A stretch of DNA of 64,000 nt from Phreatobacter sp. (lineage in GTDB: Bacteria > Pseudomonadota > Alphaproteobacteria > Rhizobiales > Phreatobacteraceae): assembly GCF_022843985.1 (NCBI RefSeq), contig NZ_JALHMP010000009.1, positions 62,001-126,000 on the forward strand, written 5' to 3'. Made by a program: the position numbers and the translations under genes. Shown one piece after another: positions 1 through 64,000 of this stretch (the first letter of the stretch is position 1; each line of letters opens with the position of its first letter). The notes beneath the pieces were generated by a model. The model searched no databases. It was not told the origin of the DNA and worked only from the letters and a program-made list of their open reading frames with translations.

Positions 1-2121
1 CATGGCCTGTTCCTGGAACAGCGGCACGCCGCAGGTCTTGTTCAGCACCTGGTAGAGCTCGTCCGGCTCCCCGTGCCCGGGAGCCGGCGAGGGATAGACG
101 ACGGGTTCCAAGCCGGCCCGCCGCTTCAGATAGGGATGCACCATGTCGCCCTCGATGGGCCCCGGCCGGACGATGGCGACCTGGATGACGAGGTCGTAGA
201 GATTGCGGGGTTTGAGGCGCGGCAGCATGTTGATCTGCGCCCGGCTCTCCACCTGGAAGACGCCGATGGAATCGCCGCGGCAGAGCATGTCGTAGACGGC
301 GGGGTCGTCGGGCGGCACGTTGAAGAGGTCGAGGTCCGGCCCGCCGGTGGCGCGCAGCAGGCCAAAGGCCTTGCGGATGCAGGTCAGCATGCCCAGCGCG
401 AGGACATCGACCTTCATCAGGCCGAGCGCGTCGATGTCGTCCTTGTCCCATTCGATGAAGGTGCGGTCGGCCATGGCGGCATTGCCGATGGGAACCGTCT
501 CGTCGAGCCGCGCGCCGGTCAGCACGAAGCCGCCGACATGCTGGGAGAGGTGACGCGGAAAGCCGATGAGGCGTTCGGCGAGGCCGACGGCGCGGCGGAT
601 GAGGGGGTTGACCGGGTCGAGCCCGGCCTCGCGGACATAATGGTCGCCGATGGCGGTGCCCCATGAGCCCCAGACCATGCCGGCGAGGCGGCCGGTGACG
701 TCCTCGGTGAGGCCGAGGGCCTTGCCGACCTCGCGGATGGCGCTGCGCGGCCGATAGCTGATGACGGTGGCGGCGATGCCGGCACGCTCGCGGCCGTAGC
801 GGGCATAGATGTGCTGGATGACCTCCTCGCGGCGCTCGTGCTCGAAATCGACGTCGATGTCCGGCGGCTCGCGCCGTTCGGATGAGATGAAGCGGGCGAA
901 GAGCAGGTCGTGGTCGTTGGGGTCCACCGCGGTGATGCCGAGCACGTAGCAGACGGCGGAATTGGCGGCCGAGCCGCGGCCCTGGCAGAGGATGCCCTTG
1001 TCCTCGGCGACGCGGACGATGTCGACGATGGTGAGGAAGTAGCGGGCATAGTCGAGGCTGGCGATGAGGGTGAGCTCTTCGGCGAGGAGCTTCTCGACCT
1101 TCGCCGGCACCGCGCCGCCATAGCGGTGTGCGGCGCGTTCCCAGGTGATCTTTTCCAGCCAGCCCTGCGGCGTCCAGCCGGGCGGCACCGGCTCCTCCGG
1201 ATATTCGTATTTCAGCTCGGCCAGCGAGAAGTCCATGCGGGACAGCAGGTGCTGCGTCTCCACGATGGCCTCGGGGCAGTCGCGGAAGAGCCGCGCCATC
1301 TCGTGCCCCGGTTTCAGGTGGCGCTCGGCATTAGCCGCCAGCCGGAAACCCGCCTCCTCGATGCTGACGCCCTCGCAGATGCAGGTCAGTACGTCCTGCA
1401 GGTCGCGCTGGACGGGGTCGTGGTAGAGCACGTCGTTGACGGCGATCAGCGGCACGCCCGCCGCCTCGCCGAGGCTCCGCAGGCGGAACAGGCGGCGGCG
1501 GTCCTCGCCGTTGCGGCCCATGGTGGCGCCGAGCCAGAGCTGGCCGGGCGCAGCTCCTGCGAGCGCGCCCAGCGGCGCCCCGAGACCCGCTTCGTCCTCG
1601 CCCGGCATCAGGATGAGCAGGAGATCGCGGGTGTCGGCGAGGAGATCGTCGAGGGTGAGCCGGCACTCGCCCTTGCCGCCGCGCAGGTTGCCGGTGGTGA
1701 GGAGCCGGCAGAGCCGCCCCCAGCCCTGCCTGTTGGCCGGATAGGCGATGACCTCGGGCGCGCCGTCGCAGAAGACGAAGCGGGTGCCGACGGCGAGCCG
1801 GAAGCGCTCCGCCGCCGCCTTGAAGGCCTCCGGCGTGAAGCCGAGGGCGCCGGCTTGGGGCATGTCGACCCAGACGAACTCGCCGGGGGAGGAGCCCTCC
1901 TTGACCTTGTCCGGAGGGATGAGGCCGTCGGTCCGGATCTCCTTCAGGAAGGCATGGGCACGCACGACGCCGGCCACCGTGTTGCGGTCGGCGATGCCGA
2001 TTCCGGAATGGCCAAGGGCAAGGGCCGTCAACACCAGGTCGCGGGCGTGGGAGGCGCCGCGCAGGAAGGAGAAATTCGAGTGGGTGGCGAGCTCGGCATA
2101 GGCCGGTTCATGAGAGGCCAT
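1..2121 (-). CDS. dnaE2: Error-prone DNA polymerase DnaE2 (ImuC), partial
   Basis: Catalytic subunit of the ImuA-ImuB-DnaE2 mutasome, a C-family polymerase used for SOS-induced translesion synthesis. The visible 707 codons start with an N-terminal PHP region ([12 protein letters not shown] near the start) and run through the palm, where the metal-binding acidic motif [14 protein letters not shown] is intact, into [10 protein letters not shown] and the [12 protein letters not shown] motif. Full-length homologues are about 1,050-1,100 residues, so roughly a third of the protein lies beyond the left edge. The ATG at 2121 lies 8 bases after the imuB stop codon, so the genes are probably cotranscribed from the LexA-controlled imuA promoter. 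Family assignment is secure; it differs from replicative DnaE1 by context and by the short PHP start. Confidence 0.95.
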
Positions 2122-2129
2122 GGGCTGCC

Positions 2130-3695
2130 TCACGCGAAGAGCCCGTGGACGAACCAGCGCGGCGCGGTGGTCTCGGCGCCGTAGAGGCCCTGGCGGAAGA
2201 CCCAGAAGCGGCGGCCCTCGCGGTCCTCGAGGCAGTAATAGTCGCGCGTCAGGGCGCTCTCGCCGTCGCGCCACCATTCGGTGGCGATGCGCTCGGGGCC
2301 TTCGGCCCGGGCGATCTGGTGGGTGGTGCGGCGCCAGTGGAAGGTTGCTGGCGGCCCGTCCGGCACCTCGGCGAGGGTCTCGATGGGCTGGGGCGGGTCG
2401 AAGAGCTGGAGCGGCCGGGTGAGGGGGCGGGCGACGCGCATGGCCGGCCAGGCCAGCGTGGCGCCGACGGCGATGGCGGGGCGCATCGCCTCGGCCCGTT
2501 CGGGAATGTGGGAGTGGCGGTCGACGAGGCGCACGACGCTGTCGCGGCCGAACCGGGCGACCAGCCGGTCGATGAGGGCGAGGGTCTCGCGGTCGGCCTC
2601 ACCACGGCCGTCGAGCCGCGCCTGGCGCTGGACCTGCGCTTCCGTGCGCAGGACGGCGAGGCGGATGAGATCGAAGCCGAAGCCGGGATCGGAGGGGTCG
2701 TCGATGAGGTGCATCTTCTCGGCGAAGAGGCGGATGAGGGCCGCCCCGTCCCGCGTCGCCTCGCCGGTCTCCACCGCGATGCGACGGACGATGCCGTCGG
2801 TGCGGAAGAAGCTCGCCTCGAAGAGCCGCCCGCCCTCGCCGCGCTCCTCCAGCGTCGTGGCCGCCGTGCCGAGGATAAGGCCAAGTGTGCCGAGGAGGTC
2901 CTCGCGCCGGCCCACCGGCTCGGCGAAACGGCGTTCGACCATGCAGGCCGCCACCGCCCGACGCGGCGTCAGGCGGGTATCCTCGCGGCCGGTGACCCGG
3001 CGCAGCCGCGTCGCCAGCAGCGCTCCGAAACGCGCGACGAGAATATCGAGGGGCCGCTCCGCGACGGCGCCGACGGTCTTCAGCCCGGCGCGGGTCAGCG
3101 CCAGGGCGATGGCGGGGTCGATGCCGAGCGCCGCGACGGGCAGGGGGGCGACCGCTGCAGCCTCGCCGCCCGGCGGCACGCGCTCGCAGGTGGCGTAGCG
3201 GGCGAGGGCGGAGGCCGCTTCCGGTGTGCCGGCGATGGTGGCGCGCGCCGTCAGACCGGCGCCGGCGAGGCGCCGCAGGAGATCGCTGCGCAGCGCCGCC
3301 TCGCCGCCGAAGAGATGGGCGCAGCCGGTGATATCGAGGACGAATCCCTCCGGCAGTTCCAGCGCCACGAGCGGCGTGTAGCGGTCGGCGGCGTCGGCGA
3401 GGCGTTCGAGGAAACGGCGGTCGGCGTCGCGGTCGTGCCCGATCGCCACCAGGGCGGGGATGCAGGCGCGGGCGTCGGCGAGCTTCTGCCCCGGGGCGAG
3501 GCCGAGGGCGCGCGCCTTCGCGTCGACGGCGGTGACGAGCAGGGCACCGCCGACCTTCTCGGTGAGAACGAGCGGGGCCTCATCCGGCGCGCCGGAGGGG
3601 CAGGGCGGGCGCTTGCGGCGCAGCCGCTCCGTCGCCAGGAAGGGCATCCAGACGGCGAGGTAGCGCCGCCCGCTCGCGGAAACGGCGGTGTTCAC
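2130..3695 (-). CDS. imuB: ImuB, Y-family polymerase-like mutasome subunit
   Basis: Bridging subunit that links ImuA, DnaE2 and the beta clamp during translesion synthesis. The protein starts at a GTG giving [19 protein letters not shown] and is about 521 residues. It has the Y-family fold (palm, then helix-hairpin-helix-like region), but [14 protein letters not shown] stands where active polymerases have the first metal-binding Asp, which is the usual ImuB feature of a catalytically inactive polymerase. The start lies inside the end of imuA (116-base overlap), and the frame upstream of it reads as low-complexity Pro/Ser/Arg sequence, so I reject a longer start. An internal ATG ten codons further in (WMPFLATE) is an alternative start. 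The next gene is dnaE2. Confidence 0.93.
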
Positions 3696-4377
3696 GGTCC
3701 CACTCCATGGGCCAGTCGCGTTGCGGAATGCCCGCCCGGTGGCGCAGCAGGGTGACGAGAAAGGCGGGCAGGCCGGGCAGGCCGCCCTCGCCCGCCTCCG
3801 AGACCAAGGCCCGCACCTGCCAGCGCGACTGGGCGGCGGAGGGGGCGGGCACGCCGGCGGTGCGGGTGGCGACGAGGGTGACGCCGCTCGCGGCGGCGGC
3901 CAGCGACAGGCGCCGGCTCGCGGTGAGGTCGAGGGCTCTCGGCATGCCCCAGATCTCGGCGAGGACGACGCCGACGGCACCACAACGGACCGCATCATGG
4001 GTCGCCTTCAGCACCGCCTCCGCATCCCGCGCCCGGACGAGGACGAGGCGGCCGGGATCGAGACCGAGGGCGGCAATGCCGTGGCCGTAGGGACGGCCGA
4101 ATTCCTGGTCGAGCATGCGCTGGCGGATCCAGACCACGGGCGCGGAGGGGGCTGCCCGCAGCGCCAGGCCGAGGGCGAAGCCGGTGGCGGAAGGGCCATG
4201 GGCCGGGCTCGCGGCGAAGATCTCGTGCAGGGCCGCGCGGGCGAGCCCGCCGCCGAGCAGGGCGTCGAGCCCCGGCGGCCCGAGGGAGACATGCGGCGAC
4301 GCAGAAGGCATGGCCCCCCGCTCCAGACGCGCAAGGGTACCCTTCAGCGCCGCAAGGGTATCGCGGTGCACGGTCAT
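3580..4377 (-). CDS. imuA: ImuA, RecA/SulA-like SOS mutagenesis protein
   Basis: First gene of the imuA-imuB-dnaE2 cassette. The 265-residue product resembles RecA-fold proteins: LGPPGLDALLGGGLARAALHEI is shared with the family's Walker-A-like region, followed by a domain with VVWIRQRMLDQEFGRPYGHG and a DNA-binding-like C-terminus. ImuA lacks a complete P-loop and is thought to modulate RecA and the mutasome. The ATG at 4377 lies 5 bases from a perfect LexA box, so DNA-damage induction is expected. Its last 116 bases overlap the start of imuB in another frame, implying translational coupling. Length and position are typical of alphaproteobacteria. Confidence 0.92.
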   Translation of the reverse strand: MTVHRDTLAALKGTLARLERGAMPSASPHVSLGPPGLDALLGGGLARAALHEIFAASPAHGPSATGFALGLALRAAPSAPVVWIRQRMLDQEFGRPYGHGIAALGLDPGRLVLVRARDAEAVLKATHDAVRCGAVGVVLAEIWGMPRALDLTASRRLSLAAAASGVTLVATRTAGVPAPSAAQSRWQVRALVSEAGEGGLPGLPAFLVTLLRHRAGIPQRDWPMEWDREHRRFRERAALPRRLDALPGDGAAAPQAPALPLRRAG

Positions 4378-4381
4378 GAGT

Positions 4382-4396
4382 GTTCCTGTTTCGTTC
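4382..4396 (-). promoter_or_regulatory. LexA (SOS) box in front of imuA
   Basis: On the plus strand the sequence is GTTC, seven bases, GTTC: an exact match to the alphaproteobacterial LexA direct-repeat site GTTC-N7-GTTC (GAAC-N7-GAAC as read toward imuA). It ends only 5 bases before the imuA start codon, so bound LexA would cover the ribosome-binding region and probably the promoter start. Confidence 0.88.
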
Positions 4397-4574
4397 TATA
4401 AAAGAGAGACTCTCCGGGAGAGAGTCAAGGGACCATCCTCAACCGTGAGGCGAGAGAGGCGGCGGCCGGGCGGTGCCATCCGGCCGGCCCTGAGAGGACG
4501 AGGGAAAAACGAGGCAGACCATCCGGGCCTTGCGTGCAAAGCCCGACGGTGCGGCGTCCTGGACGCCGTCGTCC

Positions 4575-4844
4575 TTAGTGCAGGCGGAATTCAGCGCCCA
4601 CCGCACGCATCTCGGTGGGGCCGATGAGATCCTTGTGCGCCACCGTCACCCGGTAGAGCTTGCCGTCCAGCCTGGCCTGCCAGAAGGCGAGGAAGCGCTT
4701 GAGTTCAGGAAAACGGGGGGCGAGGTCATAGGCCTGCCAGACATATTCCTGGAGGATGGCCGGGTGGTCGGGCAGGCGGTAGAGAATGCCTGCCGTGGTC
4801 AATCCATAGCCCTCGATCTGGCGGGCGAAATCGGCCGATGCCAT
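4575..4844 (-). CDS. usg: Usg family protein
   Basis: An 89-residue protein of the Usg family, small cytosolic alphaproteobacterial proteins often found near tryptophan-biosynthesis genes and without a proven biochemical function. Recognised by GYGLTTAGILYRLPDHP, LQEYVWQAYDLAPRFPEL and the C-terminal half with AHKDLIGPTEMR. The ATG at 4844 is preceded by a strong AAAGGAGGT ribosome-binding site, which is why I prefer it to the in-frame ATG 33 bases upstream. Its neighbours here are the SOS cassette and groESL, not trp genes, so context adds nothing to its function. About 180 bases without any recognisable feature separate it from imuA. Confidence 0.85.
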   Translation of the reverse strand: MASADFARQIEGYGLTTAGILYRLPDHPAILQEYVWQAYDLAPRFPELKRFLAFWQARLDGKLYRVTVAHKDLIGPTEMRAVGAEFRLH

Positions 4845-4939
4845 GCGTGAACCTCCTTTGCCGGACGCGAATCCCATCGCAGCGCAACATCAGCGCCCTG
4901 GCAAGATGTAAGTTCTATTTCTCTATTGAAATCATATTG

Positions 4940-4966
4940 TTAGCACTCGTCTGAAAAAAGTGCTGA
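4940..4966 (+). promoter_or_regulatory. CIRCE element (HrcA operator) of groESL
   Basis: TTAGCACTC, nine bases, then AAGTGCTGA. The left arm is a perfect match to CIRCE (TTAGCACTC-N9-GAGTGCTAA); the right arm matches 7 of 9. HrcA repression of groESL through this element is established in alphaproteobacteria. It lies about 137 bases upstream of the groES start codon, leaving a fairly long leader. Confidence 0.85.
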
Positions 4967-5102
4967 CAGGGGCTTGCGGGCGAAAATGACCTTTCCTACC
5001 TCATCGCCCGGACGGGATGCCGGAGGCGCTGCGCGACATGTACGCCGGTCCTCGCATCGGGTCCCGGCCCTTCATTACGATGATCAAGATCTGGAGGAAC
5101 TC

Positions 5103-5417
5103 ATGAAGTTTCGGCCACTGCATGACCGCGTCGTCGTCCGGCGCATCGACGCCGAGGAGAAGACCCGCGGCGGCATCATCATTCCCGACACCGCCAAGGA
5201 GAAGCCGCAGGAGGGCGAGGTGGTCGCCGTCGGCCCTGGCGGCCGCAACGAGCGCGGCGAACGCGTGCCGCTCGACGTGAAGGCGGGCGACACCGTCCTC
5301 TTCGGCAAGTGGTCAGGCACCGAAGTGAAGATCGACGGTGTCGACTACCTGATCATGAAGGAGAGCGACATCATGGGCATCGTCGAGGTGTCGGCGAGCC
5401 TGAAGAAGGCTGCCTGA
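5103..5417 (+). CDS. groES: Co-chaperonin GroES (Hsp10)
   Basis: A 104-residue heptameric co-chaperonin that caps GroEL. The sequence has the family start [14 protein letters not shown], the mobile-loop region [19 protein letters not shown], and the roof and C-terminal strands ending in [15 protein letters not shown]. The start at 5103 is set by the family N-terminus and by GGAGGAA about five bases upstream; longer in-frame upstream sequence is not conserved. It is followed after 56 bases by groEL in the same operon, under the CIRCE element at 4940. Confidence 0.98.
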
Positions 5418-5467
5418 CGGGCCTGTCCACGTTTGAACAACCCTCAACGTCTCAATTGAAGGAGTGA

Positions 5468-7102
<1,635 letters not shown>

Positions 7103-7114
7103 GACCGGTCATCG

Positions 7115-7140
7115 CCGCCCCGTTTCCCATGCCGGGGCGG
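7115..7140 (+). terminator. Hairpin after groEL, probable terminator
   Basis: A perfect 8-base-pair stem, CCGCCCCG with CGGGGCGG, around a 10-base loop, 12 bases after the groEL stop. There is no U-run behind it, so it may need Rho or act as a 3' stabiliser. Confidence 0.5.
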
Positions 7141-7312
7141 TCCGGTGCGCGCCGGCCGCAGGGCCAAGTGAGCCAGTCCGAAGACCGGAGACGGGCGTCG
7201 CGGACTTCCGCGGCGCCCGTTCGACTATCCACATGAATCACGGCGACATGCGCAAAATGCCGCATCCTCACTTTTGTCTCAGTCTTGTAACTTCTCTATC
7301 TTAGGAAGTGGT

Positions 7313-8128
7313 ATGGGGATATCGTCTCCCCGTCGCTTCCGGCCTCGCCGTGTCCGCGCCGCGACAGCCTCATCTCTGGCCGGTACGGAGCCGTCGACAG
7401 TGAATGACAGCCACGACGTTGCCACGCGCCCGCCGGCCCGCTCTCATGCCGAGCCGAAGGTGCCAGAAGTCGCTCCACCGGCACTGCGATGGGTTCGCAT
7501 CTGCGCCATTCTTTCGGCCTATGCGCTCATCATCGTCTTGGGCCATTTCGCCGGCCGCTGGCTGCAGCAATATCTCGGTTTCGACGCGTCGAACTTCCAG
7601 GACACGACCGCCCAGACGGTGCTGGTCCTCGGTCTCATCCTGTTCATCGTGATGCTGGCGCTGCCTTTCGTCCCCGGCATCGAGGTCAGCCTGGCGCTCT
7701 TTGCCATCTTCGGGTCGGCGGTCGCGCTGCCGATCTATTTCGCGACGATCGCAGCCTTCGTCCTGTCCTATGCGGCGGGTCGTTTCGTGCCCCTCGCGAG
7801 CCTGTCGCGGTTTTTCGATTATATCGGACTGACTCCCGCCAGTGCCCTCGTCCACCGGCTGGGGGCCATGTCACCGACCGAACGCGTCACGGCGCTCGTG
7901 GAAACCGCGCCGAACAAGCTCGCGCGCCTGCTCGTCAACCATCGCGACCTCGCGCTCATCGCCGCGCTGAACATGCCGGGCAATGCGCTGATCGGCGGCG
8001 GCGGGGGCATTTCCCTGGTCGCCGGCATGAGCGGCATGTTCCGGCCCGACCGCTTTCTGGTCGCCGTCGCCATCGCCGCGCTTCCGATTCCCCTGATCAT
8101 GGTCGTCGCCGGGCATCTTCTGAAGTGA
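7313..8128 (+). CDS. Conserved multi-pass inner-membrane protein
   Basis: About 271 residues from the ATG at 7313 (AGGAAG ribosome-binding site just upstream; an in-frame ATG at 7274 is possible). After a basic, Ser/Pro-rich N-terminus there are four to six hydrophobic segments, for example ILSAYALIIVLGHFAGRWL, VLVLGLILFIVMLALPF and the C-terminal VAVAIAALPIPLIMVVAGHLL. The middle has VPGIEVSLALFAIFGSAVALPIYFA in a pattern reminiscent of SNARE-associated/DedA (VTT-fold) proteins, but I cannot place it firmly in that family. It stands alone between groEL and the convergent tamB. No function is assigned. Confidence 0.7.
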   Translation: MGISSPRRFRPRRVRAATASSLAGTEPSTVNDSHDVATRPPARSHAEPKVPEVAPPALRWVRICAILSAYALIIVLGHFAGRWLQQYLGFDASNFQDTTAQTVLVLGLILFIVMLALPFVPGIEVSLALFAIFGSAVALPIYFATIAAFVLSYAAGRFVPLASLSRFFDYIGLTPASALVHRLGAMSPTERVTALVETAPNKLARLLVNHRDLALIAALNMPGNALIGGGGGISLVAGMSGMFRPDRFLVAVAIAALPIPLIMVVAGHLLK

Positions 8129-8143
8129 ACGATGCCTCCGGTC

Positions 8144-8159
8144 GGCACCCTGCGGTGCC
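8144..8159 (+). terminator. Hairpin shared by two convergent genes
   Basis: GGCACC-CTGC-GGTGCC, a perfect 6-base-pair stem and tetraloop followed on the plus strand by TTAATATT. It lies between the stop of the membrane-protein gene and the stop codon of tamB, so it could end transcription from either side. Confidence 0.45.
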
Positions 8160-11100
8160 TTAATATTCGATCTCGGCCCCGATGCCGGCGGCGGCGCGTC
8201 CGTCGGCTCCGATCTCGGTCTGGATGCGGATGCGGCGGGTCAGGTCGATATCGACGCCCACCGTGCTGTTCTCCGGCCTTGCACCGGTGCGCACGCCAAT
8301 GCGGACCCGCTCGTTGATCGCCCGGGAGACACCGACGGCCGGACCTGAGGCGCCGGTGGTGACGTCAAGATTGTCGACGCCGAGGGCCCGGCGTGTCGCC
8401 TCAAAGGCGTCCGAGCCGCGGCTTCCCGACAGAATGGCGACCGCCTGGGCAAGCTGGATCGCCTGGAAGGGCGAGAGGCCGGCGGCGGCGCGCTGGAACA
8501 GGAGGCGGGAGAGCACCTCGTCCTGCGGCAGGCTCGGCGTTGAGCTCAGGGTGAATTCCGGTTCCGTCGCCCGACCGGTAATGCCGATCGAGGCAGTGAT
8601 GTCGGTGGCGCGCGTCTCGGCGACGAAATCGAGATCGGGGATCAGGTCGCCGCCGCCGAATGTCAGGCGACCCCTGGTGAAGTCCAGCCGCTGGGTGAGC
8701 AGTGACAGGCGTCCGCGCCGCATCTCGAAGGCGCCGTTGGCGCTGACATCGCGGGTGGTGCCGGCAAGGCGCAACTGACCGCCGAGTTCGGCGTCAATGC
8801 CGCGGCCGCGGACGAAGACCCGGCCGGGCGCGTCGAGGACCACGTCGAGCGTGGCATTGAACGGGGCGGTGCCGCGGCGCGTTGCGGCCTTGCGCTGGCG
8901 GGCGATCTGGGCGAGGCGCGCCCGGGTCTGTGGCGGCGCTCCCACATGGCGGGCGTCGCGCAGCGGCTCCGACGTCGAGGGCAGGCGATCGGGAACCCGG
9001 ACCTCGATGGTGGCGACATCGATGCAGCCGGCGAGGCGCGGGGCCGTTGCCAGCGGGCCGGTGACGGCGAGGGCGAGGCTCGCAGTCAATTGCACAACGT
9101 CGCTGGAAATGAGTTCCGCATTGCGGGCGGCGATGCGCAGGTCGGCGGGAAAGCCGCGCAACGGGTCGGCATCGATGCGGCCGGAGACCTGGACCGTGCC
9201 GCCGTTCTTGGCGCGGCCGGTCAGGCGCTCGACCACCATCTCCGTCCCGCGTCCGGTCAGGCGGCCCTCGACGACGGTGAAGGCAATGCCGTTGAGGGGA
9301 TCGGAGAAGGACCCGCCGGACAGCGTCGCGCTGCCCTGAATGTCGGGACGACCGGCGGTGCCGCGCAGCGCCCCGTCGATGGCGAGCCGGCCGGTGACGC
9401 GCTGGCCGGACCCGGCGATCTGGGCATTGGCGAGGGCGGCGTCGAGCGTGCCGCGGACGGTAACGTCAAGGGCGCCTGCTGGCGTCAGCGGTAAGGAGCC
9501 GGCGAGAGAGATGGCGATGGTGCGTCCGCCGGTGATGCGGGCGTCCAGGCTGGCGCGCTCGCCCCGGGCTTCGCCGCGGGCGGTGAGGTCGAGACCCGGG
9601 AGCCCCGCGTCGCGGGTCGCGGGAGCGCTGAAGCCACGCACGGTGGCCTCGAAGGGGCCGCGGGGCGCCGCAGCGGGGCCGCGCAGGGTCGCACTGGCAT
9701 CCAGAGTGCCGCGAAGACCGGTACCAGGCATCAGGATATCAACGGCAGCGAGGGGGACGCGCCGGGCCGCCACCGTGGCGTCAACATCCGTACCAAAGGC
9801 ACCTGACATCTCGATCTCGCCACCCTGCAGGGCGACGACGAGGCGTTCGGTGCGCACCTGTGCTCCCTCGAAGGTGAGTGTTGCCGGCCGGACGAGAGCA
9901 ATGCGCGCGCCCTGGCGCGTGGCGGTGAAGGAGGCGAGGTCGAGCCGGTTCGGCGTGCCCGGCACCAGCCGTCCGGCACTGGCGAGGGCGAAGCCGCGGG
10001 CGCGGGCGGCGAGGCTGAGGGCGGTCGCCTCGGGCGAGCCTTCGGCCTTCAGGGCGATGCGCTCGACGGTCTCGCCGCCGGCAACGAGGCGGTCCAACGT
10101 GGCCTCGCCGTCGAGGCGCGGGCGGCCGAACAGGTCTTCGGCGCGCAGATCAGCGCGCAGGATATTGAGGCTGGCGGCGCCGAAGGCGAGGCGCTGGCCG
10201 TCGCCCGTGACGCTGATCGACTGCCGGCCGCCGCTCGCATCGGCGGTGACCGTGACGCGCAGGCTGCCCGCCAGGCGGGTCAGGACCAGAGGCGAAATGT
10301 CGTCGAGATTACCCGCCGTGACCGCGAGGCGGCCGGCGACGAGCCGGTCCTCGCCCAGCCGGCCCTGGCCCAGCCGGCCCTGGCCATCGGCCGAAACCGA
10401 CCCGAGCCGCGCGTTCAGCCGGTCGAGGACCCAGGCGCTGCCCACCTCGCGGGCCAGGAGGTCGACGGTCAGCGGCTTGCCATCGACATCGCCGCCGGCG
10501 GTGACAGCGAAGGAGGGAGCCGAGCCGAGCCTGCGGGCGTCGACCACCAGCGTGAGATCGTGGACCGGCCGATTCATGGCGCGCAGGCTGGGGGCGGTGA
10601 GGGTCAGCGCCACGGAGGGATCGACCATGTCACCGGTGACGCGGGCATCGGCCCGGGCGGCTCCGGCGAGCTGGCGGTCGACCTGCGACAGATCGGGAAG
10701 GGTGAGCGCCGCGTGCAGGGCGATGCGCCCGTCGCCCAGCGTGCCGTCAAGGCCGGCGGTGACATGGCGGCCGGCGAGCGACACGCCCTCCAGGGTCATC
10801 ACCTCGCGGCGGCGGATGATAGTGCCCGCGAGCGTCGCCTCGCGGCCGACGAGACGGTCGGCGAGAGGATCGCCGAGGGCGAGGCCGGTGGCGCGGCCGT
10901 TGAGCAGGGCGCGGGTCAGGCCCGCGGAGGGATCGCCGGAGAGGGTTGCGGCGACATAGCCCTGGCCGGCGAGCGGCCGGCCGGCGAGGCGTGAGAAGGC
11001 GGCGAGCCTGAGGATGTCGGCCTGGATCTGGCCGTCAAGAACCTTCGCGCCGGTGCGTCCGGTGAAGGCCAGCCGGACATGGGGCGAGGTGACGGTGAAG

Positions 11101-12467
11101 GCGGAGACCTCGGTGACGGCCTCCTCGTCGACGATGGCGCGCAGGGTGAGGACGGCGCGGTTGCCGATCGCCTCTGAGATGCCGCGGTCGGGGAGGACGA
11201 GGCCGTCGGCCTCGCCGTCCATGATGATGCGGTAGCGGGGCGAGCCTGGGCTCTCCGGTTCGGCGGAGAGCATGGCGGCGAGGCTGGCGACGGAGGCCGT
11301 CGGGCTTTCGAGACCCTTGAGGTCGAGCTTGCCCTCGACGCGCGGGGCGTTGAGGGCGCCCATGGCGGTGGCGTCGAAGACGAGGCGGTCGATGCGGGCG
11401 CCGCCGCGGGCGGTGGCGCCCTCGGTGTTGGGCAGGGCGCGGGCGCGGGCGGTGACGTTGAGCTCGTTGCGGGCGGTGAGGTACCCCTGCGCCGTCAGTT
11501 CCGCCAGTTGCGAGGCGAGGCGGAAAGTCTCGATCGCGTAGCCGCCGTCGTCGCCAAAGACGATGCGGCCCTGCAGCTTGGTGTCGCCGGCGAAGACGGC
11601 CGAGACGGCCGGCGGCAACAGGCTCTCGATCCGGGCGTCGAGAGTGAGCCCGAGGCGGCGGATCTGGTCGTCGCGGGTCACGACGGCGTCGCCGCGGGCG
11701 TTGATGTCAGGGCCGGCGTCAAAGGCGACGCGGCCGCGCCAGTCGTCGAGGTGCCCGGCGCCGGTGACGTCGAGTTTGACCGGCGGCAGGCCCGGCAGAT
11801 TGGCAAGGCGGGCGGCGATGCCTCCTGCCGGCTCGTCATGCTGCAGGGAAAGGTCAAGCTGCTGGCTGGCGGGGACGTAGGTGAGCTTCAGGGCGGCGAC
11901 GCCCCGGGCGTCGAGGCGGCGGACCTCAAGGACAGCATTGAGCCCTTCGGCGGGCGGGCCGAGAGAGGCGTTGCCCGATGCAGTGAAGTGGGCGGCGACG
12001 CCAAGCACAGGCTCGCCGAGGCGGAACTCGCGGACCGTGAACCTGCTGATCTCGACCTTTAGCGGCAATTCCGGCAGCAGCGACCCGTCGGCTGCCGGCT
12101 GTGCGTTGGGGTCCGCGACCGGCCGCCGCAGAAGCTCCACCGTGCCGATCTCGAGGTTCTGGACCTCCAGGCGCCGCGACAGCAGCGCCACCCGCCGCCA
12201 GACGAGGCGGATCGTATCGATCTTCAGATAGACGCCCTGGCCGTCGGCGATGGTGACATCGCGGATCATGGCGTCCGAGGACAGCGGTCCCTCCACGGCG
12301 CCGATGGCGACGGTCGACCCCGGTGAGGACAGGGTGCGAGAGATGAAGCCGGCGAGCACCCCCTGGTCTTCCTGGGCGTGCGGACGGCCGGCGGTCAGCA
12401 TGACAGCAGCCACGGCCAGGAGAAGGAGGATTGTGAGGCCGGCGAGTGTGCGGGCGCGTGTCAGCAT
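8160..12467 (-). CDS. tamB: Translocation and assembly module protein TamB
   Basis: Large AsmA-like periplasm-spanning protein, 1,435 residues, anchored by one N-terminal membrane segment (LAGLTILLLLAVAAVML) and made mostly of repeated beta strands that form a hydrophobic groove. Its C-terminal DUF490/TamB domain (near LDFTRGRLTFGGGDLIPDLD through LPQDEVLSRLLF to the end AEIEY) is characteristic. With the outer-membrane partner TamA it serves autotransporter assembly and phospholipid transport to the outer membrane. The start codon shares one base with the tamA stop (TGATG), so translation is coupled. Length is usual for alphaproteobacteria. Confidence 0.93.
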   Translation of the reverse strand: MLTRARTLAGLTILLLLAVAAVMLTAGRPHAQEDQGVLAGFISRTLSSPGSTVAIGAVEGPLSSDAMIRDVTIADGQGVYLKIDTIRLVWRRVALLSRRLEVQNLEIGTVELLRRPVADPNAQPAADGSLLPELPLKVEISRFTVREFRLGEPVLGVAAHFTASGNASLGPPAEGLNAVLEVRRLDARGVAALKLTYVPASQQLDLSLQHDEPAGGIAARLANLPGLPPVKLDVTGAGHLDDWRGRVAFDAGPDINARGDAVVTRDDQIRRLGLTLDARIESLLPPAVSAVFAGDTKLQGRIVFGDDGGYAIETFRLASQLAELTAQGYLTARNELNVTARARALPNTEGATARGGARIDRLVFDATAMGALNAPRVEGKLDLKGLESPTASVASLAAMLSAEPESPGSPRYRIIMDGEADGLVLPDRGISEAIGNRAVLTLRAIVDEEAVTEVSAFTVTSPHVRLAFTGRTGAKVLDGQIQADILRLAAFSRLAGRPLAGQGYVAATLSGDPSAGLTRALLNGRATGLALGDPLADRLVGREATLAGTIIRRREVMTLEGVSLAGRHVTAGLDGTLGDGRIALHAALTLPDLSQVDRQLAGAARADARVTGDMVDPSVALTLTAPSLRAMNRPVHDLTLVVDARRLGSAPSFAVTAGGDVDGKPLTVDLLAREVGSAWVLDRLNARLGSVSADGQGRLGQGRLGEDRLVAGRLAVTAGNLDDISPLVLTRLAGSLRVTVTADASGGRQSISVTGDGQRLAFGAASLNILRADLRAEDLFGRPRLDGEATLDRLVAGGETVERIALKAEGSPEATALSLAARARGFALASAGRLVPGTPNRLDLASFTATRQGARIALVRPATLTFEGAQVRTERLVVALQGGEIEMSGAFGTDVDATVAARRVPLAAVDILMPGTGLRGTLDASATLRGPAAAPRGPFEATVRGFSAPATRDAGLPGLDLTARGEARGERASLDARITGGRTIAISLAGSLPLTPAGALDVTVRGTLDAALANAQIAGSGQRVTGRLAIDGALRGTAGRPDIQGSATLSGGSFSDPLNGIAFTVVEGRLTGRGTEMVVERLTGRAKNGGTVQVSGRIDADPLRGFPADLRIAARNAELISSDVVQLTASLALAVTGPLATAPRLAGCIDVATIEVRVPDRLPSTSEPLRDARHVGAPPQTRARLAQIARQRKAATRRGTAPFNATLDVVLDAPGRVFVRGRGIDAELGGQLRLAGTTRDVSANGAFEMRRGRLSLLTQRLDFTRGRLTFGGGDLIPDLDFVAETRATDITASIGITGRATEPEFTLSSTPSLPQDEVLSRLLFQRAAAGLSPFQAIQLAQAVAILSGSRGSDAFEATRRALGVDNLDVTTGASGPAVGVSRAINERVRIGVRTGARPENSTVGVDIDLTRRIRIQTEIGADGRAAAGIGAEIEY

Positions 12468-14437
12468 CAGAAGGCCTGTCCGATGCTGACATAGAAGGCA
12501 TAGGGCCTCTCGCCGCGGCGGCGGGCGAGCGGCACGGCAACGTCGAAGCGGATCGGGCCGACCGCGGTGTAGTAGCGCAGTCCGAGGCCGGCGGCGTAGC
12601 GCAGCGGGGCCGAGCCGTCGGGGAAGGCGCCGGCATAGGCCTGGCCCATATCAAAGAAAGGCACGATGCCGAGCGTGTCAGTCAGCTTCACCCGCGCCTC
12701 CACCGACGCCTCGAACAGGCTCATGCCGCCGATCACGGTGCCGGCCGGGTTGCGGGGACCGAGGCTCTTGTGTTCGAAACCGCGCACCGACCCGCCGCCG
12801 CCGGCATAGAAGCGCCGGGAGGCGGGAATGGCACCGAGCGTGCCGCCCATGATCGAGCCGAAGGCGACGCGGCCGGCCAGGATGGTGCGGGCGGCCTCGT
12901 CGATCGCGTAATAGACCGACGCCTGAACGCGGCTGATGACGAAGGCATCGGGCGCATCGCCGAAACCGAGATAGGGCGTCACCGAGGCCGTGACTCGCAT
13001 GCCGCGGGTCGGGTCCAGCGGCCGGTCGGTGCTGTCGTAGGAGGCTGCGACCGGCAGGCCGAGCAGGCCATAGTCGAAGCGGCCGAGCACGTCGGTGGAG
13101 CGGCCGATCTCGCCCTCGACGCCGAAGCGTATATTGAAGCTGTCGGTGAAGCGCCGGCGGATCGCCGCCGTCCCGTTGATGAGGTTGGTCGTGTAGAGCT
13201 CGGTCAGCTCGCGCTGGATGAAACCGTCGACCAGAAGGTCGTTGCGCGTGCCCCAGAGCGCCGGTTTGAGGAAAGAGGCCGACAGGCGGCCGCCGATATC
13301 GTCGGTGTTGAAGCCCGGCCGGTTGGAGCCACCGGGCCAGTTCTGCGGGCCGGTAAAATAGAACAGGTCGCCGTCGATGCGCAGGCGCTCGGCGCCGCCG
13401 AACAGGTTGCGATGCGCCCAGTAGGCCTTGAGCGCCGGTCCGTCGACGGTGGAATAGCGCAAGGAGCCGCCGATGACGCGCAGCGGGCGCTCGGTCACCT
13501 CGACGTCGACGGGCAGGCCGCCCCGGGGATCCAGCGCCGTGCCCTCGCGCACGCGCACGCCCCCGAGGGCCTCGATCCGCGCCACCGAACGGCGGATATC
13601 GGCCATGGCCCGGCGCGAATAGGGATCGCCGCTTTCGGCATAGATGAAGGAGCGGATAACGGCGGGATCGACCTGTTTCGTCCCGGAAACGCCGATGCCG
13701 CCGATCCCGGCGCGGGCGCCGGGATCCACGACCAGGGTCAGATCGACCGTCCGGCTGGGGTGGTCGATGACCGGTACCCGGCGGCCGACCTTGACGAAGG
13801 GATGGCTACGGTCGCGGAAATGGTCCGACAGGGCGGCGGCGGCCTGCAGCACATCGGTGGTACGGGCGGGATCGCCGGGGCCGACGGTGACGACCCGCGG
13901 CGGCAGGACGGCCGGGTCGAAGGGCAGGTCGGAGCGCTGGTCGAGCACGGCGACGCGGCCGAAACGGTAGAGCGGCCCCGGCTCGACCATGATGGCGACG
14001 GGTACGAGGGCGCGGCCGCGCAGACTGTCGATGGTGGCGCGCACCGGGCCCGCTGCCGGCCGGTCGAGGGTGATGGCCTGGCCGCCGACGACGATGGAGA
14101 CCTTCGCCGCGTAATGGCCCGCGCCCCATAGGGCATCGACGATGCGCGGCAGATCCGCCTCGGCCCGGCGCACCAGTTCGTCGCCGTTCTGAGGCGCCTC
14201 CTGGCGCAGGCGGTAGAGGATCGAGACGTCGCGGATCGCGGTCAGCAACGCGGCATCGCCGCCGAGCCCCTCGACCTTGAGCTCGTAGGCCACCGCCGTC
14301 GCGGAGATGGCGGGTTTGTCCTCGCCGAAAAGACCGAAGGGGTTGAAGGCATGGGCGGGGAAGGATCCCGCCGCAAGGAGGGAGCCGACGAGGAGACCGA
14401 AACCGATATGGGAGCTTCTGGCTCCGTCAGCCACCAT
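12467..14437 (-). CDS. tamA: Autotransporter assembly factor TamA (Omp85 family)
   Basis: Outer-membrane Omp85 protein: signal peptide (GLLVGSLLAAGSFPAHA), N-terminal POTRA domains, then a 16-strand barrel with the family motif GGGGSVRGF and the ending FYVSIGQAF. It partners TamB encoded directly downstream with a one-base overlap. I chose the ATG at 14437 (656 residues) because a GAAAGG ribosome-binding site precedes it; the ATG at 14464 would add nine polar residues in front of the signal peptide. The pair forms a two-gene operon divergent from an ABC exporter operon. No truncation is seen. Confidence 0.92.
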   Translation of the reverse strand: MVADGARSSHIGFGLLVGSLLAAGSFPAHAFNPFGLFGEDKPAISATAVAYELKVEGLGGDAALLTAIRDVSILYRLRQEAPQNGDELVRRAEADLPRIVDALWGAGHYAAKVSIVVGGQAITLDRPAAGPVRATIDSLRGRALVPVAIMVEPGPLYRFGRVAVLDQRSDLPFDPAVLPPRVVTVGPGDPARTTDVLQAAAALSDHFRDRSHPFVKVGRRVPVIDHPSRTVDLTLVVDPGARAGIGGIGVSGTKQVDPAVIRSFIYAESGDPYSRRAMADIRRSVARIEALGGVRVREGTALDPRGGLPVDVEVTERPLRVIGGSLRYSTVDGPALKAYWAHRNLFGGAERLRIDGDLFYFTGPQNWPGGSNRPGFNTDDIGGRLSASFLKPALWGTRNDLLVDGFIQRELTELYTTNLINGTAAIRRRFTDSFNIRFGVEGEIGRSTDVLGRFDYGLLGLPVAASYDSTDRPLDPTRGMRVTASVTPYLGFGDAPDAFVISRVQASVYYAIDEAARTILAGRVAFGSIMGGTLGAIPASRRFYAGGGGSVRGFEHKSLGPRNPAGTVIGGMSLFEASVEARVKLTDTLGIVPFFDMGQAYAGAFPDGSAPLRYAAGLGLRYYTAVGPIRFDVAVPLARRRGERPYAFYVSIGQAF

Positions 14438-14643
14438 TTCCGACCTTTCGGACGCGATACACAACGAAAATCCGGAATTGAAGAAAGCGCGGTCATTGCC
14501 GGCATCGCGAAGCGCCGATGTTTAGTGGAGGTCGCCCCATCAGTCGACCTTACGGACATGCCGTCGCGATGCCGGAAAACCGGTCCAGGCTGCTGCCACT
14601 CTCCCCCTCCCGCGGGGGGCTGCGAGCCTTTATGATCCCGGCC

Positions 14644-15567
14644 ATGACTTACATCATTAAGGTTGCCAATCTCTCAAAGCGCTATGCTTCGGGCTTCCAG
14701 GCGCTCAGGCATGTCGATCTCGACATCAGGGAGGGAGAAATCTTCGCGCTGCTGGGGCCGAACGGCGCCGGCAAGACGACGCTGATCTCGACCATCTGCG
14801 GCATCGTGCGGCCATCGCAAGGAACGGTCACGGTCGGCGGTCACGATATCACCGCGGACTACCGGGCTGCCCGCGGCATGATCGGCCTCGTGCCGCAGGA
14901 ACTGACCACCGATTCCTTCGAATCGGTCTGGGCCACGGTCACCTTCTCGCGCGGCCTGTTCGGCAAACCGCCCGATCCCGGGCTGATCACCCAGATCCTC
15001 AAGGACCTGTCGCTGTTCGACAAGAAGGACGCCAAGATCATGACGCTGTCCGGCGGCATGAAGCGGCGCGTGATGATCGCCAAGGCCCTCTCGCACGAGC
15101 CGCGCGTGCTGTTCCTCGACGAACCCACGGCCGGGGTCGACGTCGAACTGCGGCGCGACATGTGGCAACTCGTCGGGCGGCTGCGCGCCCGCGGCGCCAC
15201 CATCATCCTGACCACCCACTATATCGAGGAGGCCGAGGAAATGGCCGACCGGGTGGGGGTCATCTCGAAGGGCGAGATCATCCTCGTGGAGGACAAGGCT
15301 GTGCTCATGGCCAAGCTCGGCAAGACGCAACTGACCATCGACCTGCAGAACCGGATCGACGCGGTGCCGGAAAGCCTGGCCCCCTTCCAGCTCCGTCTCG
15401 CCGAAGGCGGCGGTGCGCTGGTCTATACCTACGACACCCAGGCCCAGGGCACCGGCATCACCGTCCTGCTGCAGGCTCTGGCGGATGCCGGGCTGCGGCT
15501 GAAGGACCTCCATACGCGGCAAAGTTCGCTCGAGGAGATCTTCGTCAACCTGGTGAGTGACCGATGA
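14644..15567 (+). CDS. ABC transporter ATP-binding protein (ABC-2 exporter type)
   Basis: ATPase subunit, 307 residues from [17 protein letters not shown] (an ATG 12 bases upstream is also possible). It shows Walker [13 protein letters not shown], the Q-loop VPQELT, signature [15 protein letters not shown], Walker [13 protein letters not shown] and the H-loop [11 protein letters not shown]. The C-terminal extension of about 80 residues is typical of DrrA/NodI-type exporters. Its stop overlaps the permease start by four bases (ATGA), so the two form one exporter. The substrate cannot be told from sequence; homologues move drugs, lipids or polysaccharide precursors. Confidence 0.9.
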
Positions 15568-16325
15568 ACCTCCATGGGATGAAGGCCATCTACCGGTTCG
15601 AAATGGCGCGCACCTGGCGCACGCTCTGGCAGAGCATCGTCTCGCCCGTCATCTCGACCTCGCTCTATTTCGTCGTCTTCGGCGCGGCGATCGGCTCCCG
15701 CATGCAGGAGATCGACGGCATTGCCTACGGCGCCTTCATCGTGCCCGGACTGATCATGCTCTCGCTGCTGACCCAGAGCATTTCGAACGCCTCCTTCGGC
15801 ATCTATTTCCCGCGCTTCACCGGGACGATCTACGAGGTGCTGTCGGCCCCGATCTCGACCTTCGAGATCGTCACCGGCTATGTCGGCGCGGCCGCGACGA
15901 AATCGGTCATCCTCGGCCTGATCATCCTGGCGACGGCGGCGCTGTTCGTGCCGCTGCGGATCGAGCACCCGCTGTGGATGCTCGCCTTCCTGGTGCTGAC
16001 GGCGGTGACCTTCAGCCTGTTCGGCTTCATCATCGGCATCTGGGCGGAGGGCTTCGAGCAACTCCAGTTCGTGCCGATGCTGGTGGTCACGCCCCTGACA
16101 TTCCTCGGCGGCAGCTTCTATTCGATCGACATGCTGCCGCCGCTTTGGCGGACGATCAGCCTGTTCAACCCGGTCGTCTATCTGGTGAGCGGCTTCCGCT
16201 GGAGCTTTTTCGGGACGGCCGACGTTCATATCGGCGTCAGCGTCGCGATGACGCTGGTCTTTCTCGCGCTCTGCCTCGCCGGGATCGCCTGGATATTCAG
16301 GACGGGTTATCGGCTGAAGGCCTGA
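15564..16325 (+). CDS. ABC-2 type transporter permease
   Basis: A 253-residue inner-membrane permease with six predicted membrane segments. The family marker is the loop [17 protein letters not shown], followed by [19 protein letters not shown]; the N-terminal half has [18 protein letters not shown]. It resembles the YadH/NodJ group. It is translationally coupled to the ATPase gene just upstream. A perfect hairpin spans the stop codon, which also holds the stop of the convergent fnr-type gene. Confidence 0.9.
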
Positions 16326-16342
16326 CCTGTGCGGGTCAGGCC
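16319..16342. terminator. Bidirectional terminator hairpin containing both stop codons
   Basis: GGCCTGACC-N6-GGTCAGGCC, a perfect 9-base-pair stem. The left arm contains the TGA of the ABC permease gene and the right arm the TGA (opposite strand) of the fnr-type gene, so the two convergent genes share one compact end. Confidence 0.6.
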
Positions 16343-17076
16343 CTCGCGATGGCGGCGAGCCGTCTTTCGTCGAGGACGCGGACGGCCTCAGGCACGATGA
16401 GGATGATGCCGTCGCGGGCGAGCTTGGTCAGAGTCCGGCTCACCGTCTCGATGGTCAGGCCGAGATAGTCGGCCATGTCGATCCTCTGCATGGGGAGCTG
16501 GATCGTCACCGACGGGCCCTTGATGCGGGCCCAGCGCTCGCGCATGGCGATCAGGAAGGCGGCGACGCGCTCCTCGGCCGAGCGGCGGCCGATCAGCGTC
16601 ATCTGCTCCTGGGCGATCACCAGTTCATGGGTGGCGAATTCGTGCAGGCGGCGCAGGAAATGCGGTTTGGCGGTGACGAGATTGTCAAAGTCACGCCGTT
16701 CGAAGCGGCAGAGTGCCACATGGTCAACGGCATCGGCGGAAAAGCCGTAGCGGTTGTGCAGGGCGAGGCCGAGAAAATCGCCCGGCATGGCGAAGCCGAT
16801 GATCTGGCGTCGTCCGTCGGAGAGCAGCTTGTAGAGCCGAACCACGCCTTCGGTGACCGAGAAGACCGATTCGGCCGTCTCACCCTGGTGGATGAAGGTG
16901 GTCTTGGCTTCGGCACGGGTGTGATGGACGATTCTGTCCAATTCCGGCAGTTCCTCAGACCCGAGCGCCGCGCAGACGGCGAGCGACCGGACCTTGCAGG
17001 TATCACAGTAACTTTCGCCGGGCTGGCGGCCGCAGGCATGCACCCGCGGGTGAGCAATTTCAATGAGTTCGGTCAT
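16336..17076 (-). CDS. fnrN: FNR-type oxygen-sensing transcription factor (FnrN-like)
   Basis: A 246-residue Crp/Fnr regulator. Cysteines at 24, 27, 35 and 123 (SYCDTCKVRSLAVC, ALCRF) fit the four ligands of an oxygen-labile [4Fe-4S] cluster. It then has the beta-roll sensor (FIHQGETAESVFSVTEGVVRL), a dimer helix and a C-terminal helix-turn-helix with the recognition helix ETVSRTL, which in FNR-type proteins reads TTGAT-N4-ATCAA. It lies next to the cbb3 oxidase cluster, and perfect FNR boxes occur between ccoN and hemN, its likely targets. A near-perfect box sits 70 bases upstream of its own start, suggesting autoregulation. The symbol is by homology of type; fnrL would also be used. Confidence 0.9.
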   Translation of the reverse strand: MTELIEIAHPRVHACGRQPGESYCDTCKVRSLAVCAALGSEELPELDRIVHHTRAEAKTTFIHQGETAESVFSVTEGVVRLYKLLSDGRRQIIGFAMPGDFLGLALHNRYGFSADAVDHVALCRFERRDFDNLVTAKPHFLRRLHEFATHELVIAQEQMTLIGRRSAEERVAAFLIAMRERWARIKGPSVTIQLPMQRIDMADYLGLTIETVSRTLTKLARDGIILIVPEAVRVLDERRLAAIARA

Positions 17077-17145
17077 GGCAGTGACCCTGGGTGGGGGAAC
17101 AAGGCACTCGTGGGATATACATATTCAAAAATTGATACACACGAT

Positions 17146-17159
17146 TTGATCCAGAGCAA
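17146..17159. promoter_or_regulatory. FNR-like box between fnrN and a divergent gene
   Basis: TTGAT-CCAG-AGCAA matches the FNR/FixK consensus TTGAT-N4-ATCAA at 9 of 10 fixed positions. It lies between the fnr-type gene (start 17076, minus) and the plus-strand gene starting at 17223, so it could serve either. Confidence 0.55.
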
Positions 17160-17222
17160 GGACGGATCGCGGCCATCCTCTCATGGTACTGGCATCCATG
17201 CATTTTGGGAGCCCGCGCCTCG

Positions 17223-17690
17223 ATGTTCAAAGGCCGCATCATCGAAGCGAGCGAAGCCATGACGGTTTTCGGTCTGGTACGCTTGTGCTACCCCGACATT
17301 CGGATCGACGCTTGGCGTCACCACCTTGCCGGACTGGGAACGGGCAAGCGCCGCCGGTCAGGCTGCGTCGTCGTCAACGACCGGCGCGGCTATGTCCATG
17401 CGGCCTGCCTCTATCGTATCGCGCCCGATCCCCGCGCAGGACGGCGGCTCGAACTGTCCTACCTGTCGAAAGCCGAGCTTCCGGCGAGCACCGCGCCAGA
17501 CACACTTTTCGACTTTGTCCATGATCTCGCGCGCGGCGAGGGCTGTTCCACGATCCTGATTGAAGACACGAGCGGCCGGGTAGCGCCGGAGAGGCTGGCG
17601 ACCTGGGTGGACATCGACCGGGCCCTGGCGGCTCACGACTTCCGGCCGGGCTCCGTCGGCTTCGTCAAGATGGTGGCCGCCGCATCCTGA
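17223..17690 (+). CDS. Hypothetical protein, GNAT-like
   Basis: A 155-residue soluble protein starting MFKGRIIEASEAMTVF. The pattern of strands and helices (GYVHAACLYRI, then LELSYLSKAELPAS, FDFVHDLARGEGCSTILIED) resembles a small acetyltransferase-like domain, but I cannot see a clear acetyl-CoA loop, so the comparison is weak. The gene sits immediately after an FNR-like box, next to the cbb3 cluster, and its last 58 bases overlap the end of ccoS on the other strand. A role in the microaerobic response is inferred from position only. Confidence 0.6.
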   Translation: MFKGRIIEASEAMTVFGLVRLCYPDIRIDAWRHHLAGLGTGKRRRSGCVVVNDRRGYVHAACLYRIAPDPRAGRRLELSYLSKAELPASTAPDTLFDFVHDLARGEGCSTILIEDTSGRVAPERLATWVDIDRALAAHDFRPGSVGFVKMVAAAS

Positions 17691-17860
17691 TCCTCCGGAA
17701 GGCGGGCCGATTCCGGTATTTTGTCTTCGTCCATGATGGCGCGCCAGGCGGCGCCGTCGAGGTCGTCGTACTGGCCGGTTCGCAGGGACCAGAGGAAGGC
17801 GGCCAGCCCAAGGCCACCGAGTCCCAGCGCCAGGGGAACGAGATAGACCAGAACGTCCAT
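17633..17860 (-). CDS. ccoS: cbb3 oxidase assembly protein CcoS
   Basis: A 75-residue membrane protein with one N-terminal hydrophobic segment (MDVLVYLVPLALGLGGLGLAAFLWSL split around residue 13) followed by the family hallmark GQYDDLDGAAWRAIMDED. CcoS (FixS) is needed to insert heme and copper cofactors into cbb3 oxidase, acting with CcoI. It is the last gene of ccoNOQPGHIS, 11 bases after ccoI. Its 3' end overlaps a convergent gene by 58 bases. Slightly longer than typical FixS (50-60 residues) because of a charged C-terminal tail. Confidence 0.92.
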   Translation of the reverse strand: MDVLVYLVPLALGLGGLGLAAFLWSLRTGQYDDLDGAAWRAIMDEDKIPESARLPEDQDAAATILTKPTEPGRKS

Positions 17861-17871
17861 GGCTCAGATCC

Positions 17872-20139
17872 TCACAAACGGCCGCGCCGCGCCCGGAGGG
17901 CATTGGCGGTGACGATCACCGACGAGCCGGACATGGCAAGGGCGGCGATCAGGGGCGTGACCAGGCCGGCAATGGCGATGGGCACGGCGATGGCGTTGTA
18001 GACGACGGCGATCCAGAGGTTCTCCTTCATCAGCCTGAGGGCTGTCCGCGACACGGCGAGGGCATGGGCGACGGGGGCGAGCCGGTCGCCGAGGAAAACC
18101 GCATCGGCGGCCGCCTGGGTCAGGTGGACGGCGGTGATGGGCGACATGGAGACATGGGCCCGGGCGAGGGCGGGCGCATCGTTGAGGCCGTCACCGACCA
18201 TCAGGACATGGCAGCCTGCGGCTTTCAGGGCATCGAGGCGGGCGATCTTGTCGGCGGGCTTCATGCCGCCGTTGGCAGCGGCGATGCCGAGTGTGCGAGC
18301 CACCGTCGCGACCGCCTCCGGCCGATCGCCGGAGAGGATTTCCAAGGCGAAGCCAGCGGATCGCAGGGCGCTGACCACGGCCGTTGCGTCCGGCCGCAGG
18401 ACCTGGCGCACGGCGAAGACGTGGCGCAGGTCCCCGTGCCGGAAGGCAATGAGGGACGCGTCGGGATGCCGGTCGGCGACCGCGGCGCCTTCCGCGGCCG
18501 CATCGCAGAAGGCGAGGCTGCCGAGCCGGATCTCGATGCCGTCGACCAGGGTGCGGACGCCCTGGCCGACTTCCTCCGTCGCCGCATCGAGAGGTTTCGC
18601 GCCAGGCACGGCCGCCGCCACGGCGCGGGCAAGCGGATGGTGCGAGGAGAGGGCCAACCGGCCGGCGAGAGCGAAGGCTTCGTCTGACAGACCGGCGGGC
18701 CGGTCGAGGGCGGGTTCGGGCAGGGTGAGCGTGCCGGTCTTGTCGAAGACGACAGTATCGACCGCGGCGAGCCGTTCCAGCGCGTCGCCCGACTGGAGCA
18801 GAACATGAGCCTTGAACAGGGCGCCGGAGGCGACGACCTGAACGGCGGGAATGGCGAGGCCAAGGGCGCAGGGGCAGGTGATGATCAGCACGGTGATGGC
18901 GATGATCAGGGACGGCTGCCAGGCGAGGCCGGCGATGATCCAACCGGCCAGGGTCGCAATGGCAGTCAGGTGCACGACCGGCGAGTAGAGGGCGGCGGCG
19001 CGGTCGGCGAGGCGCCGGTAGGACGAGCGCGCCTCCAGCGCGGTTTCCAGCAGGCGGCCGACCTCGTCGAGCAGCGTGCCACGAGCCGCAGCCCTGACCT
19101 CGACTGTCAGCATCCCGCTGGTGTTCAGCGTCCCGGCGTAGATCGCGTCTCCCGGGCCGACCTCCTGAGGCAGGGTCTCGCCGGTCACGAGACTCTGGTC
19201 GAGGGCCGAGCGCCCGGCGACGATGAGGCCATCGACGGCGACGCGCTCGCCGGGGCGCACCATGACCCTCTCGCCGGTCTGGATGGCGGCGATGGGCACC
19301 TGGCGCAGGGCGCCGTCCGGCATGATCTTGACCGCCGTCTCGGCCTTCAGGGCGGCGATGTTGGCGGCAACGCTGCGCGTCTTGCGGCGCATCAGCTGCT
19401 CGAAATAGCGGCCGATGAGCAGGAAGAAGAGCAGCATCACGGCGCTGTCGAAATAGGCGTGGGTGGCGTGGTTGGCGGTCTCCACCAGCGACATCCCGAC
19501 CGCCAGCAGGACTCCGAGCGAGATCGGCACGTCCATGTTGAGCTGGCGGGCGGCGAGCGCCATGCGCGCCGAGCGGAAGAACGGCCGGCCGGCATAGGCG
19601 ACGGCGGGCACGGCGATCAGCGCCGACAGCCAGTGGAAGAAGTCACGCTGCTCCTGGGTGATGTCGGTGACGTTGCCCGACCAGACCGACACGGACAGCA
19701 ACATGATGTTCATCATGGCGAAGCCGGCGACGCCGAGGCATTGCAGCAGGAAGCGGGCCTCGCGGGCCTCCTCGCCCTCGACCGCCTTTGGGTCGAAGGG
19801 GAAGGCGCGGAAGCCCATGGCCGTGAGGCGCTCGACGATGCGCTGCGGCGTGGTGGCGTCCTCGCGCCACTCCACGGTCAGACGGCGATGGGTGAGGTTG
19901 ACGCGGGCGGCATCGACGCCCGGCTCGCGGGCGAGACCCTGCTCGATGACCGGCATGCAGGCGGCGCAGGTGATGCCATCGACGGCGAAGTCCATGCGCG
20001 CGCGGCCCTCGCCGAGCGGTTCGACATAGAGCGAGAGGTCGGTCCCTCCCGCGGTGAGTGGCGGCAGCGGCAGGGGCCGCTCCGCCGGCGCCGTGTCAGG
20101 CCGGCCGGCCGCGAGAGAGGTGCTCATGGTGTCGCTCAC
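17872..20139 (-). CDS. ccoI: Copper-transporting P1B-type ATPase CcoI (FixI)
   Basis: A 755-residue ATPase that exports Cu+ for assembly of the cbb3 oxidase Cu-B site. It contains an N-terminal metal-binding domain with the CAAC motif (AVDGITCAACMPVIE), the membrane ion-binding CPCALGLA motif, the phosphorylation site DKTGTLT, and the hinge GDGLNDAPALA. Eight membrane segments are visible. The start overlaps the end of ccoH by four bases. Catalytic residues all look intact. The context separates it from general copper-detoxifying CopA. Confidence 0.95.
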   Translation of the reverse strand: MSDTMSTSLAAGRPDTAPAERPLPLPPLTAGGTDLSLYVEPLGEGRARMDFAVDGITCAACMPVIEQGLAREPGVDAARVNLTHRRLTVEWREDATTPQRIVERLTAMGFRAFPFDPKAVEGEEAREARFLLQCLGVAGFAMMNIMLLSVSVWSGNVTDITQEQRDFFHWLSALIAVPAVAYAGRPFFRSARMALAARQLNMDVPISLGVLLAVGMSLVETANHATHAYFDSAVMLLFFLLIGRYFEQLMRRKTRSVAANIAALKAETAVKIMPDGALRQVPIAAIQTGERVMVRPGERVAVDGLIVAGRSALDQSLVTGETLPQEVGPGDAIYAGTLNTSGMLTVEVRAAARGTLLDEVGRLLETALEARSSYRRLADRAAALYSPVVHLTAIATLAGWIIAGLAWQPSLIIAITVLIITCPCALGLAIPAVQVVASGALFKAHVLLQSGDALERLAAVDTVVFDKTGTLTLPEPALDRPAGLSDEAFALAGRLALSSHHPLARAVAAAVPGAKPLDAATEEVGQGVRTLVDGIEIRLGSLAFCDAAAEGAAVADRHPDASLIAFRHGDLRHVFAVRQVLRPDATAVVSALRSAGFALEILSGDRPEAVATVARTLGIAAANGGMKPADKIARLDALKAAGCHVLMVGDGLNDAPALARAHVSMSPITAVHLTQAAADAVFLGDRLAPVAHALAVSRTALRLMKENLWIAVVYNAIAVPIAIAGLVTPLIAALAMSGSSVIVTANALRARRGRL

Positions 20140-20648
20140 GGCAGCATTACGCGGTTGCGCGATCGGTAGAGAAGGGTGCCGTCGCGCTCGACCTCGATGA
20201 CGAGGTCCTGTGCCCCGGCAATGGCGCCCTCGGTCGTGCCGATATAGAGGCCCGGTCCGCTGCGCGTGACATCAAAGCTGCGGTCGTTGGAACGGTGCGC
20301 CGGGTGCATCAGCCGGGCCTTGACGGTAATGCGCTCGACGGGGGCGCCATTCGGCTCGCGCACCGAAACCGTCATGGCCGCGACGCCTGCGGGGTCGCGG
20401 TCGACCCGCGCCTCGACCGCCCAGGCCCGGGCGGTCCGCTCGCGGGCGGCCGTCAGATCCTGATTGAACCGCTGGCTCGCACGGTAGGAGCTGTCGGTGG
20501 TGGTTCCCGGCATGGTGTCCAGAGCCAGGGTCATCATCAGCGCATTGACGCTGAAGATGACACCGAAGAAGGCGACGAAGCCGAAAAACACCATGCGGCC
20601 GGTGAGGCGGCGCTCGCGGGGCAGAGCTGGGGAGGGAGAACTGGACAT
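20136..20648 (-). CDS. ccoH: cbb3 oxidase assembly protein CcoH (FixH)
   Basis: A 170-residue protein with one N-terminal membrane anchor (MVFFGFVAFFGVIFSVNALM) and a periplasmic FixH domain, including GTTTDSSYRASQRFNQDLTA and LMHPAHRSNDRSFDV. CcoH interacts with CcoN and is required for a stable cbb3 complex in Rhodobacter. It lies between ccoG (12 bases upstream) and ccoI (overlapping by four bases), the standard gene order. Confidence 0.93.
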   Translation of the reverse strand: MSSSPSPALPRERRLTGRMVFFGFVAFFGVIFSVNALMMTLALDTMPGTTTDSSYRASQRFNQDLTAARERTARAWAVEARVDRDPAGVAAMTVSVREPNGAPVERITVKARLMHPAHRSNDRSFDVTRSGPGLYIGTTEGAIAGAQDLVIEVERDGTLLYRSRNRVMLP

Positions 20649-20660
20649 CGGGGCCTCAGG

Positions 20661-22151
20661 TCAGCGGGAAATGAAATGGTCCACGGCGCTCGCCTTCTCG
20701 CCGGTCCCGAGTTCGGTGATGCGGAAGGTGACGCGAGTCGATTGCGGCAGGTCGGCGGGCTTGGCGGCGGTGACGTGGACGATGAGTTCGCGGGTCGAGT
20801 CGGGGCCGACATCGATGACCGGCCAGTCGCCGGACGTCGTCGTGATGCCGACGGCGCTGAGACGTGCGAGCGGGAGATTGTCGACGGCAAGGACGAAGAT
20901 GCGGTGCAGCGGTCGCTTGTTGAGGATGCGTACCGTGTAGCTGTTGCGGACCGAGCCGTCCGAGAGCTGCACGAAGAGCGGGTTGCGATCGTGCAGCACC
21001 GACATTTCGGTGAAGGAGCGCGTCACCAGCCCGTAGAGCATGACGAGGCCGACGGCCGCGATCATCGCGGCATAGAGAACGGTACGGGTGCGGATGATCG
21101 GATAGACCTCCTCCAGCCCCTGCCGGCGACGGTCGATATTGACGTCATTGTCATAGGCGATGAGGCCGAGCGGCCGGTTCACCTTGGCCATGACGGTATT
21201 GCAGGCGTCGATGCACAGGCCGCACTGGATGCAGCCGAGCTGCGCGCCATCGCGGATATCGACACCGGTCGGGCAGACGACCACACATTGGTGGCAGTCG
21301 ATGCAGTCGCCGGCGGGCTGTTCGGCCTCGCGCGCCCGGGCGGCGGTCTTCATCGACATGCGCGGCTCGCCGCGGTCGTAGCGATAGGTCACGTTGAGGG
21401 CGTACTGGTCGGTCAGCGCCGCCTGAATCCGTGGCCAGGGGCACATGTAGAGGCAGACCTGCTCCTTCATGAGCCCGGCCAGGGCATAGGTCGTGAAGGT
21501 CAGGATGCCGATCCAGATATAGGCCACCATGGGGGCCTGGAAGGTGGCGAGATCCTTCACGAGGGTGGGGGCATCGGCGAAATAGAGCACCCAGGCGCCG
21601 CCGGTCCACCAGGCGATCATCAGCCAGAGGAAATGCTTGAGCACCTTGCGGCCGGCCTTGGCCACCGACATGGGCTTGGAGTCGGCGATCATGCGCTCGC
21701 GACGGTCGCCCTCGACCCAGCGCTCGACGACGGTGAAAAGGTCTGTCCAGACAGTCTGCGGGCAGAGATAGCCGCACCAGACGCGGCCGGCGACGGCGTT
21801 CATGAGGAAAAGAACGAGCGAAGCCATCACCAGCAGGCCGGTGAAATAGTAGATTTCCTGCGGCCAGATCTCGATGAAGAAGAAGTAGAAGCGGTTGTTG
21901 GCGATATCGACCAGGACCGCCTGGTCCGGCTGGTTCGGACCGCGATACCAGCGCAGGAACGGCAGGAAGTAATAGACGCCGAGGCAGGCGAAGAGGACGA
22001 CCCACTTGACGGTCCTCAGGCGCCCCTTGACGCTCTGCTGGTAAATCTCGCGCCGGCTCTCGTAGAGCGGTTCGTCATCCGCGCTCGGGATGATCGGGTC
22101 GCTCTCTGCGGCGGTGGATTTGCGGGCAGCTTGGGCAAGAAGGTCCGACAT
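20661..22151 (-). CDS. ccoG: Cytochrome c oxidase accessory protein CcoG (FixG)
   Basis: A 496-residue membrane iron-sulfur protein that reduces Cu2+ to Cu+ for the cbb3 assembly line. It has several membrane segments in its first half, a CGYLCPQTVW motif, and a ferredoxin-like pair of cysteine clusters beginning CIDCHQCVVVCPTGVDIRDG and followed by CIQCGLCIDACNTVM. The C-terminal third is an Ig-like periplasmic domain. I take the ATG at 22151 (MSDLLAQAARKST); a TTG six codons upstream is the only alternative. Its position between ccoP and ccoH is canonical. Confidence 0.95.
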   Translation of the reverse strand: MSDLLAQAARKSTAAESDPIIPSADDEPLYESRREIYQQSVKGRLRTVKWVVLFACLGVYYFLPFLRWYRGPNQPDQAVLVDIANNRFYFFFIEIWPQEIYYFTGLLVMASLVLFLMNAVAGRVWCGYLCPQTVWTDLFTVVERWVEGDRRERMIADSKPMSVAKAGRKVLKHFLWLMIAWWTGGAWVLYFADAPTLVKDLATFQAPMVAYIWIGILTFTTYALAGLMKEQVCLYMCPWPRIQAALTDQYALNVTYRYDRGEPRMSMKTAARAREAEQPAGDCIDCHQCVVVCPTGVDIRDGAQLGCIQCGLCIDACNTVMAKVNRPLGLIAYDNDVNIDRRRQGLEEVYPIIRTRTVLYAAMIAAVGLVMLYGLVTRSFTEMSVLHDRNPLFVQLSDGSVRNSYTVRILNKRPLHRIFVLAVDNLPLARLSAVGITTTSGDWPVIDVGPDSTRELIVHVTAAKPADLPQSTRVTFRITELGTGEKASAVDHFISR

Positions 22152-22316
22152 GGGGGCGTCCGGGGGCAAGGTCGTGCCACCCGAGGCAGCACATCATCAC
22201 CATCGGCCAATTGCGGACCGCCAGCCTTGACCTGTCTCAACGGCGATCCCGAAAAGATGAAGGTGCGCGCCGCTGCCACGGCGCGCACCCCCATTCCGCG
22301 CTCGGTTGAGACGGGC

Positions 22317-23192
22317 TTACTGCCCGCCACCCAGCGCGTGGACATAGACGGCGAGAGCCTTCACCGTCGTTTCGTCAAGGCGACCGGCCCAGCCGGGCAT
22401 GACCGCGCCGCGGCCCTGGGTGATCGTCTCGATGATGGTCTTCTCGTCGGAACCGTAGACCCAGTTGTGGCCCGTCAGGTTGGGGGCGCCGAGGTCGCGG
22501 TTGCCGCGGCCATCTTCGCCGTGGCAGGCGGCACAGTTGGCGATGAAGAGCTCCTTGCCCTTGGCGAGGTCGGCGCCTGGACGGGTGGACTGACCCGACA
22601 GAGAGCGCACGTAGTTGGCGACGGTGACGATCTCGTCGGTCTTCAGCACCCCGTTGGGACCGCCGAGGGCCGGCATCACACCCTGGCGGGAGCGATCATC
22701 GGCAGTACGGACGCCGTAGGCGATCGTCTGGTGGATATCCTGGATGCCGCCGCCCCAGAGCCAGCTGTCGTCGCGCAGGTTGGGGAAGCCGCGCGATCCG
22801 GTGGCCGACAGGCCGTGGCAGGGCGCGCAGTTGTCGCCGAAGGCGGCCTTGCCCTGGGCAAGGGCGAAGGTGAGCAGCGTCGGGTTCCTGGCGATCTCCT
22901 CCAGCGGCGTGCTGGCGAGCGCGGTGGAACGCTCCGCCCGCAGGGCCCGCAGGGCATCGAGGTCGCGCACCACTTCCTGGCGCGACGAATAGCCGAAAGC
23001 GCCCTTGGTGTAGTTCGTGACCAGCGGCCAGGCGGGATAGACCACCCAGTAGCCAATCGACCAGACAATGGTCGCGTAGAAGATGTAGAGCCACCATTTC
23101 GGCAGGGGCGAATTCAGCTCCTTGATGCCGTCCCATTCATGGCCCGTCGTGGTGCGGCCGGTTGCCGGGTCGATTTCGGGTTGAACGGCCAT
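22317..23192 (-). CDS. ccoP: cbb3 oxidase di-heme subunit CcoP
   Basis: Membrane-anchored di-heme cytochrome c of the cbb3 terminal oxidase, 291 residues. One N-terminal membrane helix (PKWWLYIFYATIVWSIGYW) is followed by two cytochrome domains with CAPCHG and CAACHG heme sites, each with a later Met ligand (GVMPALGG; AVMPGWAG). It feeds electrons from cytochrome c to CcoO. It is preceded by ccoQ with only three bases between. About 165 bases without genes separate it from ccoG. Confidence 0.97.
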   Translation of the reverse strand: MAVQPEIDPATGRTTTGHEWDGIKELNSPLPKWWLYIFYATIVWSIGYWVVYPAWPLVTNYTKGAFGYSSRQEVVRDLDALRALRAERSTALASTPLEEIARNPTLLTFALAQGKAAFGDNCAPCHGLSATGSRGFPNLRDDSWLWGGGIQDIHQTIAYGVRTADDRSRQGVMPALGGPNGVLKTDEIVTVANYVRSLSGQSTRPGADLAKGKELFIANCAACHGEDGRGNRDLGAPNLTGHNWVYGSDEKTIIETITQGRGAVMPGWAGRLDETTVKALAVYVHALGGGQ

Positions 23193-23195
23193 GAT

Positions 23196-23348
23196 TCACT
23201 CCTCCCTCAGCGGGACTTGGGCGGCCTCATCGAAGCGCGTCTTGTTGCGGGGCCAGAAGGCGTAGACGGCGATCGCGAGGAACATGCCGACGAAGTAGAG
23301 AAGTCCCGCGGTCTGGGCGAAGCTGGCGAGGGTCGTATAGGTGCTCAT
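23196..23348 (-). CDS. ccoQ: cbb3 oxidase small subunit CcoQ
   Basis: A 50-residue gene between ccoO and ccoP. The product starts MSTYTTLASFAQTAGLLYFV, has one membrane helix continuing through GMFLAIAVYAFWP, and ends with a charged tail (RNKTRFDEA...). The FWPRNKxxFDEAA pattern is the CcoQ/FixQ hallmark. CcoQ stabilises the association of CcoP with the core oxidase. It starts 14 bases after the ccoO stop. Confidence 0.93.
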   Translation of the reverse strand: MSTYTTLASFAQTAGLLYFVGMFLAIAVYAFWPRNKTRFDEAAQVPLREE

Positions 23349-23362
23349 GATCCTCTCCAGGC

Positions 23363-24112
23363 TCAGCGCATGTTCGCGCGGGCGTCATAGGTGCGGAAAT
23401 CCACCATGGTGCCGAGGACCTGCAGATAGGCGACGAGGGCGTCCATCTCGGTGACGGTGCCGTTGATGGTCGCCGCGGGATTGCCGCCGAAGGCACGCAC
23501 GGTGGCGCCGGGATAGCGAACCTGCAGGGCCTGGACGTGGGGACTGTCCGGATTGACCTGGGCACGCAGGTCGGTGAGCGCGTTCGCGATCTGCTCGTCG
23601 GTATAGGGCACGCCGCCGAGGCGGTTGCTCCTCAGGTGGCCTTCGACCTGTTCCGGCCGGATCTCAGCCCGGGCGAGGAAGGCGTAGCCCGGCATGATCG
23701 ACTGCGGCACGATGGAGCGGGGATTGGCGAGGTGAGCGACATGCCACTCGTCCGAATATTTGCCGCCGACGCGGGCGAGGTCAGGCCCGGTGCGCTTCGA
23801 GCCCCACTGGAAGGGCTTGTCGTACATGCTCTCCGCGGCCAGCGAGTAGTGGCCGTAGCGCTCCACCTCGTCGCGCAGCGGACGCACCATCTGGCTGTGG
23901 CAATTGTAGCAGCCCTCGCGGACATAGATGGCCCGGCCCGCCAGTTCCAGCGGGGTGTAGGGCCGGACGCCCTCGACCTTCTCGATGGTGCTCCTCAGGT
24001 AGAAGAGCGGAGCGATCTCGACGAGGCCGCCGATGGAGACCACGACCAGGATGCCGACGGTCAGGACGATCGAGTTCTTCTCGAAGATGGCGTGCTTGTT
24101 CCAGAGCGACAT
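23363..24112 (-). CDS. ccoO: cbb3 oxidase mono-heme subunit CcoO
   Basis: Mono-heme c-type cytochrome subunit, 249 residues, with an N-terminal membrane anchor ([19 protein letters not shown]) and a single CYNCHSQM heme site in the periplasmic domain; [16 protein letters not shown] holds the probable Met ligand. It carries electrons from CcoP to the CcoN active site. It follows ccoN after 12 bases and precedes ccoQ. Length and motifs are normal. Confidence 0.97.
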
Positions 24113-24124
24113 GATCAGTCCTCC

Positions 24125-25774
24125 TCACTGGGCCGGAACGAGGGCGGGGGCGGATTCGGGCTCTGCAGCCTCGCCCTGTCGCACCGTCATGATCAGGTTG
24201 TAGGCCATGATCAGCGAGCCGATGACGAACAGGGCGCCACCGAGAGCACGGATCACGTAGTAGGGGTGCATCGCGTCGACGGTCTCGATGAAGGAATATT
24301 CAAGGAAGCCGAGCGAGGTGTAGGCGCGCCACATCAGGCCCTGCATGATGCCGGCGACCCACATGGCGGAGATGTAGAAGACGATGCCGAGCGTCGAGAC
24401 CCAGAAGTGCCACTCGACGAGGCGGTTCGAATAGAGCTGCTTGCGGTTCCACAGCCAGGGGACGAGGCAGTAGACGGCGCCGAAGGAGATGTAGGCGACC
24501 CAGCCGAGCGCGCCGGAATGGACGTGGCCAATGGTCCAGTCGGTGTAGTGCGACAGGGAGTTCACCGCCTTGATGGACATGAGCGGACCCTCGAAGGTCG
24601 ACATGCCGTAGAAGGCGAGCGAGACCACCATCATGCGCAGAACGGGGTCGGTGCGCAGCTTGTCCCAGGCGCCCGAGAGCGTCATCAGGCCGTTGATCAT
24701 GCCGCCCCAGGAAGGCATCCAGAGCATGATCGAGAACGTCATGCCCAGCGTCTGCGCCCAGTCGGGCAGGGCCGTATAGTGCAGGTGGTGCGGTCCGGCC
24801 CAGATGTAGAGGAAGATCAGTGCCCAGAAATGGACGATGGACAGCCGGTAGGAATAGATCGGCCGCTCGGCCCGCTTCGGCACGAAATAATACATGATGG
24901 CGAGGAAGCCGGCGGTCAGGAAGAAGCCGACCGCGTTATGGCCGTACCACCACTGGAACATGGCGTCCTGGACGCCGGACCAGACGATGTAGCTCTTCGG
25001 CGAATAGATGGAGACCGGGATCGCCGCGTTATTGCCGAGATGGAGGACGGCGATGGTGACGATGAAGGCGAGATAGAACCAGTTCGCCACGAAGATGTGC
25101 GGTTCCTTGCGCTTCCACAGGGTGGCGAGGAAGACCAGGAGATAGGTGACCCAGACGACCGTCAGAAAGAGGTCGGCGTACCATTCCGGCTCGGCGTATT
25201 CCTTGCCCTGGGTGATGCCGAGCAGATAGCCGGTGCCGGCGATGACAATGAAGAAATTGTAACCGAGGATGACGAACCAGGGGGCGATCTCGCCGGCCAG
25301 ACGGGCCCGACAGGTCTTCTGCACCACGTAGAACGATGTCGCCAGCAGCACGTTGCCGCCGAAGGCGAAGATGACCGCCGAAGTGTGGAGGGGGCGCAGG
25401 CGGCCGAAATTGGTCCAGGGCAGATCGAAGTTGAGAACCGGATAGGCGAGCTGCAGCGCGATGATCAGGCCGACCGTGAAGCCGGCAATACCCCAGAACA
25501 CCGCCGCCACGGTCGCGAACTGGACCGGCGCCATGTTGTAGTTCGGCTTGCCGTTGATCTCCTGCGGGATCATCGCCGGACGGGCCATGTAGCGGTTGCC
25601 GAGGGCGAAGATCGCCGCCACCGAGGCAGCCGCGAAGAGGTAGACGTGGAAGGAGTAGGCCGGGTCGACCGAACCTGATGCGATAAAGAGGCACAGCATG
25701 GCGGTGGCCGCGAAGGCGACCATGCTGGCGACCTCCGGTACTGACAATGTCTTCTGGGCTTGACCCTGGCTCAT
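24125..25774 (-). CDS. ccoN: cbb3-type cytochrome c oxidase catalytic subunit CcoN
   Basis: Heme-copper oxidase subunit I of the high-affinity cbb3 oxidase, 549 residues and about twelve membrane helices. It has the Cu-B ligands in [11 protein letters not shown] and [13 protein letters not shown], heme-ligand histidines in [16 protein letters not shown] and in [12 protein letters not shown]. It reduces oxygen under microaerobic conditions and pumps protons. It is the first gene of ccoNOQPGHIS; two perfect FNR boxes lie 94-157 bases upstream of its ATG, consistent with induction by the FNR-type regulator at the other end of the cluster. Confidence 0.98.
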
Positions 25775-25867
25775 CTCGTGCCCCTCGTCCTGCTGGCAGC
25801 GGACGGTCCGCCGGAACAGGCGACCCCGTATTGCAGAGCACCATTGGCAGGCGCAGCGGGGGCGACA

Positions 25868-25881
25868 TTGATGTGCATCAA
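25868..25881. promoter_or_regulatory. FNR box, ccoN-proximal
   Basis: TTGAT-GTGC-ATCAA, a perfect match to the FNR/FixK consensus. Its centre is 100 bases from the ccoN start and 133 from the hemN start. Together with the second box exactly 50 bases away it sits in the divergent ccoN/hemN control region. Confidence 0.85.
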
Positions 25882-25917
25882 GACGGCACGGCGGGGCGCG
25901 GGGGCCGTCCGCGGTCG

Positions 25918-25931
25918 TTGATGTCGATCAA
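25918..25931. promoter_or_regulatory. FNR box, hemN-proximal
   Basis: TTGAT-GTCG-ATCAA, a second perfect FNR/FixK site. Its centre is 83 bases upstream of the hemN start codon, a position suited to activating hemN. Confidence 0.85.
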
Positions 25932-26007
25932 CGCGCGCGCAGACGGAACGGTGAAAATTCGGACCGTCGGCGGATATGGTGCCGCCCTTGTCCGGAGGTC
26001 CGCCCCC

Positions 26008-27408
26008 ATGACGTCCTTGACGCAGACGGCAGCCGCATCCGCCCCGCGCGACGCGGTCTTTCCGGCCTCGATGGGCAATATCGCGCTCGCCGAGAGGAGC
26101 GTGCCCCGCTACACCTCCTATCCGACCGCGCCGCATTTCACGCCGGCCGTGACGGCGGCGACCTATCGCCGGTGGCTTGGCGAACTGTCGCCCTGCACCA
26201 GCCTCTCGCTCTATCTCCACGTGCCCTTCTGCGCCGCGATGTGCGCCTATTGCGGCTGCCACACCAAGGTGACGCGCCGGGCGGAGCCCGTCGCCACCTA
26301 TCGCGACCATCTCGTCGCCGAGATCGACCTCGTCGCCGGGCTGACGCCAGCCCGCCAGGTGCGCCACCTGCATTGGGGAGGCGGCACGCCCTCCATGCTG
26401 GGCGAAGCCGGCCTCACCGCCGTTGCCGAGCGGCTGGCGCGTCGCTTCAGGATCGGCGCCGATGCCGAACACGCCATCGAACTCGACCCCCGCCAACTCG
26501 ACCGCACCCTCGCCGCGGCGCTGAAGCGCGTCGGCGTGACGCGCGCCAGCCTCGGCGTGCAGGACCTCAATGCCCATGTCCAGGAGGCGATCGGCCGGGT
26601 CCAGCCCCATGCCGTCGTGGCGGCGGCGGTCGAGACGCTGCACGCGGCGGGAATCGCCGCGCTGAGCTTCGACCTGATGTACGGCCTGCCGCACCAGAGC
26701 CTGCCGGACCTGATGCGGACCATCGAACTCGCGGCGGCGATGCAGCCGAGCCGCATCTCGCTGTTCGGCTATGCCCATGTGCCCTGGTTCAAGACGCACC
26801 AGCGCCTGATCGACGAGCAGGCGCTTCCCGACGCGGTGGAGCGTTTCCGCCAGCAGACGGCGGCGCGCGAAGCGCTCCAGGCGCTTGGCTATGAGGCGAT
26901 CGGCCTCGACCATTTCGCCCGGCCCGACGACACCATGGCGGTGGCCGCGCGCGACCAGAAACTGAAGCGCAACTTCCAGGGCTACACGACCGACGACGCG
27001 CAGGCGCTGATCGGTTTCGGCGCCTCGGCCATCGGCCGGCTGCCCCAGGGTTTCGTGCAGAACGCCCCGGATATCGGCGCCTATCACCGCGCCGTCGACG
27101 CCGGCACGCCGGCCACGGTGCGCGGCCTCGCCCTGTCGCTGGAGGACCGCGTGCGGGCCGACGTGATCGAGCGGCTGATGTGCGACTTCTCCGCCGATCT
27201 CGAGGCGGTCGCCAGCCGTCACGGCGTCTCGCGCGACTTCTTCGACCGCGATCTCGAGGAGTTGCTGCCGCTGGAGAACGAAGGCCTCGTCTCGCGGTCG
27301 GCGCGCACCGTCGTCGTCAGCGATGCCGGCCGACCGCTGGTGCGGGTCGTCGCCTCGCTGTTCGACGCCCACCTCGCCAAGGCTGGCCGCCATTCCAGCG
27401 CGGTCTGA
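26008..27408 (+). CDS. hemN: Oxygen-independent coproporphyrinogen III oxidase HemN
   Basis: Radical-SAM enzyme that makes protoporphyrinogen IX without oxygen, supplying heme for cbb3 oxidase. About 466 residues from the ATG at 26008 (GGAGG ribosome-binding site ten bases upstream). The [4Fe-4S] motif CAAMCAYCGC fits HemN CxxxCxxC; other marks are VPRYTSYPTAPHF, HWGGGTPSML and the C-terminal HemN domain starting near RDQKLKRNFQGY. The divergent arrangement with ccoN and the FNR boxes between them imply induction at low oxygen. Confidence 0.96.
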   Translation: MTSLTQTAAASAPRDAVFPASMGNIALAERSVPRYTSYPTAPHFTPAVTAATYRRWLGELSPCTSLSLYLHVPFCAAMCAYCGCHTKVTRRAEPVATYRDHLVAEIDLVAGLTPARQVRHLHWGGGTPSMLGEAGLTAVAERLARRFRIGADAEHAIELDPRQLDRTLAAALKRVGVTRASLGVQDLNAHVQEAIGRVQPHAVVAAAVETLHAAGIAALSFDLMYGLPHQSLPDLMRTIELAAAMQPSRISLFGYAHVPWFKTHQRLIDEQALPDAVERFRQQTAAREALQALGYEAIGLDHFARPDDTMAVAARDQKLKRNFQGYTTDDAQALIGFGASAIGRLPQGFVQNAPDIGAYHRAVDAGTPATVRGLALSLEDRVRADVIERLMCDFSADLEAVASRHGVSRDFFDRDLEELLPLENEGLVSRSARTVVVSDAGRPLVRVVASLFDAHLAKAGRHSSAV

Positions 27409-27423
27409 TCCATCGGTCCCCCC

Positions 27424-28131
27424 ATGACCCCCTCGTCCCTGACCCTCTTCGCCGGCATCCTGATGGGATTGGCCTCCAGCCTGCATTGCGCGGGCATGTG
27501 CGGCAGCATCGGCTCGGCCCTGATGCTGACCGTGCACCCGGACGGCGATGCGCGGCAGCGGGCGCGCATGCTGCTTGTCACGCAGCTCGGCCGCGTCCTC
27601 GCCTATGCGGTCGCCGGCGGCATTCTCGGCACCTTCGGGTCGGGGATCGCCGGTGCCTTCGACCAGACGGCGGCCTACCGCGTCCTGCAATGGGCAAGCG
27701 CGGTGACCCTGGGCTGGATCGGCCTGTCCACCGCCGGCCTCATTCCCTCGCTCGTCGCCTTCGACCGCCTGGCGGCCCCGGTGGGTACCGCGATGATGAC
27801 CATGACCTCCCGCCATCCCGGTTTCGGCGTCGGCGGGCCAGTGGCGCTGGGAATCGTCTGGGGATTCATGCCCTGTGCCATGGTCTATGGCGCCCTTTTC
27901 ACCGCCATGTTGGCCGGGACCGGGGCCGGCGGCGCGGCGCTGATGCTCGGCTTCGGCCTCGGCACCGTGCCGGCGGTGATGGCCAGCGCCATGGGGGTCG
28001 CGACATTGAAGAGCCTCGGCCGCCATCCGGCGGCTTCGATGGCGGTCGGCCTCGCGATCACCGCCTTCGCCGTTGCCTCGGTGCTGATCGGACCGGAGGG
28101 CGGAATCCTATGCCTGCCGGCCCTCCGTTAG
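27424..28131 (+). CDS. Sulfite exporter TauE/SafE (UreH-TM) family membrane protein
   Basis: A 235-residue protein with six hydrophobic segments in two repeats. The motif LASSLHCAGMCGSIGSAL and the second-half FMPCAMVYGAL are marks of the UreH/DsbD-like transmembrane family often annotated as TauE/SafE. Members are commonly encoded next to ccoI/ccoS and fnr in proteobacteria, where a role in copper or thiol handling for cytochrome oxidase assembly is suspected. It starts 15 bases after hemN, so it is probably cotranscribed with it under FNR control. The exact substrate is unknown. Confidence 0.8.
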   Translation: MTPSSLTLFAGILMGLASSLHCAGMCGSIGSALMLTVHPDGDARQRARMLLVTQLGRVLAYAVAGGILGTFGSGIAGAFDQTAAYRVLQWASAVTLGWIGLSTAGLIPSLVAFDRLAAPVGTAMMTMTSRHPGFGVGGPVALGIVWGFMPCAMVYGALFTAMLAGTGAGGAALMLGFGLGTVPAVMASAMGVATLKSLGRHPAASMAVGLAITAFAVASVLIGPEGGILCLPALR

Positions 28132-28195
28132 TCTGGCAGCCCTGCTTCATTTCGCCTGTTTGCGCCGCAGCCGGGGATAGTCGACAGTGCCGGCC

Positions 28196-29992
28196 ATGGA
28201 GCCGCTTGTCGATCCCCGCCGCGGTGATGCCGAAGACGACGCGTCGAGCCCGGCGACCCGTTCCTTCATCAAGCTTGCAGGCTCGCTCTTCGCCGAGATC
28301 AGCCTGCCCAAGCTCGTTTTCGCGTGGACGAGCCTCATCCTGGTGCCGGGCCTGCTCCTCGGTGCAGCGCCGCTGGTCGTTACCGGCTGGGTCGATACGC
28401 TGTCGGGCCGGATCACCGCCCTGGCCGGGTTCAGTTCCGTGCTCCTGCTGCTGCTGGTGGCCGTCGTCGGCTGGTTTGGCTGGCGTCCGCTGTTCCGCTC
28501 GGCGGAGCGCAGTTTCTGGTCGCTCAACGCGCTGGCCATCCAGCCGGGCTATGCCACGAGCCGTGAGGCGCTGCGCCATGTCGTCGAGCGCTTCTCGCCG
28601 CGGGCGACGCTGCCCGAAGGCCGCGCGCGGCTGAGGTCGCTGTCCGCCATCGGCGCGGCCGCCCTGCTCGCGGTTACCGCCATCGGCGTCATCCTGCTCG
28701 TCTGGCCCTCAACCCGCTGGACGGCAGATTTCATCGATTTCGCCCGGCCCAACCGGCTCGTCCGGCCGGCCCTCGCCAATGCGATCGTCCTGGTGGCGGT
28801 CTACATGGCGATCGCCTCGATCAGCTGGGGCTATGCCGATTCGACCATGGCGCCGCCCGCCGATCTTGAGGCCTTCGACCTGCCGGCGATGGGCGGGCGG
28901 TCATGGCGGGTCGTCCATCTTTCCGATCTGCACATCGTCGGAGAACGCTACGGTTTCCGCATCGAATGCGGGCGCAGGGGGCCGCGCGGCAATGGCCGTC
29001 TGGTGCGGATCCTGGACAGGCTGGCGGCGCTCCACGCCGCCGAACCGCTGGACCTGATCATGGTGACCGGCGACACGACGGATGCCGGCCGTTCGGCGGA
29101 ATGGGCGGAGTTCCTCGACCATGTCTCGCGCCACCCGGAACTTGCGGCGCGGATGCTGCTGCTCCCGGGGAACCACGATCTCAATATCGTCGACCGGGCC
29201 AATCCCGCCCGGCTCGACGTCCCGTTCAGCCCGTCCAAGCAGTTGCGGCGGCTGCGCACCCTCTCCGCGATGGTGACGATCCAGGGCGACAGGGTGCGGC
29301 TCCTCAACCGGGATCGCGGCGTGCTCGGCCAGACGCTCGCGGCGGCGGCCGGGCGCAAGCAGGAGCTCATCCAGGCGCTTGCCGAGACGGCCTCGCTGGG
29401 ATCAGCCGTGCATTTCGCCACCTTCTGGGACAATCTCTTTCCGCTGGTCCTGCCGCCGGCGACCGATGACGGTCTCGGCGTCATCCTGCTCAATTCCAAT
29501 GCCGAGACGCATTTTTCCTTCACCAATGCTCTGGGGCTCGTGTCGCACGAGCAGGAGGCCGCCCTGGCGGCGGCGATCCGGCAATATCCGCGGGCGTCGT
29601 GGATCGTCGCCCTGCACCATCATCTGATCGAGTATCCCCGGCCCGCCCGCGCCTTCTTCGAACGGGTGGGGACGGCGCTGGTCAACGGCAGCTGGTTCGT
29701 CCGCCAGCTCGATCCGCTCGGGGAGCGGCTGGTCGTCATGCACGGCCATCGCCATGTCGACTGGATCGGCCAGTGCGGTCAGGTGCGCATCATTTCGGCA
29801 CCGTCGCCGGTCATGATTGCCGACGAGTCGGCGCCGAGCGTCCTCTACCTCCACCGGCTCTCCTCCGGCGCGGGCGCAGGTCCCCGCCTGCGGCTCGCCG
29901 AGCCCGAACGGATCATCGTCCCACCGGAGGCGCCGTCCCTGGCCTCGGACTGGCGTGACGCGGCCGGAACCAGACGGGCGGGACGGCGCTAG
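28196..29992 (+). CDS. Membrane-anchored metallophosphoesterase
   Basis: About 598 residues. The N-terminal third carries several membrane segments (for example LVFAWTSLILVPGLLLGAAP, VLLLLLVAVVGWFGW, AIGAAALLAVTAIGVILLV). The rest is a calcineurin-like phosphoesterase with all five metal-binding blocks: LSDLHI, VTGDTTD, LPGNHDLN, ALHHH and MHGHRHVDW. It probably hydrolyses a phosphoester at the cytoplasmic face of the membrane; homologues include lipid and nucleotide phosphatases, and the substrate cannot be deduced. A GTG nine bases upstream is an alternative start. No operon partner is evident. Confidence 0.82.
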   Translation: MEPLVDPRRGDAEDDASSPATRSFIKLAGSLFAEISLPKLVFAWTSLILVPGLLLGAAPLVVTGWVDTLSGRITALAGFSSVLLLLLVAVVGWFGWRPLFRSAERSFWSLNALAIQPGYATSREALRHVVERFSPRATLPEGRARLRSLSAIGAAALLAVTAIGVILLVWPSTRWTADFIDFARPNRLVRPALANAIVLVAVYMAIASISWGYADSTMAPPADLEAFDLPAMGGRSWRVVHLSDLHIVGERYGFRIECGRRGPRGNGRLVRILDRLAALHAAEPLDLIMVTGDTTDAGRSAEWAEFLDHVSRHPELAARMLLLPGNHDLNIVDRANPARLDVPFSPSKQLRRLRTLSAMVTIQGDRVRLLNRDRGVLGQTLAAAAGRKQELIQALAETASLGSAVHFATFWDNLFPLVLPPATDDGLGVILLNSNAETHFSFTNALGLVSHEQEAALAAAIRQYPRASWIVALHHHLIEYPRPARAFFERVGTALVNGSWFVRQLDPLGERLVVMHGHRHVDWIGQCGQVRIISAPSPVMIADESAPSVLYLHRLSSGAGAGPRLRLAEPERIIVPPEAPSLASDWRDAAGTRRAGRR

Positions 29993-30145
29993 AGCGCCAA
30001 GGCCCACGCCGGTCGCAATGGCTGTGGAGCACCTTCGCCGGCTGAGGCCTAACCCTTTCGTGATGGCGCCGATGGGTCTAGTGATTGACCCGGGCATCGC
30101 GGTCCTGTTCAGTAAAATGCAGTTTTTCCAAGCGTTTCCGAGATC

Positions 30146-31666
30146 ATGACACGGCCAGGCACCGCTATCTCACGCAGCTGGCGCCGCCGGGTAGGCTTGG
30201 CCGTCGCGTTCGGGTCGCGGTCCCTGTCCCTGGTGCCGGTCGCCCTCGCTCTTGGTCTTGCAGGCTGCGCCGTCGGGCCCGACTACCAATCCCCGACACC
30301 CGCTCTGTCGGCCAACCATGCCAATGCCCGTCATGCGCGCCCGATCCGGCCGGGGGAGCTCACGGACTGGTGGAAGCGTTTCGGCGATCCGACACTGAAC
30401 CATCTGATCGACGAGGCTGTGGCGGCCAATCTCGACGTGGCCGCTGCCAAGGCGCGCATCCGCGAGGCGCGGGCGACGCGGGTGCAGATCGGTGCGGGCC
30501 TTTTCCCGCAGGTCAATGGCGGGGCCTCGTCCTCGCATGCGCGGTCGAGCGCCTCCGCCTCTGGCGTCAATATCACCTCCAACCTCTATCAGGCCGGCTT
30601 TGACGCCAGCTGGGAGCTCGATCTCTTCGGTGAGACGCGGCGCGGCCTTGAAGCGGCGGACCGGGGCGTGGAGGCGGCGGAGGAGAGCCTGCGCACGACG
30701 CTTCTGACCCTCGTCGGCGACGTCGCCCAGAACTATGTCGAGGCGAAGGGATTCCTCGCCCGCGCCAGCTTCGCGCAGCGGACGGTGGCGATCCAGCGGC
30801 AAACCGCGGCGCTGACGCGTGCGAGGTTCGAGGCCGGTGCCGCCTCGGCCGTCGACGTCGCCAAGGCGACGGCTTTCGCCAGCAGCACCAGCGCCAATAT
30901 CCCGACCCTGGAGACCGCCTTCTCGGCCGCTGCCCACCGGATCGGCGTGCTGATCGGTCGGGAGCCGGCCGCGGTCGTCGCCCTGCTGCGGCGCAGCGCG
31001 GTCATTCCCGCACCGCGCCACAATCTGCCGCCCGGCGTCCCCGCCGACGTGCTGCTGCAGCGGCCCGACGTACGTCTGGCCGAGCGGCTCCTCGCCCAGT
31101 CCACGGCGCGGATCGGGCAGGCGGAGGCGGCGCTCTATCCCAGTGTCTCGCTCACCGGCTCGCTGCGCACCAGCGGCATCCGGATCGGCGATCTCGGCAA
31201 TGGCTCGTCGCTCGCCTGGTCCTATGGGCCGTCAGTGACGATCCCGGTCTTCAATGCCGGGCGGCTCCGGGCCGCGGTCGAGGTGGCGGAAGCCCAGCGT
31301 GACCAGTCCTATGCGGCCTTCCACCAGGCGGTCCTGTTCGCGCTCGAGGACGTGGAGAACGCCCTCGTCGGTCTCGCCCAGCAGCGCATCCGCTACCAGA
31401 GCCTGGCGACCGCCGTGCGCAATTACCGCGAGGCCGGCCGCCTCGCCCGTATCGTCTATGGCCAGGGGGCGTCGAGCTTCCTCGAGGTGCTCGATGCCGA
31501 GCGCTCCCTCTACGATTCGGAGGATTCGCTGCTGCAGAGCCAGGTCCTGATCGCCACCCGTTTCATTGCGCTGGGCAAGGCGCTCGGCGGCGGGCCGGGC
31601 GGCGTTATCGATGTGGCGCGGCCGCTCGTCGTCGACGGCGAGAGGGGTCCCAGGCTTGCCCGCTGA
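30146..31666 (+). CDS. Outer-membrane efflux lipoprotein, NodT/OprM family
   Basis: A 506-residue outer-membrane factor of tripartite efflux pumps. It has a lipoprotein signal peptide ending LGLAGCAVGPDYQSP (lipidated Cys), two OEP domains with long helical-hairpin regions, and family motifs FDASWELDLFGETRR, VLLQRPDVRLAERLLA and FLEVLDAERSLYDSE. No membrane-fusion protein or RND pump is next to it in this window, so it is an orphan that must pair with a pump encoded elsewhere. The stretch from 29993 to 30145 shows no convincing feature. Confidence 0.9.
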   Translation: MTRPGTAISRSWRRRVGLAVAFGSRSLSLVPVALALGLAGCAVGPDYQSPTPALSANHANARHARPIRPGELTDWWKRFGDPTLNHLIDEAVAANLDVAAAKARIREARATRVQIGAGLFPQVNGGASSSHARSSASASGVNITSNLYQAGFDASWELDLFGETRRGLEAADRGVEAAEESLRTTLLTLVGDVAQNYVEAKGFLARASFAQRTVAIQRQTAALTRARFEAGAASAVDVAKATAFASSTSANIPTLETAFSAAAHRIGVLIGREPAAVVALLRRSAVIPAPRHNLPPGVPADVLLQRPDVRLAERLLAQSTARIGQAEAALYPSVSLTGSLRTSGIRIGDLGNGSSLAWSYGPSVTIPVFNAGRLRAAVEVAEAQRDQSYAAFHQAVLFALEDVENALVGLAQQRIRYQSLATAVRNYREAGRLARIVYGQGASSFLEVLDAERSLYDSEDSLLQSQVLIATRFIALGKALGGGPGGVIDVARPLVVDGERGPRLAR

Positions 31667-31678
31667 GGCCGCCGCGGC

Positions 31679-31792
31679 TCAGACGAACGGCACCGAGACG
31701 CTGCCGAGCGGGCCGAAACCGGCCTGCAACGTGTCGCCCTTCGCCGCCCGGACCAGCCAGGTGAAGGAGGCGGAGGCCTCCGACGTCTGAGG
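31679..31792 (-). pseudogene. 3' relic of a 2-keto-4-pentenoate hydratase-like gene
   Basis: Reading the minus strand to a TGA at 31679 gives a C-terminus ASFTWLVRAAKGDTLQAGFG followed by PLGSVSVPFV. This resembles the final 30 residues of MhpD/HpaH-type 2-oxo-acid hydratases (pattern SFT-x-V-x-x-x-x-GDT-x-x-A-x-x-G-x-x-GS-x-S). Upstream, the frame runs into the end of the dioxygenase gene with no start and no rest of the domain, so only a tail is left. It lies directly behind the ring-cleavage dioxygenase, where a hydratase would fit a catabolic operon. This is inferred from a short match. Confidence 0.4.
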
Positions 31793-31848
31793 CCGCAGGG
31801 TTGCGAAGGCTGCGCGACCGACCGTCCGGCGATCCAGTGCCTCCGGCG

Positions 31849-32712
31849 TCAGGCAGCCGAAGGCTTCAGCCCGAAGGCGTGTTGAAGCAACTGCCAGGCC
31901 GGCGGCGCCTCAGACCCGTCGGGATAGGCACCGCCGGCCTTTTCCGTCAGCGTGGCGACCAGGCTCTCCTTGACGCCGAAGACGGCATCGCTCGCGAGCC
32001 AGGGATCGCCCGGCATGAACAGATGCGTCACCAGCGTCTCGTGGCCGGGCGCCGCGATGCGGAAATGGATATGGGCGGGGCGCATCGGATGGCGTTTCGT
32101 CGCTTCGAGCAACTGGCCGACCGGACCGTCATGGGGGATCGGATAGCTCGACGGCACGATGGTGCGGAAGCCGAACCGGCCGTCGGCATCGGTGATGAAG
32201 CGGGCGCGAAGCGAGGGCTCTTCGGTGCCCTTCTGGGCATCGTAGAAACCCTCGTCGTCGGAATGCCAGATGTCGACCGCCGCCCCGGCGATGGGGGCGC
32301 CCCCAGACGAGGCGACCGTGCCCGCGACGAAGAGGCGTTCGCCCGGCTCATCCGCCGCGATGTCGGCGCCATAGGGTGTGACGCGGTGCTCGCCGAGATA
32401 GAAGGGGCCGAGCACCGTCGTCTCGGTGGCGCCATCCGGCATGCGGTGATTGATCGCGTCGACCAGCATGGAGATGCCGAGCACGTCGGAGAGCAGGATG
32501 AATTCCTGCCGCTTGTCGTCGCACATGTGGCCGGTGCGGGTGAGAAAGCCGATGGCGGCGATCCATTCCGCTTCGGTGAGCTCCACCTCCTTGACGAAGG
32601 CATGGGCATGGCGGACCAGCGCCTGGACCACCTGTTTCAGCCGCGGCTCCGGACAGTCGGCGAAGCGGTTGACCACCGCGTCGGTGAGATTGTGCTCGTC
32701 GAAGCTCAGCAT
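31849..32712 (-). CDS. Intradiol ring-cleavage dioxygenase (hydroxyquinol/catechol 1,2-dioxygenase type)
   Basis: A 287-residue non-heme Fe(III) enzyme that opens aromatic diols between the two hydroxyls. The iron ligands are identifiable: Tyr157 (GFYDAQ), Tyr190 (VPSSYPIP), His214 and His216 (RPAHIHF). The N-terminal helical dimerisation domain (residues 1-100) and VLGPFYLGEH match the hydroxyquinol 1,2-dioxygenase subgroup better than plain catechol 1,2-dioxygenases, but the exact substrate is not certain. It follows the TRAP transporter genes (four bases after dctM), making it the last intact gene of the catabolic operon. Confidence 0.88.
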   Translation of the reverse strand: MLSFDEHNLTDAVVNRFADCPEPRLKQVVQALVRHAHAFVKEVELTEAEWIAAIGFLTRTGHMCDDKRQEFILLSDVLGISMLVDAINHRMPDGATETTVLGPFYLGEHRVTPYGADIAADEPGERLFVAGTVASSGGAPIAGAAVDIWHSDDEGFYDAQKGTEEPSLRARFITDADGRFGFRTIVPSSYPIPHDGPVGQLLEATKRHPMRPAHIHFRIAAPGHETLVTHLFMPGDPWLASDAVFGVKESLVATLTEKAGGAYPDGSEAPPAWQLLQHAFGLKPSAA

Positions 32713-32716
32713 GGCG

Positions 32717-34036
32717 TCACTTCACCAGGGCGGTGGCAAGGAAGGGGAAGAAGGCGATGAGCACCAGTCCGACACCCATGACCGCGAGATAGGGAATGGT
32801 CCCGGCGAAAATGGTCTCGATGCCCACTTTCGGGTCTCCCAGCGTTGCCTTGACGGTAAAGACCGAGATGCCGAAGGGCGGCGTCAGCAGTCCCATTTCG
32901 ACGGCGATGATGGTGACGATGCCGAAATGGATGAGATCGAAGCCCATGGCCGCGGCGATGGGCGCCCCGATCGGCACCATGATCAGGAGGATCGAGGTGG
33001 AATCGAGGATCATGCCCATCAAGAGGACGACGATGACGAAGGCGAAGAGGAAGCCGTAGGGCCCGAGGCCGAGATGCTCGACGAAATCGCCGATGGCATT
33101 GGGTACGCCCGCCATGGAAAGCATGCGGGAGTAGAGGCCGGCGGCGATGAGGAGGAAGAGGATCGAGGCCGAGACGATGCCGGCCTCTTTCAGCACCCGC
33201 CAGAATTTCGGCCAGTCGAGCCGGCGGCGGACGAGGGCGATGACGAGGGCGCCGGCGGCTCCCACCGCCCCTGCCTCGGTCGGTGTGAAGAAGCCCGTAT
33301 AGAGGCCCCCGAGGATGAGCACGACGAGGCAGGCGATCGGCACGGACTTGGCCAGCATCTCGGCGGTGCCCATGGCAGGCGCGTCGTCCACGTCGGACTT
33401 GCCGGCATCGACGAAAATCTTGTGGGGCCAAAGCGTCGCATAGAGCCAGATCATCACCGTGAAGCCGAAGGCGATGATGAGGCCGGGGATGACACCGGCG
33501 ACGAACATCCGGCCGATCGAAACCTCGGCCAGGACCCCGTAGACGATCATCAGGAGGCTCGGCGGGATGAGCATGCCGAGAATGGCGGAGCCGGCGACCG
33601 TGCCTGTCGCGAAGCGCATGTTGTAGCCGTGGCGCACCATTTCCGGCACCGCCACCTTGGTGAAGACGGCGGCCGAGGCGATGGAGACGCCCGTCACCGC
33701 GGCGAAGACCGCATTGGCCGCCACCGTCGCCATGCCGAGCCCGCCGCGGATGCGCCGGAGCAGTGCCTGCGCCACCTCGAACGTGTCCTTGCCGACGTCG
33801 GATATGCTGACCAGCAACCCCATCAGCACGAAGAGCGGAATGGTGGCGAAGAGATAGTCCTGGATGCCGGAATAGGTGGCGAGCGCGGTGAAGCGGAAGG
33901 CGAGATCGACATTGTCGCGGATCAGCCAGACGCCGATCGCGCCGGTGCCGATGAGGGACAGGCCGATCGGCAGGCCGAGCAGGATCAGCGCCACCATGGC
34001 GCCGATGAGGACAAAACCGAGCGTGATGTCTTCCAT
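32717..34036 (-). CDS. dctM: TRAP transporter large permease, DctM family
   Basis: A 439-residue permease with about twelve membrane segments, which moves an organic anion using the ion gradient. Family marks include GLPIGLSLIGTGAIGVW, the motif LLGMLIPPSLLMIVYGV (as seen near residues 150-170), and LLTPPFGISVFTVKA in the C-terminal half. It sits seven bases or fewer from dctQ and the dioxygenase gene, so the substrate is probably an aromatic or heterocyclic acid broken down by the flanking enzymes (inference). Confidence 0.92.
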   Translation of the reverse strand: MEDITLGFVLIGAMVALILLGLPIGLSLIGTGAIGVWLIRDNVDLAFRFTALATYSGIQDYLFATIPLFVLMGLLVSISDVGKDTFEVAQALLRRIRGGLGMATVAANAVFAAVTGVSIASAAVFTKVAVPEMVRHGYNMRFATGTVAGSAILGMLIPPSLLMIVYGVLAEVSIGRMFVAGVIPGLIIAFGFTVMIWLYATLWPHKIFVDAGKSDVDDAPAMGTAEMLAKSVPIACLVVLILGGLYTGFFTPTEAGAVGAAGALVIALVRRRLDWPKFWRVLKEAGIVSASILFLLIAAGLYSRMLSMAGVPNAIGDFVEHLGLGPYGFLFAFVIVVLLMGMILDSTSILLIMVPIGAPIAAAMGFDLIHFGIVTIIAVEMGLLTPPFGISVFTVKATLGDPKVGIETIFAGTIPYLAVMGVGLVLIAFFPFLATALVK

Positions 34037-34042
34037 GGCGGC

Positions 34043-34600
34043 TCAGCCCCCGGCCGGTTTGCGCCGGCCACCGATCTCGGCGACGAACAGCATGAGATAG
34101 GCGAGGGCCCCGGCGCTCCCGCCGAGAATGATGAGGGCGCGGAACGGCCAGGTCGGCACGGTGAACAGGCCCTGGACGCCGAAGAATTCGCGGGAGGCCA
34201 GTGAGCCCCACATGCCCGGCCAGGCTGCCCAGGCGACGAAGGCCATGACGGCTGCGCCGATCAGGAGGAACAGTGCCTCGATGGCCCGTCCGACGGCAGG
34301 ATGGCGGTGCAGCACGCCTTCGATCAGGAAATCCGCCCGCGTCATGCGCTTGCCATAGATGGTGGCGCCGATCTGCAGGAAGACGATGCCGACAATGGAA
34401 TGGGCGGCGATCTCCGAGACACCGGTGATCGGCATGGACAGGAAGGACCGCCCGATGACGTCGGCGCAGATGAGCAGCATCAGTCCGAAGGTCCAGACGG
34501 TGCCGATGGCGGCGAGGGCGTCGAGGATGAGGCGAACCGGATCAAAGGGCTGAGGGGCGCTCGCGCGCGCCAGCGCCGAGACGTCGATGTCGTCGGCCAT
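34043..34600 (-). CDS. dctQ: TRAP transporter small permease, DctQ family
   Basis: A 185-residue membrane protein with four hydrophobic helices and the DctQ motif DVIGRSFLSMPITGVSEIA. It forms the membrane complex with DctM and receives ligand from the periplasmic DctP. Gene order dctP-dctQ-dctM on the minus strand is standard. The N-terminal 25 residues are polar. Nothing unusual is seen. Confidence 0.9.
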   Translation of the reverse strand: MADDIDVSALARASAPQPFDPVRLILDALAAIGTVWTFGLMLLICADVIGRSFLSMPITGVSEIAAHSIVGIVFLQIGATIYGKRMTRADFLIEGVLHRHPAVGRAIEALFLLIGAAVMAFVAWAAWPGMWGSLASREFFGVQGLFTVPTWPFRALIILGGSAGALAYLMLFVAEIGGRRKPAGG

Positions 34601-34684
34601 TCAGGTCTCTCCAGGCGGCCTCGGAAGGAATGCGGGTGCGGTCCGGGCGCCGGCGGGGTGCCGGCGCCCGGGATCGTGGTCGGC

Positions 34685-35764
34685 TCAGGCCGAGGCTTCG
34701 CGGTCCCAGTCGCGGCCCGGCGTCTGGCCGGCGGCACGGATGGCGGCGAAATAGGCCCTCAGCACGTCGCGCGCGGCCGGGCCGGAACTGTCGGCCCAGG
34801 TCTTGGCGATGTTCGGCAGGCCGGTGATCCAACGCTTGCGCTCGGCATCGGCGAGTGTGGTGATGATCGAGCCCTTGGCGACCATCTCCTTCTCTGCCGC
34901 ATCGATGCGCGAGGACACGTCCGCAATGTGCCTCTGCGTGGTGATCTTGCCGGCATCGGCGATGGCCTTCTGGAAGGCGGCCGGCCAGCGGTCATGACGC
35001 TGCTTGTTGGCGGCGATGCCACCCACATACATGGCGCCGGTGTCGCATTTGGTCACGTATTTCGCGACCTCGTAGACGCGGGTCGGCAGGATGCCGACGA
35101 AGAAGGAGAGCGCGCCTTCCGACACGCCGGTCTGGATGTCGGTGTAGTAGGTGGTCAGCGCGCCGTCGACCGGGGTGGCGCCGGTGCCGGTCAGCCAGTT
35201 GGCCGAGGTGCCCGGGGCCGAGATCTTGCGATTCCGCAGGTCGTCGAGGGTGCGGATCGGGAAGGTCGACCAGATGTGGTAGGTGTCGGTGATGAACGAG
35301 GAGAGCGGCACCATGTTGAGGCCGTTCCAGTTCTGCTTGATGGCCGGAACCGTCTCGTTCAGCGTGTCGAAGGTGCGGGCGATGAGGCCATGGTCGCCGG
35401 TGGTGAAGGGCGTGAAATAGCTGACATTCTGGAGCGGCATGGTGGAGCCTTCCCAGAGCGTGCCGACATAGCCGATGTCGGTGATGTTGTCGCGCACCGC
35501 CTCCATCGTGTCCTGGAACTTGTAGAGCGTGCCGCCATAGGCCTCGCGCCAGTTGACGCGCAGCTGGTTGCCGTTGTCGCGCAGGTGCTTCTCGACCTCC
35601 GGCTGGAAGACATTCTTCATCATCGAGACCCAGAAATTCTGGACCGGATGGCTCGCCGCGATGGTGACGTTGAGGGTCTGCTGGGCCGAGGCCCGGATGG
35701 AGAAGACGGGCAGCGTGGCCGCGCCGGCCGCGCCGGCCATGAATGTGCGCCTGGTGGTCGTCAT
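34685..35764 (-). CDS. dctP: TRAP transporter periplasmic solute-binding protein, DctP family
   Basis: A 359-residue extracytoplasmic receptor. The start at 35764 gives MTTTRRTFMAGAAGAATLPV, a twin-arginine signal peptide cut after ASA. The mature part has DctP motifs, including GTLYKFQDTMEAVRDNITDI and the ligand-Arg region ISAPGTSANWLTGTG. The upstream in-frame extension is not conserved, and AAAGGAAGG precedes the chosen ATG. It is separated by 118 bases from the molybdenum hydroxylase genes upstream and is probably in the same transcription unit. Confidence 0.9.
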   Translation of the reverse strand: MTTTRRTFMAGAAGAATLPVFSIRASAQQTLNVTIAASHPVQNFWVSMMKNVFQPEVEKHLRDNGNQLRVNWREAYGGTLYKFQDTMEAVRDNITDIGYVGTLWEGSTMPLQNVSYFTPFTTGDHGLIARTFDTLNETVPAIKQNWNGLNMVPLSSFITDTYHIWSTFPIRTLDDLRNRKISAPGTSANWLTGTGATPVDGALTTYYTDIQTGVSEGALSFFVGILPTRVYEVAKYVTKCDTGAMYVGGIAANKQRHDRWPAAFQKAIADAGKITTQRHIADVSSRIDAAEKEMVAKGSIITTLADAERKRWITGLPNIAKTWADSSGPAARDVLRAYFAAIRAAGQTPGRDWDREASA

Positions 35765-35882
35765 CGTCGTTCCTTCCTTTGGGGTCGAGGATCGCTGCGA
35801 TCCTCTGTTTCCTGCTGTTTTCGGCGGCCGGTTGCTCCGGCCTTTCGGTATCGGGGGACAGGCTATCACCGGCCCCCCAGGC

Positions 35883-38282
35883 TCATGCAATGGTCCCGAG
35901 CGCCCTCAGGATCCGGTCGGGTGTGAAGGGCTGGGCGAGGACCCGCGCGCCGAGGGGCGAGAGGGCGTCGTTGATGGCGTTCATGATGGCGGCGGGGGCG
36001 CCGGCGGTGCCGGCCTCGCCCGCGCCCTTGGCGCCGAGGAGGGATTCCTTCGTCGGCGTCTCGACGTGACCGACATGCATGTCAGGCATCTCGGCCGCCA
36101 TCGGCACGAGATAGTCGGCGAGGGTTGTGGTGAGGAGCTGGCCGTCCTCGTTGTAGATGCAGTGCTCGTAGAGCGCGCCGCCGATGCCCTGGACGATGCC
36201 GCCGCGCACCTGCTCGTCGACGAGCATGGGGTTGATGACGCGGCCGCAATCCTCGACGCACCAGTGCTCGAGGAGCTTCACCATGCCGGTCTCGACATCG
36301 ACCTCAAGCCAGCTCGCCTGGATGCCGTTGGTGAAGGCGAAGGGGTATTCCTTGGTGATGAAGTGGCGCGTCTGGACGAGTTCGCGCGCCAGGTCCTTCG
36401 GCAGCGTGTCGCCGCGGTAGTAGACGATGCGGCCGAGCTCGGCGAGCGGCATGCGCACCTGGCCGGTGGCCTTGTCCACCACCTCGCCCATGATGATGTC
36501 GAGGCTCGACCCTTGCGCCTGCAGCATGGCGCCGGCGACCTCGAGGATCTGCTCCTTCAGGGCGATGGCCGATTGCAGGGCCGCCTCGCCGCCGATGCCG
36601 GCGCCGCGGCAGGCCCAGGTGCCGCCGCCATAGGGCGTCGTCTGGGTGTCGCCGGTGACGACCTTGACCTTGGAGACCGGAACGCCGACGCCGTGGGCGA
36701 CGATCTGGGCGAGGATGGCCTCGGTGCCCTGACCCTGTTCGGTGACGCCGGACAGCGCGACCAGCGAGCCGTCGGGATCCATGCGCACCGTACAGCCATC
36801 CTGCGCCGAGATCTTGGCGCCACCGATCCCGTACATGAAGGGCGAGGGATTGGTCAGCTCGATGAAGCTGGCGAGCCCGAGGCCGCGATAGATGCCGCGC
36901 TGGCGCTGCTCGAGCTGATCGGCGCGAATTTTTTCGACCGGCACCATGGCGAGGAGCTTGTCGAGGGAAGCGTGGTGCGACAGGCCCTCGAACCGCATGC
37001 CGGCCGGCGAGGTGCAGGGATAGGCGTCGTCGCGGATGAGGTTCTTCCGGCGGATCGCGACCTTGTCCATGCCGAGCGCCTCGGCGGCGAGGTCGACGAG
37101 GCCTTCGGTCACGGTCGTGGCGATCGGGTGGCCGACGGCGCGGTACTGGCAGGTCGGCGACTTGTTCTGCAGCACGACGGTGGTGGTGCAGCGATAGTTG
37201 GCGAAGGCATAGGGACCGCCGCAGAGATTGACGACCTGGTTGCCCTCCACGGCGCTGGTGCGGGGATAGACCGAATAGGGGCCGATGCCGGTGAGATCGT
37301 CGATGTCGAAGGCGAGGAAGCGCCCCTCCGCATCGACCGCGAGGCGGCCCTTGATGCGATGGTCGCGGGCGTGGATGTCGCTGCCGAAGGCCTCGAAGCG
37401 GTCGGCGATGAATTTCACCGGCCGCCCCATGATCTTCGACATGCAGGCGACGGCCATCTCGTCGGGATAGACGTGGACCTTGATGCCGTAGGAGCCGCCG
37501 ACATCCTTGCAGATGACACGGACATCGCCTTCCGCCATGCGCAATTGCGTGGCGAAGACGTTCTGCATCATGTGCGGTGCCTGGGTCGAATGGTGGACCG
37601 TCAGCGTGCCGTCGGCGCGGTTGTAGTCGGCGATGATGGAGCGCGGCTCCAGCGTCACGCCGGTGTGGCGGCCGGTGTGGAAGGTGGCCTCGACGATCCG
37701 GTGGGCGGCGGCGAAGGCGGCGGCGACATCGCCGGTCTCGGCGGTGCGGGTGAAGACCAGGTTGTCGCCGAGCTCGGGATGGATGACGACCGCTCCGGGG
37801 GCCAGTGCCGTCTCCATGTCGACCTGGGCCGGCAGCGGCTCGAAAGCCACGGCCAGTGCGGCGACGCCGTCCTCTGCGGCGGCGCGGCTCTCGGCGACGA
37901 CGGCGACCACCGCCTCGCCCTGCCAGGTGGCGCGCTCCAGCGGCAATGGATATTGCGGCGCCGATTTCATGCCCTTGAGGTGGGCGAGGACGGCGACCCA
38001 GGGATCGCAGACCTTCGCGAGGTCGGCGCCGGTGAAGACCCTGACGACGCCGGGAACCGCCAGCGCCGCCGCGGGATCGACCGAGACGATGCGGGCATGG
38101 GCATGGGGCGAGCGCAGGAAGGCGGCATGGACCAGCCGCGGCAGGGTGACATCGTCGGTATAGGTGGCGCGGCCCTCGACCAGCTTGCGGGCATTGGGGC
38201 GCGGCACGGAGCGGCCGATATAGGAGTTCGGCAGGTCCTCGCGGGAGAGCCCGAGGGACTTGGGTGTGACGATCTCGTTCAT
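35883..38282 (-). CDS. Molybdenum hydroxylase large subunit (xanthine dehydrogenase/CoxL family)
   Basis: A 799-residue molybdopterin-binding subunit of a three-subunit hydroxylase. It has the family start SYIGRSVPRPNARKLVEGRA, Mo-cofactor regions DVGGSYGIK and TEQGQGTEA, and the catalytic Glu in AKGAGEAGTAG. The loop that in true form-I CO dehydrogenase reads AYRCSFR here reads QYRAVGHP, so it is not a form-I CO dehydrogenase. Homologues with this loop hydroxylate aromatic or N-heterocyclic acids. The start shares one base with the stop of the [2Fe-2S] subunit gene. The neighbouring transporter and dioxygenase suggest a catabolic role. Confidence 0.9.
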   Translation of the reverse strand: MNEIVTPKSLGLSREDLPNSYIGRSVPRPNARKLVEGRATYTDDVTLPRLVHAAFLRSPHAHARIVSVDPAAALAVPGVVRVFTGADLAKVCDPWVAVLAHLKGMKSAPQYPLPLERATWQGEAVVAVVAESRAAAEDGVAALAVAFEPLPAQVDMETALAPGAVVIHPELGDNLVFTRTAETGDVAAAFAAAHRIVEATFHTGRHTGVTLEPRSIIADYNRADGTLTVHHSTQAPHMMQNVFATQLRMAEGDVRVICKDVGGSYGIKVHVYPDEMAVACMSKIMGRPVKFIADRFEAFGSDIHARDHRIKGRLAVDAEGRFLAFDIDDLTGIGPYSVYPRTSAVEGNQVVNLCGGPYAFANYRCTTTVVLQNKSPTCQYRAVGHPIATTVTEGLVDLAAEALGMDKVAIRRKNLIRDDAYPCTSPAGMRFEGLSHHASLDKLLAMVPVEKIRADQLEQRQRGIYRGLGLASFIELTNPSPFMYGIGGAKISAQDGCTVRMDPDGSLVALSGVTEQGQGTEAILAQIVAHGVGVPVSKVKVVTGDTQTTPYGGGTWACRGAGIGGEAALQSAIALKEQILEVAGAMLQAQGSSLDIIMGEVVDKATGQVRMPLAELGRIVYYRGDTLPKDLARELVQTRHFITKEYPFAFTNGIQASWLEVDVETGMVKLLEHWCVEDCGRVINPMLVDEQVRGGIVQGIGGALYEHCIYNEDGQLLTTTLADYLVPMAAEMPDMHVGHVETPTKESLLGAKGAGEAGTAGAPAAIMNAINDALSPLGARVLAQPFTPDRILRALGTIA

Positions 38283-38770
38283 CAGGCGGCCTCGCTCGTG
38301 CGGCGTGCCTTCAGCACGTCCTCGACCGCGTCAACGATGGCCTGGTAGCCGGTGCAGCGGCAGTAATTGCCGGAAATGTGCTCGCGGATCTCCTCGCGAG
38401 TGGCTTCAGGCGACTCGACGAGGATGTCGGCAGCGGTGACCAGCATGCCCGGGGTGCAATAGCCGCACTGGGCGGCGTTGCGGGCGACGAAGGCCTCCTG
38501 CAGGTCACGGATCTCGCCGGTGTCCGACAGGCCCTCGATGGTCTCGACCACGGAGCCGTCGAGGCTCGCGACCATGACGAGGCAGCCGCGCACCGGATCG
38601 CCGTCGAGGCGGACGGTGCAGGCGCCGCAGACCCCGTGTTCACAGCCGGTATGGGCCCCGGTGAGACCGAGCTCCATGCGCAGGAAATCGATGAGGTGGA
38701 GACGCGTGTCGACGCTGCGGGACACCCGCTCGCCGTTGACGGTCAGGGTGATGTCGATGCGGCGGTTCAT
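38282..38770 (-). CDS. Molybdenum hydroxylase [2Fe-2S] small subunit (CoxS family)
   Basis: A 162-residue electron-transfer subunit with two [2Fe-2S] clusters: the plant-ferredoxin type CEHGVCGACTVRLDG and the helical-domain type, QCGYCTPGML with GNYCRCTGY. It passes electrons from the molybdenum centre to FAD. The ATG at 38770 overlaps the end of the FAD-subunit gene by four bases; sequence upstream in the same frame is an out-of-frame reading of that gene and is not part of the protein. Length is typical. Confidence 0.93.
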   Translation of the reverse strand: MNRRIDITLTVNGERVSRSVDTRLHLIDFLRMELGLTGAHTGCEHGVCGACTVRLDGDPVRGCLVMVASLDGSVVETIEGLSDTGEIRDLQEAFVARNAAQCGYCTPGMLVTAADILVESPEATREEIREHISGNYCRCTGYQAIVDAVEDVLKARRTSEAA

Positions 38771-39642
38771 GCGGCCTGCTCCGCCGGTGCGAGAAAGGGC
38801 CCGAGGGCGCGGGCGGTGAGCACCCGGGCGAGGTGCCGCTTCAGCTCCGGCCCGCCGTGCAGATCGCCCGGCGGATCGAGATCCCCGGCGAGGGCGCCTT
38901 GCGCGGCGGCGATGGTGGCCTGGGTGAGCTTTGTCCCGGTGAGGGCGACGGAGGCGCCCCGGGCGATCTCGGCGCCGGATCCGACGCCGAAGAAGACGAG
39001 CCGCGCGGCGTCGACCGTGCGGTCCGCCGTCACCGCCAGCACGGCGGCGAGGCCGGCCATGGCGTAGTCGCCGGAGCGGCGCGTCACCTCGACGATGGTC
39101 TGGCGGCTCGCCGGCGTCGCCACCGGCACGTCCACCGCCGTGATGATCTCGCCGGGCTGGAGGTCGGTCGTGAACAGGCCCTGGAAGAAATCGGCGGCGG
39201 GTACGCGGCGCTCGCCGCTCCGCGAGGCGACAACGATGGTGGCATCGAGGGCCACCATGCAGGCGGGCAGTTCGGCGGCCGGGTCGGCGAGCGCCAGGCT
39301 GCCGCCGATCGTGCCGCGGTTGCGGATGGCGGGATGGGCTATGAGCGGGGCGGCCTGCGCCAGGATCGGCGCATGGGCGGCGACCAGCGGATCGCGGCCG
39401 AGATCGGCATGGCGCGTCAAAGCGCCGAGACGCAGCGTCCCACCCGTCACCGACACGCCGCGAAGCGCCGGGATACGGGTGATGTCGATGAGGCCCGAGG
39501 GCTCCGACAGGCGGAACGACAGCGTTGCCAGCAGGCTCTGCCCGCCCGCCAGGATCTGGGCCTCGGGTCCGGCGGCGTCGAGCACCTGCCAGAGTTCGTC
39601 GAGGCTTTCGACGCGGGCATAGCCCATCGCCGGCCACTTCAT
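38767..39642 (-). CDS. Molybdenum hydroxylase FAD-binding medium subunit (CoxM family)
   Basis: A 291-residue flavoprotein subunit. It has the FAD-binding motifs ILAGGQSLLATLSFRLSEP and IRNRGTIGGSLALADPAAE, followed by the CO-dehydrogenase flavoprotein C-terminal domain. It is the first gene of the large minus-strand operon (FAD subunit, [2Fe-2S] subunit, Mo subunit, TRAP, dioxygenase). Its start lies 136 bases from a divergent TetR gene, with a palindromic operator between. Confidence 0.92.
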   Translation of the reverse strand: MKWPAMGYARVESLDELWQVLDAAGPEAQILAGGQSLLATLSFRLSEPSGLIDITRIPALRGVSVTGGTLRLGALTRHADLGRDPLVAAHAPILAQAAPLIAHPAIRNRGTIGGSLALADPAAELPACMVALDATIVVASRSGERRVPAADFFQGLFTTDLQPGEIITAVDVPVATPASRQTIVEVTRRSGDYAMAGLAAVLAVTADRTVDAARLVFFGVGSGAEIARGASVALTGTKLTQATIAAAQGALAGDLDPPGDLHGGPELKRHLARVLTARALGPFLAPAEQAA

Positions 39643-39704
39643 GGTACGTCTCCTCGTCGAGGCCGGCTGTGTTGCCTTGCGGCGCAGCGGTCCGTATTCT
39701 TTAA

Positions 39705-39720
39705 TTGGTCAAATGATCAA
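39705..39720. promoter_or_regulatory. Palindromic operator between hydroxylase operon and tetR
   Basis: TTGGTCA-AA-TGATCAA, an inverted repeat with six of seven pairs matching, in the AT-rich middle of the divergent intergenic region. It lies 63 bases from the hydroxylase start and 59 from the tetR start, the expected position for the TetR protein to control both directions. Confidence 0.55.
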
Positions 39721-39778
39721 CGACGGGCCGGCCGTGAGTCAAGGGCCTTGCGCCGGTCGTTCGACCCGGGGGAGACGC

Positions 39779-40396
39779 ATGGCGGACGGCATGGCCCTGA
39801 CCGCGCGACGCAAGCGGCTGCCGCCGGAGGCACGGCGCGAGCAGATCGTCGACGCGGCCGTGTGCTATTTCGCGGAGGTCGGGCTTGCCGGCACGACGCG
39901 CGACCTCGCCAAGCGGGCGGGTATCACCCAGGCGCTGCTCTACCAGTATTTCGGCAGCAAGGCGGAGCTGCTGGAGGCGGTCTTCGCGCGGGTCTATCTC
40001 GACCGGATGTCGCCGCGCTGGCCCGGCTTGATCACCGACCGAAGCCGGTCGCTGCGCGAGCGCATGCTGACCTTCTACGCGGAATATACCGGCGCCATCT
40101 TCTCCTATGAATGGCTGCGCATCTTCATGGCGGCGGGCCTGGCCGGCGAGGCGCTGAACCGCCGCTACCTCGATCATGTGCGCGACGTGCTGCTGGCGCC
40201 GCTGCTGGAGGAGATCCGCTTCGCCGCGCGGCCCGATGCCCAGCCGGAGATGGAGGACCTGTGGAACCTCCATGGCGGGATCATCTATCTCGGCATCCGC
40301 CGCCACATCTACCATCTGCCGACGCCGGACGACGTCATGCCGGTGATCGAACGTGCCGTCGACCGGTTCCTTGCCGGTTTCGCCATCGGCCACTGA
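39779..40396 (+). CDS. TetR family transcriptional regulator
   Basis: A 205-residue regulator. The N-terminal helix-turn-helix reads REQIVDAAVCYFAEVGLAGT followed by TTRDLAKRAGITQALLYQYFGSKAELL, the classic TetR pattern. The C-terminal ligand domain is unassigned. The start at 39779 has a GGGGGAG ribosome-binding site. It is divergent from the molybdenum hydroxylase/TRAP/dioxygenase operon and probably represses it until the substrate or its CoA derivative appears (inference). Confidence 0.88.
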   Translation: MADGMALTARRKRLPPEARREQIVDAAVCYFAEVGLAGTTRDLAKRAGITQALLYQYFGSKAELLEAVFARVYLDRMSPRWPGLITDRSRSLRERMLTFYAEYTGAIFSYEWLRIFMAAGLAGEALNRRYLDHVRDVLLAPLLEEIRFAARPDAQPEMEDLWNLHGGIIYLGIRRHIYHLPTPDDVMPVIERAVDRFLAGFAIGH

Positions 40397-40428
40397 CCCG
40401 CCGGATCGGCCAGCCTGCAGGACCGCCC

Positions 40429-40722
40429 ATGACCGTTCTCTTCGCCATCCATGCCGTCGACCGGACCGGAGCCCTGCCGGTCCGGCTCGCCCATTACGAC
40501 GCCCACAAGGCCTTCCTGTCCGACACCACGACGCATGGCGTGCGCATCGTCATGTCGGGGCCGTTGATGAGTGACGATGGCGAGGCGATGATCGGCAGCC
40601 TGTTCCTCGTCGAGGCGCCCGACCGCGCCCGTGTCGAGGCCTTCAACCGGGCCGACCCCTTCCACTCCGCCGGAATCTGGCAGAGCGTCACCATCACGCG
40701 CTTCCTCCGCCGCCAGGGCTGA
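40429..40722 (+). CDS. YciI family protein
   Basis: A 97-residue YciI-like protein with the ferredoxin-like alpha+beta fold: residues start MTVLFAIHAVDRTGALPVRL and include the conserved HKAFL and SGPLMSDDGEAMIGSLFLVE, with the ADPFH motif (AFNRADPFHSAGIW). In catabolic settings such proteins act like muconolactone isomerase or small lyases; the catalytic His-Asp pair is present. It follows tetR by 32 bases. Function in the neighbouring pathway is inferred only. Confidence 0.85.
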   Translation: MTVLFAIHAVDRTGALPVRLAHYDAHKAFLSDTTTHGVRIVMSGPLMSDDGEAMIGSLFLVEAPDRARVEAFNRADPFHSAGIWQSVTITRFLRRQG

Positions 40723-40745
40723 GGCGGCGCGCCGACGGCCGGTGG

Positions 40746-42374
40746 TCAGCTGATCACGGAGGGGCCCGCGCGGCCGGTGAAGCGCGTGACGTCGGCGACC
40801 TGCATGGCGATGGCCTGGACTTCCGCGAGTGCCTCGGCGGGCTGGCGGTGGTGGTCCGCGCCGCGCGGGGCGAAGCGTTCGAGATAGACCCGCAGCGTGG
40901 CGCCGCGCGTTCCCGTTCCCGACAGGCGATAGACGATGCGGGCCTCGTCGGCGATGATCTGGACGCCCTGTTTCGTCGCCGTGGAACCGTCGACGGGGTC
41001 GTCATAGGCGAAGTCGTTGACATCGGTGACGGTGAGGCGTCCGGCCAGTTCGCCGGGAAGGCGCGGCATCCGCCGCCGCAGTGTCTCCATCAGTTCCTCG
41101 GCGGCGGCGGCATCCACCTCCTCGAAGTCGAGGCGCTGGTAGTAGTCGCGTCCATGGGCCTGCCAGTGATCGCGGAGGATCTCGGAGACGGGCTGCCGCC
41201 GTTCGGCGAGAATGTTCAGCCACATCATCACCGCCCAGAGGCCGTCCTTTTCGCGGACATGGTTCGATCCGGTGCCGGCGCTCTCCTCGCCGCAGATGGT
41301 GATGAGGCCGGCCTCGAGGAGGCTGGCGAAGAATTTCCATCCCGTCGGGGTGACGTGACAGGAGACACCGAGGGAGGCTGCGACGCGGTCGAGCGCTCGG
41401 CTCGTCGGCATCGAGCGGGCGACGCCGGCGAGGCCGCCGCGATAGCCGGGCACGAGGTGAGCGTTGGCGGCGATGACCGCGAGGCTGTCGCTCGGCGAGA
41501 CGACGAGGCCGCGGCCGACAATCAGGTTGCGGTCGCCATCGCCGTCGGAGGCGGCGCCGAAATCGGCCTGGGCGCGGGCGGCGACGAAGTCCACGAGGCC
41601 CGCGGCATGGTGCGGATTGGGGTCGGGATGCAGGCCGCCGAAGTCGGGCAGCGGGACCTGGTTCATCAGGCTGGCCGCGGGCAGGCCGAGTCGGTGCTGG
41701 AACAGCGCGGTGGCATAGGGACCGGTCACGGCATGCATCGCGTCGAAGCGCATGGTGAAGCCAGAACGGAACAGATCGGCGATGCGCTCGAAGTCGAACA
41801 GGGTTTCGAGCAGCGCGACATAGTCGGCAACGCCGTCGATCACCTCGATGAGGCAGCCGCCGGCCTGGTGGCGGCCGTCACGGTCCAGCGCGATGTCCGG
41901 CATGTCGGCGATGGCGTAGTGCGCGGTCGTGCGGGTGCGCCGGTGGATGGCGTCGGAGACGGCAATGGGGATGGGACCGCCATGGGCGGCGTTGATCTTG
42001 ATGCCGAAATCGCCGTCCGGGCCACCGGGATTGTGACTCGCCGACAGGATGATGCCGGCCTTGGCCCGGCGTGCGCGGATGAGGGCCGAGGCGGCCGGCG
42101 TCGACAGCAGCCCGCCACGGCCGACGACGACATGGCCGACCTTGTGGGCGACGGCCATCTTCAGGATGGTCTGGATGGCCTCGTCGTTAAAGAAGCGCCC
42201 GTCGCCGCCCACCACCAGCGTCGCGCCGGCGACGTCGATTTCGGCGAAGACCGCCTGCATGAACAGGGCGACATAATGGGGCTGCATCGCATGGCCTGTC
42301 GGCTTCCTCAGGCCCGACGTGCCGAGGGTCTGGTCGAGATAGGGGCGGGCATCCACGGACAGGATCACATGCAT
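40746..42374 (-). CDS. pgm: Phosphoglucomutase (alpha-D-glucose specific)
   Basis: Interconverts glucose-1-phosphate and glucose-6-phosphate for glycogen and exopolysaccharide synthesis. About 542 residues starting MHVILSVDARPYLDQTLGTSG; the active-site Ser lies in ILSASHNPGGPDGDFG, the metal-binding loop is DGDGDRN, the sugar loop GEESAGTGSN, and the C-terminal phosphate loop RLSGTGTRGATLRVY. The ATG at 42374 directly abuts a GGAG, so the GTG two codons later is possible. It stands alone on the minus strand, with no glycogen genes beside it. Confidence 0.93.
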   Translation of the reverse strand: MHVILSVDARPYLDQTLGTSGLRKPTGHAMQPHYVALFMQAVFAEIDVAGATLVVGGDGRFFNDEAIQTILKMAVAHKVGHVVVGRGGLLSTPAASALIRARRAKAGIILSASHNPGGPDGDFGIKINAAHGGPIPIAVSDAIHRRTRTTAHYAIADMPDIALDRDGRHQAGGCLIEVIDGVADYVALLETLFDFERIADLFRSGFTMRFDAMHAVTGPYATALFQHRLGLPAASLMNQVPLPDFGGLHPDPNPHHAAGLVDFVAARAQADFGAASDGDGDRNLIVGRGLVVSPSDSLAVIAANAHLVPGYRGGLAGVARSMPTSRALDRVAASLGVSCHVTPTGWKFFASLLEAGLITICGEESAGTGSNHVREKDGLWAVMMWLNILAERRQPVSEILRDHWQAHGRDYYQRLDFEEVDAAAAEELMETLRRRMPRLPGELAGRLTVTDVNDFAYDDPVDGSTATKQGVQIIADEARIVYRLSGTGTRGATLRVYLERFAPRGADHHRQPAEALAEVQAIAMQVADVTRFTGRAGPSVIS

Positions 42375-42524
42375 CTCCAAGGTGGCGGCAGGACTTCGGT
42401 CGCCGGCTGCCGCGCCGACACAGCGCCATAGCACCGCAAGGGCGATGAACCCTAGCTGAAGTCGTCCCCTCGGCGACAGGACCTCAGGGACTGCGAGCGG
42501 GACCGAAGGCGGTTCTTGTCGGCC

Positions 42525-43273
42525 TCAGGCGGCGGAGCTGCCGTCCGCGGCCGCCACGCGGGCGAGATAGACCGTCTGGGTATAGGGCCGGTCTAGAAGC
42601 GGGTTGTGGAAGGTCACCGGCTCGGCCCAGGCGGCGGCAAAGACGTCGGCAAGCCTCGCGACGAAGGTCGGATCGGGCATGGCATCGGACCAGAGGCCGA
42701 ATATGCCGCCGGGTCGGATGTGGCGCGCGACCGCGGCCAGGCCTTCGGGCGTGTAGAAGCCCGTGCTGCGGCCATCAGGAGCTCGTCGGGGGAATGGTCG
42801 ATATCGACCAGCACGGCATCGAAGCGCCGGTCGGGGCTCTGCGGGTCGAGGCCGGTGCGGCTCGCCGCCAGCGCGAAGAAGTCGCCGGCGACGAAGCGGC
42901 AGCGCGGATCGCCGGGGAGCGCCGTCCCCATGGGCAGGAGCCCCGCCCGGTGCCAGCCGATCACCGGTTCCAGCATCTCGACGACGACGAGCGAGGCGAC
43001 GTCGGCATGGTCGAGGACGGCCTTGGCGGTATAGCCGAGGCCAAGGCCGGCGACGGCGACATCGGCCGGGCCGCCGGCCAGACCGGCGAGGCCGAGATCG
43101 GCCAGCGCGATCTCCGAGGCGGTGAAGAGGCTGGACATCAGGAACTCGTCGCCGAGCTTGATCTCGTAGACGTCGACGTCGAGCCGGTGCTCGCGCCGCC
43201 GTCTGAGACTGAGGGCGCCGATCGGCGTCTCCTGATAGTCAAGTTCCTGGAAAAAGTGGCTCAAGCCATGCAT
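42525..43273 (-). pseudogene. Spermidine synthase-like gene with a one-base frameshift
   Basis: A SAM-dependent spermidine-synthase-fold protein starting MHGLSHFFQELDYQETPIGA, with the nucleotide-binding region VAGLGLGYTAKAVLDHA and FDAVLVDIDHSPDELL. Right after DELL (about 42775) the frame changes: the next conserved stretch, GRSTGFYTPEGLAAVARHI then RPGGIFGLWSDAMPDP, continues in the following frame to a TGA at 42525. Restoring one base gives a normal 249-residue protein. So the gene is either a recent pseudogene or carries a sequencing error. Without repair the product reads on into unrelated residues. Confidence 0.75.
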
Positions 43274-43352
43274 CCTGCGGCGGCGTCGCCCGTGCGCCGG
43301 CCGGGCGGACCCTAGGCCCAAAGGGCGGCCAAGGATACCGCGCCGGCCGGCG

Positions 43353-44012
43353 TCATGGCTGCTCCGACATGTCCTCGGCCTTGCGGGCGAGAATGAAGAT
43401 GCGCGGATCCCAGCGCTTCGACCCATGGCGCTCGGCGGCAAGGACCGCGAAGCCCGCGACGGCCAGTTCCGCTTCGAGGTCGCTGGCGGAAAATGTCGCG
43501 ACGAAAGGGGCCTTGCCGACGGCGCGCATCAGCGGAATGGCGAGACGGATCAGCAGGTTCATCTCGGCGAGAGCCGGCGTCTTGGTGATCAGGAGGCCGC
43601 CCGGCTTCAGTCTTTGGCGGATGGCGCGCAGGGTCGCGGCGCGATCGCGGACCAGATGCAGCATGTTGAAGGCGAGCACCGCGTCATAGCCGCCGTCGAC
43701 CTCAGGGCTCGTGTCCACTGACGCCACCGCGAACCGGGCGTCGATGCCGGTCATCGCCTCCGCCTTCTCCCGGGCGATGGCGATCATCGCCTCGGATACG
43801 TCGGTCGCAACGATGCGCCGGATGCCGGGAGCGATGGCCAGGGCCGTGGTCCCGGTGCCGCACCCGATCTCCAGCACCGTGTCGGATGGGGTGAGCAGGC
43901 CGCGGGTCCGCGCGAGACTCCGCTCATAGCCGGCCATGTCGGGAATGCGCCCGGCCGCGTATTTGCGGGCGGCCTTGTTCCAGAACGCCGCGTCTCGATC
44001 GATCATGGTCAT
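43353..44012 (-). CDS. Class I SAM-dependent methyltransferase
   Basis: A 219-residue methyltransferase with motif I VLEIGCGTGTTALAI, the acidic residue after it (VATDVSEAMI), motif post-II YDAVLAFNMLHLV and LKPGGLLITKTPAL. The fold is of the UbiE/small-molecule type; the substrate is not evident. It is divergent from a LysR regulator gene with 82 bases between, an arrangement suggesting that the regulator controls it. An inverted repeat, ATGCG-TTCG-CGCAT, lies in that gap at 44042-44055. Confidence 0.88.
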   Translation of the reverse strand: MTMIDRDAAFWNKAARKYAAGRIPDMAGYERSLARTRGLLTPSDTVLEIGCGTGTTALAIAPGIRRIVATDVSEAMIAIAREKAEAMTGIDARFAVASVDTSPEVDGGYDAVLAFNMLHLVRDRAATLRAIRQRLKPGGLLITKTPALAEMNLLIRLAIPLMRAVGKAPFVATFSASDLEAELAVAGFAVLAAERHGSKRWDPRIFILARKAEDMSEQP

Positions 44013-44094
44013 GCTGTCCTCTTCTGGAGAGGGAATAGCATATGCGTTCGCGCATCAAATGGCGCAAAACCGGACAAGTGATATACGGATTTCC

Positions 44095-45045
44095 ATGGAA
44101 ACGATGGACTGGAACCAACTGCGTGCCTTTGCAGCCACGGCCGCTTGCGGCTCGTTGTCGGCGGCAGCACGGCGGCTCGGACTGACGCAGCCGACCCTGT
44201 CCCGCCAGATCGCGGCGCTCGAGGCGAGCCTCGGTGTCGCCCTGTTCGCGCGGGTCGGCAAGCGGCTGGTCCCGACGGAAGCGGGCCTCGGCCTGATGAC
44301 CCATGCGCGGGCGATGGCGTCGGCCGCCGAAGCGATGGCGTTGACGGCGGCGGGTCAGGCGCAGGACGTGGCCGGCCGGGTGACCATCTCGGCCACCGAT
44401 GCCCTCGCGGCCTATCTCCTGCCCGACATGGTCCGCGCGCTGCGTCAGGTGGCACCGCAGATCACCCTGACCATCGTTGCCTCCAACACGCTCAGCGATC
44501 TCCGGCGCCGGGAGGCCGACATCGCCATCCGTCACGTGCGGCCGCAGGAGCCCGACCTGATCGCGCGGTTGATCGGCGAGATGCCCGCCCATTTCTATGC
44601 GGCCGAATCCTGGCTCGCCGGCCGCGATCGTCCCCCAACGCTTGCCGCGCTCGGCCAGGCCGGCCTGCTGGCTTTCGAGCCTGCCGAGAGCTTCGCTGCC
44701 CACCTTGCGACCGTCGGCATCACGGTACAGGCCGACGATTTTCCCGTCGTGTCCGAGAATGCCATCGTGCTGTGGGAAATGGTGCGGCAGGGGCTCGGCA
44801 TCGGGATCATGCTCGAGGCGGTCGCCAGGCTGACGCCGGGGGTGGTGCGGCTTGTGCCGGACCATGCCGGCATCCCCGTTCCGGTCTGGCTGGTCAGCCA
44901 CCGCGACCTTCACACGAGCCGTCGCGTGCGCATCGTTTTCGACGTCATCGCGGAGGTGCTTGTGCGCCATCTTCGGGCGGGCCGGTCGGCGCCGCCAGCC
45001 GACGATGGGGGACCGCAGGGAGAGGCCGCTGCGGTCGGCATGTGA
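44095..45045 (+). CDS. LysR family transcriptional regulator
   Basis: A 316-residue regulator starting METMDWNQLRAFAATAACGS (a second ATG three codons in is possible). The helix-turn-helix LSAAARRLGLTQPTLSRQIAALE is typical, followed by the two-lobed effector domain, here with ITLTIVASNTLSDLRRREAD. It is divergent from the methyltransferase gene, its probable target. Effector unknown. It converges on terC across a 9-base-pair hairpin. Confidence 0.9.
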   Translation: METMDWNQLRAFAATAACGSLSAAARRLGLTQPTLSRQIAALEASLGVALFARVGKRLVPTEAGLGLMTHARAMASAAEAMALTAAGQAQDVAGRVTISATDALAAYLLPDMVRALRQVAPQITLTIVASNTLSDLRRREADIAIRHVRPQEPDLIARLIGEMPAHFYAAESWLAGRDRPPTLAALGQAGLLAFEPAESFAAHLATVGITVQADDFPVVSENAIVLWEMVRQGLGIGIMLEAVARLTPGVVRLVPDHAGIPVPVWLVSHRDLHTSRRVRIVFDVIAEVLVRHLRAGRSAPPADDGGPQGEAAAVGM

Positions 45046-45095
45046 CCGCCGGAGCCGTGCAGGCCCGGACGCCGCCCGGGCTCGCCTTGTCGATC

Positions 45096-45123
45096 CCGCC
45101 CGGCCGCCGGAGGCGCCGGGCGG
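45096..45123. terminator. Hairpin between convergent lysR and terC
   Basis: CCGCCCGGC-N10-GCCGGGCGG, a perfect 9-base-pair GC-rich stem midway between the stop codons of the two convergent genes. There is no T-run; it could act in both directions. Confidence 0.45.
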
Positions 45124-45137
45124 AACTCATGACGGCC

Positions 45138-46136
45138 TCAGCTGTGACCCGCCGAACCCGGTGCCGCGTGCCCGCGGGTCTTCCAGAGCGAGAAGACCAC
45201 GCCGCCGCCGATCAGCGCCAGGGTGACGCCGAGCGAGATGGCCGGATCGAGCTTGCCGACGATCTGGTTCCAGAAGATCTTGCCGCCGATGAACACCAGA
45301 ACGATGGCGAGTGCATATTTCAGATATTCGAAGCGGTGGACCATGGCGGCGAGGGCGAAATAGAGCGCGCGCAGGCCGAGGATCGCCATGATGTTGGCGG
45401 TGAAGACGATGTAGGTGTCGGTGGTGATCGCGAAGATGGCGGGCACCGAGTCCACGGCGAAGACGAGGTCGGCGATATTGATGACGACCAGCGCCAGGAA
45501 CAGCGGCGTGGCGAAGCGCACCATCTTGCCGGTCACCGGGTCAGGCTGGGTGACGAAGAATCTGGAACCGTGCAACTCCTGGGTGATGCGCATGCGCTTC
45601 GACAAGAAGCGCACGACCGGGTTGGCAGAGACGTCCTGCTCGCTCTCGCCCATCATCAGCATCTTGATGCCGGTGGCGATGAGGAAAGCACCGAAGATGT
45701 AGAGCACCCACTCATACTGCTGCACCAGCGCCGCGCCGAGGGCGATCATGATGCCGCGCAGCACCAGCACGGCCAGGATGCCCCAGAGAAGGGCGCGGTA
45801 CTGATACTTTGCGGGGATGGCGAAATAGCCGAAGATGATCGATATGACGAAGACATTGTCGATCGACAGCGCCTTTTCCAGCGCATAGCCGGTGAAATAT
45901 TCAATGCCCGACTTGGAGCCCATCGACCACCAGATCCACGCGCCGAAGACGACGGCGATGGCGATGTAGAAGGCCGACAGGACGAGGCTTTCACTGACGC
46001 CCAGTTCCTTGTCTGTCTTGTGCAGAACGCCGAGGTCGAAGACCAGCAGGGCACCAACAAGCACGAGGAAGATCAGCCAGAGCCACGTGGGCTTGCCGAG
46101 AAAGTCGCTGGTCAGGAATGAGGCGAGCAGTTCCAT
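45138..46136 (-). CDS. TerC family metal exporter (Alx/YkoY-like)
   Basis: A 332-residue integral membrane protein of the TerC family, from MELLASFLTSDFLGKPTWLW. It has about nine membrane segments and the two family blocks FTGYALEKALSIDNVFVISI and DLVFAVDSVPAIFAITTDTY, whose acidic residues lie in the membrane. Relatives such as Alx and the Bacillus TerC proteins export manganese, in part to metallate secreted enzymes. Upstream lies a structured leader resembling the yybP-ykoY manganese riboswitch, which fits that role. The older annotation as a tellurium-resistance protein is not supported by context. Confidence 0.88.
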   Translation of the reverse strand: MELLASFLTSDFLGKPTWLWLIFLVLVGALLVFDLGVLHKTDKELGVSESLVLSAFYIAIAVVFGAWIWWSMGSKSGIEYFTGYALEKALSIDNVFVISIIFGYFAIPAKYQYRALLWGILAVLVLRGIMIALGAALVQQYEWVLYIFGAFLIATGIKMLMMGESEQDVSANPVVRFLSKRMRITQELHGSRFFVTQPDPVTGKMVRFATPLFLALVVINIADLVFAVDSVPAIFAITTDTYIVFTANIMAILGLRALYFALAAMVHRFEYLKYALAIVLVFIGGKIFWNQIVGKLDPAISLGVTLALIGGGVVFSLWKTRGHAAPGSAGHS

Positions 46137-46199
46137 GGTCAACCTTTGTTTGAGGCGCCGCGCGGCCACCCCCTTGATGGCCGGGACGTCGTCGATCTC

Positions 46200-46310
46200 T
46201 GCTGTCTTTCCTGGCTCCCCGCGCATCCCATCATATGGGGGCCGCGGCGAGCCAAACACCCTGACGACTGAGGCTCTCGTCCTCGCCGGCAGGCCTCGCT
46301 ACTGGGCATC
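46200..46310 (-). ncRNA. Candidate yybP-ykoY manganese riboswitch upstream of terC
   Basis: Read toward terC, the leader has, in order: AGTAGC (46303-46298), a hairpin closed by GAGGC/GCCTC, the strand TCGTCA (46267-46262), a long hairpin closed by TGGCTC (46254-46249) and GAGCCA (46217-46212) with more pairing inside (CC/GG, GCG/CGC, CCCAT/ATGGG), then GGAAAGAC (46211-46204). This order and the AGTAGC, TCGTCA and GxAAGAC elements match the aptamer as I know it; the flanking P1 pairing is weak. The end of the leader, about 64 bases, could hold the expression platform. Confidence 0.5.
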
Positions 46311-46533
46311 CGTCAGTTCATCTTCCGTGCCGCGTCCCGGTGGATGAGACGCTATGTGGCAACGGCAGTAGCGGAACGGAGGTCCTCGTTCCGCCGCACC
46401 GGCCGGGTCGGCCTCGGGGCGCCACCAAACGCCCTGCAAGCCTTCTGATTGTCCTTGTCATGATCCGACAACCCTGCCGGGTCGCCGGGCTGCAACCCGG
46501 GGCCGGGAGCGGCGGGAATATGGGCTTGAACCA

Positions 46534-46577
46534 TCATCGAAAAAAGCAGATTGTTTGCGCTGATTTCATCGAAAAAA
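46534..46577 (+). repeat. Direct repeat TCATCGAAAAAA upstream of nhaR
   Basis: TCATCGAAAAAA occurs at 46534-46545 and again at 46566-46577, 32 bases apart (about three helical turns), just in front of the nhaR start. It may be a binding site for NhaR or simply A-tract promoter DNA. Between 46311 and 46533, in the rest of this 464-base gap without genes, I see nothing else I can support. Confidence 0.35.
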
Positions 46578-46600
46578 ACTGCGAATGAAGGGGGCCATCG

Positions 46601-47494
46601 GTGCTCAATTACAAGCAGCTGAACTATTTCTGGCAGGTCGCCAGGGCCGGTAGCATCGCCAGGGCCGCCACCCAGCTGCGGCTCGCGCCGCAGACGATCA
46701 GCGCGCAGATCGCCACGCTGGAGGAGGCGCTGGGCGCCAAGCTGTTCCGGCGTGTCGGGCGCGGCCTCGAACTCACCGCGGCCGGCGACCTGACCCTGTC
46801 CTATGCCGACGAGATCTTCCAGATCGGGCGGGAGCTGGAGGCCAACCTGCGCAACCAGACCAACAGCAAGGATATCCTTTTCCGCGTCGGGGTGGCCGAC
46901 GTCGTGCCGAAGTCGATCGCCTATCGGCTGCTGGCGCCGGCGCTCGCCGGCGGGGCGCGCGTGCGCCTGATCTGCCGGGAAGACAAGCTGGACCGCCTGT
47001 TCACCGAAATCGCCACCCACAAGGTCGATCTGGTGATCGCCGACCGGCCGCTGCCCCATGCCCTCGGCGTCAAGGGGCAGAGCTACTCGCTCGGACGCAC
47101 GGCCCTGGCCTTCTTCGCGACGGCGGAGCTCGCGGCGCGCTACCAGCCGGGCTTCCCGCGCTCGCTGCACGGCGCGCCCATGCTGCTCCCGGGGGATGGC
47201 TCGACCATGCTGATGGGGCTGACGCGCTGGTTCAGCGACCACCAGATCGAGCCGCATATCGTCGGTGAATTTGACGACAGCGCGCTGATGAAGGCTTTCG
47301 GCAAGGCCGGCACCGGGATCTTCCCGGCGCCGGCCATCCTGGCGGAGGAGATCCGGGAACAGTTCTCGGCGTCGATGATCGGCCTCGCCGAGGGCATCTC
47401 GACCCAGTACTACGCCATCTCGGTCGAGCGGAAGCTGAGCCATCCCGGGGTTCTCGCCATCGGCGAGGCGGCGCGGGCCGAAGCGAACCGGTGA
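46601..47494 (+). CDS. nhaR: NhaR-type LysR transcriptional activator
   Basis: A 297-residue LysR regulator beginning at GTG. The N-terminus LNYKQLNYFWQVARAGSIAR followed by AATQLRLAPQTISAQIATLE matches NhaR, which in enterobacteria senses Na+ and activates the nhaA antiporter. The C-terminal effector domain is NhaR-like too (STMLMGLTRWF, DSALMKAFGKAGTGIFPAP). No nhaA lies in the window; the nearest transport gene is terC, divergent and 464 bases away. Whether it responds to sodium here is unknown. Confidence 0.88.
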   Translation: MLNYKQLNYFWQVARAGSIARAATQLRLAPQTISAQIATLEEALGAKLFRRVGRGLELTAAGDLTLSYADEIFQIGRELEANLRNQTNSKDILFRVGVADVVPKSIAYRLLAPALAGGARVRLICREDKLDRLFTEIATHKVDLVIADRPLPHALGVKGQSYSLGRTALAFFATAELAARYQPGFPRSLHGAPMLLPGDGSTMLMGLTRWFSDHQIEPHIVGEFDDSALMKAFGKAGTGIFPAPAILAEEIREQFSASMIGLAEGISTQYYAISVERKLSHPGVLAIGEAARAEANR

Positions 47495-47561
47495 GCCCTG
47501 TCACGCTCCCGCGCGGTTCTGCCTGGCGCGGAACCTATGCGCCCGGGGGCAACAGGTGGCG

Positions 47562-48875
47562 TCAATGCTCCCGCATGGACCGCGCCAGGGTGTCCCGCAG
47601 CGGGCCGATGAGATAGGTCAGCATCGTCCGCTCCCCGGTGATGATGATCACATCGGCCGGCATGCCGGGCACGATTTTGGCGGCCAACTCGGCGGGGATG
47701 TCGCTGCGCTCGATCGTCACCTTGGTCTGGTAGAAGGTTTCCCGGGTGCGCGCGTCCTCGACGGCGTCCGCCGAGACGGTCACCACCCTGCCGAAGATCG
47801 GGTCGGCCTTGCGGCTCGAGAAGGCGGGAAAGCGGATCTCGGCGCGTTGGCCCGTGGCAATGCTCTGGATGTTCAGGGGCGAGACCCGGGCTGTGAGCGT
47901 CAGGCGCTGCATCGGCGGGATGATCTCGGCAAGCGTCGCACCGGGCGCGATGACGGCGCCCGGAGTCGTCACCTGGACGTTGAGGACGATGCCGGCGCGC
48001 GGAGCACGCACGTCGATGCGCGTCAGGACCGCCTCGGCGACCTCGAGCTTTTCGCGCGTGTCGGCGATCCTGGCACGGATGTCGGTCAGGGCCTGGGTCT
48101 GCTCCTCCTGGGCCCGCTGGCGGATCTGCTGGATCTGCAGACGCGATTCCGAGATGACCTGATCAAGCCTTGCCAGATCCCCTTCGAGGCCGCCTGCCTC
48201 GCCATCGAGACGGGAGGCATCGCGTTCCAGCGCGCTGAACCGGTTGCGGGGGAAGAAGCCCCGCTCCATGACGGGACGGATCCGGTCGATCTCGGCCGTC
48301 AGGCTCTGTCGCTGGGTCGCCAGCGCTTCGAGCCGACGCCTGCGGCCATCGATATCGCGGGTCGTCTGCTCGATCCGCGTCTCCAGGATGCCAATCTGGT
48401 TCTGCAAAGAGTTGCGCCGTTCGGAGAGCAGGCGCTGTTGCTCGGACATGGCCTGGGCGAGGTAGGGCTGGCCGGCCTTGGCGAGGAGCTGCGGCGGGAA
48501 TGCGATGGGGCCGGAGCCTTCCCGCTCGGCCAGAATGCGCGCCTCCTGGACGAAGACCGCATCGAGCTGGCGGCTGAGGAGGTCAACATTGGCCTTGGCG
48601 TTGGTGGTGTCGAGCCGGAACAGAACCTGGCCTTCCTCGACCTGATCTGCCGCCTTGACGAGGATCTCCCGGACGATGCCGCCTTCCAGATGCTGCACGG
48701 GTTTGCGGTCGCCCTCGACCGCGATGCGCCCCGGAGCTACCGCCGCGCTGTCGAGGGGGGCGATCGCCGCCCAGGCTCCAAAGCCTCCGAACACGAGGAG
48801 GATGGCGCCAAAGGCGAGCCTGGAATAGCGGCGGTGATCGCAGGAGGCTTCGCATTCAAGGGTCTTGCCGCTCAT
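47562..48875 (-). CDS. Type I secretion membrane-fusion protein, HlyD/PrtE family
   Basis: A 437-residue adaptor linking an inner-membrane ABC exporter to an outer-membrane channel. It has a short cytoplasmic N-terminus, one membrane helix (LAFGAILLVFGGFGAWAAIA), the biotinyl-lipoyl start PGRIAVEGDRKPVQHLEGGI, a long coiled-coil hairpin and the second lipoyl half (VRAPRAGIVLNVQVTTPGA). The ATG at 48875 fits the family; the longer reading adds unrelated residues. Its upstream region carries a 15-base-pair palindrome. The likely partner exporter gene is at 51604, and the candidate substrate gene lies between. No TolC gene lies within this cluster. Confidence 0.92.
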   Translation of the reverse strand: MSGKTLECEASCDHRRYSRLAFGAILLVFGGFGAWAAIAPLDSAAVAPGRIAVEGDRKPVQHLEGGIVREILVKAADQVEEGQVLFRLDTTNAKANVDLLSRQLDAVFVQEARILAEREGSGPIAFPPQLLAKAGQPYLAQAMSEQQRLLSERRNSLQNQIGILETRIEQTTRDIDGRRRRLEALATQRQSLTAEIDRIRPVMERGFFPRNRFSALERDASRLDGEAGGLEGDLARLDQVISESRLQIQQIRQRAQEEQTQALTDIRARIADTREKLEVAEAVLTRIDVRAPRAGIVLNVQVTTPGAVIAPGATLAEIIPPMQRLTLTARVSPLNIQSIATGQRAEIRFPAFSSRKADPIFGRVVTVSADAVEDARTRETFYQTKVTIERSDIPAELAAKIVPGMPADVIIITGERTMLTYLIGPLRDTLARSMREH

Positions 48876-48935
48876 CAGTCTGTCCTTCCCCGCGCTCAGT
48901 CGGATGTTGCCCTGCAGGCTTAGCGTCGAAGCAGA

Positions 48936-48969
48936 GAGACCGGCTGTTCCAGAGGGAACAGCCGGTCTC
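48936..48969. promoter_or_regulatory. Long palindrome with core GCTGTTCC-N4-GGAACAGC upstream of hlyD
   Basis: Two perfect 15-base arms around AGAG; the inner arms read GGCTGTTCC and GGAACAGCC. It lies between the repeat-protein gene (stop at 49028) and hlyD (start 48875), centred 77 bases before hlyD. As a transcript it would form a stable hairpin, so it may end the repeat-protein message; but its core is shared with two other intergenic sites in the cluster, which favours a protein-binding role. Both may be true. Confidence 0.6.
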
Positions 48970-49027
48970 ATTCAGGCGCCAGGAGGACGAGGCGCCGTCT
49001 TGCGCGTGTGGTCAGGCCGCGCCCAAA

Positions 49028-51376
49028 TCAGAAGAGGTTGAACGAGATCTTCGGGGCATCGTCGCCGAAGTCCTTGTCGAACCCACCGAAGGTGGCGGGC
49101 GGGGGGCTGTCCTGCACCGGTGCACCCTTGGTGAAGGAGGTGGCGGCCGGCTTGGCGGCGACTGCGAAATCGTCGAAGTCGTCGAAGGAGGGGCCCTTCG
49201 GCTGCTTGTCGAAGATCTCCTTCGGCAGCTCTTCCTTCAGCTCGAAGAGCGGCTTTTCGACCTCGGATCCCCTGGCCTTGCCGATATCGGCGATCTTGCT
49301 GCCGGCCTGATCGTTGCCGACCAGGATGAAGCGCGAGTCGCTGCTGTCCTGCGAGCCCTTGCCTGCGGCTTTGGTGGCCTCATCGACCGCTTCCTTGGCG
49401 TCGTCGAAGAACGAGCCGATGAAGGAATTGCCCTTCTCGCCCTTCTCGGCGACGAGCGCCTGCCCGCCCGAAGAGCGGCCGGTGCTGACGACCGACAGGC
49501 TGTCGTCGATCTTGGCGTTTTCGGCAAAGCCTTCGCGGAAGGCGTCGATGATCTCGGCGCCGGCCTTGACCGCCGTCTCGCCAGCCTTGCCGAGGCCACC
49601 GGCCAGGCCCGCTCCGATGTCCGCGGCAATGCCGAGGCCGTCCTCGAGGCCCTGCCGGGCGTCATCGACCACCTTCGCCGCATCATTCGCGGCGCTCCGG
49701 GCGCCATCGACAATGGCCTCGCCCGTCTTCTCAAGCACCGCCTTGCCTGTCTTCACCGCCGCCTCGCCGGTCTCGCCGACCTGATCGATGACCGTCTGGC
49801 CCAGCCGTGCGGCATCGCCCGCCTTGTCGGCGACGAAGTCGACGACATCCTTCGTGGCCGCTTCAGCGGATTCCGCCGCCTCGGTGACGAGCTCGCCGGT
49901 CTTGGCAAAACCCGCGCCGAGCTTGTCGCCGGCCGATTGCAGGGTGTCGCCGATGATGGCTCCGACGTCGCGTGCGGTGTCGACGACCTCGGCGGTGTTG
50001 TCCACCACGACCTCGACGGCGTTTCCGGCGGCGTTTCCGATGCCGGTTCCCACGGCTTCGATGATCTCGGCGCCGGTCTCGATGGCGGTGGCGGCCTGCC
50101 GGCCGATGCCCTCGAGCGTGTTGCGGGCCACGTCGCCTGCCGTTTCGGCCGAGTTCCTGCCGGCGGTGACGATGCCGTCGATCACGCTGGTCGCGACCTC
50201 GACTGCCGTGTCCGCCGCATTCCCGACCGCGGTCTCGACGCCGTCCTTGACGTCGTTGAGATTCTTGCCGGCCACATCGAGCAGGTTCTGGCCGGTCTCG
50301 ATCACACCCTCGACATAGGCGCCACCCACCTTGCCGGCCGTCTCGACGGCATTGACCAGGTTGTCGGCCACGCCCTCCGCGGTGTTCTTGGCAACCTCGC
50401 CGATCCCTTCGAGGATCCGGCCGCCGACCTTGGCGGCACCGTCGGCGACCTCGCCGGCCGCCTCACCCAAGCCTTCGGCCGCATCCTTGCCGGCCTCGAC
50501 GACCCGTCCGGCGAAACGGCCGGCATCGGATAGGGCAGTTTCACCAGCCTCACGAACACCTTCGACGACCTTGCCGGTCTCCTCGGCGGCGTCACGCAGG
50601 ACCTGGCCCGCGCCCTTGCCGAAATCGACCGCGGCGTCCCTGGCGCCGTCGATGACCTTGCCGGTCTCCTCGGCGACGTCACGCAGGACCTGGCCCGCGC
50701 CCTTGCCGAAATCGATCGCGGCGTCCCTGGCGCCGTCGACGGCCTTGCCGGTCTCCTCGGCGGCGTCACGCAGGACCTGGCCCGCGCCCTTGCCGAAATC
50801 GACTGCGGCGTCCTTGGCACCGTCGACGACCTTCCCGGCCTCGGTGGCGACATCCTGGGCTCCGTCCTGGATGGCCTTGCCGACCGTCTCGACGACCTTG
50901 CCCGCAGCCTGGCCGGCTTCGTTGAGGCCGTTCTGGATAGCCTCGGCGCCCTCTTTCACGCCATCGGCACCCCTGCCGACCAGTCGGCCGGTGCCGACGA
51001 TGCCGTTGCCGATCGCTTCGACCGCGCTCTTGCCAGCGGCCTCGAAGCCCTGGGCGGCGCCCTCGGCGGTCCGGGTGATCGTGCCGCCGGGATCGCGGAC
51101 GAAGGCGTTGACGCCCTCGGTGACCGCCTGGCCGCCCTGCTGAACGGCGGAAGTGACGTTTCCGATGACTTCGCCGACGGCGCGCGAGGCGTCACGGGCG
51201 GTGTTGGTGACGGCTTCGCCCGCATCCTCGGCAGCACCGGTGACGCCGTCATACACGGCTCCCGCCGTCTCGGCGACAGCCTCGCCGAAATCCTCGACCG
51301 CTTCCTTGCCGCTTTCGACAATACCACCGACTGCCTCGGCTGCGTCCTCGAAGAAACCAAACAATCCGTTGCTCAT
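49028..51376 (-). CDS. Low-complexity amphipathic repeat protein, candidate type I secretion substrate
   Basis: A 782-residue protein starting MSNGLFGFFEDAAEAVGG, made almost wholly of Ala, Gly, Val, Glu, Asp, Lys and Thr. I see no Cys, Trp or His and no Met after the start. Residues about 10-690 repeat short amphipathic helical units (GxAVExAGxxxxxA), resembling LEA or apolipoprotein-like sequences; residues 181-267 hold three near-identical 29-residue copies. There is no signal peptide and no RTX nonapeptide. The last 60 residues are acidic and aromatic (FDDFDDFAV) and end DDAPKISFNLF, like uncleaved type I secretion signals. It is flanked by the fusion protein and the ABC exporter genes. 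Function unknown; export is inferred. Confidence 0.75.
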   Translation of the reverse strand: MSNGLFGFFEDAAEAVGGIVESGKEAVEDFGEAVAETAGAVYDGVTGAAEDAGEAVTNTARDASRAVGEVIGNVTSAVQQGGQAVTEGVNAFVRDPGGTITRTAEGAAQGFEAAGKSAVEAIGNGIVGTGRLVGRGADGVKEGAEAIQNGLNEAGQAAGKVVETVGKAIQDGAQDVATEAGKVVDGAKDAAVDFGKGAGQVLRDAAEETGKAVDGARDAAIDFGKGAGQVLRDVAEETGKVIDGARDAAVDFGKGAGQVLRDAAEETGKVVEGVREAGETALSDAGRFAGRVVEAGKDAAEGLGEAAGEVADGAAKVGGRILEGIGEVAKNTAEGVADNLVNAVETAGKVGGAYVEGVIETGQNLLDVAGKNLNDVKDGVETAVGNAADTAVEVATSVIDGIVTAGRNSAETAGDVARNTLEGIGRQAATAIETGAEIIEAVGTGIGNAAGNAVEVVVDNTAEVVDTARDVGAIIGDTLQSAGDKLGAGFAKTGELVTEAAESAEAATKDVVDFVADKAGDAARLGQTVIDQVGETGEAAVKTGKAVLEKTGEAIVDGARSAANDAAKVVDDARQGLEDGLGIAADIGAGLAGGLGKAGETAVKAGAEIIDAFREGFAENAKIDDSLSVVSTGRSSGGQALVAEKGEKGNSFIGSFFDDAKEAVDEATKAAGKGSQDSSDSRFILVGNDQAGSKIADIGKARGSEVEKPLFELKEELPKEIFDKQPKGPSFDDFDDFAVAAKPAATSFTKGAPVQDSPPPATFGGFDKDFGDDAPKISFNLF
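50576..50836 (-). repeat. Three tandem 87-base (29-residue) repeats inside the repeat protein
   Basis: Three consecutive in-frame copies encode variants of GKxVDGAxDAA followed by DFGKGAGQVLRD and xAEET. The nucleotide copies are nearly identical, whereas the rest of the gene is only loosely repetitive, suggesting recent duplication and possible copy-number variation between strains. Confidence 0.85.
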
Positions 51377-51493
51377 GACCCGCTCCATCTGGGTGTTGAA
51401 GGCCGCTCCGGGCCTTCGGGGTTTCGATCCATCGCAGGGGCCGTTCGTCTCGGCGCCTCGATGTCCCAACCTTGGCCCCGGGCGGTGGCGGGC

Positions 51494-51513
51494 GCTGTTC
51501 CCGGCGGAACAGC
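51494..51513. promoter_or_regulatory. Palindrome GCTGTTCC-N4-GGAACAGC between repeat-protein and exporter genes
   Basis: A perfect 8-base inverted repeat with a CGGC spacer, in the divergent region between the repeat-protein gene (start 51376) and the exporter gene (start 51604). The core equals that of the palindrome upstream of hlyD and nearly equals the one upstream of fecR. The TGTTC-N6-GAACA layout is that of Crp/Fnr-family sites. Confidence 0.65.
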
Positions 51514-51559
51514 CTCAAATTTTTCGGCAGGACAGATTGATGGGGCGCGACAGGCAAGG

Positions 51560-51589
51560 TTGCGACGGCCAGATTGGCTCCGCTAGAAA
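51560..51589 (+). promoter_or_regulatory. Possible promoter of the exporter gene
   Basis: TTGCGA, an 18-base spacer and TAGAAA, 15-44 bases before the ATG of the exporter gene and downstream of the palindrome at 51494. If right, the palindrome would be centred roughly 90 bases upstream of the transcript start, a position used by CRP activators. Weak evidence. Confidence 0.3.
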
Positions 51590-51603
51590 GGGACTTGAGA
51601 CCG

Positions 51604-53346
51604 ATGGCACAGGCGATGGACGAGGCTCGGAGCCAGAAACCGATCGATCCCCTCAAGGTCGCCATCCGCGCCTGTCTGCCGGGGACGTTCGCCGCGGTCA
51701 TCATCAGCATGTTCATCAACGCGACCATGCTGGCGATGCCGATCTACTCGATGCAGATCTATGACCGCGTCCTTGCGAGCCGCAACGAGACGACGCTCCT
51801 CCTGCTGACGCTCATCGTCCTCATCTTCCTGGTGCTCTACGGCATCCTGGAATATGCCCGCTCGGGCGTGCTGGTGCGCTCGTCTGTCGCCTTCGAACGC
51901 GTCCTCCGCCGTCCTCTCTTCGATGCCATGATGCGCGCCGAACTCGATCCCGAGCGGCGCCAGGGGCAGCAGCTCATTCGCGATGCCGAGGCCATCCGCG
52001 ATTCCCTGGCCAGCGGCACGGTGGCGATCATCTGCGATCTGCCGTGGACGCCGCTCTTCGTCCTGCTCTGCTACTTCATGCATCCGGTGCTCGGCATGAT
52101 CGCGCTGGTCGGCGCTGTCGTCCTCTTCGCGCTGGCCGTCCTCACCGAGATCCTGACGAAGCGCGGCGTCGACCAGTCCTCCCGTCTGTCGAACGATGCC
52201 TCGACCTTCGCGGCCTCGGCGCTGCGCAACGGCGAGGTCGTCCGCGGGCTCGGCATGGGCGATACGGTGCTGGAGCGCTGGAGCGGCCAGCAAAGCGCGG
52301 CGGTGGCCGCCAATGTCGCCTCGGCCGAGCTGACCGCCGCGCTCGTCGCCATGTCGAAATTCGCCCGCATCGCGGTCCAGACCGGCGTCCTCGCCGCCGG
52401 GGCCTGGCTTGCCATCGAGAAGCAGATTTCGCCCGGGGCGATGATGGCCGCTTCGATCATCATCGGCCGCGCCCTGGCGCCGGTGGAGCAGATCGTCGGC
52501 CAGTGGAAGCGGATCGTCGGGTGCCGCAGCGCCTATCGCCGGCTTCGCCACCTGATGAACGAGTTTCCGCAGAAGGCGGCGCCGGTCAGCCTTCCCGTGC
52601 CGCAGGGCCAGATCGAGGTCGAGAATGTCGCCATCGTTCCTCCCGCTGCCGCGAAGCCTTCCGTGCGCGGGGTCTCCTTCAGTGTTCAGCCCGGCGAGAG
52701 CGTGGCGATCGTCGGCTCCTCGGGCAGCGGCAAGTCGAGCCTGGCGCGGGCCCTGGCCGGTGTCTGGGAACTGCGCGCCGGGGAAATCCGCATCGATGGC
52801 GCGGCCTTGAACCAGTGGGACCGCAACAAGCTCGGCAAGAGTGTCGGCTATCTGCCGCAGGACGTGGAGCTCTTCGCCGGGACGGTCGCCGACAACATCG
52901 CCCGTCTTGCCGATGTCGACAGCCGTGCGGTCGTCGCCGCCGCCAAGGCCGCCGGCGCCCATGACGTCATCCTGCGCCTGCCGCAGGGCTATGACACGCC
53001 GATCGGGGAGGGCGGCCTGGCGCTGTCCGGCGGCATGCGCCAGCGGGTCGGCCTTGCCCGCGCCCTCTACGGCGATCCGCGCCTCATCGTTCTCGACGAG
53101 CCCAATTCCAATCTCGACGAGGAGGGCGAGCGTGCCCTCGGTCAGGCCATTGCCGCGATGAAGGAAGCCGGCCGCACGGTGGTCGTCGTCACCCACCGCC
53201 CGCAGCTGCTCGCCTATGTCGACAAGGTGCTGGTGATGTCCTTCGGGACCGCACTCGCCTTCGGCGACCGGGACGATGTCATCGCCCGGATGCGCGGCAA
53301 CAAGGTTGCAGCTGTCCAGTCCCCACGTACGAGCTCTGCGGCCTGA
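51604..53346 (+). CDS. Type I secretion ABC exporter (PrtD/HlyB-like permease-ATPase)
   Basis: A 580-residue fused permease and ATPase. Six membrane helices occupy the first 300 residues (FAAVIISMFINATMLAMPIY marks the first of the PrtD type), then comes the nucleotide domain with Walker A GSSGSGKSS, signature LSGGMRQRVGLARAL and Walker B LIVLDEPNSNLD. It lacks an N-terminal C39 peptidase-like domain. The start at 51604 is MAQAMDEARSQKPID; an ATG ten codons upstream is possible. It is divergent from its candidate substrate gene and followed after 38 bases by the OmpA-like gene. Confidence 0.93.
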   Translation: MAQAMDEARSQKPIDPLKVAIRACLPGTFAAVIISMFINATMLAMPIYSMQIYDRVLASRNETTLLLLTLIVLIFLVLYGILEYARSGVLVRSSVAFERVLRRPLFDAMMRAELDPERRQGQQLIRDAEAIRDSLASGTVAIICDLPWTPLFVLLCYFMHPVLGMIALVGAVVLFALAVLTEILTKRGVDQSSRLSNDASTFAASALRNGEVVRGLGMGDTVLERWSGQQSAAVAANVASAELTAALVAMSKFARIAVQTGVLAAGAWLAIEKQISPGAMMAASIIIGRALAPVEQIVGQWKRIVGCRSAYRRLRHLMNEFPQKAAPVSLPVPQGQIEVENVAIVPPAAAKPSVRGVSFSVQPGESVAIVGSSGSGKSSLARALAGVWELRAGEIRIDGAALNQWDRNKLGKSVGYLPQDVELFAGTVADNIARLADVDSRAVVAAAKAAGAHDVILRLPQGYDTPIGEGGLALSGGMRQRVGLARALYGDPRLIVLDEPNSNLDEEGERALGQAIAAMKEAGRTVVVVTHRPQLLAYVDKVLVMSFGTALAFGDRDDVIARMRGNKVAAVQSPRTSSAA

Positions 53347-53384
53347 GAGCTTATGCGCCACCCATTCCCATGCGAGGATACGCC

Positions 53385-54647
53385 ATGTTGACCGTTATCA
53401 CCTCCTTCCCTTCCACCTGGCGCAGATGGCGCCAGGCAATCCCGGCCCTGGCCCGGTTCGCGGCCCTTGCCGCTCTCCTGTGTGCGAGCCTGATGGCCTT
53501 CAGCGGTGCAGGCGTCGCCCAGGGGCTCGGCCAGCCGCCGGCCCTGCCACGGCCTCCGCAGCTCGTTCCCCTGGATCGGGCCTTCCTGAATGCGGCAACC
53601 GCCCTCTTCAACACCGTCCCCGTCACCGCCGAGAAGACGATCATCGTCATCGATCCCCTGGTCGACGGGATCACGGGGATTCAGTCGGCGGCGACACGGG
53701 GCTTCGACCGGCGGATCGCGGCGCTGGTCGCCGAGCGCTACCAGCACATCGAGGTGCTGCCTTTCACGGTCGAGAACCTGGCCAAGGCCAAGTTCATCTT
53801 CATCGGCACGTTCAACACCATCAACAATGCGGGACAGCCGACCGGGCCCCGGGATGCGTTCTGGATCTGCTTCGCCCTCATCGACCAGGCGTCGAAAACC
53901 GTCGCCGCCCGATCGGTCGCCAGAGCCACCATCTCCGACGTCGACATTGCGCCGGCGCGCTTCTATGCGGATACCCCCGTCTGGGGGCTCGACGCGGCCA
54001 CCATCGCCTATATCGAGACCTGCCAGCGCTCCCGGCCCGGCGATCCCGTCAGCCCGGCCTATATGGCCCAGCTTCCCGCGGCCGCCCGGATCCGCGAGGC
54101 CACCGTCGCCTACGAGGCGGGCGATGCGCGCCGCGCGCTCGACCTCTACCGCGAGGCGAGGGCCATGCCGGAAGGCGACCAGTTGCGGGCCCTCAACGGT
54201 CTCTACCTGGCGCTGATGGCCATCGGTGAGAGGGACGAGGCGGCGAAGGCCTTCTCGCAGCTCGTCAGCAATGGGCTCAGCCTCGGCCGGCTGGGGGTGC
54301 TGTTTCTCTTCGAAGTGGGCACGACGAACTTCAACTCGCAGACGGCAGCCGCTGCGCATTACGCGAACTGGCTCAACGAGATCGCGACCCGCGCGGGCAG
54401 TGCGGAAGGCTGCCTCCAGGTCGTCGGCCATGCCAGCCGGACGGGCCTCGAGGCGTTCAACGAGCGGCTGTCGCGTGAGCGCGCGGAACGGATCATCGCC
54501 TTGCTGGCGGAGCGTGCTCCCGGTCTGGCCGGCCGCCTCAGGCCAGCGGGTGTCGGCTCACGCGAGGTCTTGGTCGGACTGCCGCGGGATGATAGCAGCA
54601 CGGATATCGATCGCCGTGTCGAGTTCAGGGCCGCCACCTGCGCATGA
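53385..54647 (+). CDS. Periplasmic protein with TPR-like segment and C-terminal OmpA domain
   Basis: About 420 residues with a signal peptide (LAALLCASLMAFSGAGVAQG). Residues 45-215 form an unassigned domain beginning LDRAFLNAATALFNTVPV and including FIFIGTFNTINNAG; next is a TPR-like pair of helices (AYEAGDARRALDLYREA). The C-terminus is a peptidoglycan-binding OmpA domain: LQVVGHASRTGLEAFNERLS, RAERIIALL and the DRRVEFRA end. It probably links the system to the cell wall. A GAGG ribosome-binding site favours 53385; an ATG five codons upstream exists. Its stop overlaps the next gene by four bases. Confidence 0.82.
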   Translation: MLTVITSFPSTWRRWRQAIPALARFAALAALLCASLMAFSGAGVAQGLGQPPALPRPPQLVPLDRAFLNAATALFNTVPVTAEKTIIVIDPLVDGITGIQSAATRGFDRRIAALVAERYQHIEVLPFTVENLAKAKFIFIGTFNTINNAGQPTGPRDAFWICFALIDQASKTVAARSVARATISDVDIAPARFYADTPVWGLDAATIAYIETCQRSRPGDPVSPAYMAQLPAAARIREATVAYEAGDARRALDLYREARAMPEGDQLRALNGLYLALMAIGERDEAAKAFSQLVSNGLSLGRLGVLFLFEVGTTNFNSQTAAAAHYANWLNEIATRAGSAEGCLQVVGHASRTGLEAFNERLSRERAERIIALLAERAPGLAGRLRPAGVGSREVLVGLPRDDSSTDIDRRVEFRAATCA

Positions 54648-57076
54648 GTTCAGTCAACCCTCCCACCCCGGCGGCAGACGATCGCCGTCCACTACCGCCG
54701 GGAACACGGGTCGGTGACGATTTTCTCATCCTCAAACACCGCGCCTCCGGATCCGCGGCGCTGAGCTACGAGGGATTGCGGCTTGCCGACCAGGCGAGCG
54801 TGATCTTGACCGAGTTCTTCCCTGCCGGTCTTGCGGTCAGGCTCGACGACGGCTCGGTTCAGCCGATCCGGGGCTGGGAGGGGGATGTCGATGCCGGGCT
54901 TCAGGCCTTCCTGGCGCGTGCCGCCCGCCTGCGGAGCCTGGCTGATCCTGCCATTGATGCGCCGCGACAGGAGCTGCAGGCCTTCGGGACGGTCTACCTC
55001 GCCTCGTCCGGAACGTCCGGTCCGCCCCTGGATGTCTGGGCCAACGACCTCCTGAGGCGGCCGAGCGCCGCCGACCTCGCCATGATCGGCCACCGTCTCG
55101 TCCATGGCCTCGCCGGGCTGCATCGCCTCGGGCTCGCCCATGGCGCCGTGTCGGCGCGCGAGGTTCATCTGAACGCGCCCTCCGACGTCGTGCTTGCAGG
55201 GGCGCTGCTCCAGGCTGCGGGCCCGGAGGCGCGGGCGGGCGATCTCGCCGCGGCGGCGGGTGTCCTCTACCGTCTGGTGACGGGGCTTGCCGTGCCGCCG
55301 CCGGAGCGGGACCGTCAGCTCGATGCCCGCTTCGCCGCGGTTTCCGTTGCCGCGGGCGACTATCCCGACGCGCTCCTCGAAGCCCTGGATGCCGTGCTGG
55401 AAATCGGAACCGGGGCCATTCCTGTCGATCCCGACCTCTGGACGCGGGACTTTCTGGCGGTGACGGCGGGACTTGCGGGCGTTGCCCTCGTTCCGCCGCC
55501 GCGCGAGACCGCGGCTGCGGCCCAAGCCGCGCCGGCCGCCCCGGTTCCATCGGGTGAGCAGCAGCCGGCTGAGCCTGTTTTGCCCCCGGTCCAGAAGCCC
55601 CGGTCGGACCCGCCGAAGGCCGCGCCCGCCGGCGATCGGCCGCGACGCGCCGTCATGCCCATGGTCGTCCTGACCGGACTGGTGCTTGCCGGCCTTGCCG
55701 GCTGGCTCTCGCTGCAGCTCCTGCGCCAGTCTCCGTCGGCGCCATCTCCCGTCGCGAGCGCTTCCGCCCCCCGCGCCGCCGGTGAGGCACCTGCTTCGCC
55801 CGCCGAGCGCCTCGTGCCTGTTTCGCCGCCCAGGAATGAGTCGCAGTCTCAGCCTGCGGCCGTTCCGGCCCCGCCGCCGGTCGCCGGGACGCCTGCACCC
55901 CCGGCGATTGCGCCCGCTCCGCACTCCGAGCCGGCCCGTGAGACGCTGGGGCCCGCGGCATCGCCGGGAGCGCCGGATCTCGCCGTGACGCCCGTTCCAA
56001 CCCCTGTCCTCCCGCCGGACCGGGATCAGGTTGGTGCGCCGCCGCCGGCCGGTGCGGAGGATCGCGCGCCGGCGATCGCCTTCGCGCCACCGGCGACGAG
56101 TTCGGCCCTGCCGACACCCGCCGAGATCCTGAGCCGCGAGGTCGAGACTGCGACGAGCGCTCAGGCGCTTGTCGACCTCATGGCCCGTGGCGCCGATCGC
56201 GACGCCGCCGAATCCCGGATCGCGGCCCTCGGCTATGTGCCGATCCAGGCCGGCGCGACCCGGATCTTCCGCAAGCCCGGCGATGGCGAGGGCTTCCGCG
56301 ACTGCGACACCTGCATGGACCTGGTGGTGGTGCCGGCCGGCCGGGTCACCATGCAGATCTCGATCGCCAATGCGAGCCGCGAGATCGGCATCGATCTGCC
56401 GCGCCCCTTCGCGGTCGCCCGCCATGAGACGACCCGTGGCGATTTCGCCGCCTTCGTCAGGGAGAGCGGCAGGGCGATCGCACCGGGATGCCATGCGCGA
56501 TCCCCGTCCTGGCGGCTCGATCCGGTCCTGTCCTGGCAATCGCCCGGCTTCGACCAGGGGGATGACCATCCGGTCGTCTGCGTCAGCTTCGAGGATGCGA
56601 CGGCCTATGCCGCCTGGCTGTCGCAGAAGACGGGACAGCGCTATCGGCTGCCGACCGATCCCGAGTGGCACTATCTTGCCGCCGCCGAGCGGTGGCTGAG
56701 GCGCGACAGTCCGCAAATGTGCATGATCGGTAACGGAGCGGACCAGTCTGCCCGCGCCGCCTTCCCCGACTGGGAGGCGACCGGCTGCACCGACGGCGCT
56801 GTCTACACCGCGCCCGTCGGCCAGTTTGCCGCAGGGCTCTGGGGTCTGCACGATCTCAACGGCAATGTCTGGGAATGGGTCGCGACCTGCGCACCGCAGC
56901 CGCGGGCCGATGCCGAGTTTCCGCCGCGCGATTGCGAAGCCCAGGCCCCGCGCCTGCTGCGCGGCGGGTCCTGGGCCGATCCGCCGAGCCTGCGCATGCT
57001 CGATGCCCGCATCATCAGCGCGCCCGCCATTCGCGATCAGGTGGCCGGCTTCCGGCTGATCCGGGAAATCGACTGA
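54644..57076 (+). CDS. Pseudokinase-transmembrane-FGE/SUMF fusion protein
   Basis: An 810-residue protein in three parts. Residues 20-275 look like a Ser/Thr kinase (EFFPAGLAVR in the Lys strand region; GLHRLGLAHGAVSAREVHL in the catalytic-loop position), but the HRD/HGD aspartate is Ala and no DFG is seen, so it should be a pseudokinase. A membrane helix follows near 335-360 (MVVLTGLVLAGLAGWLSLQL), then a long Pro/Ala linker, then a periplasmic FGE/SUMF domain from about 558 (LVVVPAGRV, RHETTRGDFAAFV, LHDLNGNVWEWV, LLRGGSWADPP). The two catalytic Cys of true FGE are missing after GGSW. Coupled to the OmpA-like gene by ATGA. A sensor or scaffold role is inferred. The 215 bases after it show no feature. 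Confidence 0.8.
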   Translation: MSSVNPPTPAADDRRPLPPGTRVGDDFLILKHRASGSAALSYEGLRLADQASVILTEFFPAGLAVRLDDGSVQPIRGWEGDVDAGLQAFLARAARLRSLADPAIDAPRQELQAFGTVYLASSGTSGPPLDVWANDLLRRPSAADLAMIGHRLVHGLAGLHRLGLAHGAVSAREVHLNAPSDVVLAGALLQAAGPEARAGDLAAAAGVLYRLVTGLAVPPPERDRQLDARFAAVSVAAGDYPDALLEALDAVLEIGTGAIPVDPDLWTRDFLAVTAGLAGVALVPPPRETAAAAQAAPAAPVPSGEQQPAEPVLPPVQKPRSDPPKAAPAGDRPRRAVMPMVVLTGLVLAGLAGWLSLQLLRQSPSAPSPVASASAPRAAGEAPASPAERLVPVSPPRNESQSQPAAVPAPPPVAGTPAPPAIAPAPHSEPARETLGPAASPGAPDLAVTPVPTPVLPPDRDQVGAPPPAGAEDRAPAIAFAPPATSSALPTPAEILSREVETATSAQALVDLMARGADRDAAESRIAALGYVPIQAGATRIFRKPGDGEGFRDCDTCMDLVVVPAGRVTMQISIANASREIGIDLPRPFAVARHETTRGDFAAFVRESGRAIAPGCHARSPSWRLDPVLSWQSPGFDQGDDHPVVCVSFEDATAYAAWLSQKTGQRYRLPTDPEWHYLAAAERWLRRDSPQMCMIGNGADQSARAAFPDWEATGCTDGAVYTAPVGQFAAGLWGLHDLNGNVWEWVATCAPQPRADAEFPPRDCEAQAPRLLRGGSWADPPSLRMLDARIISAPAIRDQVAGFRLIREID

Positions 57077-57291
57077 TCGTCCGGCCCGCATGATCTGCCT
57101 CCTGGCCGGCGGCAAGAATTTGCTTGAAGCTGGAACCGTCATGCTGATCATGCCGGGATCGACGGTGGCCGCCGACGTCGCGCAGGCGCGGAGCCATCGT
57201 CGGAGCGGAAGAATCAGTCGCCCGGTGGTGCAGGTCGCGTGAGCTTGCGAGCAAGGCCTGGCGGCGCAAAGACGGGCCCCCAACGGGATCG

Positions 57292-57990
57292 ATGATGAGC
57301 GAGAGCAGCCCAGCCCTTGAGATCCTGTCGCGCCATCCCTGGTTCGGAAAGGCAGGCGATCAGCTCGCATCGCTCGCCGGACGTGCCCGGGCAAAGGCCT
57401 GGACGGGCGGCCAGACCATTTTCCAGCGGCGGGAGAACGCGGATTCGCTGGTCATCCTCGTCTCCGGCCTCGTCCGCCTGTCGCTGATCACCGAGGAAGG
57501 ACGCGAGGTCACCGTCCGCATGGCGGCGGCCGGCGAAGTCTTCGGCGAGCTCGGTATCCTCGATGGCGAGCCCCGCTCGACCGATGCCACGGCGCTCACC
57601 AAGGTGGCCGGCTTCACGCTGGCGCGCGAGGATGTCTGGGGACTGATCGAGGCATCCGGCCCGTTCCGGAAGGCCGTCATCGGCGGGCTCTGCTCGCGGC
57701 TCCGGGAGACCACCGCCCAGCTCGAATCGATCGCCCTGATGAGCATCGAGACGCGGGTGGCCCGGCTTTTCCACCACCTCGCCGTCGATCGCCGCAAGGA
57801 GGGTGGCAGGATCGAGGTCAGCCTGCCCTATTCCCAGGGGGAACTGGCGTCCCTGGTCGGTGCGACGCGGCCGAAGGTCAACCAGGCGATCTCCCAGCTG
57901 CTCGATCGCGGCGCCCTGGTGCGCACCAAGGCCGGCTATTCCTGCCACCTCGAGAAGCTGGCGGAACTTGCCCAGTTGGACGAGATTTGA
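57292..57990 (+). CDS. CRP-family cyclic-nucleotide-responsive regulator
   Basis: A 232-residue Crp/Fnr protein. The nucleotide pocket is well kept: FGELGILDGEPRSTDATAL has the Gly-Glu-Leu and Arg95-Ser96 that hold cAMP phosphate and ribose in CRP. It has no cysteine cluster. The helix-turn-helix is SQGELASLVGATRPKVNQAI; compared with E. coli CRP, the DNA-reading Arg180 is kept but Glu181 is Pro and Arg185 is Gln, so it should not read TGTGA. The shared TGTTC-N6-GAACA palindromes in this cluster are candidate sites. Translation is coupled to a nucleotide cyclase gene downstream. Confidence 0.85.
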   Translation: MMSESSPALEILSRHPWFGKAGDQLASLAGRARAKAWTGGQTIFQRRENADSLVILVSGLVRLSLITEEGREVTVRMAAAGEVFGELGILDGEPRSTDATALTKVAGFTLAREDVWGLIEASGPFRKAVIGGLCSRLRETTAQLESIALMSIETRVARLFHHLAVDRRKEGGRIEVSLPYSQGELASLVGATRPKVNQAISQLLDRGALVRTKAGYSCHLEKLAELAQLDEI

Positions 57991-59864
57991 CGGGCTTCCT
58001 CTCAGGCGCCCGCCGCCGGCGGCTGGCCGCTCTCACGGCGGGCATGCTCGCCGCCATCCTCGGCGTGTTCGTCGCATTCGTCATCGAGACCAGCCCGGCC
58101 GGCCGCCTGCGGGAGAGCGGCTTCGCGTTGATGGGGTGGTTCGCACCGCGCAGCGCACCGGCCGGCATGCCTGTCATGGTCGTCGATATCGACCGGGCCT
58201 CGCTCGGCCTGATGGGGCCCTGGCCCTGGTCACGCGACAGGCTCGCCACGCTGGTCGACAGGATCGCCGCCGCCGCGCCGCAGGCCCTCGGGGTCGACAT
58301 CGTCCTCGCCGACCGCCGGGATGATGCGGGCGCGCCTCTCCTCGCCGCGGCCATCGGCAAGGTGCCGACGGTCCTTGGCGCCGTGCTCGATCCGGAACAG
58401 GTGACGACGGCGACGGTTCCGCCGCTCGCCATCGTGCTCGTGGGCGATGGCGGTGACGTCCAGGTGCCTGAATCCCCCGGCGTGATCGTTCCCCCCGAGC
58501 CCTTCCTCTCGGCCGCCCGGGGCATCGGCATCGTCTCGTTCCTCGCCGGCGACGAGATGGCCGACCAGCTGGTCGTCACCAGTCCGCTCGTGGTCAGCGC
58601 CCAGGGTCTGCCTCTGGCCGGCATCGGACTGGCGCTGGTCCAGGCCCGGTTCGATGCATCGAGCGTGATCATCGATGTCCCCGGCGGACGCCTCAGGGTG
58701 GGAGACGCCTCCGTCCCGCTGACGCGCGACCTGTCGCTGCGCCTCCATCATGGCCGGGCCGGCGACCGCGTCGCCCGCACGCTCTCCGCGGCGCGTCTGC
58801 TGCGCGGCGAGGACGCTGCCGCCCTGAAGGACCGCATCGTGCTGCTCGGCGCCAGCGCCCCGGAGATCGGCGGGCTGCGCGCCACCCATGCCGATCCCTT
58901 CATGCCGTCGGTCCAGATTCTCGCCGACAGCGTGGAACAGATCCTTGCCGGACAGGCGCCGGTCAGGCCGCCGCATGGCCGGTCCGCCGAGATCGCCGCG
59001 GCCCTGGTCATTGCCCTCGGCGGCATGGTGGCTGTGCTGGTCGTGTCCCCCTTCATCGCCGCCGGCGTGTCGCTGGTCCTCGCGGCGGGCTGGGTCGCGC
59101 TCTGTCTCGGCCTGTTCGGCCTCGGCGGATGGCTGCTCGACCCCCTCGGCCCGCCGCTCATCGGCCTCGTCCCCGTCCAGGTGACGGCTCTCATCCTGTT
59201 CTCGGCCACGCTGCGCGAGCGGCGGGCGATCGAGCGGCGCTTCGCCCAGCATCTGCCGGCCGAGGTCGTGGCGAAGATCGCCGACGACCCCTCGCGCCTC
59301 AAGATCGACGGCGAGGGGCGCGAGATCACCGCGCTCTTCACCGATATCGAGGGCTTCACCGCCATGACCGAGCGCGCATCGCCCAAGGAGCTCATCGCCC
59401 TGCTCGACGCCTATGTGGAATTGACCGCCGGGATCATCGTTGCCCATGGCGGCATGGTCGACAAGGTCGTCGGCGATGCTGTCCATGCCTTCTTCAACGC
59501 GCCGATGGACTGCGACGATCACCCGCGGAAGGCGCTCGCCTGCGCGCGGCAGATGCTGGCCGCCACCGAACGGTTGAGGGCCTCCCCGCTGGGCGTCAAG
59601 CTGGCGCTCGGGCGCACGCGCATCGGCATCGAGACGGGCCCCGCCATCCTCGGCGATATCGGCGGTGGCCGGAAGCTCGACTATACGGCCCACGGCCCCG
59701 CCATCAATGCGGCCGCCAAGCTGGAGGCGGCCAACAAGACCTTCGGTACGTCGATCCTGATCGGGCCGGAGGCCGCGGCCCGGCTTCAGGCGGAGGATCT
59801 GCGGCCGGTGGGTGCCTGGCAGGCGAGCCCTGCCTCCGCGCCGCGGACGATCTTCACGGTCTGA
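57987..59864 (+). CDS. CHASE2-domain class III adenylate/guanylate cyclase
   Basis: A 625-residue membrane cyclase. An N-terminal membrane helix (about 14-33) leads to an extracytoplasmic CHASE2 sensor (60-325), then three membrane helices (335-405), then the class III catalytic domain. Metal-binding Asp453 (LFTDIEGFTAM) and Asp497 (VDKVVGDAVHAFF) are present, and Lys493 is in the adenine-selecting place. The transition-state Arg of the usual N-x3-R motif is Lys578 here (INAAAKLE), so activity may be low. It starts at a TTG that overlaps the stop of the CRP gene (TTGA). It probably makes the ligand of that regulator. Confidence 0.88.
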   Translation: MTGFLSGARRRRLAALTAGMLAAILGVFVAFVIETSPAGRLRESGFALMGWFAPRSAPAGMPVMVVDIDRASLGLMGPWPWSRDRLATLVDRIAAAAPQALGVDIVLADRRDDAGAPLLAAAIGKVPTVLGAVLDPEQVTTATVPPLAIVLVGDGGDVQVPESPGVIVPPEPFLSAARGIGIVSFLAGDEMADQLVVTSPLVVSAQGLPLAGIGLALVQARFDASSVIIDVPGGRLRVGDASVPLTRDLSLRLHHGRAGDRVARTLSAARLLRGEDAAALKDRIVLLGASAPEIGGLRATHADPFMPSVQILADSVEQILAGQAPVRPPHGRSAEIAAALVIALGGMVAVLVVSPFIAAGVSLVLAAGWVALCLGLFGLGGWLLDPLGPPLIGLVPVQVTALILFSATLRERRAIERRFAQHLPAEVVAKIADDPSRLKIDGEGREITALFTDIEGFTAMTERASPKELIALLDAYVELTAGIIVAHGGMVDKVVGDAVHAFFNAPMDCDDHPRKALACARQMLAATERLRASPLGVKLALGRTRIGIETGPAILGDIGGGRKLDYTAHGPAINAAAKLEAANKTFGTSILIGPEAAARLQAEDLRPVGAWQASPASAPRTIFTV

Positions 59865-59875
59865 CGCGCCGTCAG
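59861..59875. terminator. Small inverted repeat spanning two convergent stop codons
   Basis: CTGACG-CGC-CGTCAG: the left arm holds the TGA of the cyclase gene and the right arm the stop of fecR on the other strand. The 6-base-pair stem with a three-base loop is a weak bidirectional terminator candidate. Confidence 0.35.
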
Positions 59876-60477
59876 CGCAGCAAGGCCCGGAAACTGGCGG
59901 CGCGTTCGCGCGACCAGGGCGTCGGCGGCGCCGGCCTCTGGCCGCGCCGCGCCACGGTCGTGCCTTCGCCGGGCCCGAGCGTGACGGTCACGCCCGCCGC
60001 CCGCACATCCACCCGCCCCTGGTCGACCAGAACGGAAAAGCCGCGGGCCGGCTCTCTTCCGACGACGAAACGGGTGCCTCGGACCGCCACCAGCGCATAG
60101 GGGCTGCGTACCGTCAGCCCCCGCGGCAGGCGGCCCTGCACATCCACCCCGACGGCCCCGGAACCGATGGTGATCGTGCCGCCCTGGTTGGCGATGAAAC
60201 GGTCGATGCGGACGCGCGCCTGGCCGCCCATGCGCAGGGTCGTGCGCTCGCCCAGGGTCATGGCGACGCGGCCCTCCGGCTCGGTCCGGACGAGATCATT
60301 GAGCATGACGCCGGTCTCGCGCACCAGCGAGCGGGTCGTGCCGGCATTGTCCGCGAAGGCCGGGCCCTGGCCCTCGGTGACGCGGCCGACCTCGGCCGCC
60401 ATGGCGGCAGGAAGGCCGAGGCTGCCGACAGCCCAAAGCCCCAGTCCGAGAAACCCCAGCAAACGACCCGACGCCAT
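59872..60477 (-). CDS. FecR-domain periplasmic protein
   Basis: A 201-residue protein with a signal peptide (LLGFLGLGLWAVGSLGLPAA, cut near AMA) and one FecR domain: VRTEPEGRVAMTLGERTTLR, VQGRLPRGLTVRSPYALVAV and RGTRFVVGRE. It lacks the cytoplasmic anti-sigma helix bundle of classical FecR, so it is a secreted, stand-alone FecR domain such as those found with CHASE2 cyclases and large-surface-protein loci. It converges on the cyclase gene. A palindrome of the cluster type lies 62-83 bases upstream of its start, linking it to the secretion genes. Confidence 0.85.
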   Translation of the reverse strand: MASGRLLGFLGLGLWAVGSLGLPAAMAAEVGRVTEGQGPAFADNAGTTRSLVRETGVMLNDLVRTEPEGRVAMTLGERTTLRMGGQARVRIDRFIANQGGTITIGSGAVGVDVQGRLPRGLTVRSPYALVAVRGTRFVVGREPARGFSVLVDQGRVDVRAAGVTVTLGPGEGTTVARRGQRPAPPTPWSRERAASFRALLR

Positions 60478-60538
60478 CGTGAATGCCTCGCCTCATTGGT
60501 TCGCGACTGCAGCGACCATGATGCTAGCACAGCGTGCT

Positions 60539-60560
60539 GCCAGTTCCGTGCGGAACAGGC
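60539..60560. promoter_or_regulatory. Palindrome GCCAGTTCC-N4-GGAACAGGC upstream of fecR
   Basis: A 9-base inverted repeat with one mismatch and the same four-base spacing as the two other cluster palindromes, centred 72 bases before the fecR start. It is the third copy of the GTTCC-N4-GGAAC core in front of a cluster gene. Confidence 0.55.
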
Positions 60561-60638
60561 ATGCTCCCGTCGATGCCGGTCGGACCGGGCGGATCCGCGC
60601 GCCCTGACCTTGGCCGACCAGCGGATGATCGCCGTGGG

Positions 60639-61004
60639 TCATCCGACCTGTCGGGGCCAGCGGGCCGCGTTCTGCGCCAGCCCGGTCTCGAACAGGAAGT
60701 ACTGGCCGGGGAACCGCAGGGTCTGGGTCGCCGTGCCGGTGATGGCGTGGACCTCGCCGAAGGGCCGGTCAACCGCCTCCCAGACATTCGCCTTGGAACC
60801 GTTGGTCAGCATGATCGGCCGGTCGAGGTGATCAGCGTGGACATGCAGCAGCTGCGGCGAGGCTGTGTCGACATTCGCGACGATCGCCAGCGGCATGTCG
60901 TCGAACCAGACGTATTCCCTGACCGTCGCGCCGTTCGCGCCATTGGCCTCGATCAGCACCTTGCCGGAGAGGTCATCGGCGAAGTGGGTGGTGCCGGCGG
61001 GAGA
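60639..61004 (-). pseudogene. Relic of an RHS/YD-repeat protein
   Basis: The minus strand reads GTTHFADDLSGKVLIEANGA, REYVWFDDMPLAIVANVD, LHVHADHLDRPIMLTNGSKA and LRFPGQYFLFETGL, the consensus of the C-terminal core of RHS toxins (THFxYDxxG, EYIWLDDMPLAVV, HADHL, LRFPGQYxDxETGL). It then loses the expected YNxxRYYDPxxGRY and stops at 60639; on the other side it is closed by an in-frame TGA near 61005. Only about 120 residues of what are usually 1,000+ residue proteins remain, so this is a broken fragment lying beside the element's attachment site. Confidence 0.75.
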
Positions 61005-61014
61005 TCAGCGAAAA

Positions 61015-61062
61015 TGGCGCGCCCGAAAGGATTCGAACCTCTGACCCCCAGATTCGTAGTCT
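61015..61062 (-). tRNA. 3' fragment of tRNA-Arg(ACG), attachment-site remnant
   Basis: The minus strand reads the anticodon loop CTACGAA (anticodon ACG), then the variable region, the T arm AGAGG-TTCGAAT-CCTTT, the acceptor strand CGGGCGC, a discriminator G and CCA. The 5' half (acceptor strand GCGCCCG and D arm) is absent, and pairing in the anticodon stem breaks just before the loop. This is the usual trace left when a P4-type integrase recombines in the anticodon loop of a tRNA gene; a complete copy is expected at the other end of the element, beyond the right edge. Not a working tRNA. Confidence 0.75.
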
Positions 61063-61156
61063 TGCTACACTAGATGCATCGCATTGGGTCACGTTGACAT
61101 ATTAATTATTTAGGTCCATTTGTCTTTCACTGTAATGCGAGTAATTGCTGCGCTAG

Positions 61157-61175
61157 TGGTAGCTAATTGGTAGCT
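61157..61175 (+). repeat. TGGTAGCT direct repeat in front of the integrase gene
   Basis: TGGTAGCT at 61157-61164 and 61168-61175, 11 bases apart (one helical turn), between the tRNA remnant and the integrase start. This is the place where arm-type integrase or excisionase sites occur; function is a guess. Confidence 0.35.
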
Positions 61176-61199
61176 GCCCCGGACCGAAGGGCGAAGGCA

Positions 61200-62438
61200 A
61201 TGCCGACCGTGAAGTTGACGAAATCCGCTGTCGACGATCTGCCGACCGGTGGCGTTCTTTGGGATCAAGCCGTGCGAGGCTTCGGCGTCAGGCGGCAATC
61301 GCGCGATCCGGTCTTCGTGTTGAAGGCCCGCGTGAACGGCCGTCAGCGCTTCCTCACTATCGGTCGGCACGGTTCGCCTTGGACCGTGGACACAGCCCGG
61401 AACGAGGCCAAGCGTCTGCTTGGCGAAATTGCTGGCGGCCGTGATCCGGCTGAACGACGCGCTGACGAAAAGAGCGCCCCGAGCGTTGGTCAGCTTGCCG
61501 ACGATTTTTTGAAGGAGCACGCCACCGTCAAGCGGAAGGCCTCGACGGCGGACTACTACAGGATGATTATCGAGACGCACATCAAGCCAGCGTTCGGCCA
61601 CCTGAAGGCCAACGCACTGACTTCGGCTGAAGTCGAGAAATGGCACGCGGGCGCGAAGCGGAAGCCGACCGGCAACCGTGTGGTAGCGGTCCTGTCGAGC
61701 ATCTATTCATGGGCTGCGAAGACGAAGCGTCTCCCCGATGGGCCAAACCCGGCGCGCCCGGTCGAGCGGTATCGAGAGGAAGCCCGCGAGCGCTACCTGA
61801 CCTCTGACGAACTCGCGCGCTTGGGCGACGCCATCCGTGAAGCCGAGACGGTCGGCATCCCATGGAATGTGCGCGAGACGACGAAGGCGAAGGCCACAGC
61901 CAAGCATCTGCCCAGGGAGGGCAATCAGCGGACGAAGATCGCGCCTGCCGCCGCCGCCGCGCTGCGGCTCTTGATCCTGACCGGCGCACGGCTTCGCGAA
62001 ATCCTGCATCTCGAATGGCGACATGTCGATCTGGAGCGCGGCATTCTGTTCCTGCCGGACTCTAAGACCGGCCGAAAGGCGCTGGTGTTGAACGGGGCGG
62101 CCGTCCAGCTTCTGACCGACCTTCCGCGCTTTGGCCGCTATGTGATCGCGGGCGCGAGCGTCGGGACCGAAGACGAGCAACCGCGATCCGACCTGAAGCG
62201 GCCATGGGCGCTTGTGGCGACGCGGGCGAAGCTGGAGAACGTCCGCCTTCACGATCTGCGGCACACCTTCGCGTCGGTCGCGGCGGCTTCGAACATCGGG
62301 CTTCCTGTCATTGGCAAGCTGCTTGGCCATTCGCAGACGAGCACGACCGAACGCTATGCACATCTCGCGGTCGACCCGGTGCGGGCCGCAACCGATCTTG
62401 TCGGGCAGAAGCTCGCGGCTGCGATTGGCGGACGCTGA
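61200..62438 (+). CDS. int: Tyrosine site-specific integrase, P4-like
   Basis: A 412-residue recombinase. The N-terminal arm-binding DUF4102 domain begins MPTVKLTKSAVDDLPTGG and includes FLTIGRHGSPWTVDTARNEA; a SAM-like core-binding domain follows (about 105-190). The catalytic domain has Arg in LTGARLREILHLEW, HDLRHTFAS, LLGHSQ and the nucleophile in TTERYAHL, so all key residues are present. It lies 138 bases from the tRNA-Arg remnant, its probable attachment site. The start is set by the domain and by GAAGG upstream. The next gene overlaps it by one base. Confidence 0.95.
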   Translation: MPTVKLTKSAVDDLPTGGVLWDQAVRGFGVRRQSRDPVFVLKARVNGRQRFLTIGRHGSPWTVDTARNEAKRLLGEIAGGRDPAERRADEKSAPSVGQLADDFLKEHATVKRKASTADYYRMIIETHIKPAFGHLKANALTSAEVEKWHAGAKRKPTGNRVVAVLSSIYSWAAKTKRLPDGPNPARPVERYREEARERYLTSDELARLGDAIREAETVGIPWNVRETTKAKATAKHLPREGNQRTKIAPAAAAALRLLILTGARLREILHLEWRHVDLERGILFLPDSKTGRKALVLNGAAVQLLTDLPRFGRYVIAGASVGTEDEQPRSDLKRPWALVATRAKLENVRLHDLRHTFASVAAASNIGLPVIGKLLGHSQTSTTERYAHLAVDPVRAATDLVGQKLAAAIGGR

Positions 62439-63127
62439 TGACCGACGATGTGAAGCGCAAAAGAGGCAGGCCACGGAAGACCCTTGATGAGGCGAGGGCG
62501 AAGCTCGCGCCCGGCAAATCGCGCCTTACACGGGCGGAACAGAAGCTGCTTCAGGAAACGGGTGAAATCGAACGGCGGTCGGCAGGGCGTTACCCGACTG
62601 AAATCGGCGTCGACTATGCGGTGCGCGTCGCCGCCGAGTGGGAGGCGCAACTCGTTCGCGCCGGCCACTCGCCAGAGGATGCGAGGCGGGAAGCGGCAAG
62701 GCTGGCAAGCGACGACTTGACGCTAAGGCAAGAGCGCGAAGCCGAAGCAGAAAACACGGCGGCTAAGCCGAATGGCGGCCGCTCCTTCATCCCCGTCCAG
62801 ACGATTTGGGAAACCGATCTAGCGACAGGGCAGATGCGCCCGGTTTCACTTGCAGAGAACGCCCGAGACTGTGGGCATGAAGCGCCCGAACCGTTGTCGG
62901 ATCGCGCCAAGGATGGCGGCCACCAGCGCGGGCGCTCGCGTATGGAAAAGATCGCGCGCAGGCTGGCTAGCAATAACGGGGCGCAAGCAAGGGAAGCTTC
63001 CGTCCGCACCGCCGAATTGGGAACTTTAGGCGATGAGATGCAAACGGCTGGCCAAGCGCAAAAAGTCACGCTTGCGCGTATTCAAGTCGGACGAAAGCCG
63101 AAAAGCGGAGCACGAATTAAAGACTGA
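62438..63127 (+). CDS. Element-encoded protein with AT-hook-like N-terminus
   Basis: A 229-residue hydrophilic protein of unknown function, coupled to the integrase stop by TGATG. The N-terminus has a basic KRKRGRPRK stretch with the GRP core of an AT-hook, so DNA binding is possible. Charged helical segments follow (RLTRAEQKLLQETGEIERR, WEAQLVRAGHSPEDARREAA). The C-terminal half is polar and probably disordered. I recognise no domain. Being cotranscribed with int it may be a recombination accessory factor, which is inference only. Confidence 0.6.
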   Translation: MTDDVKRKRGRPRKTLDEARAKLAPGKSRLTRAEQKLLQETGEIERRSAGRYPTEIGVDYAVRVAAEWEAQLVRAGHSPEDARREAARLASDDLTLRQEREAEAENTAAKPNGGRSFIPVQTIWETDLATGQMRPVSLAENARDCGHEAPEPLSDRAKDGGHQRGRSRMEKIARRLASNNGAQAREASVRTAELGTLGDEMQTAGQAQKVTLARIQVGRKPKSGARIKD

Positions 63128-63210
63128 TTTGGCGGATATTCTGACCCCTTTAGCGCGCTGCATTGTCTGGCCACGCCGCTAACCCAGCGGCAAACCGGAG
63201 CACCGCCCCA

Positions 63211-63438
63211 ATGTCCAATCCGAAGTATCTGCGGCCTAGCGCCATTGCCGAGCGCTACGGCATTTCCGAATCTGCCCTTGCCCAATGGCGTTGCCGTGGT
63301 GACGGTCCGCCCTTCGCGAAGCCGTCCAGCACCATCGTTCTCTACGAGGTCGACGCTTTCGAGCGCTGGCTTGCGGCCCGCACATCCTCGAACACGGCCG
63401 AAGCCGCCCGGAAGGCGGCCGATGCGAACGCCGCCTAA
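63211..63438 (+). CDS. Small helix-turn-helix protein, AlpA/excisionase-like
   Basis: A 75-residue protein starting MSNPKYLRPSAIAERYGISE with the winged-helix pattern of AlpA/MerR-like excisionases: AIAERYGISESALAQWRCRG, then PPFAKPSSTIVLYEVDAFER with the wing strand. Such proteins bind attachment DNA and favour excision, or regulate int. It lies 84 bases after the previous gene. The start at 63211 fits the domain; an upstream GTG at 63163 would add sixteen unrelated residues. Confidence 0.75.
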   Translation: MSNPKYLRPSAIAERYGISESALAQWRCRGDGPPFAKPSSTIVLYEVDAFERWLAARTSSNTAEAARKAADANAA

Positions 63439-63610
63439 GCCGACCATCATGCAAGCGGTCGCGTTGCAAAGGCTCGCAGCCGTTCGTGACACCCGACCGG
63501 ACTGGCCTTCTGTGTTGCTCGCGCCAATTTCGCCGCCGGCCGAACCTACGGACGCGCGGCCTAAAGGCGATCTAGAACCCGAACAGACCAACGATGGCCC
63601 GGAAGCTTGA
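63422..63610 (+). CDS. Small hypothetical protein of the element
   Basis: A 62-residue ORF overlapping the end of the helix-turn-helix gene by 17 bases. The product (MRTPPKPTIMQAVALQRLAA at its start) is Pro-rich with one probable helix and no recognised domain. Tight overlaps on both sides support a real, translationally coupled gene, but there is no other evidence. Confidence 0.45.
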   Translation: MRTPPKPTIMQAVALQRLAAVRDTRPDWPSVLLAPISPPAEPTDARPKGDLEPEQTNDGPEA

Positions 63611-63818
63611 ACACCTGACCGGGCGGCTTTGGGCTGTCGTATGGCGTGCGGGCGGGAAGCGATACCGGCGCATATGGGTCGCGCCAGTCTCTGGCGGCGG
63701 CCGTCCTGTCTCTCCGGGCGAAGCGCTCTATGCGGCGTCGGATGAAGCGTTGCTCCGGTTCGGAGCGCGGCCGGCTCATGGCGTGGCCGACGAAGATGAC
63801 GACGGCCCCGCCGGGTAA
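63594..63818 (+). CDS. Small hypothetical protein of the element
   Basis: A 74-residue ORF overlapping the previous one by 17 bases. It starts MARKLEHLTGRLWAVVWRAG, with basic and aromatic residues (GGKRYRRIWVAP) and an acidic tail (VADEDDDGPAG). No domain is recognised. The run of short overlapping genes is typical of phage or island accessory operons. Confidence 0.45.
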   Translation: MARKLEHLTGRLWAVVWRAGGKRYRRIWVAPVSGGGRPVSPGEALYAASDEALLRFGARPAHGVADEDDDGPAG

Positions 63819-63894
63819 GGCGAGGCCGCGAAGATCAAAGACATTTTCAATCACACCGGCGCGACTGGCAGGTCACGCCCTAGGAGCCCTCAAC

Positions 63895-64000
63895 ATGCCG
63901 AACCATGCACGCAAGTCTGTTGCCACAGTCATCCACGATCCCCTGCTAGGCGACCTTCAGGTCGTCGTCAGTGAGCCCGGCACCACCCGGCCGCCAGCCC
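63895..64000 (+). CDS. Partial ORF at the right edge
   Basis: An open frame from an ATG at 63895, with AGGAG nine bases upstream, runs off the window. The visible 35 residues begin MPNHARKSVATVIHDPLLGD and show no recognisable motif. It belongs to the mobile element. Confidence 0.45.
   Translation, partial: MPNHARKSVATVIHDPLLGDLQVVVSEPGTTRPPA

Follow-up and report, generated by a model that had tools for sequence, protein, structure and literature searches.

An eight-gene block in Phreatobacter joins a predicted Clr-type cyclic-nucleotide circuit to a type I exporter and to an OmpA-like protein of a wider family

Among described systems, the CyaD1-Clr-SMc02177/SMc02178 cascade of S. meliloti is similar to the locus reported here in having a CHASE2 adenylate cyclase, a Clr-type CRP, a FecR-domain target and the same box consensus (PMC5498481, PMC10127613). 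The Clr box of S. meliloti is given as HGTYHCNNNNGRWACA (PMC5498481, PMC10127613). However, the targets named in these accounts are succinoglycan, motility and infection control, and the cascade as they describe it contains no type I exporter, OmpA or pseudokinase-FGE protein (PMC5498481, PMC10127613). Type I secretion systems of the PrtD/PrtE type share with our locus an exporter and an adaptor with a candidate substrate gene adjoining. In contrast to these systems, the candidate substrate in our locus lacks RTX repeats and has some resemblance to apolipoprotein/phasin helices, the block lacks a TolC gene, and cAMP-Clr control is expected. PvdO and GldK/PorK belong by sequence to the same FGE fold family as one protein of our locus, which lacks C-terminal cysteines and is likely periplasmic; unlike them, this protein has its FGE domain fused to a transmembrane pseudokinase, and its gene overlaps an OmpA-like gene. 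The iSTAND/VMAP ternary conflict systems, as presented in PMC7159879, also use kinase (often inactive), caspase, TIR and OmpA domains as interchangeable parts. Unlike those, the systems considered here consist of two genes, which encode a tail-bearing partner and a separate OmpA-like protein.

The window is the whole 64-kb stretch of Phreatobacter DNA that was analysed. In the initial annotation, eight gene families were placed in one uninterrupted block of it. ORF calling and family profile matches gave all eight ORFs with the families as stated, and the intergenic gaps are too small for a further sizeable gene. Thus, the observation of the eight-gene block is confirmed. The features are as follows.

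47562..48875, minus strand, HlyD-family membrane-fusion protein, 437 aa (TIGR01843, 355 bits, cut-off 209)
48936..48969, no strand, perfect hairpin with a 15-bp stem and a 4-base loop, between the repeat-protein gene and hlyD
49028..51376, minus strand, amphipathic repeat protein, 782 aa, predicted type I secretion substrate (helical moment, composition, conserved C-terminus)
51496..51511, no strand, predicted Clr-type box TGTTCC-CGGC-GGAACA, in the gap from which the repeat-protein and ABC genes diverge
51574..53346, plus strand, PrtD-type ABC exporter, 590 aa (TIGR01842, 692 bits, cut-off 510)
53370..54647, plus strand, OmpA-like, putatively periplasmic hub protein (possibly LpoB/TolB-like N-domain, then a helical middle and an OmpA peptidoglycan-binding domain)
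54644..57076, plus strand, pseudokinase, transmembrane segment (337-355) and FGE-fold domain in one protein; 4-bp overlap with the OmpA gene
57292..57990, plus strand, Clr-like CRP-family regulator, 232 aa (family match, closest to Clr)
57987..59864, plus strand, CHASE2-class III nucleotide cyclase, 625 aa (family match)
59872..60477, minus strand, FecR-domain protein, 201 aa (family match)
60542..60557, no strand, predicted Clr-type box with one mismatch, upstream of fecR; also in loci L002 and L003

The repeat-protein gene and hlyD run leftward, ABC, OmpA and pseudokinase-FGE run rightward in this order, CRP and cyclase also run rightward, and fecR runs leftward. Because both strands are used, the eight genes are not one operon, and a single co-directional operon was ruled out. 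The several coupled starts reported earlier amount to two 4-bp overlaps (OmpA/pseudokinase-FGE and CRP/cyclase); the pseudokinase-FGE and CRP genes are separated by a 215-bp gap. The hlyD start at 48875 fits the homolog lengths of 437-441 aa. No Rfam families and no tRNA genes were found within the 64-kb window. A tyrosine-recombinase integrase gene is encoded at window 61167-62438, just right of the block.

The cyclase, CRP and FecR genes form a triad that is widespread. A cyclase match at E<=1e-40 was found in 12 of 13 genomes; CRP adjoins the best match in all 12 and FecR in 11, the twelfth locus (L131) ending at a contig edge. In the order, 135 of 297 genomes have a cyclase match at this threshold. 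Of the best 19 new cyclase loci, three of which (L151, L152 and L159) come from genomes with the block, 18 have CRP and 13 have FecR within the stretch covered. The triad occurs widely without the rest of the block and is of a known kind, described in S. meliloti as CyaD1/Clr/SMc02177. The best PDB match of the CRP is S. meliloti Clr (7pza, E 1.3e-44; next best 2.1e-22), and the alignment has the T140/T141 pair and the RPKVN stretch in common. In the account of 7PZA, which is Clr, T140/T141 contact the cyclic nucleotide (PMC10127613). The CRP is the only match at E<=1e-12 within its own genome. By relatedness and the Thr pair, the product of the window CRP gene is predicted to be a Clr-type cAMP/cGMP receptor. 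In one genus, very long repetitive open frames lie downstream of CRP-cyclase (L175:1-7104 and L177:1-4099).

Sequence comparison places the 13-kb block at a different position in a sister genome. Between the window and L003, homology runs from window 47566, at the hlyD end, to 60567, slightly past the fecR box. The congener G160 matches L003's genome in its positions; here the block lies on contig C12 and the LysR site lies on contig C69. On C69 this site is empty: the homologs of window 47497 and 60673 are only 76 bp apart. In our locus numbering the empty site is L211:6024-6101, against window 47497-60673, and the same sister genome has the block on another contig. Among named records, the Phreatobacter MAGs L002 and L003 are nearest, with OmpA identities of 95 and 92% (best 80 of 166 loci). 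Across the 12 genomes of the genus, including that of the window, the OmpA gene is present at >=92% identity in three and at 43% in one (G246); in G246 a kinase-tail version adjoins the OmpA gene.

The initial annotation had proposed a search for co-occurrence of the eight families. Our OmpA sample was the best 80 of 166 confirmed loci in genome contigs, several of which end at contig edges. In this sample the full set was found in three other genomes (L003, L006 and L011). In L006 and L011 the order is changed, with FecR-CRP-cyclase on the far side of hlyD and all genes still adjacent. Bosea AAP35 (G308) has seven of the eight genes and a repeat-protein-like fragment, split over two contigs: L013 carries ABC-OmpA-pseudokinase, and L189 carries hlyD, FecR, CRP and cyclase. 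The fragment is a 424-aa open frame at the L189 contig edge, which by eye resembles the repeat-protein end and terminates in NQNLFG; it gave no BLAST match at 1e-5. Because the set recurs in L003, L006, L011 and, split, in Bosea AAP35, the eight-gene association appears to exceed chance.

The exporter does not occur in every such locus. L004 has the exporter genes with OmpA and has the FecR-CRP-cyclase triad on another contig. L008, L009, L010 and L012 have FecR-CRP-cyclase-OmpA-FGE without the exporter. The ABC exporter is present at >=79% identity in 7 of the 13 genomes. It adjoins OmpA in six of these; in G297, the seventh, the exporter gene is interrupted by a contig break, and the gene end adjoins OmpA. 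The remaining 6 of the 13 genomes have exporter matches of <=42% identity or none at E<=1e-60. Presence of the exporter elsewhere in the six genomes without it beside OmpA was considered and rejected, since no match exceeded 42% identity (E<=1e-60). On gene content, therefore, the exporter is optional to a FecR-CRP-cyclase-OmpA-FGE core.

These distributions bear on the idea that the exporter, OmpA-FGE and the cAMP triad are three unrelated modules, brought together in a mobile block by chance or by hitch-hiking, that do not work together. OmpA-FGE does occur without the exporter, and the triad occurs without both. Nevertheless, the modules are reordered yet adjacent in L006 and L011, none of 13 genomes showed the exporter variant apart from OmpA, and boxes of the type of the triad CRP stand before the other modules. 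We consider such a chance assembly quite improbable. The parts are ordinary and the cAMP triad is known; the combination is conserved and relocating.

The divergent gap between the repeat-protein and ABC genes contains the palindrome GCTGTTCC-N4-GGAACAGC, which is kept with small changes in L003, L004, L006 and L011. This box at 51496 also stands before ABC in L013, and shows 0-1 mismatch in the five loci. Both it and the box at 60542 match the published Clr consensus. Because the arms of the 51496 box are constant, its centre is variable and pairing reaches outward only 0-3 bp, it is read as a site for protein binding and not as an RNA stem. In the exporter-less loci L005, L008, L009, L010 and L012, the box stands before OmpA. 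When -2600 to +400 relative to the start of the OmpA ORF was searched at <=1 mismatch, 10 of 12 close relatives had a box close to the exporter/OmpA unit, versus 1 of 68 distant loci (best 80 of 166). The close relatives form one clade in the tree, and the 10 of 12 are therefore not ten independent events. The two misses are L002, which ends at a contig edge, and L007, which has two mismatches; the lone distant locus with a box, L073, also has cyclase and CRP. The one-mismatch box lies 65 bp before fecR, is kept in L002 and L003, and is confined to Phreatobacter-like loci among the loci compared.

The 64-kb window contains 6 matches at <=2 mismatches versus 1.02 expected, and none of 100 shuffles reached 6. 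The six are the exporter box, the fecR box, the hairpin, and three two-mismatch sites elsewhere, one of them inside the cyclase gene. Genome-wide there is no box excess (15 sites at <=1 mismatch versus 21 for the reversed control). Five genome sites are exact: one before the exporter, one equal to the hairpin, two in near-identical repeats and one elsewhere. The two near-identical stretches (L192 and L193, exact box around position 1501) are perhaps a repeated element. A further exact box lies at L003:101-116, in the left flank of the sister block just beyond the hlyD end. No box at <=1 mismatch was found in 12 of 16 OmpA-less cyclase loci, nor in L189, the AAP35 triad contig. L172, whose genome has no OmpA match, contains an RTX gene, ABC, HlyD and CHASE2 cyclase in one row (L172:8043-15050), with Clr-like boxes in the RTX-ABC and ABC-HlyD gaps and with FecR and CRP nearby. 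L172 would thus be an independent case of an exporter beside a cAMP-Clr circuit.

The hairpin at 48936-48969 contains TGTTCC-N4-GGAACA at 48945-48960. Because this sequence forms the centre of the 15-bp stem, 48945-48960 was dropped as a third Clr box. Folding of a 66-base stretch gave -33 kcal/mol, and the stem has 13 bp in L003. An RNA hairpin is more likely here than a Clr box. Hairpins of this sort between substrate and exporter genes let the substrate outnumber the exporter. The earlier proposal of cyclic-nucleotide control by the CRP agrees with the Clr-type CRP and with the predicted Clr boxes before the exporter and fecR; as a prediction from these sequences, cAMP control of the block is well supported. 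Our literature search found nothing on type I secretion with Clr.

The ABC exporter and the HlyD adaptor both score above the NCBIfam cut-offs of type I subfamilies (TIGR01842 and TIGR01843). Family profiles detected no TolC among the eight block genes, and the only match above the TIGR01844 cut-off lies on another contig of the genome (G000:C6). Thus, contrary to the initial annotation, the block is not self-contained. A TolC-like gene below the type I cut-off lies at window 30392-31582 (G000:C9:92392-93582), 16 kb to the left of the block. Cys is absent from the repeat protein, which has a net charge of -65, and its description as amphipathic was upheld: for residues 1-640 the helical moment is 20.7 sd above shuffles (z). 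In L004, L006 and L011 BLAST identity drops to 33-38%, and the C-terminal SFNLF is identical in all five repeat proteins compared, four of which have diverged. PF00353 (RTX nonapeptide repeats) did not match it. Phasin_2 gave 40.5 bits over the whole protein with no single stretch passing, and Apolipoprotein was below cut-off. The conserved C-terminus speaks for export of the repeat protein and the lack of RTX repeats against it; the protein would reach the surface via the PrtD-type exporter and HlyD.

The OmpA-like protein has a Pfam OmpA match below cut-off, and its structure model has the OmpA C-terminal fold. The N-domain has no Pfam match and, folded alone, gave a modest match to LpoB (LpoB/TolB-N/CsgG fold group). 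The partner protein belongs to the FGE family as annotated earlier (PF03781, 140 bits, cut-off 23). Formylglycine-generating enzyme has an active-site cysteine pair near the C-terminus. The final 45 residues contain no Cys in the window FGE protein or in nine relatives with an aligned C-terminus, and formylglycine activity is therefore unlikely. Hanks-type kinases have the beta3 Lys, the HRD Asp and the DFG Asp. In the window kinase domain, K is changed to T, HRD to HGA and DFG to LAG; the Lys, the HRD Asp and DFG are lost in the window, L003, L006, L011 and L013. The kinase-FGE protein of L073 retains K, HLD and DFG. An active kinase and an active FGE were each rejected on motif loss; judged by their motifs, both domains of the window protein look inactive.

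OmpA and FGE could instead serve as a structural platform on which the exported repeat protein is anchored or folded at the surface, the pseudokinase being a mere tether through which no signal passes. The FGE-fold relatives matched, GldK/PorK (a ring lipoprotein) and PvdO, are consistent with this, and L008, L009 and L012 have the FGE protein without the kinase part, which suggests that FGE and not the kinase is the kept partner. However, OmpA-FGE and the triad persist in exporter-less Bosea-type genomes, which argues that anchoring is unlikely to be the sole role. We regard the structural explanation as unlikely.

What the initial annotation overlooked is a wider family, with other partners, that has the OmpA gene as its hub. 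In 39 of the 68 distant loci (best 80 of 166), OmpA is preceded by a gene for a kinase, TIR or caspase. These upstream TIR, Ser/Thr kinase and caspase proteins have a common 29-residue C-terminal tail with two cysteines. Examples in L016-L081 are L029:8946-9842, L042:7689-9791 and L019:8217-9827. In a genome-wide search the tails adjoin an OmpA gene in 15 of 16 cases. No tail was found at E<=0.01 in the window's genome or in the genomes of L003, L006, L011 and L013. Near its CRP and cyclase genes, L073 encodes a small membrane protein that bears the tail (L073:12421-12906). L073 looks intermediate between the two OmpA types. Our literature search, which took in PMC7159879 and PMC8195603, found no description of the tail or of OmpA-TIR/kinase/caspase pairs. 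From gene neighbourhoods, the OmpA gene thus appears to be the hub, and the receptor family behind it is apparently unrecognised.

The partners themselves (TIR, caspase and Hanks kinases) suggest another possibility: the OmpA family may be a conflict system for defence or self-killing, in which the OmpA-like receptor would detect damage to the envelope and set free TIR, caspase or kinase effectors, with the window locus as a domesticated, regulated branch. On the tree, at least six changes of partner label are required, and OmpA-type effector domains are used in one published conflict system, as presented in PMC7159879. Among the proteins tested, two TIR and two kinase proteins match PADLOC models and one caspase does so weakly. 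However, the kinase and TIR model matches are generic to the domain, and no PADLOC defence model matches the OmpA or pseudokinase-FGE proteins. We consider a conflict role improbable.

The earlier interpretation as a whole is partly supported. On balance, we think it somewhat more likely than not that the eight-gene block is a cAMP-switched unit driving surface export. An envelope cue would cause the CHASE2 cyclase to raise cAMP. The Clr-like CRP with cAMP would then bind the predicted TGTTCC-N4-GGAACA sites before the exporter and fecR. The PrtD-type exporter, together with HlyD, would then probably deliver the amphipathic repeat protein to the cell surface via a TolC encoded elsewhere. The OmpA-like protein may hold peptidoglycan by its C-terminal domain and pair with the FGE domain in the periplasm, and the membrane-spanning pseudokinase may relay the state of the OmpA-FGE complex to the cytoplasm by a route that needs no phosphorylation. 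An OmpA-like protein of this kind would do so in distant relatives with a tail-bearing kinase, TIR or caspase in place of the pseudokinase-FGE protein.

More tentatively, and with somewhat less than even confidence, we propose a new trans-envelope signalling class. In this class, an LpoB/TolB-like OmpA receptor bound to peptidoglycan would sense the envelope state and pass it either to interchangeable partners bearing the conserved two-Cys tail in the periplasm (Ser/Thr kinases, TIR NADases and caspases) or, in the window's branch, to a cAMP-Clr-controlled pseudokinase-FGE protein coupled to export of an apolipoprotein-like coat. The cAMP-switched unit would put a type I exporter under a dedicated Clr circuit through a short, easily testable DNA box. 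The locus also points to an apparently undescribed periplasmic receptor family, whose partners, TIR, caspase and kinase domains among them, are linked to it by a 29-residue tail. This tail would offer a direct handle on how bacterial TIRs, caspases and transmembrane kinases get signals from outside the cytoplasm.
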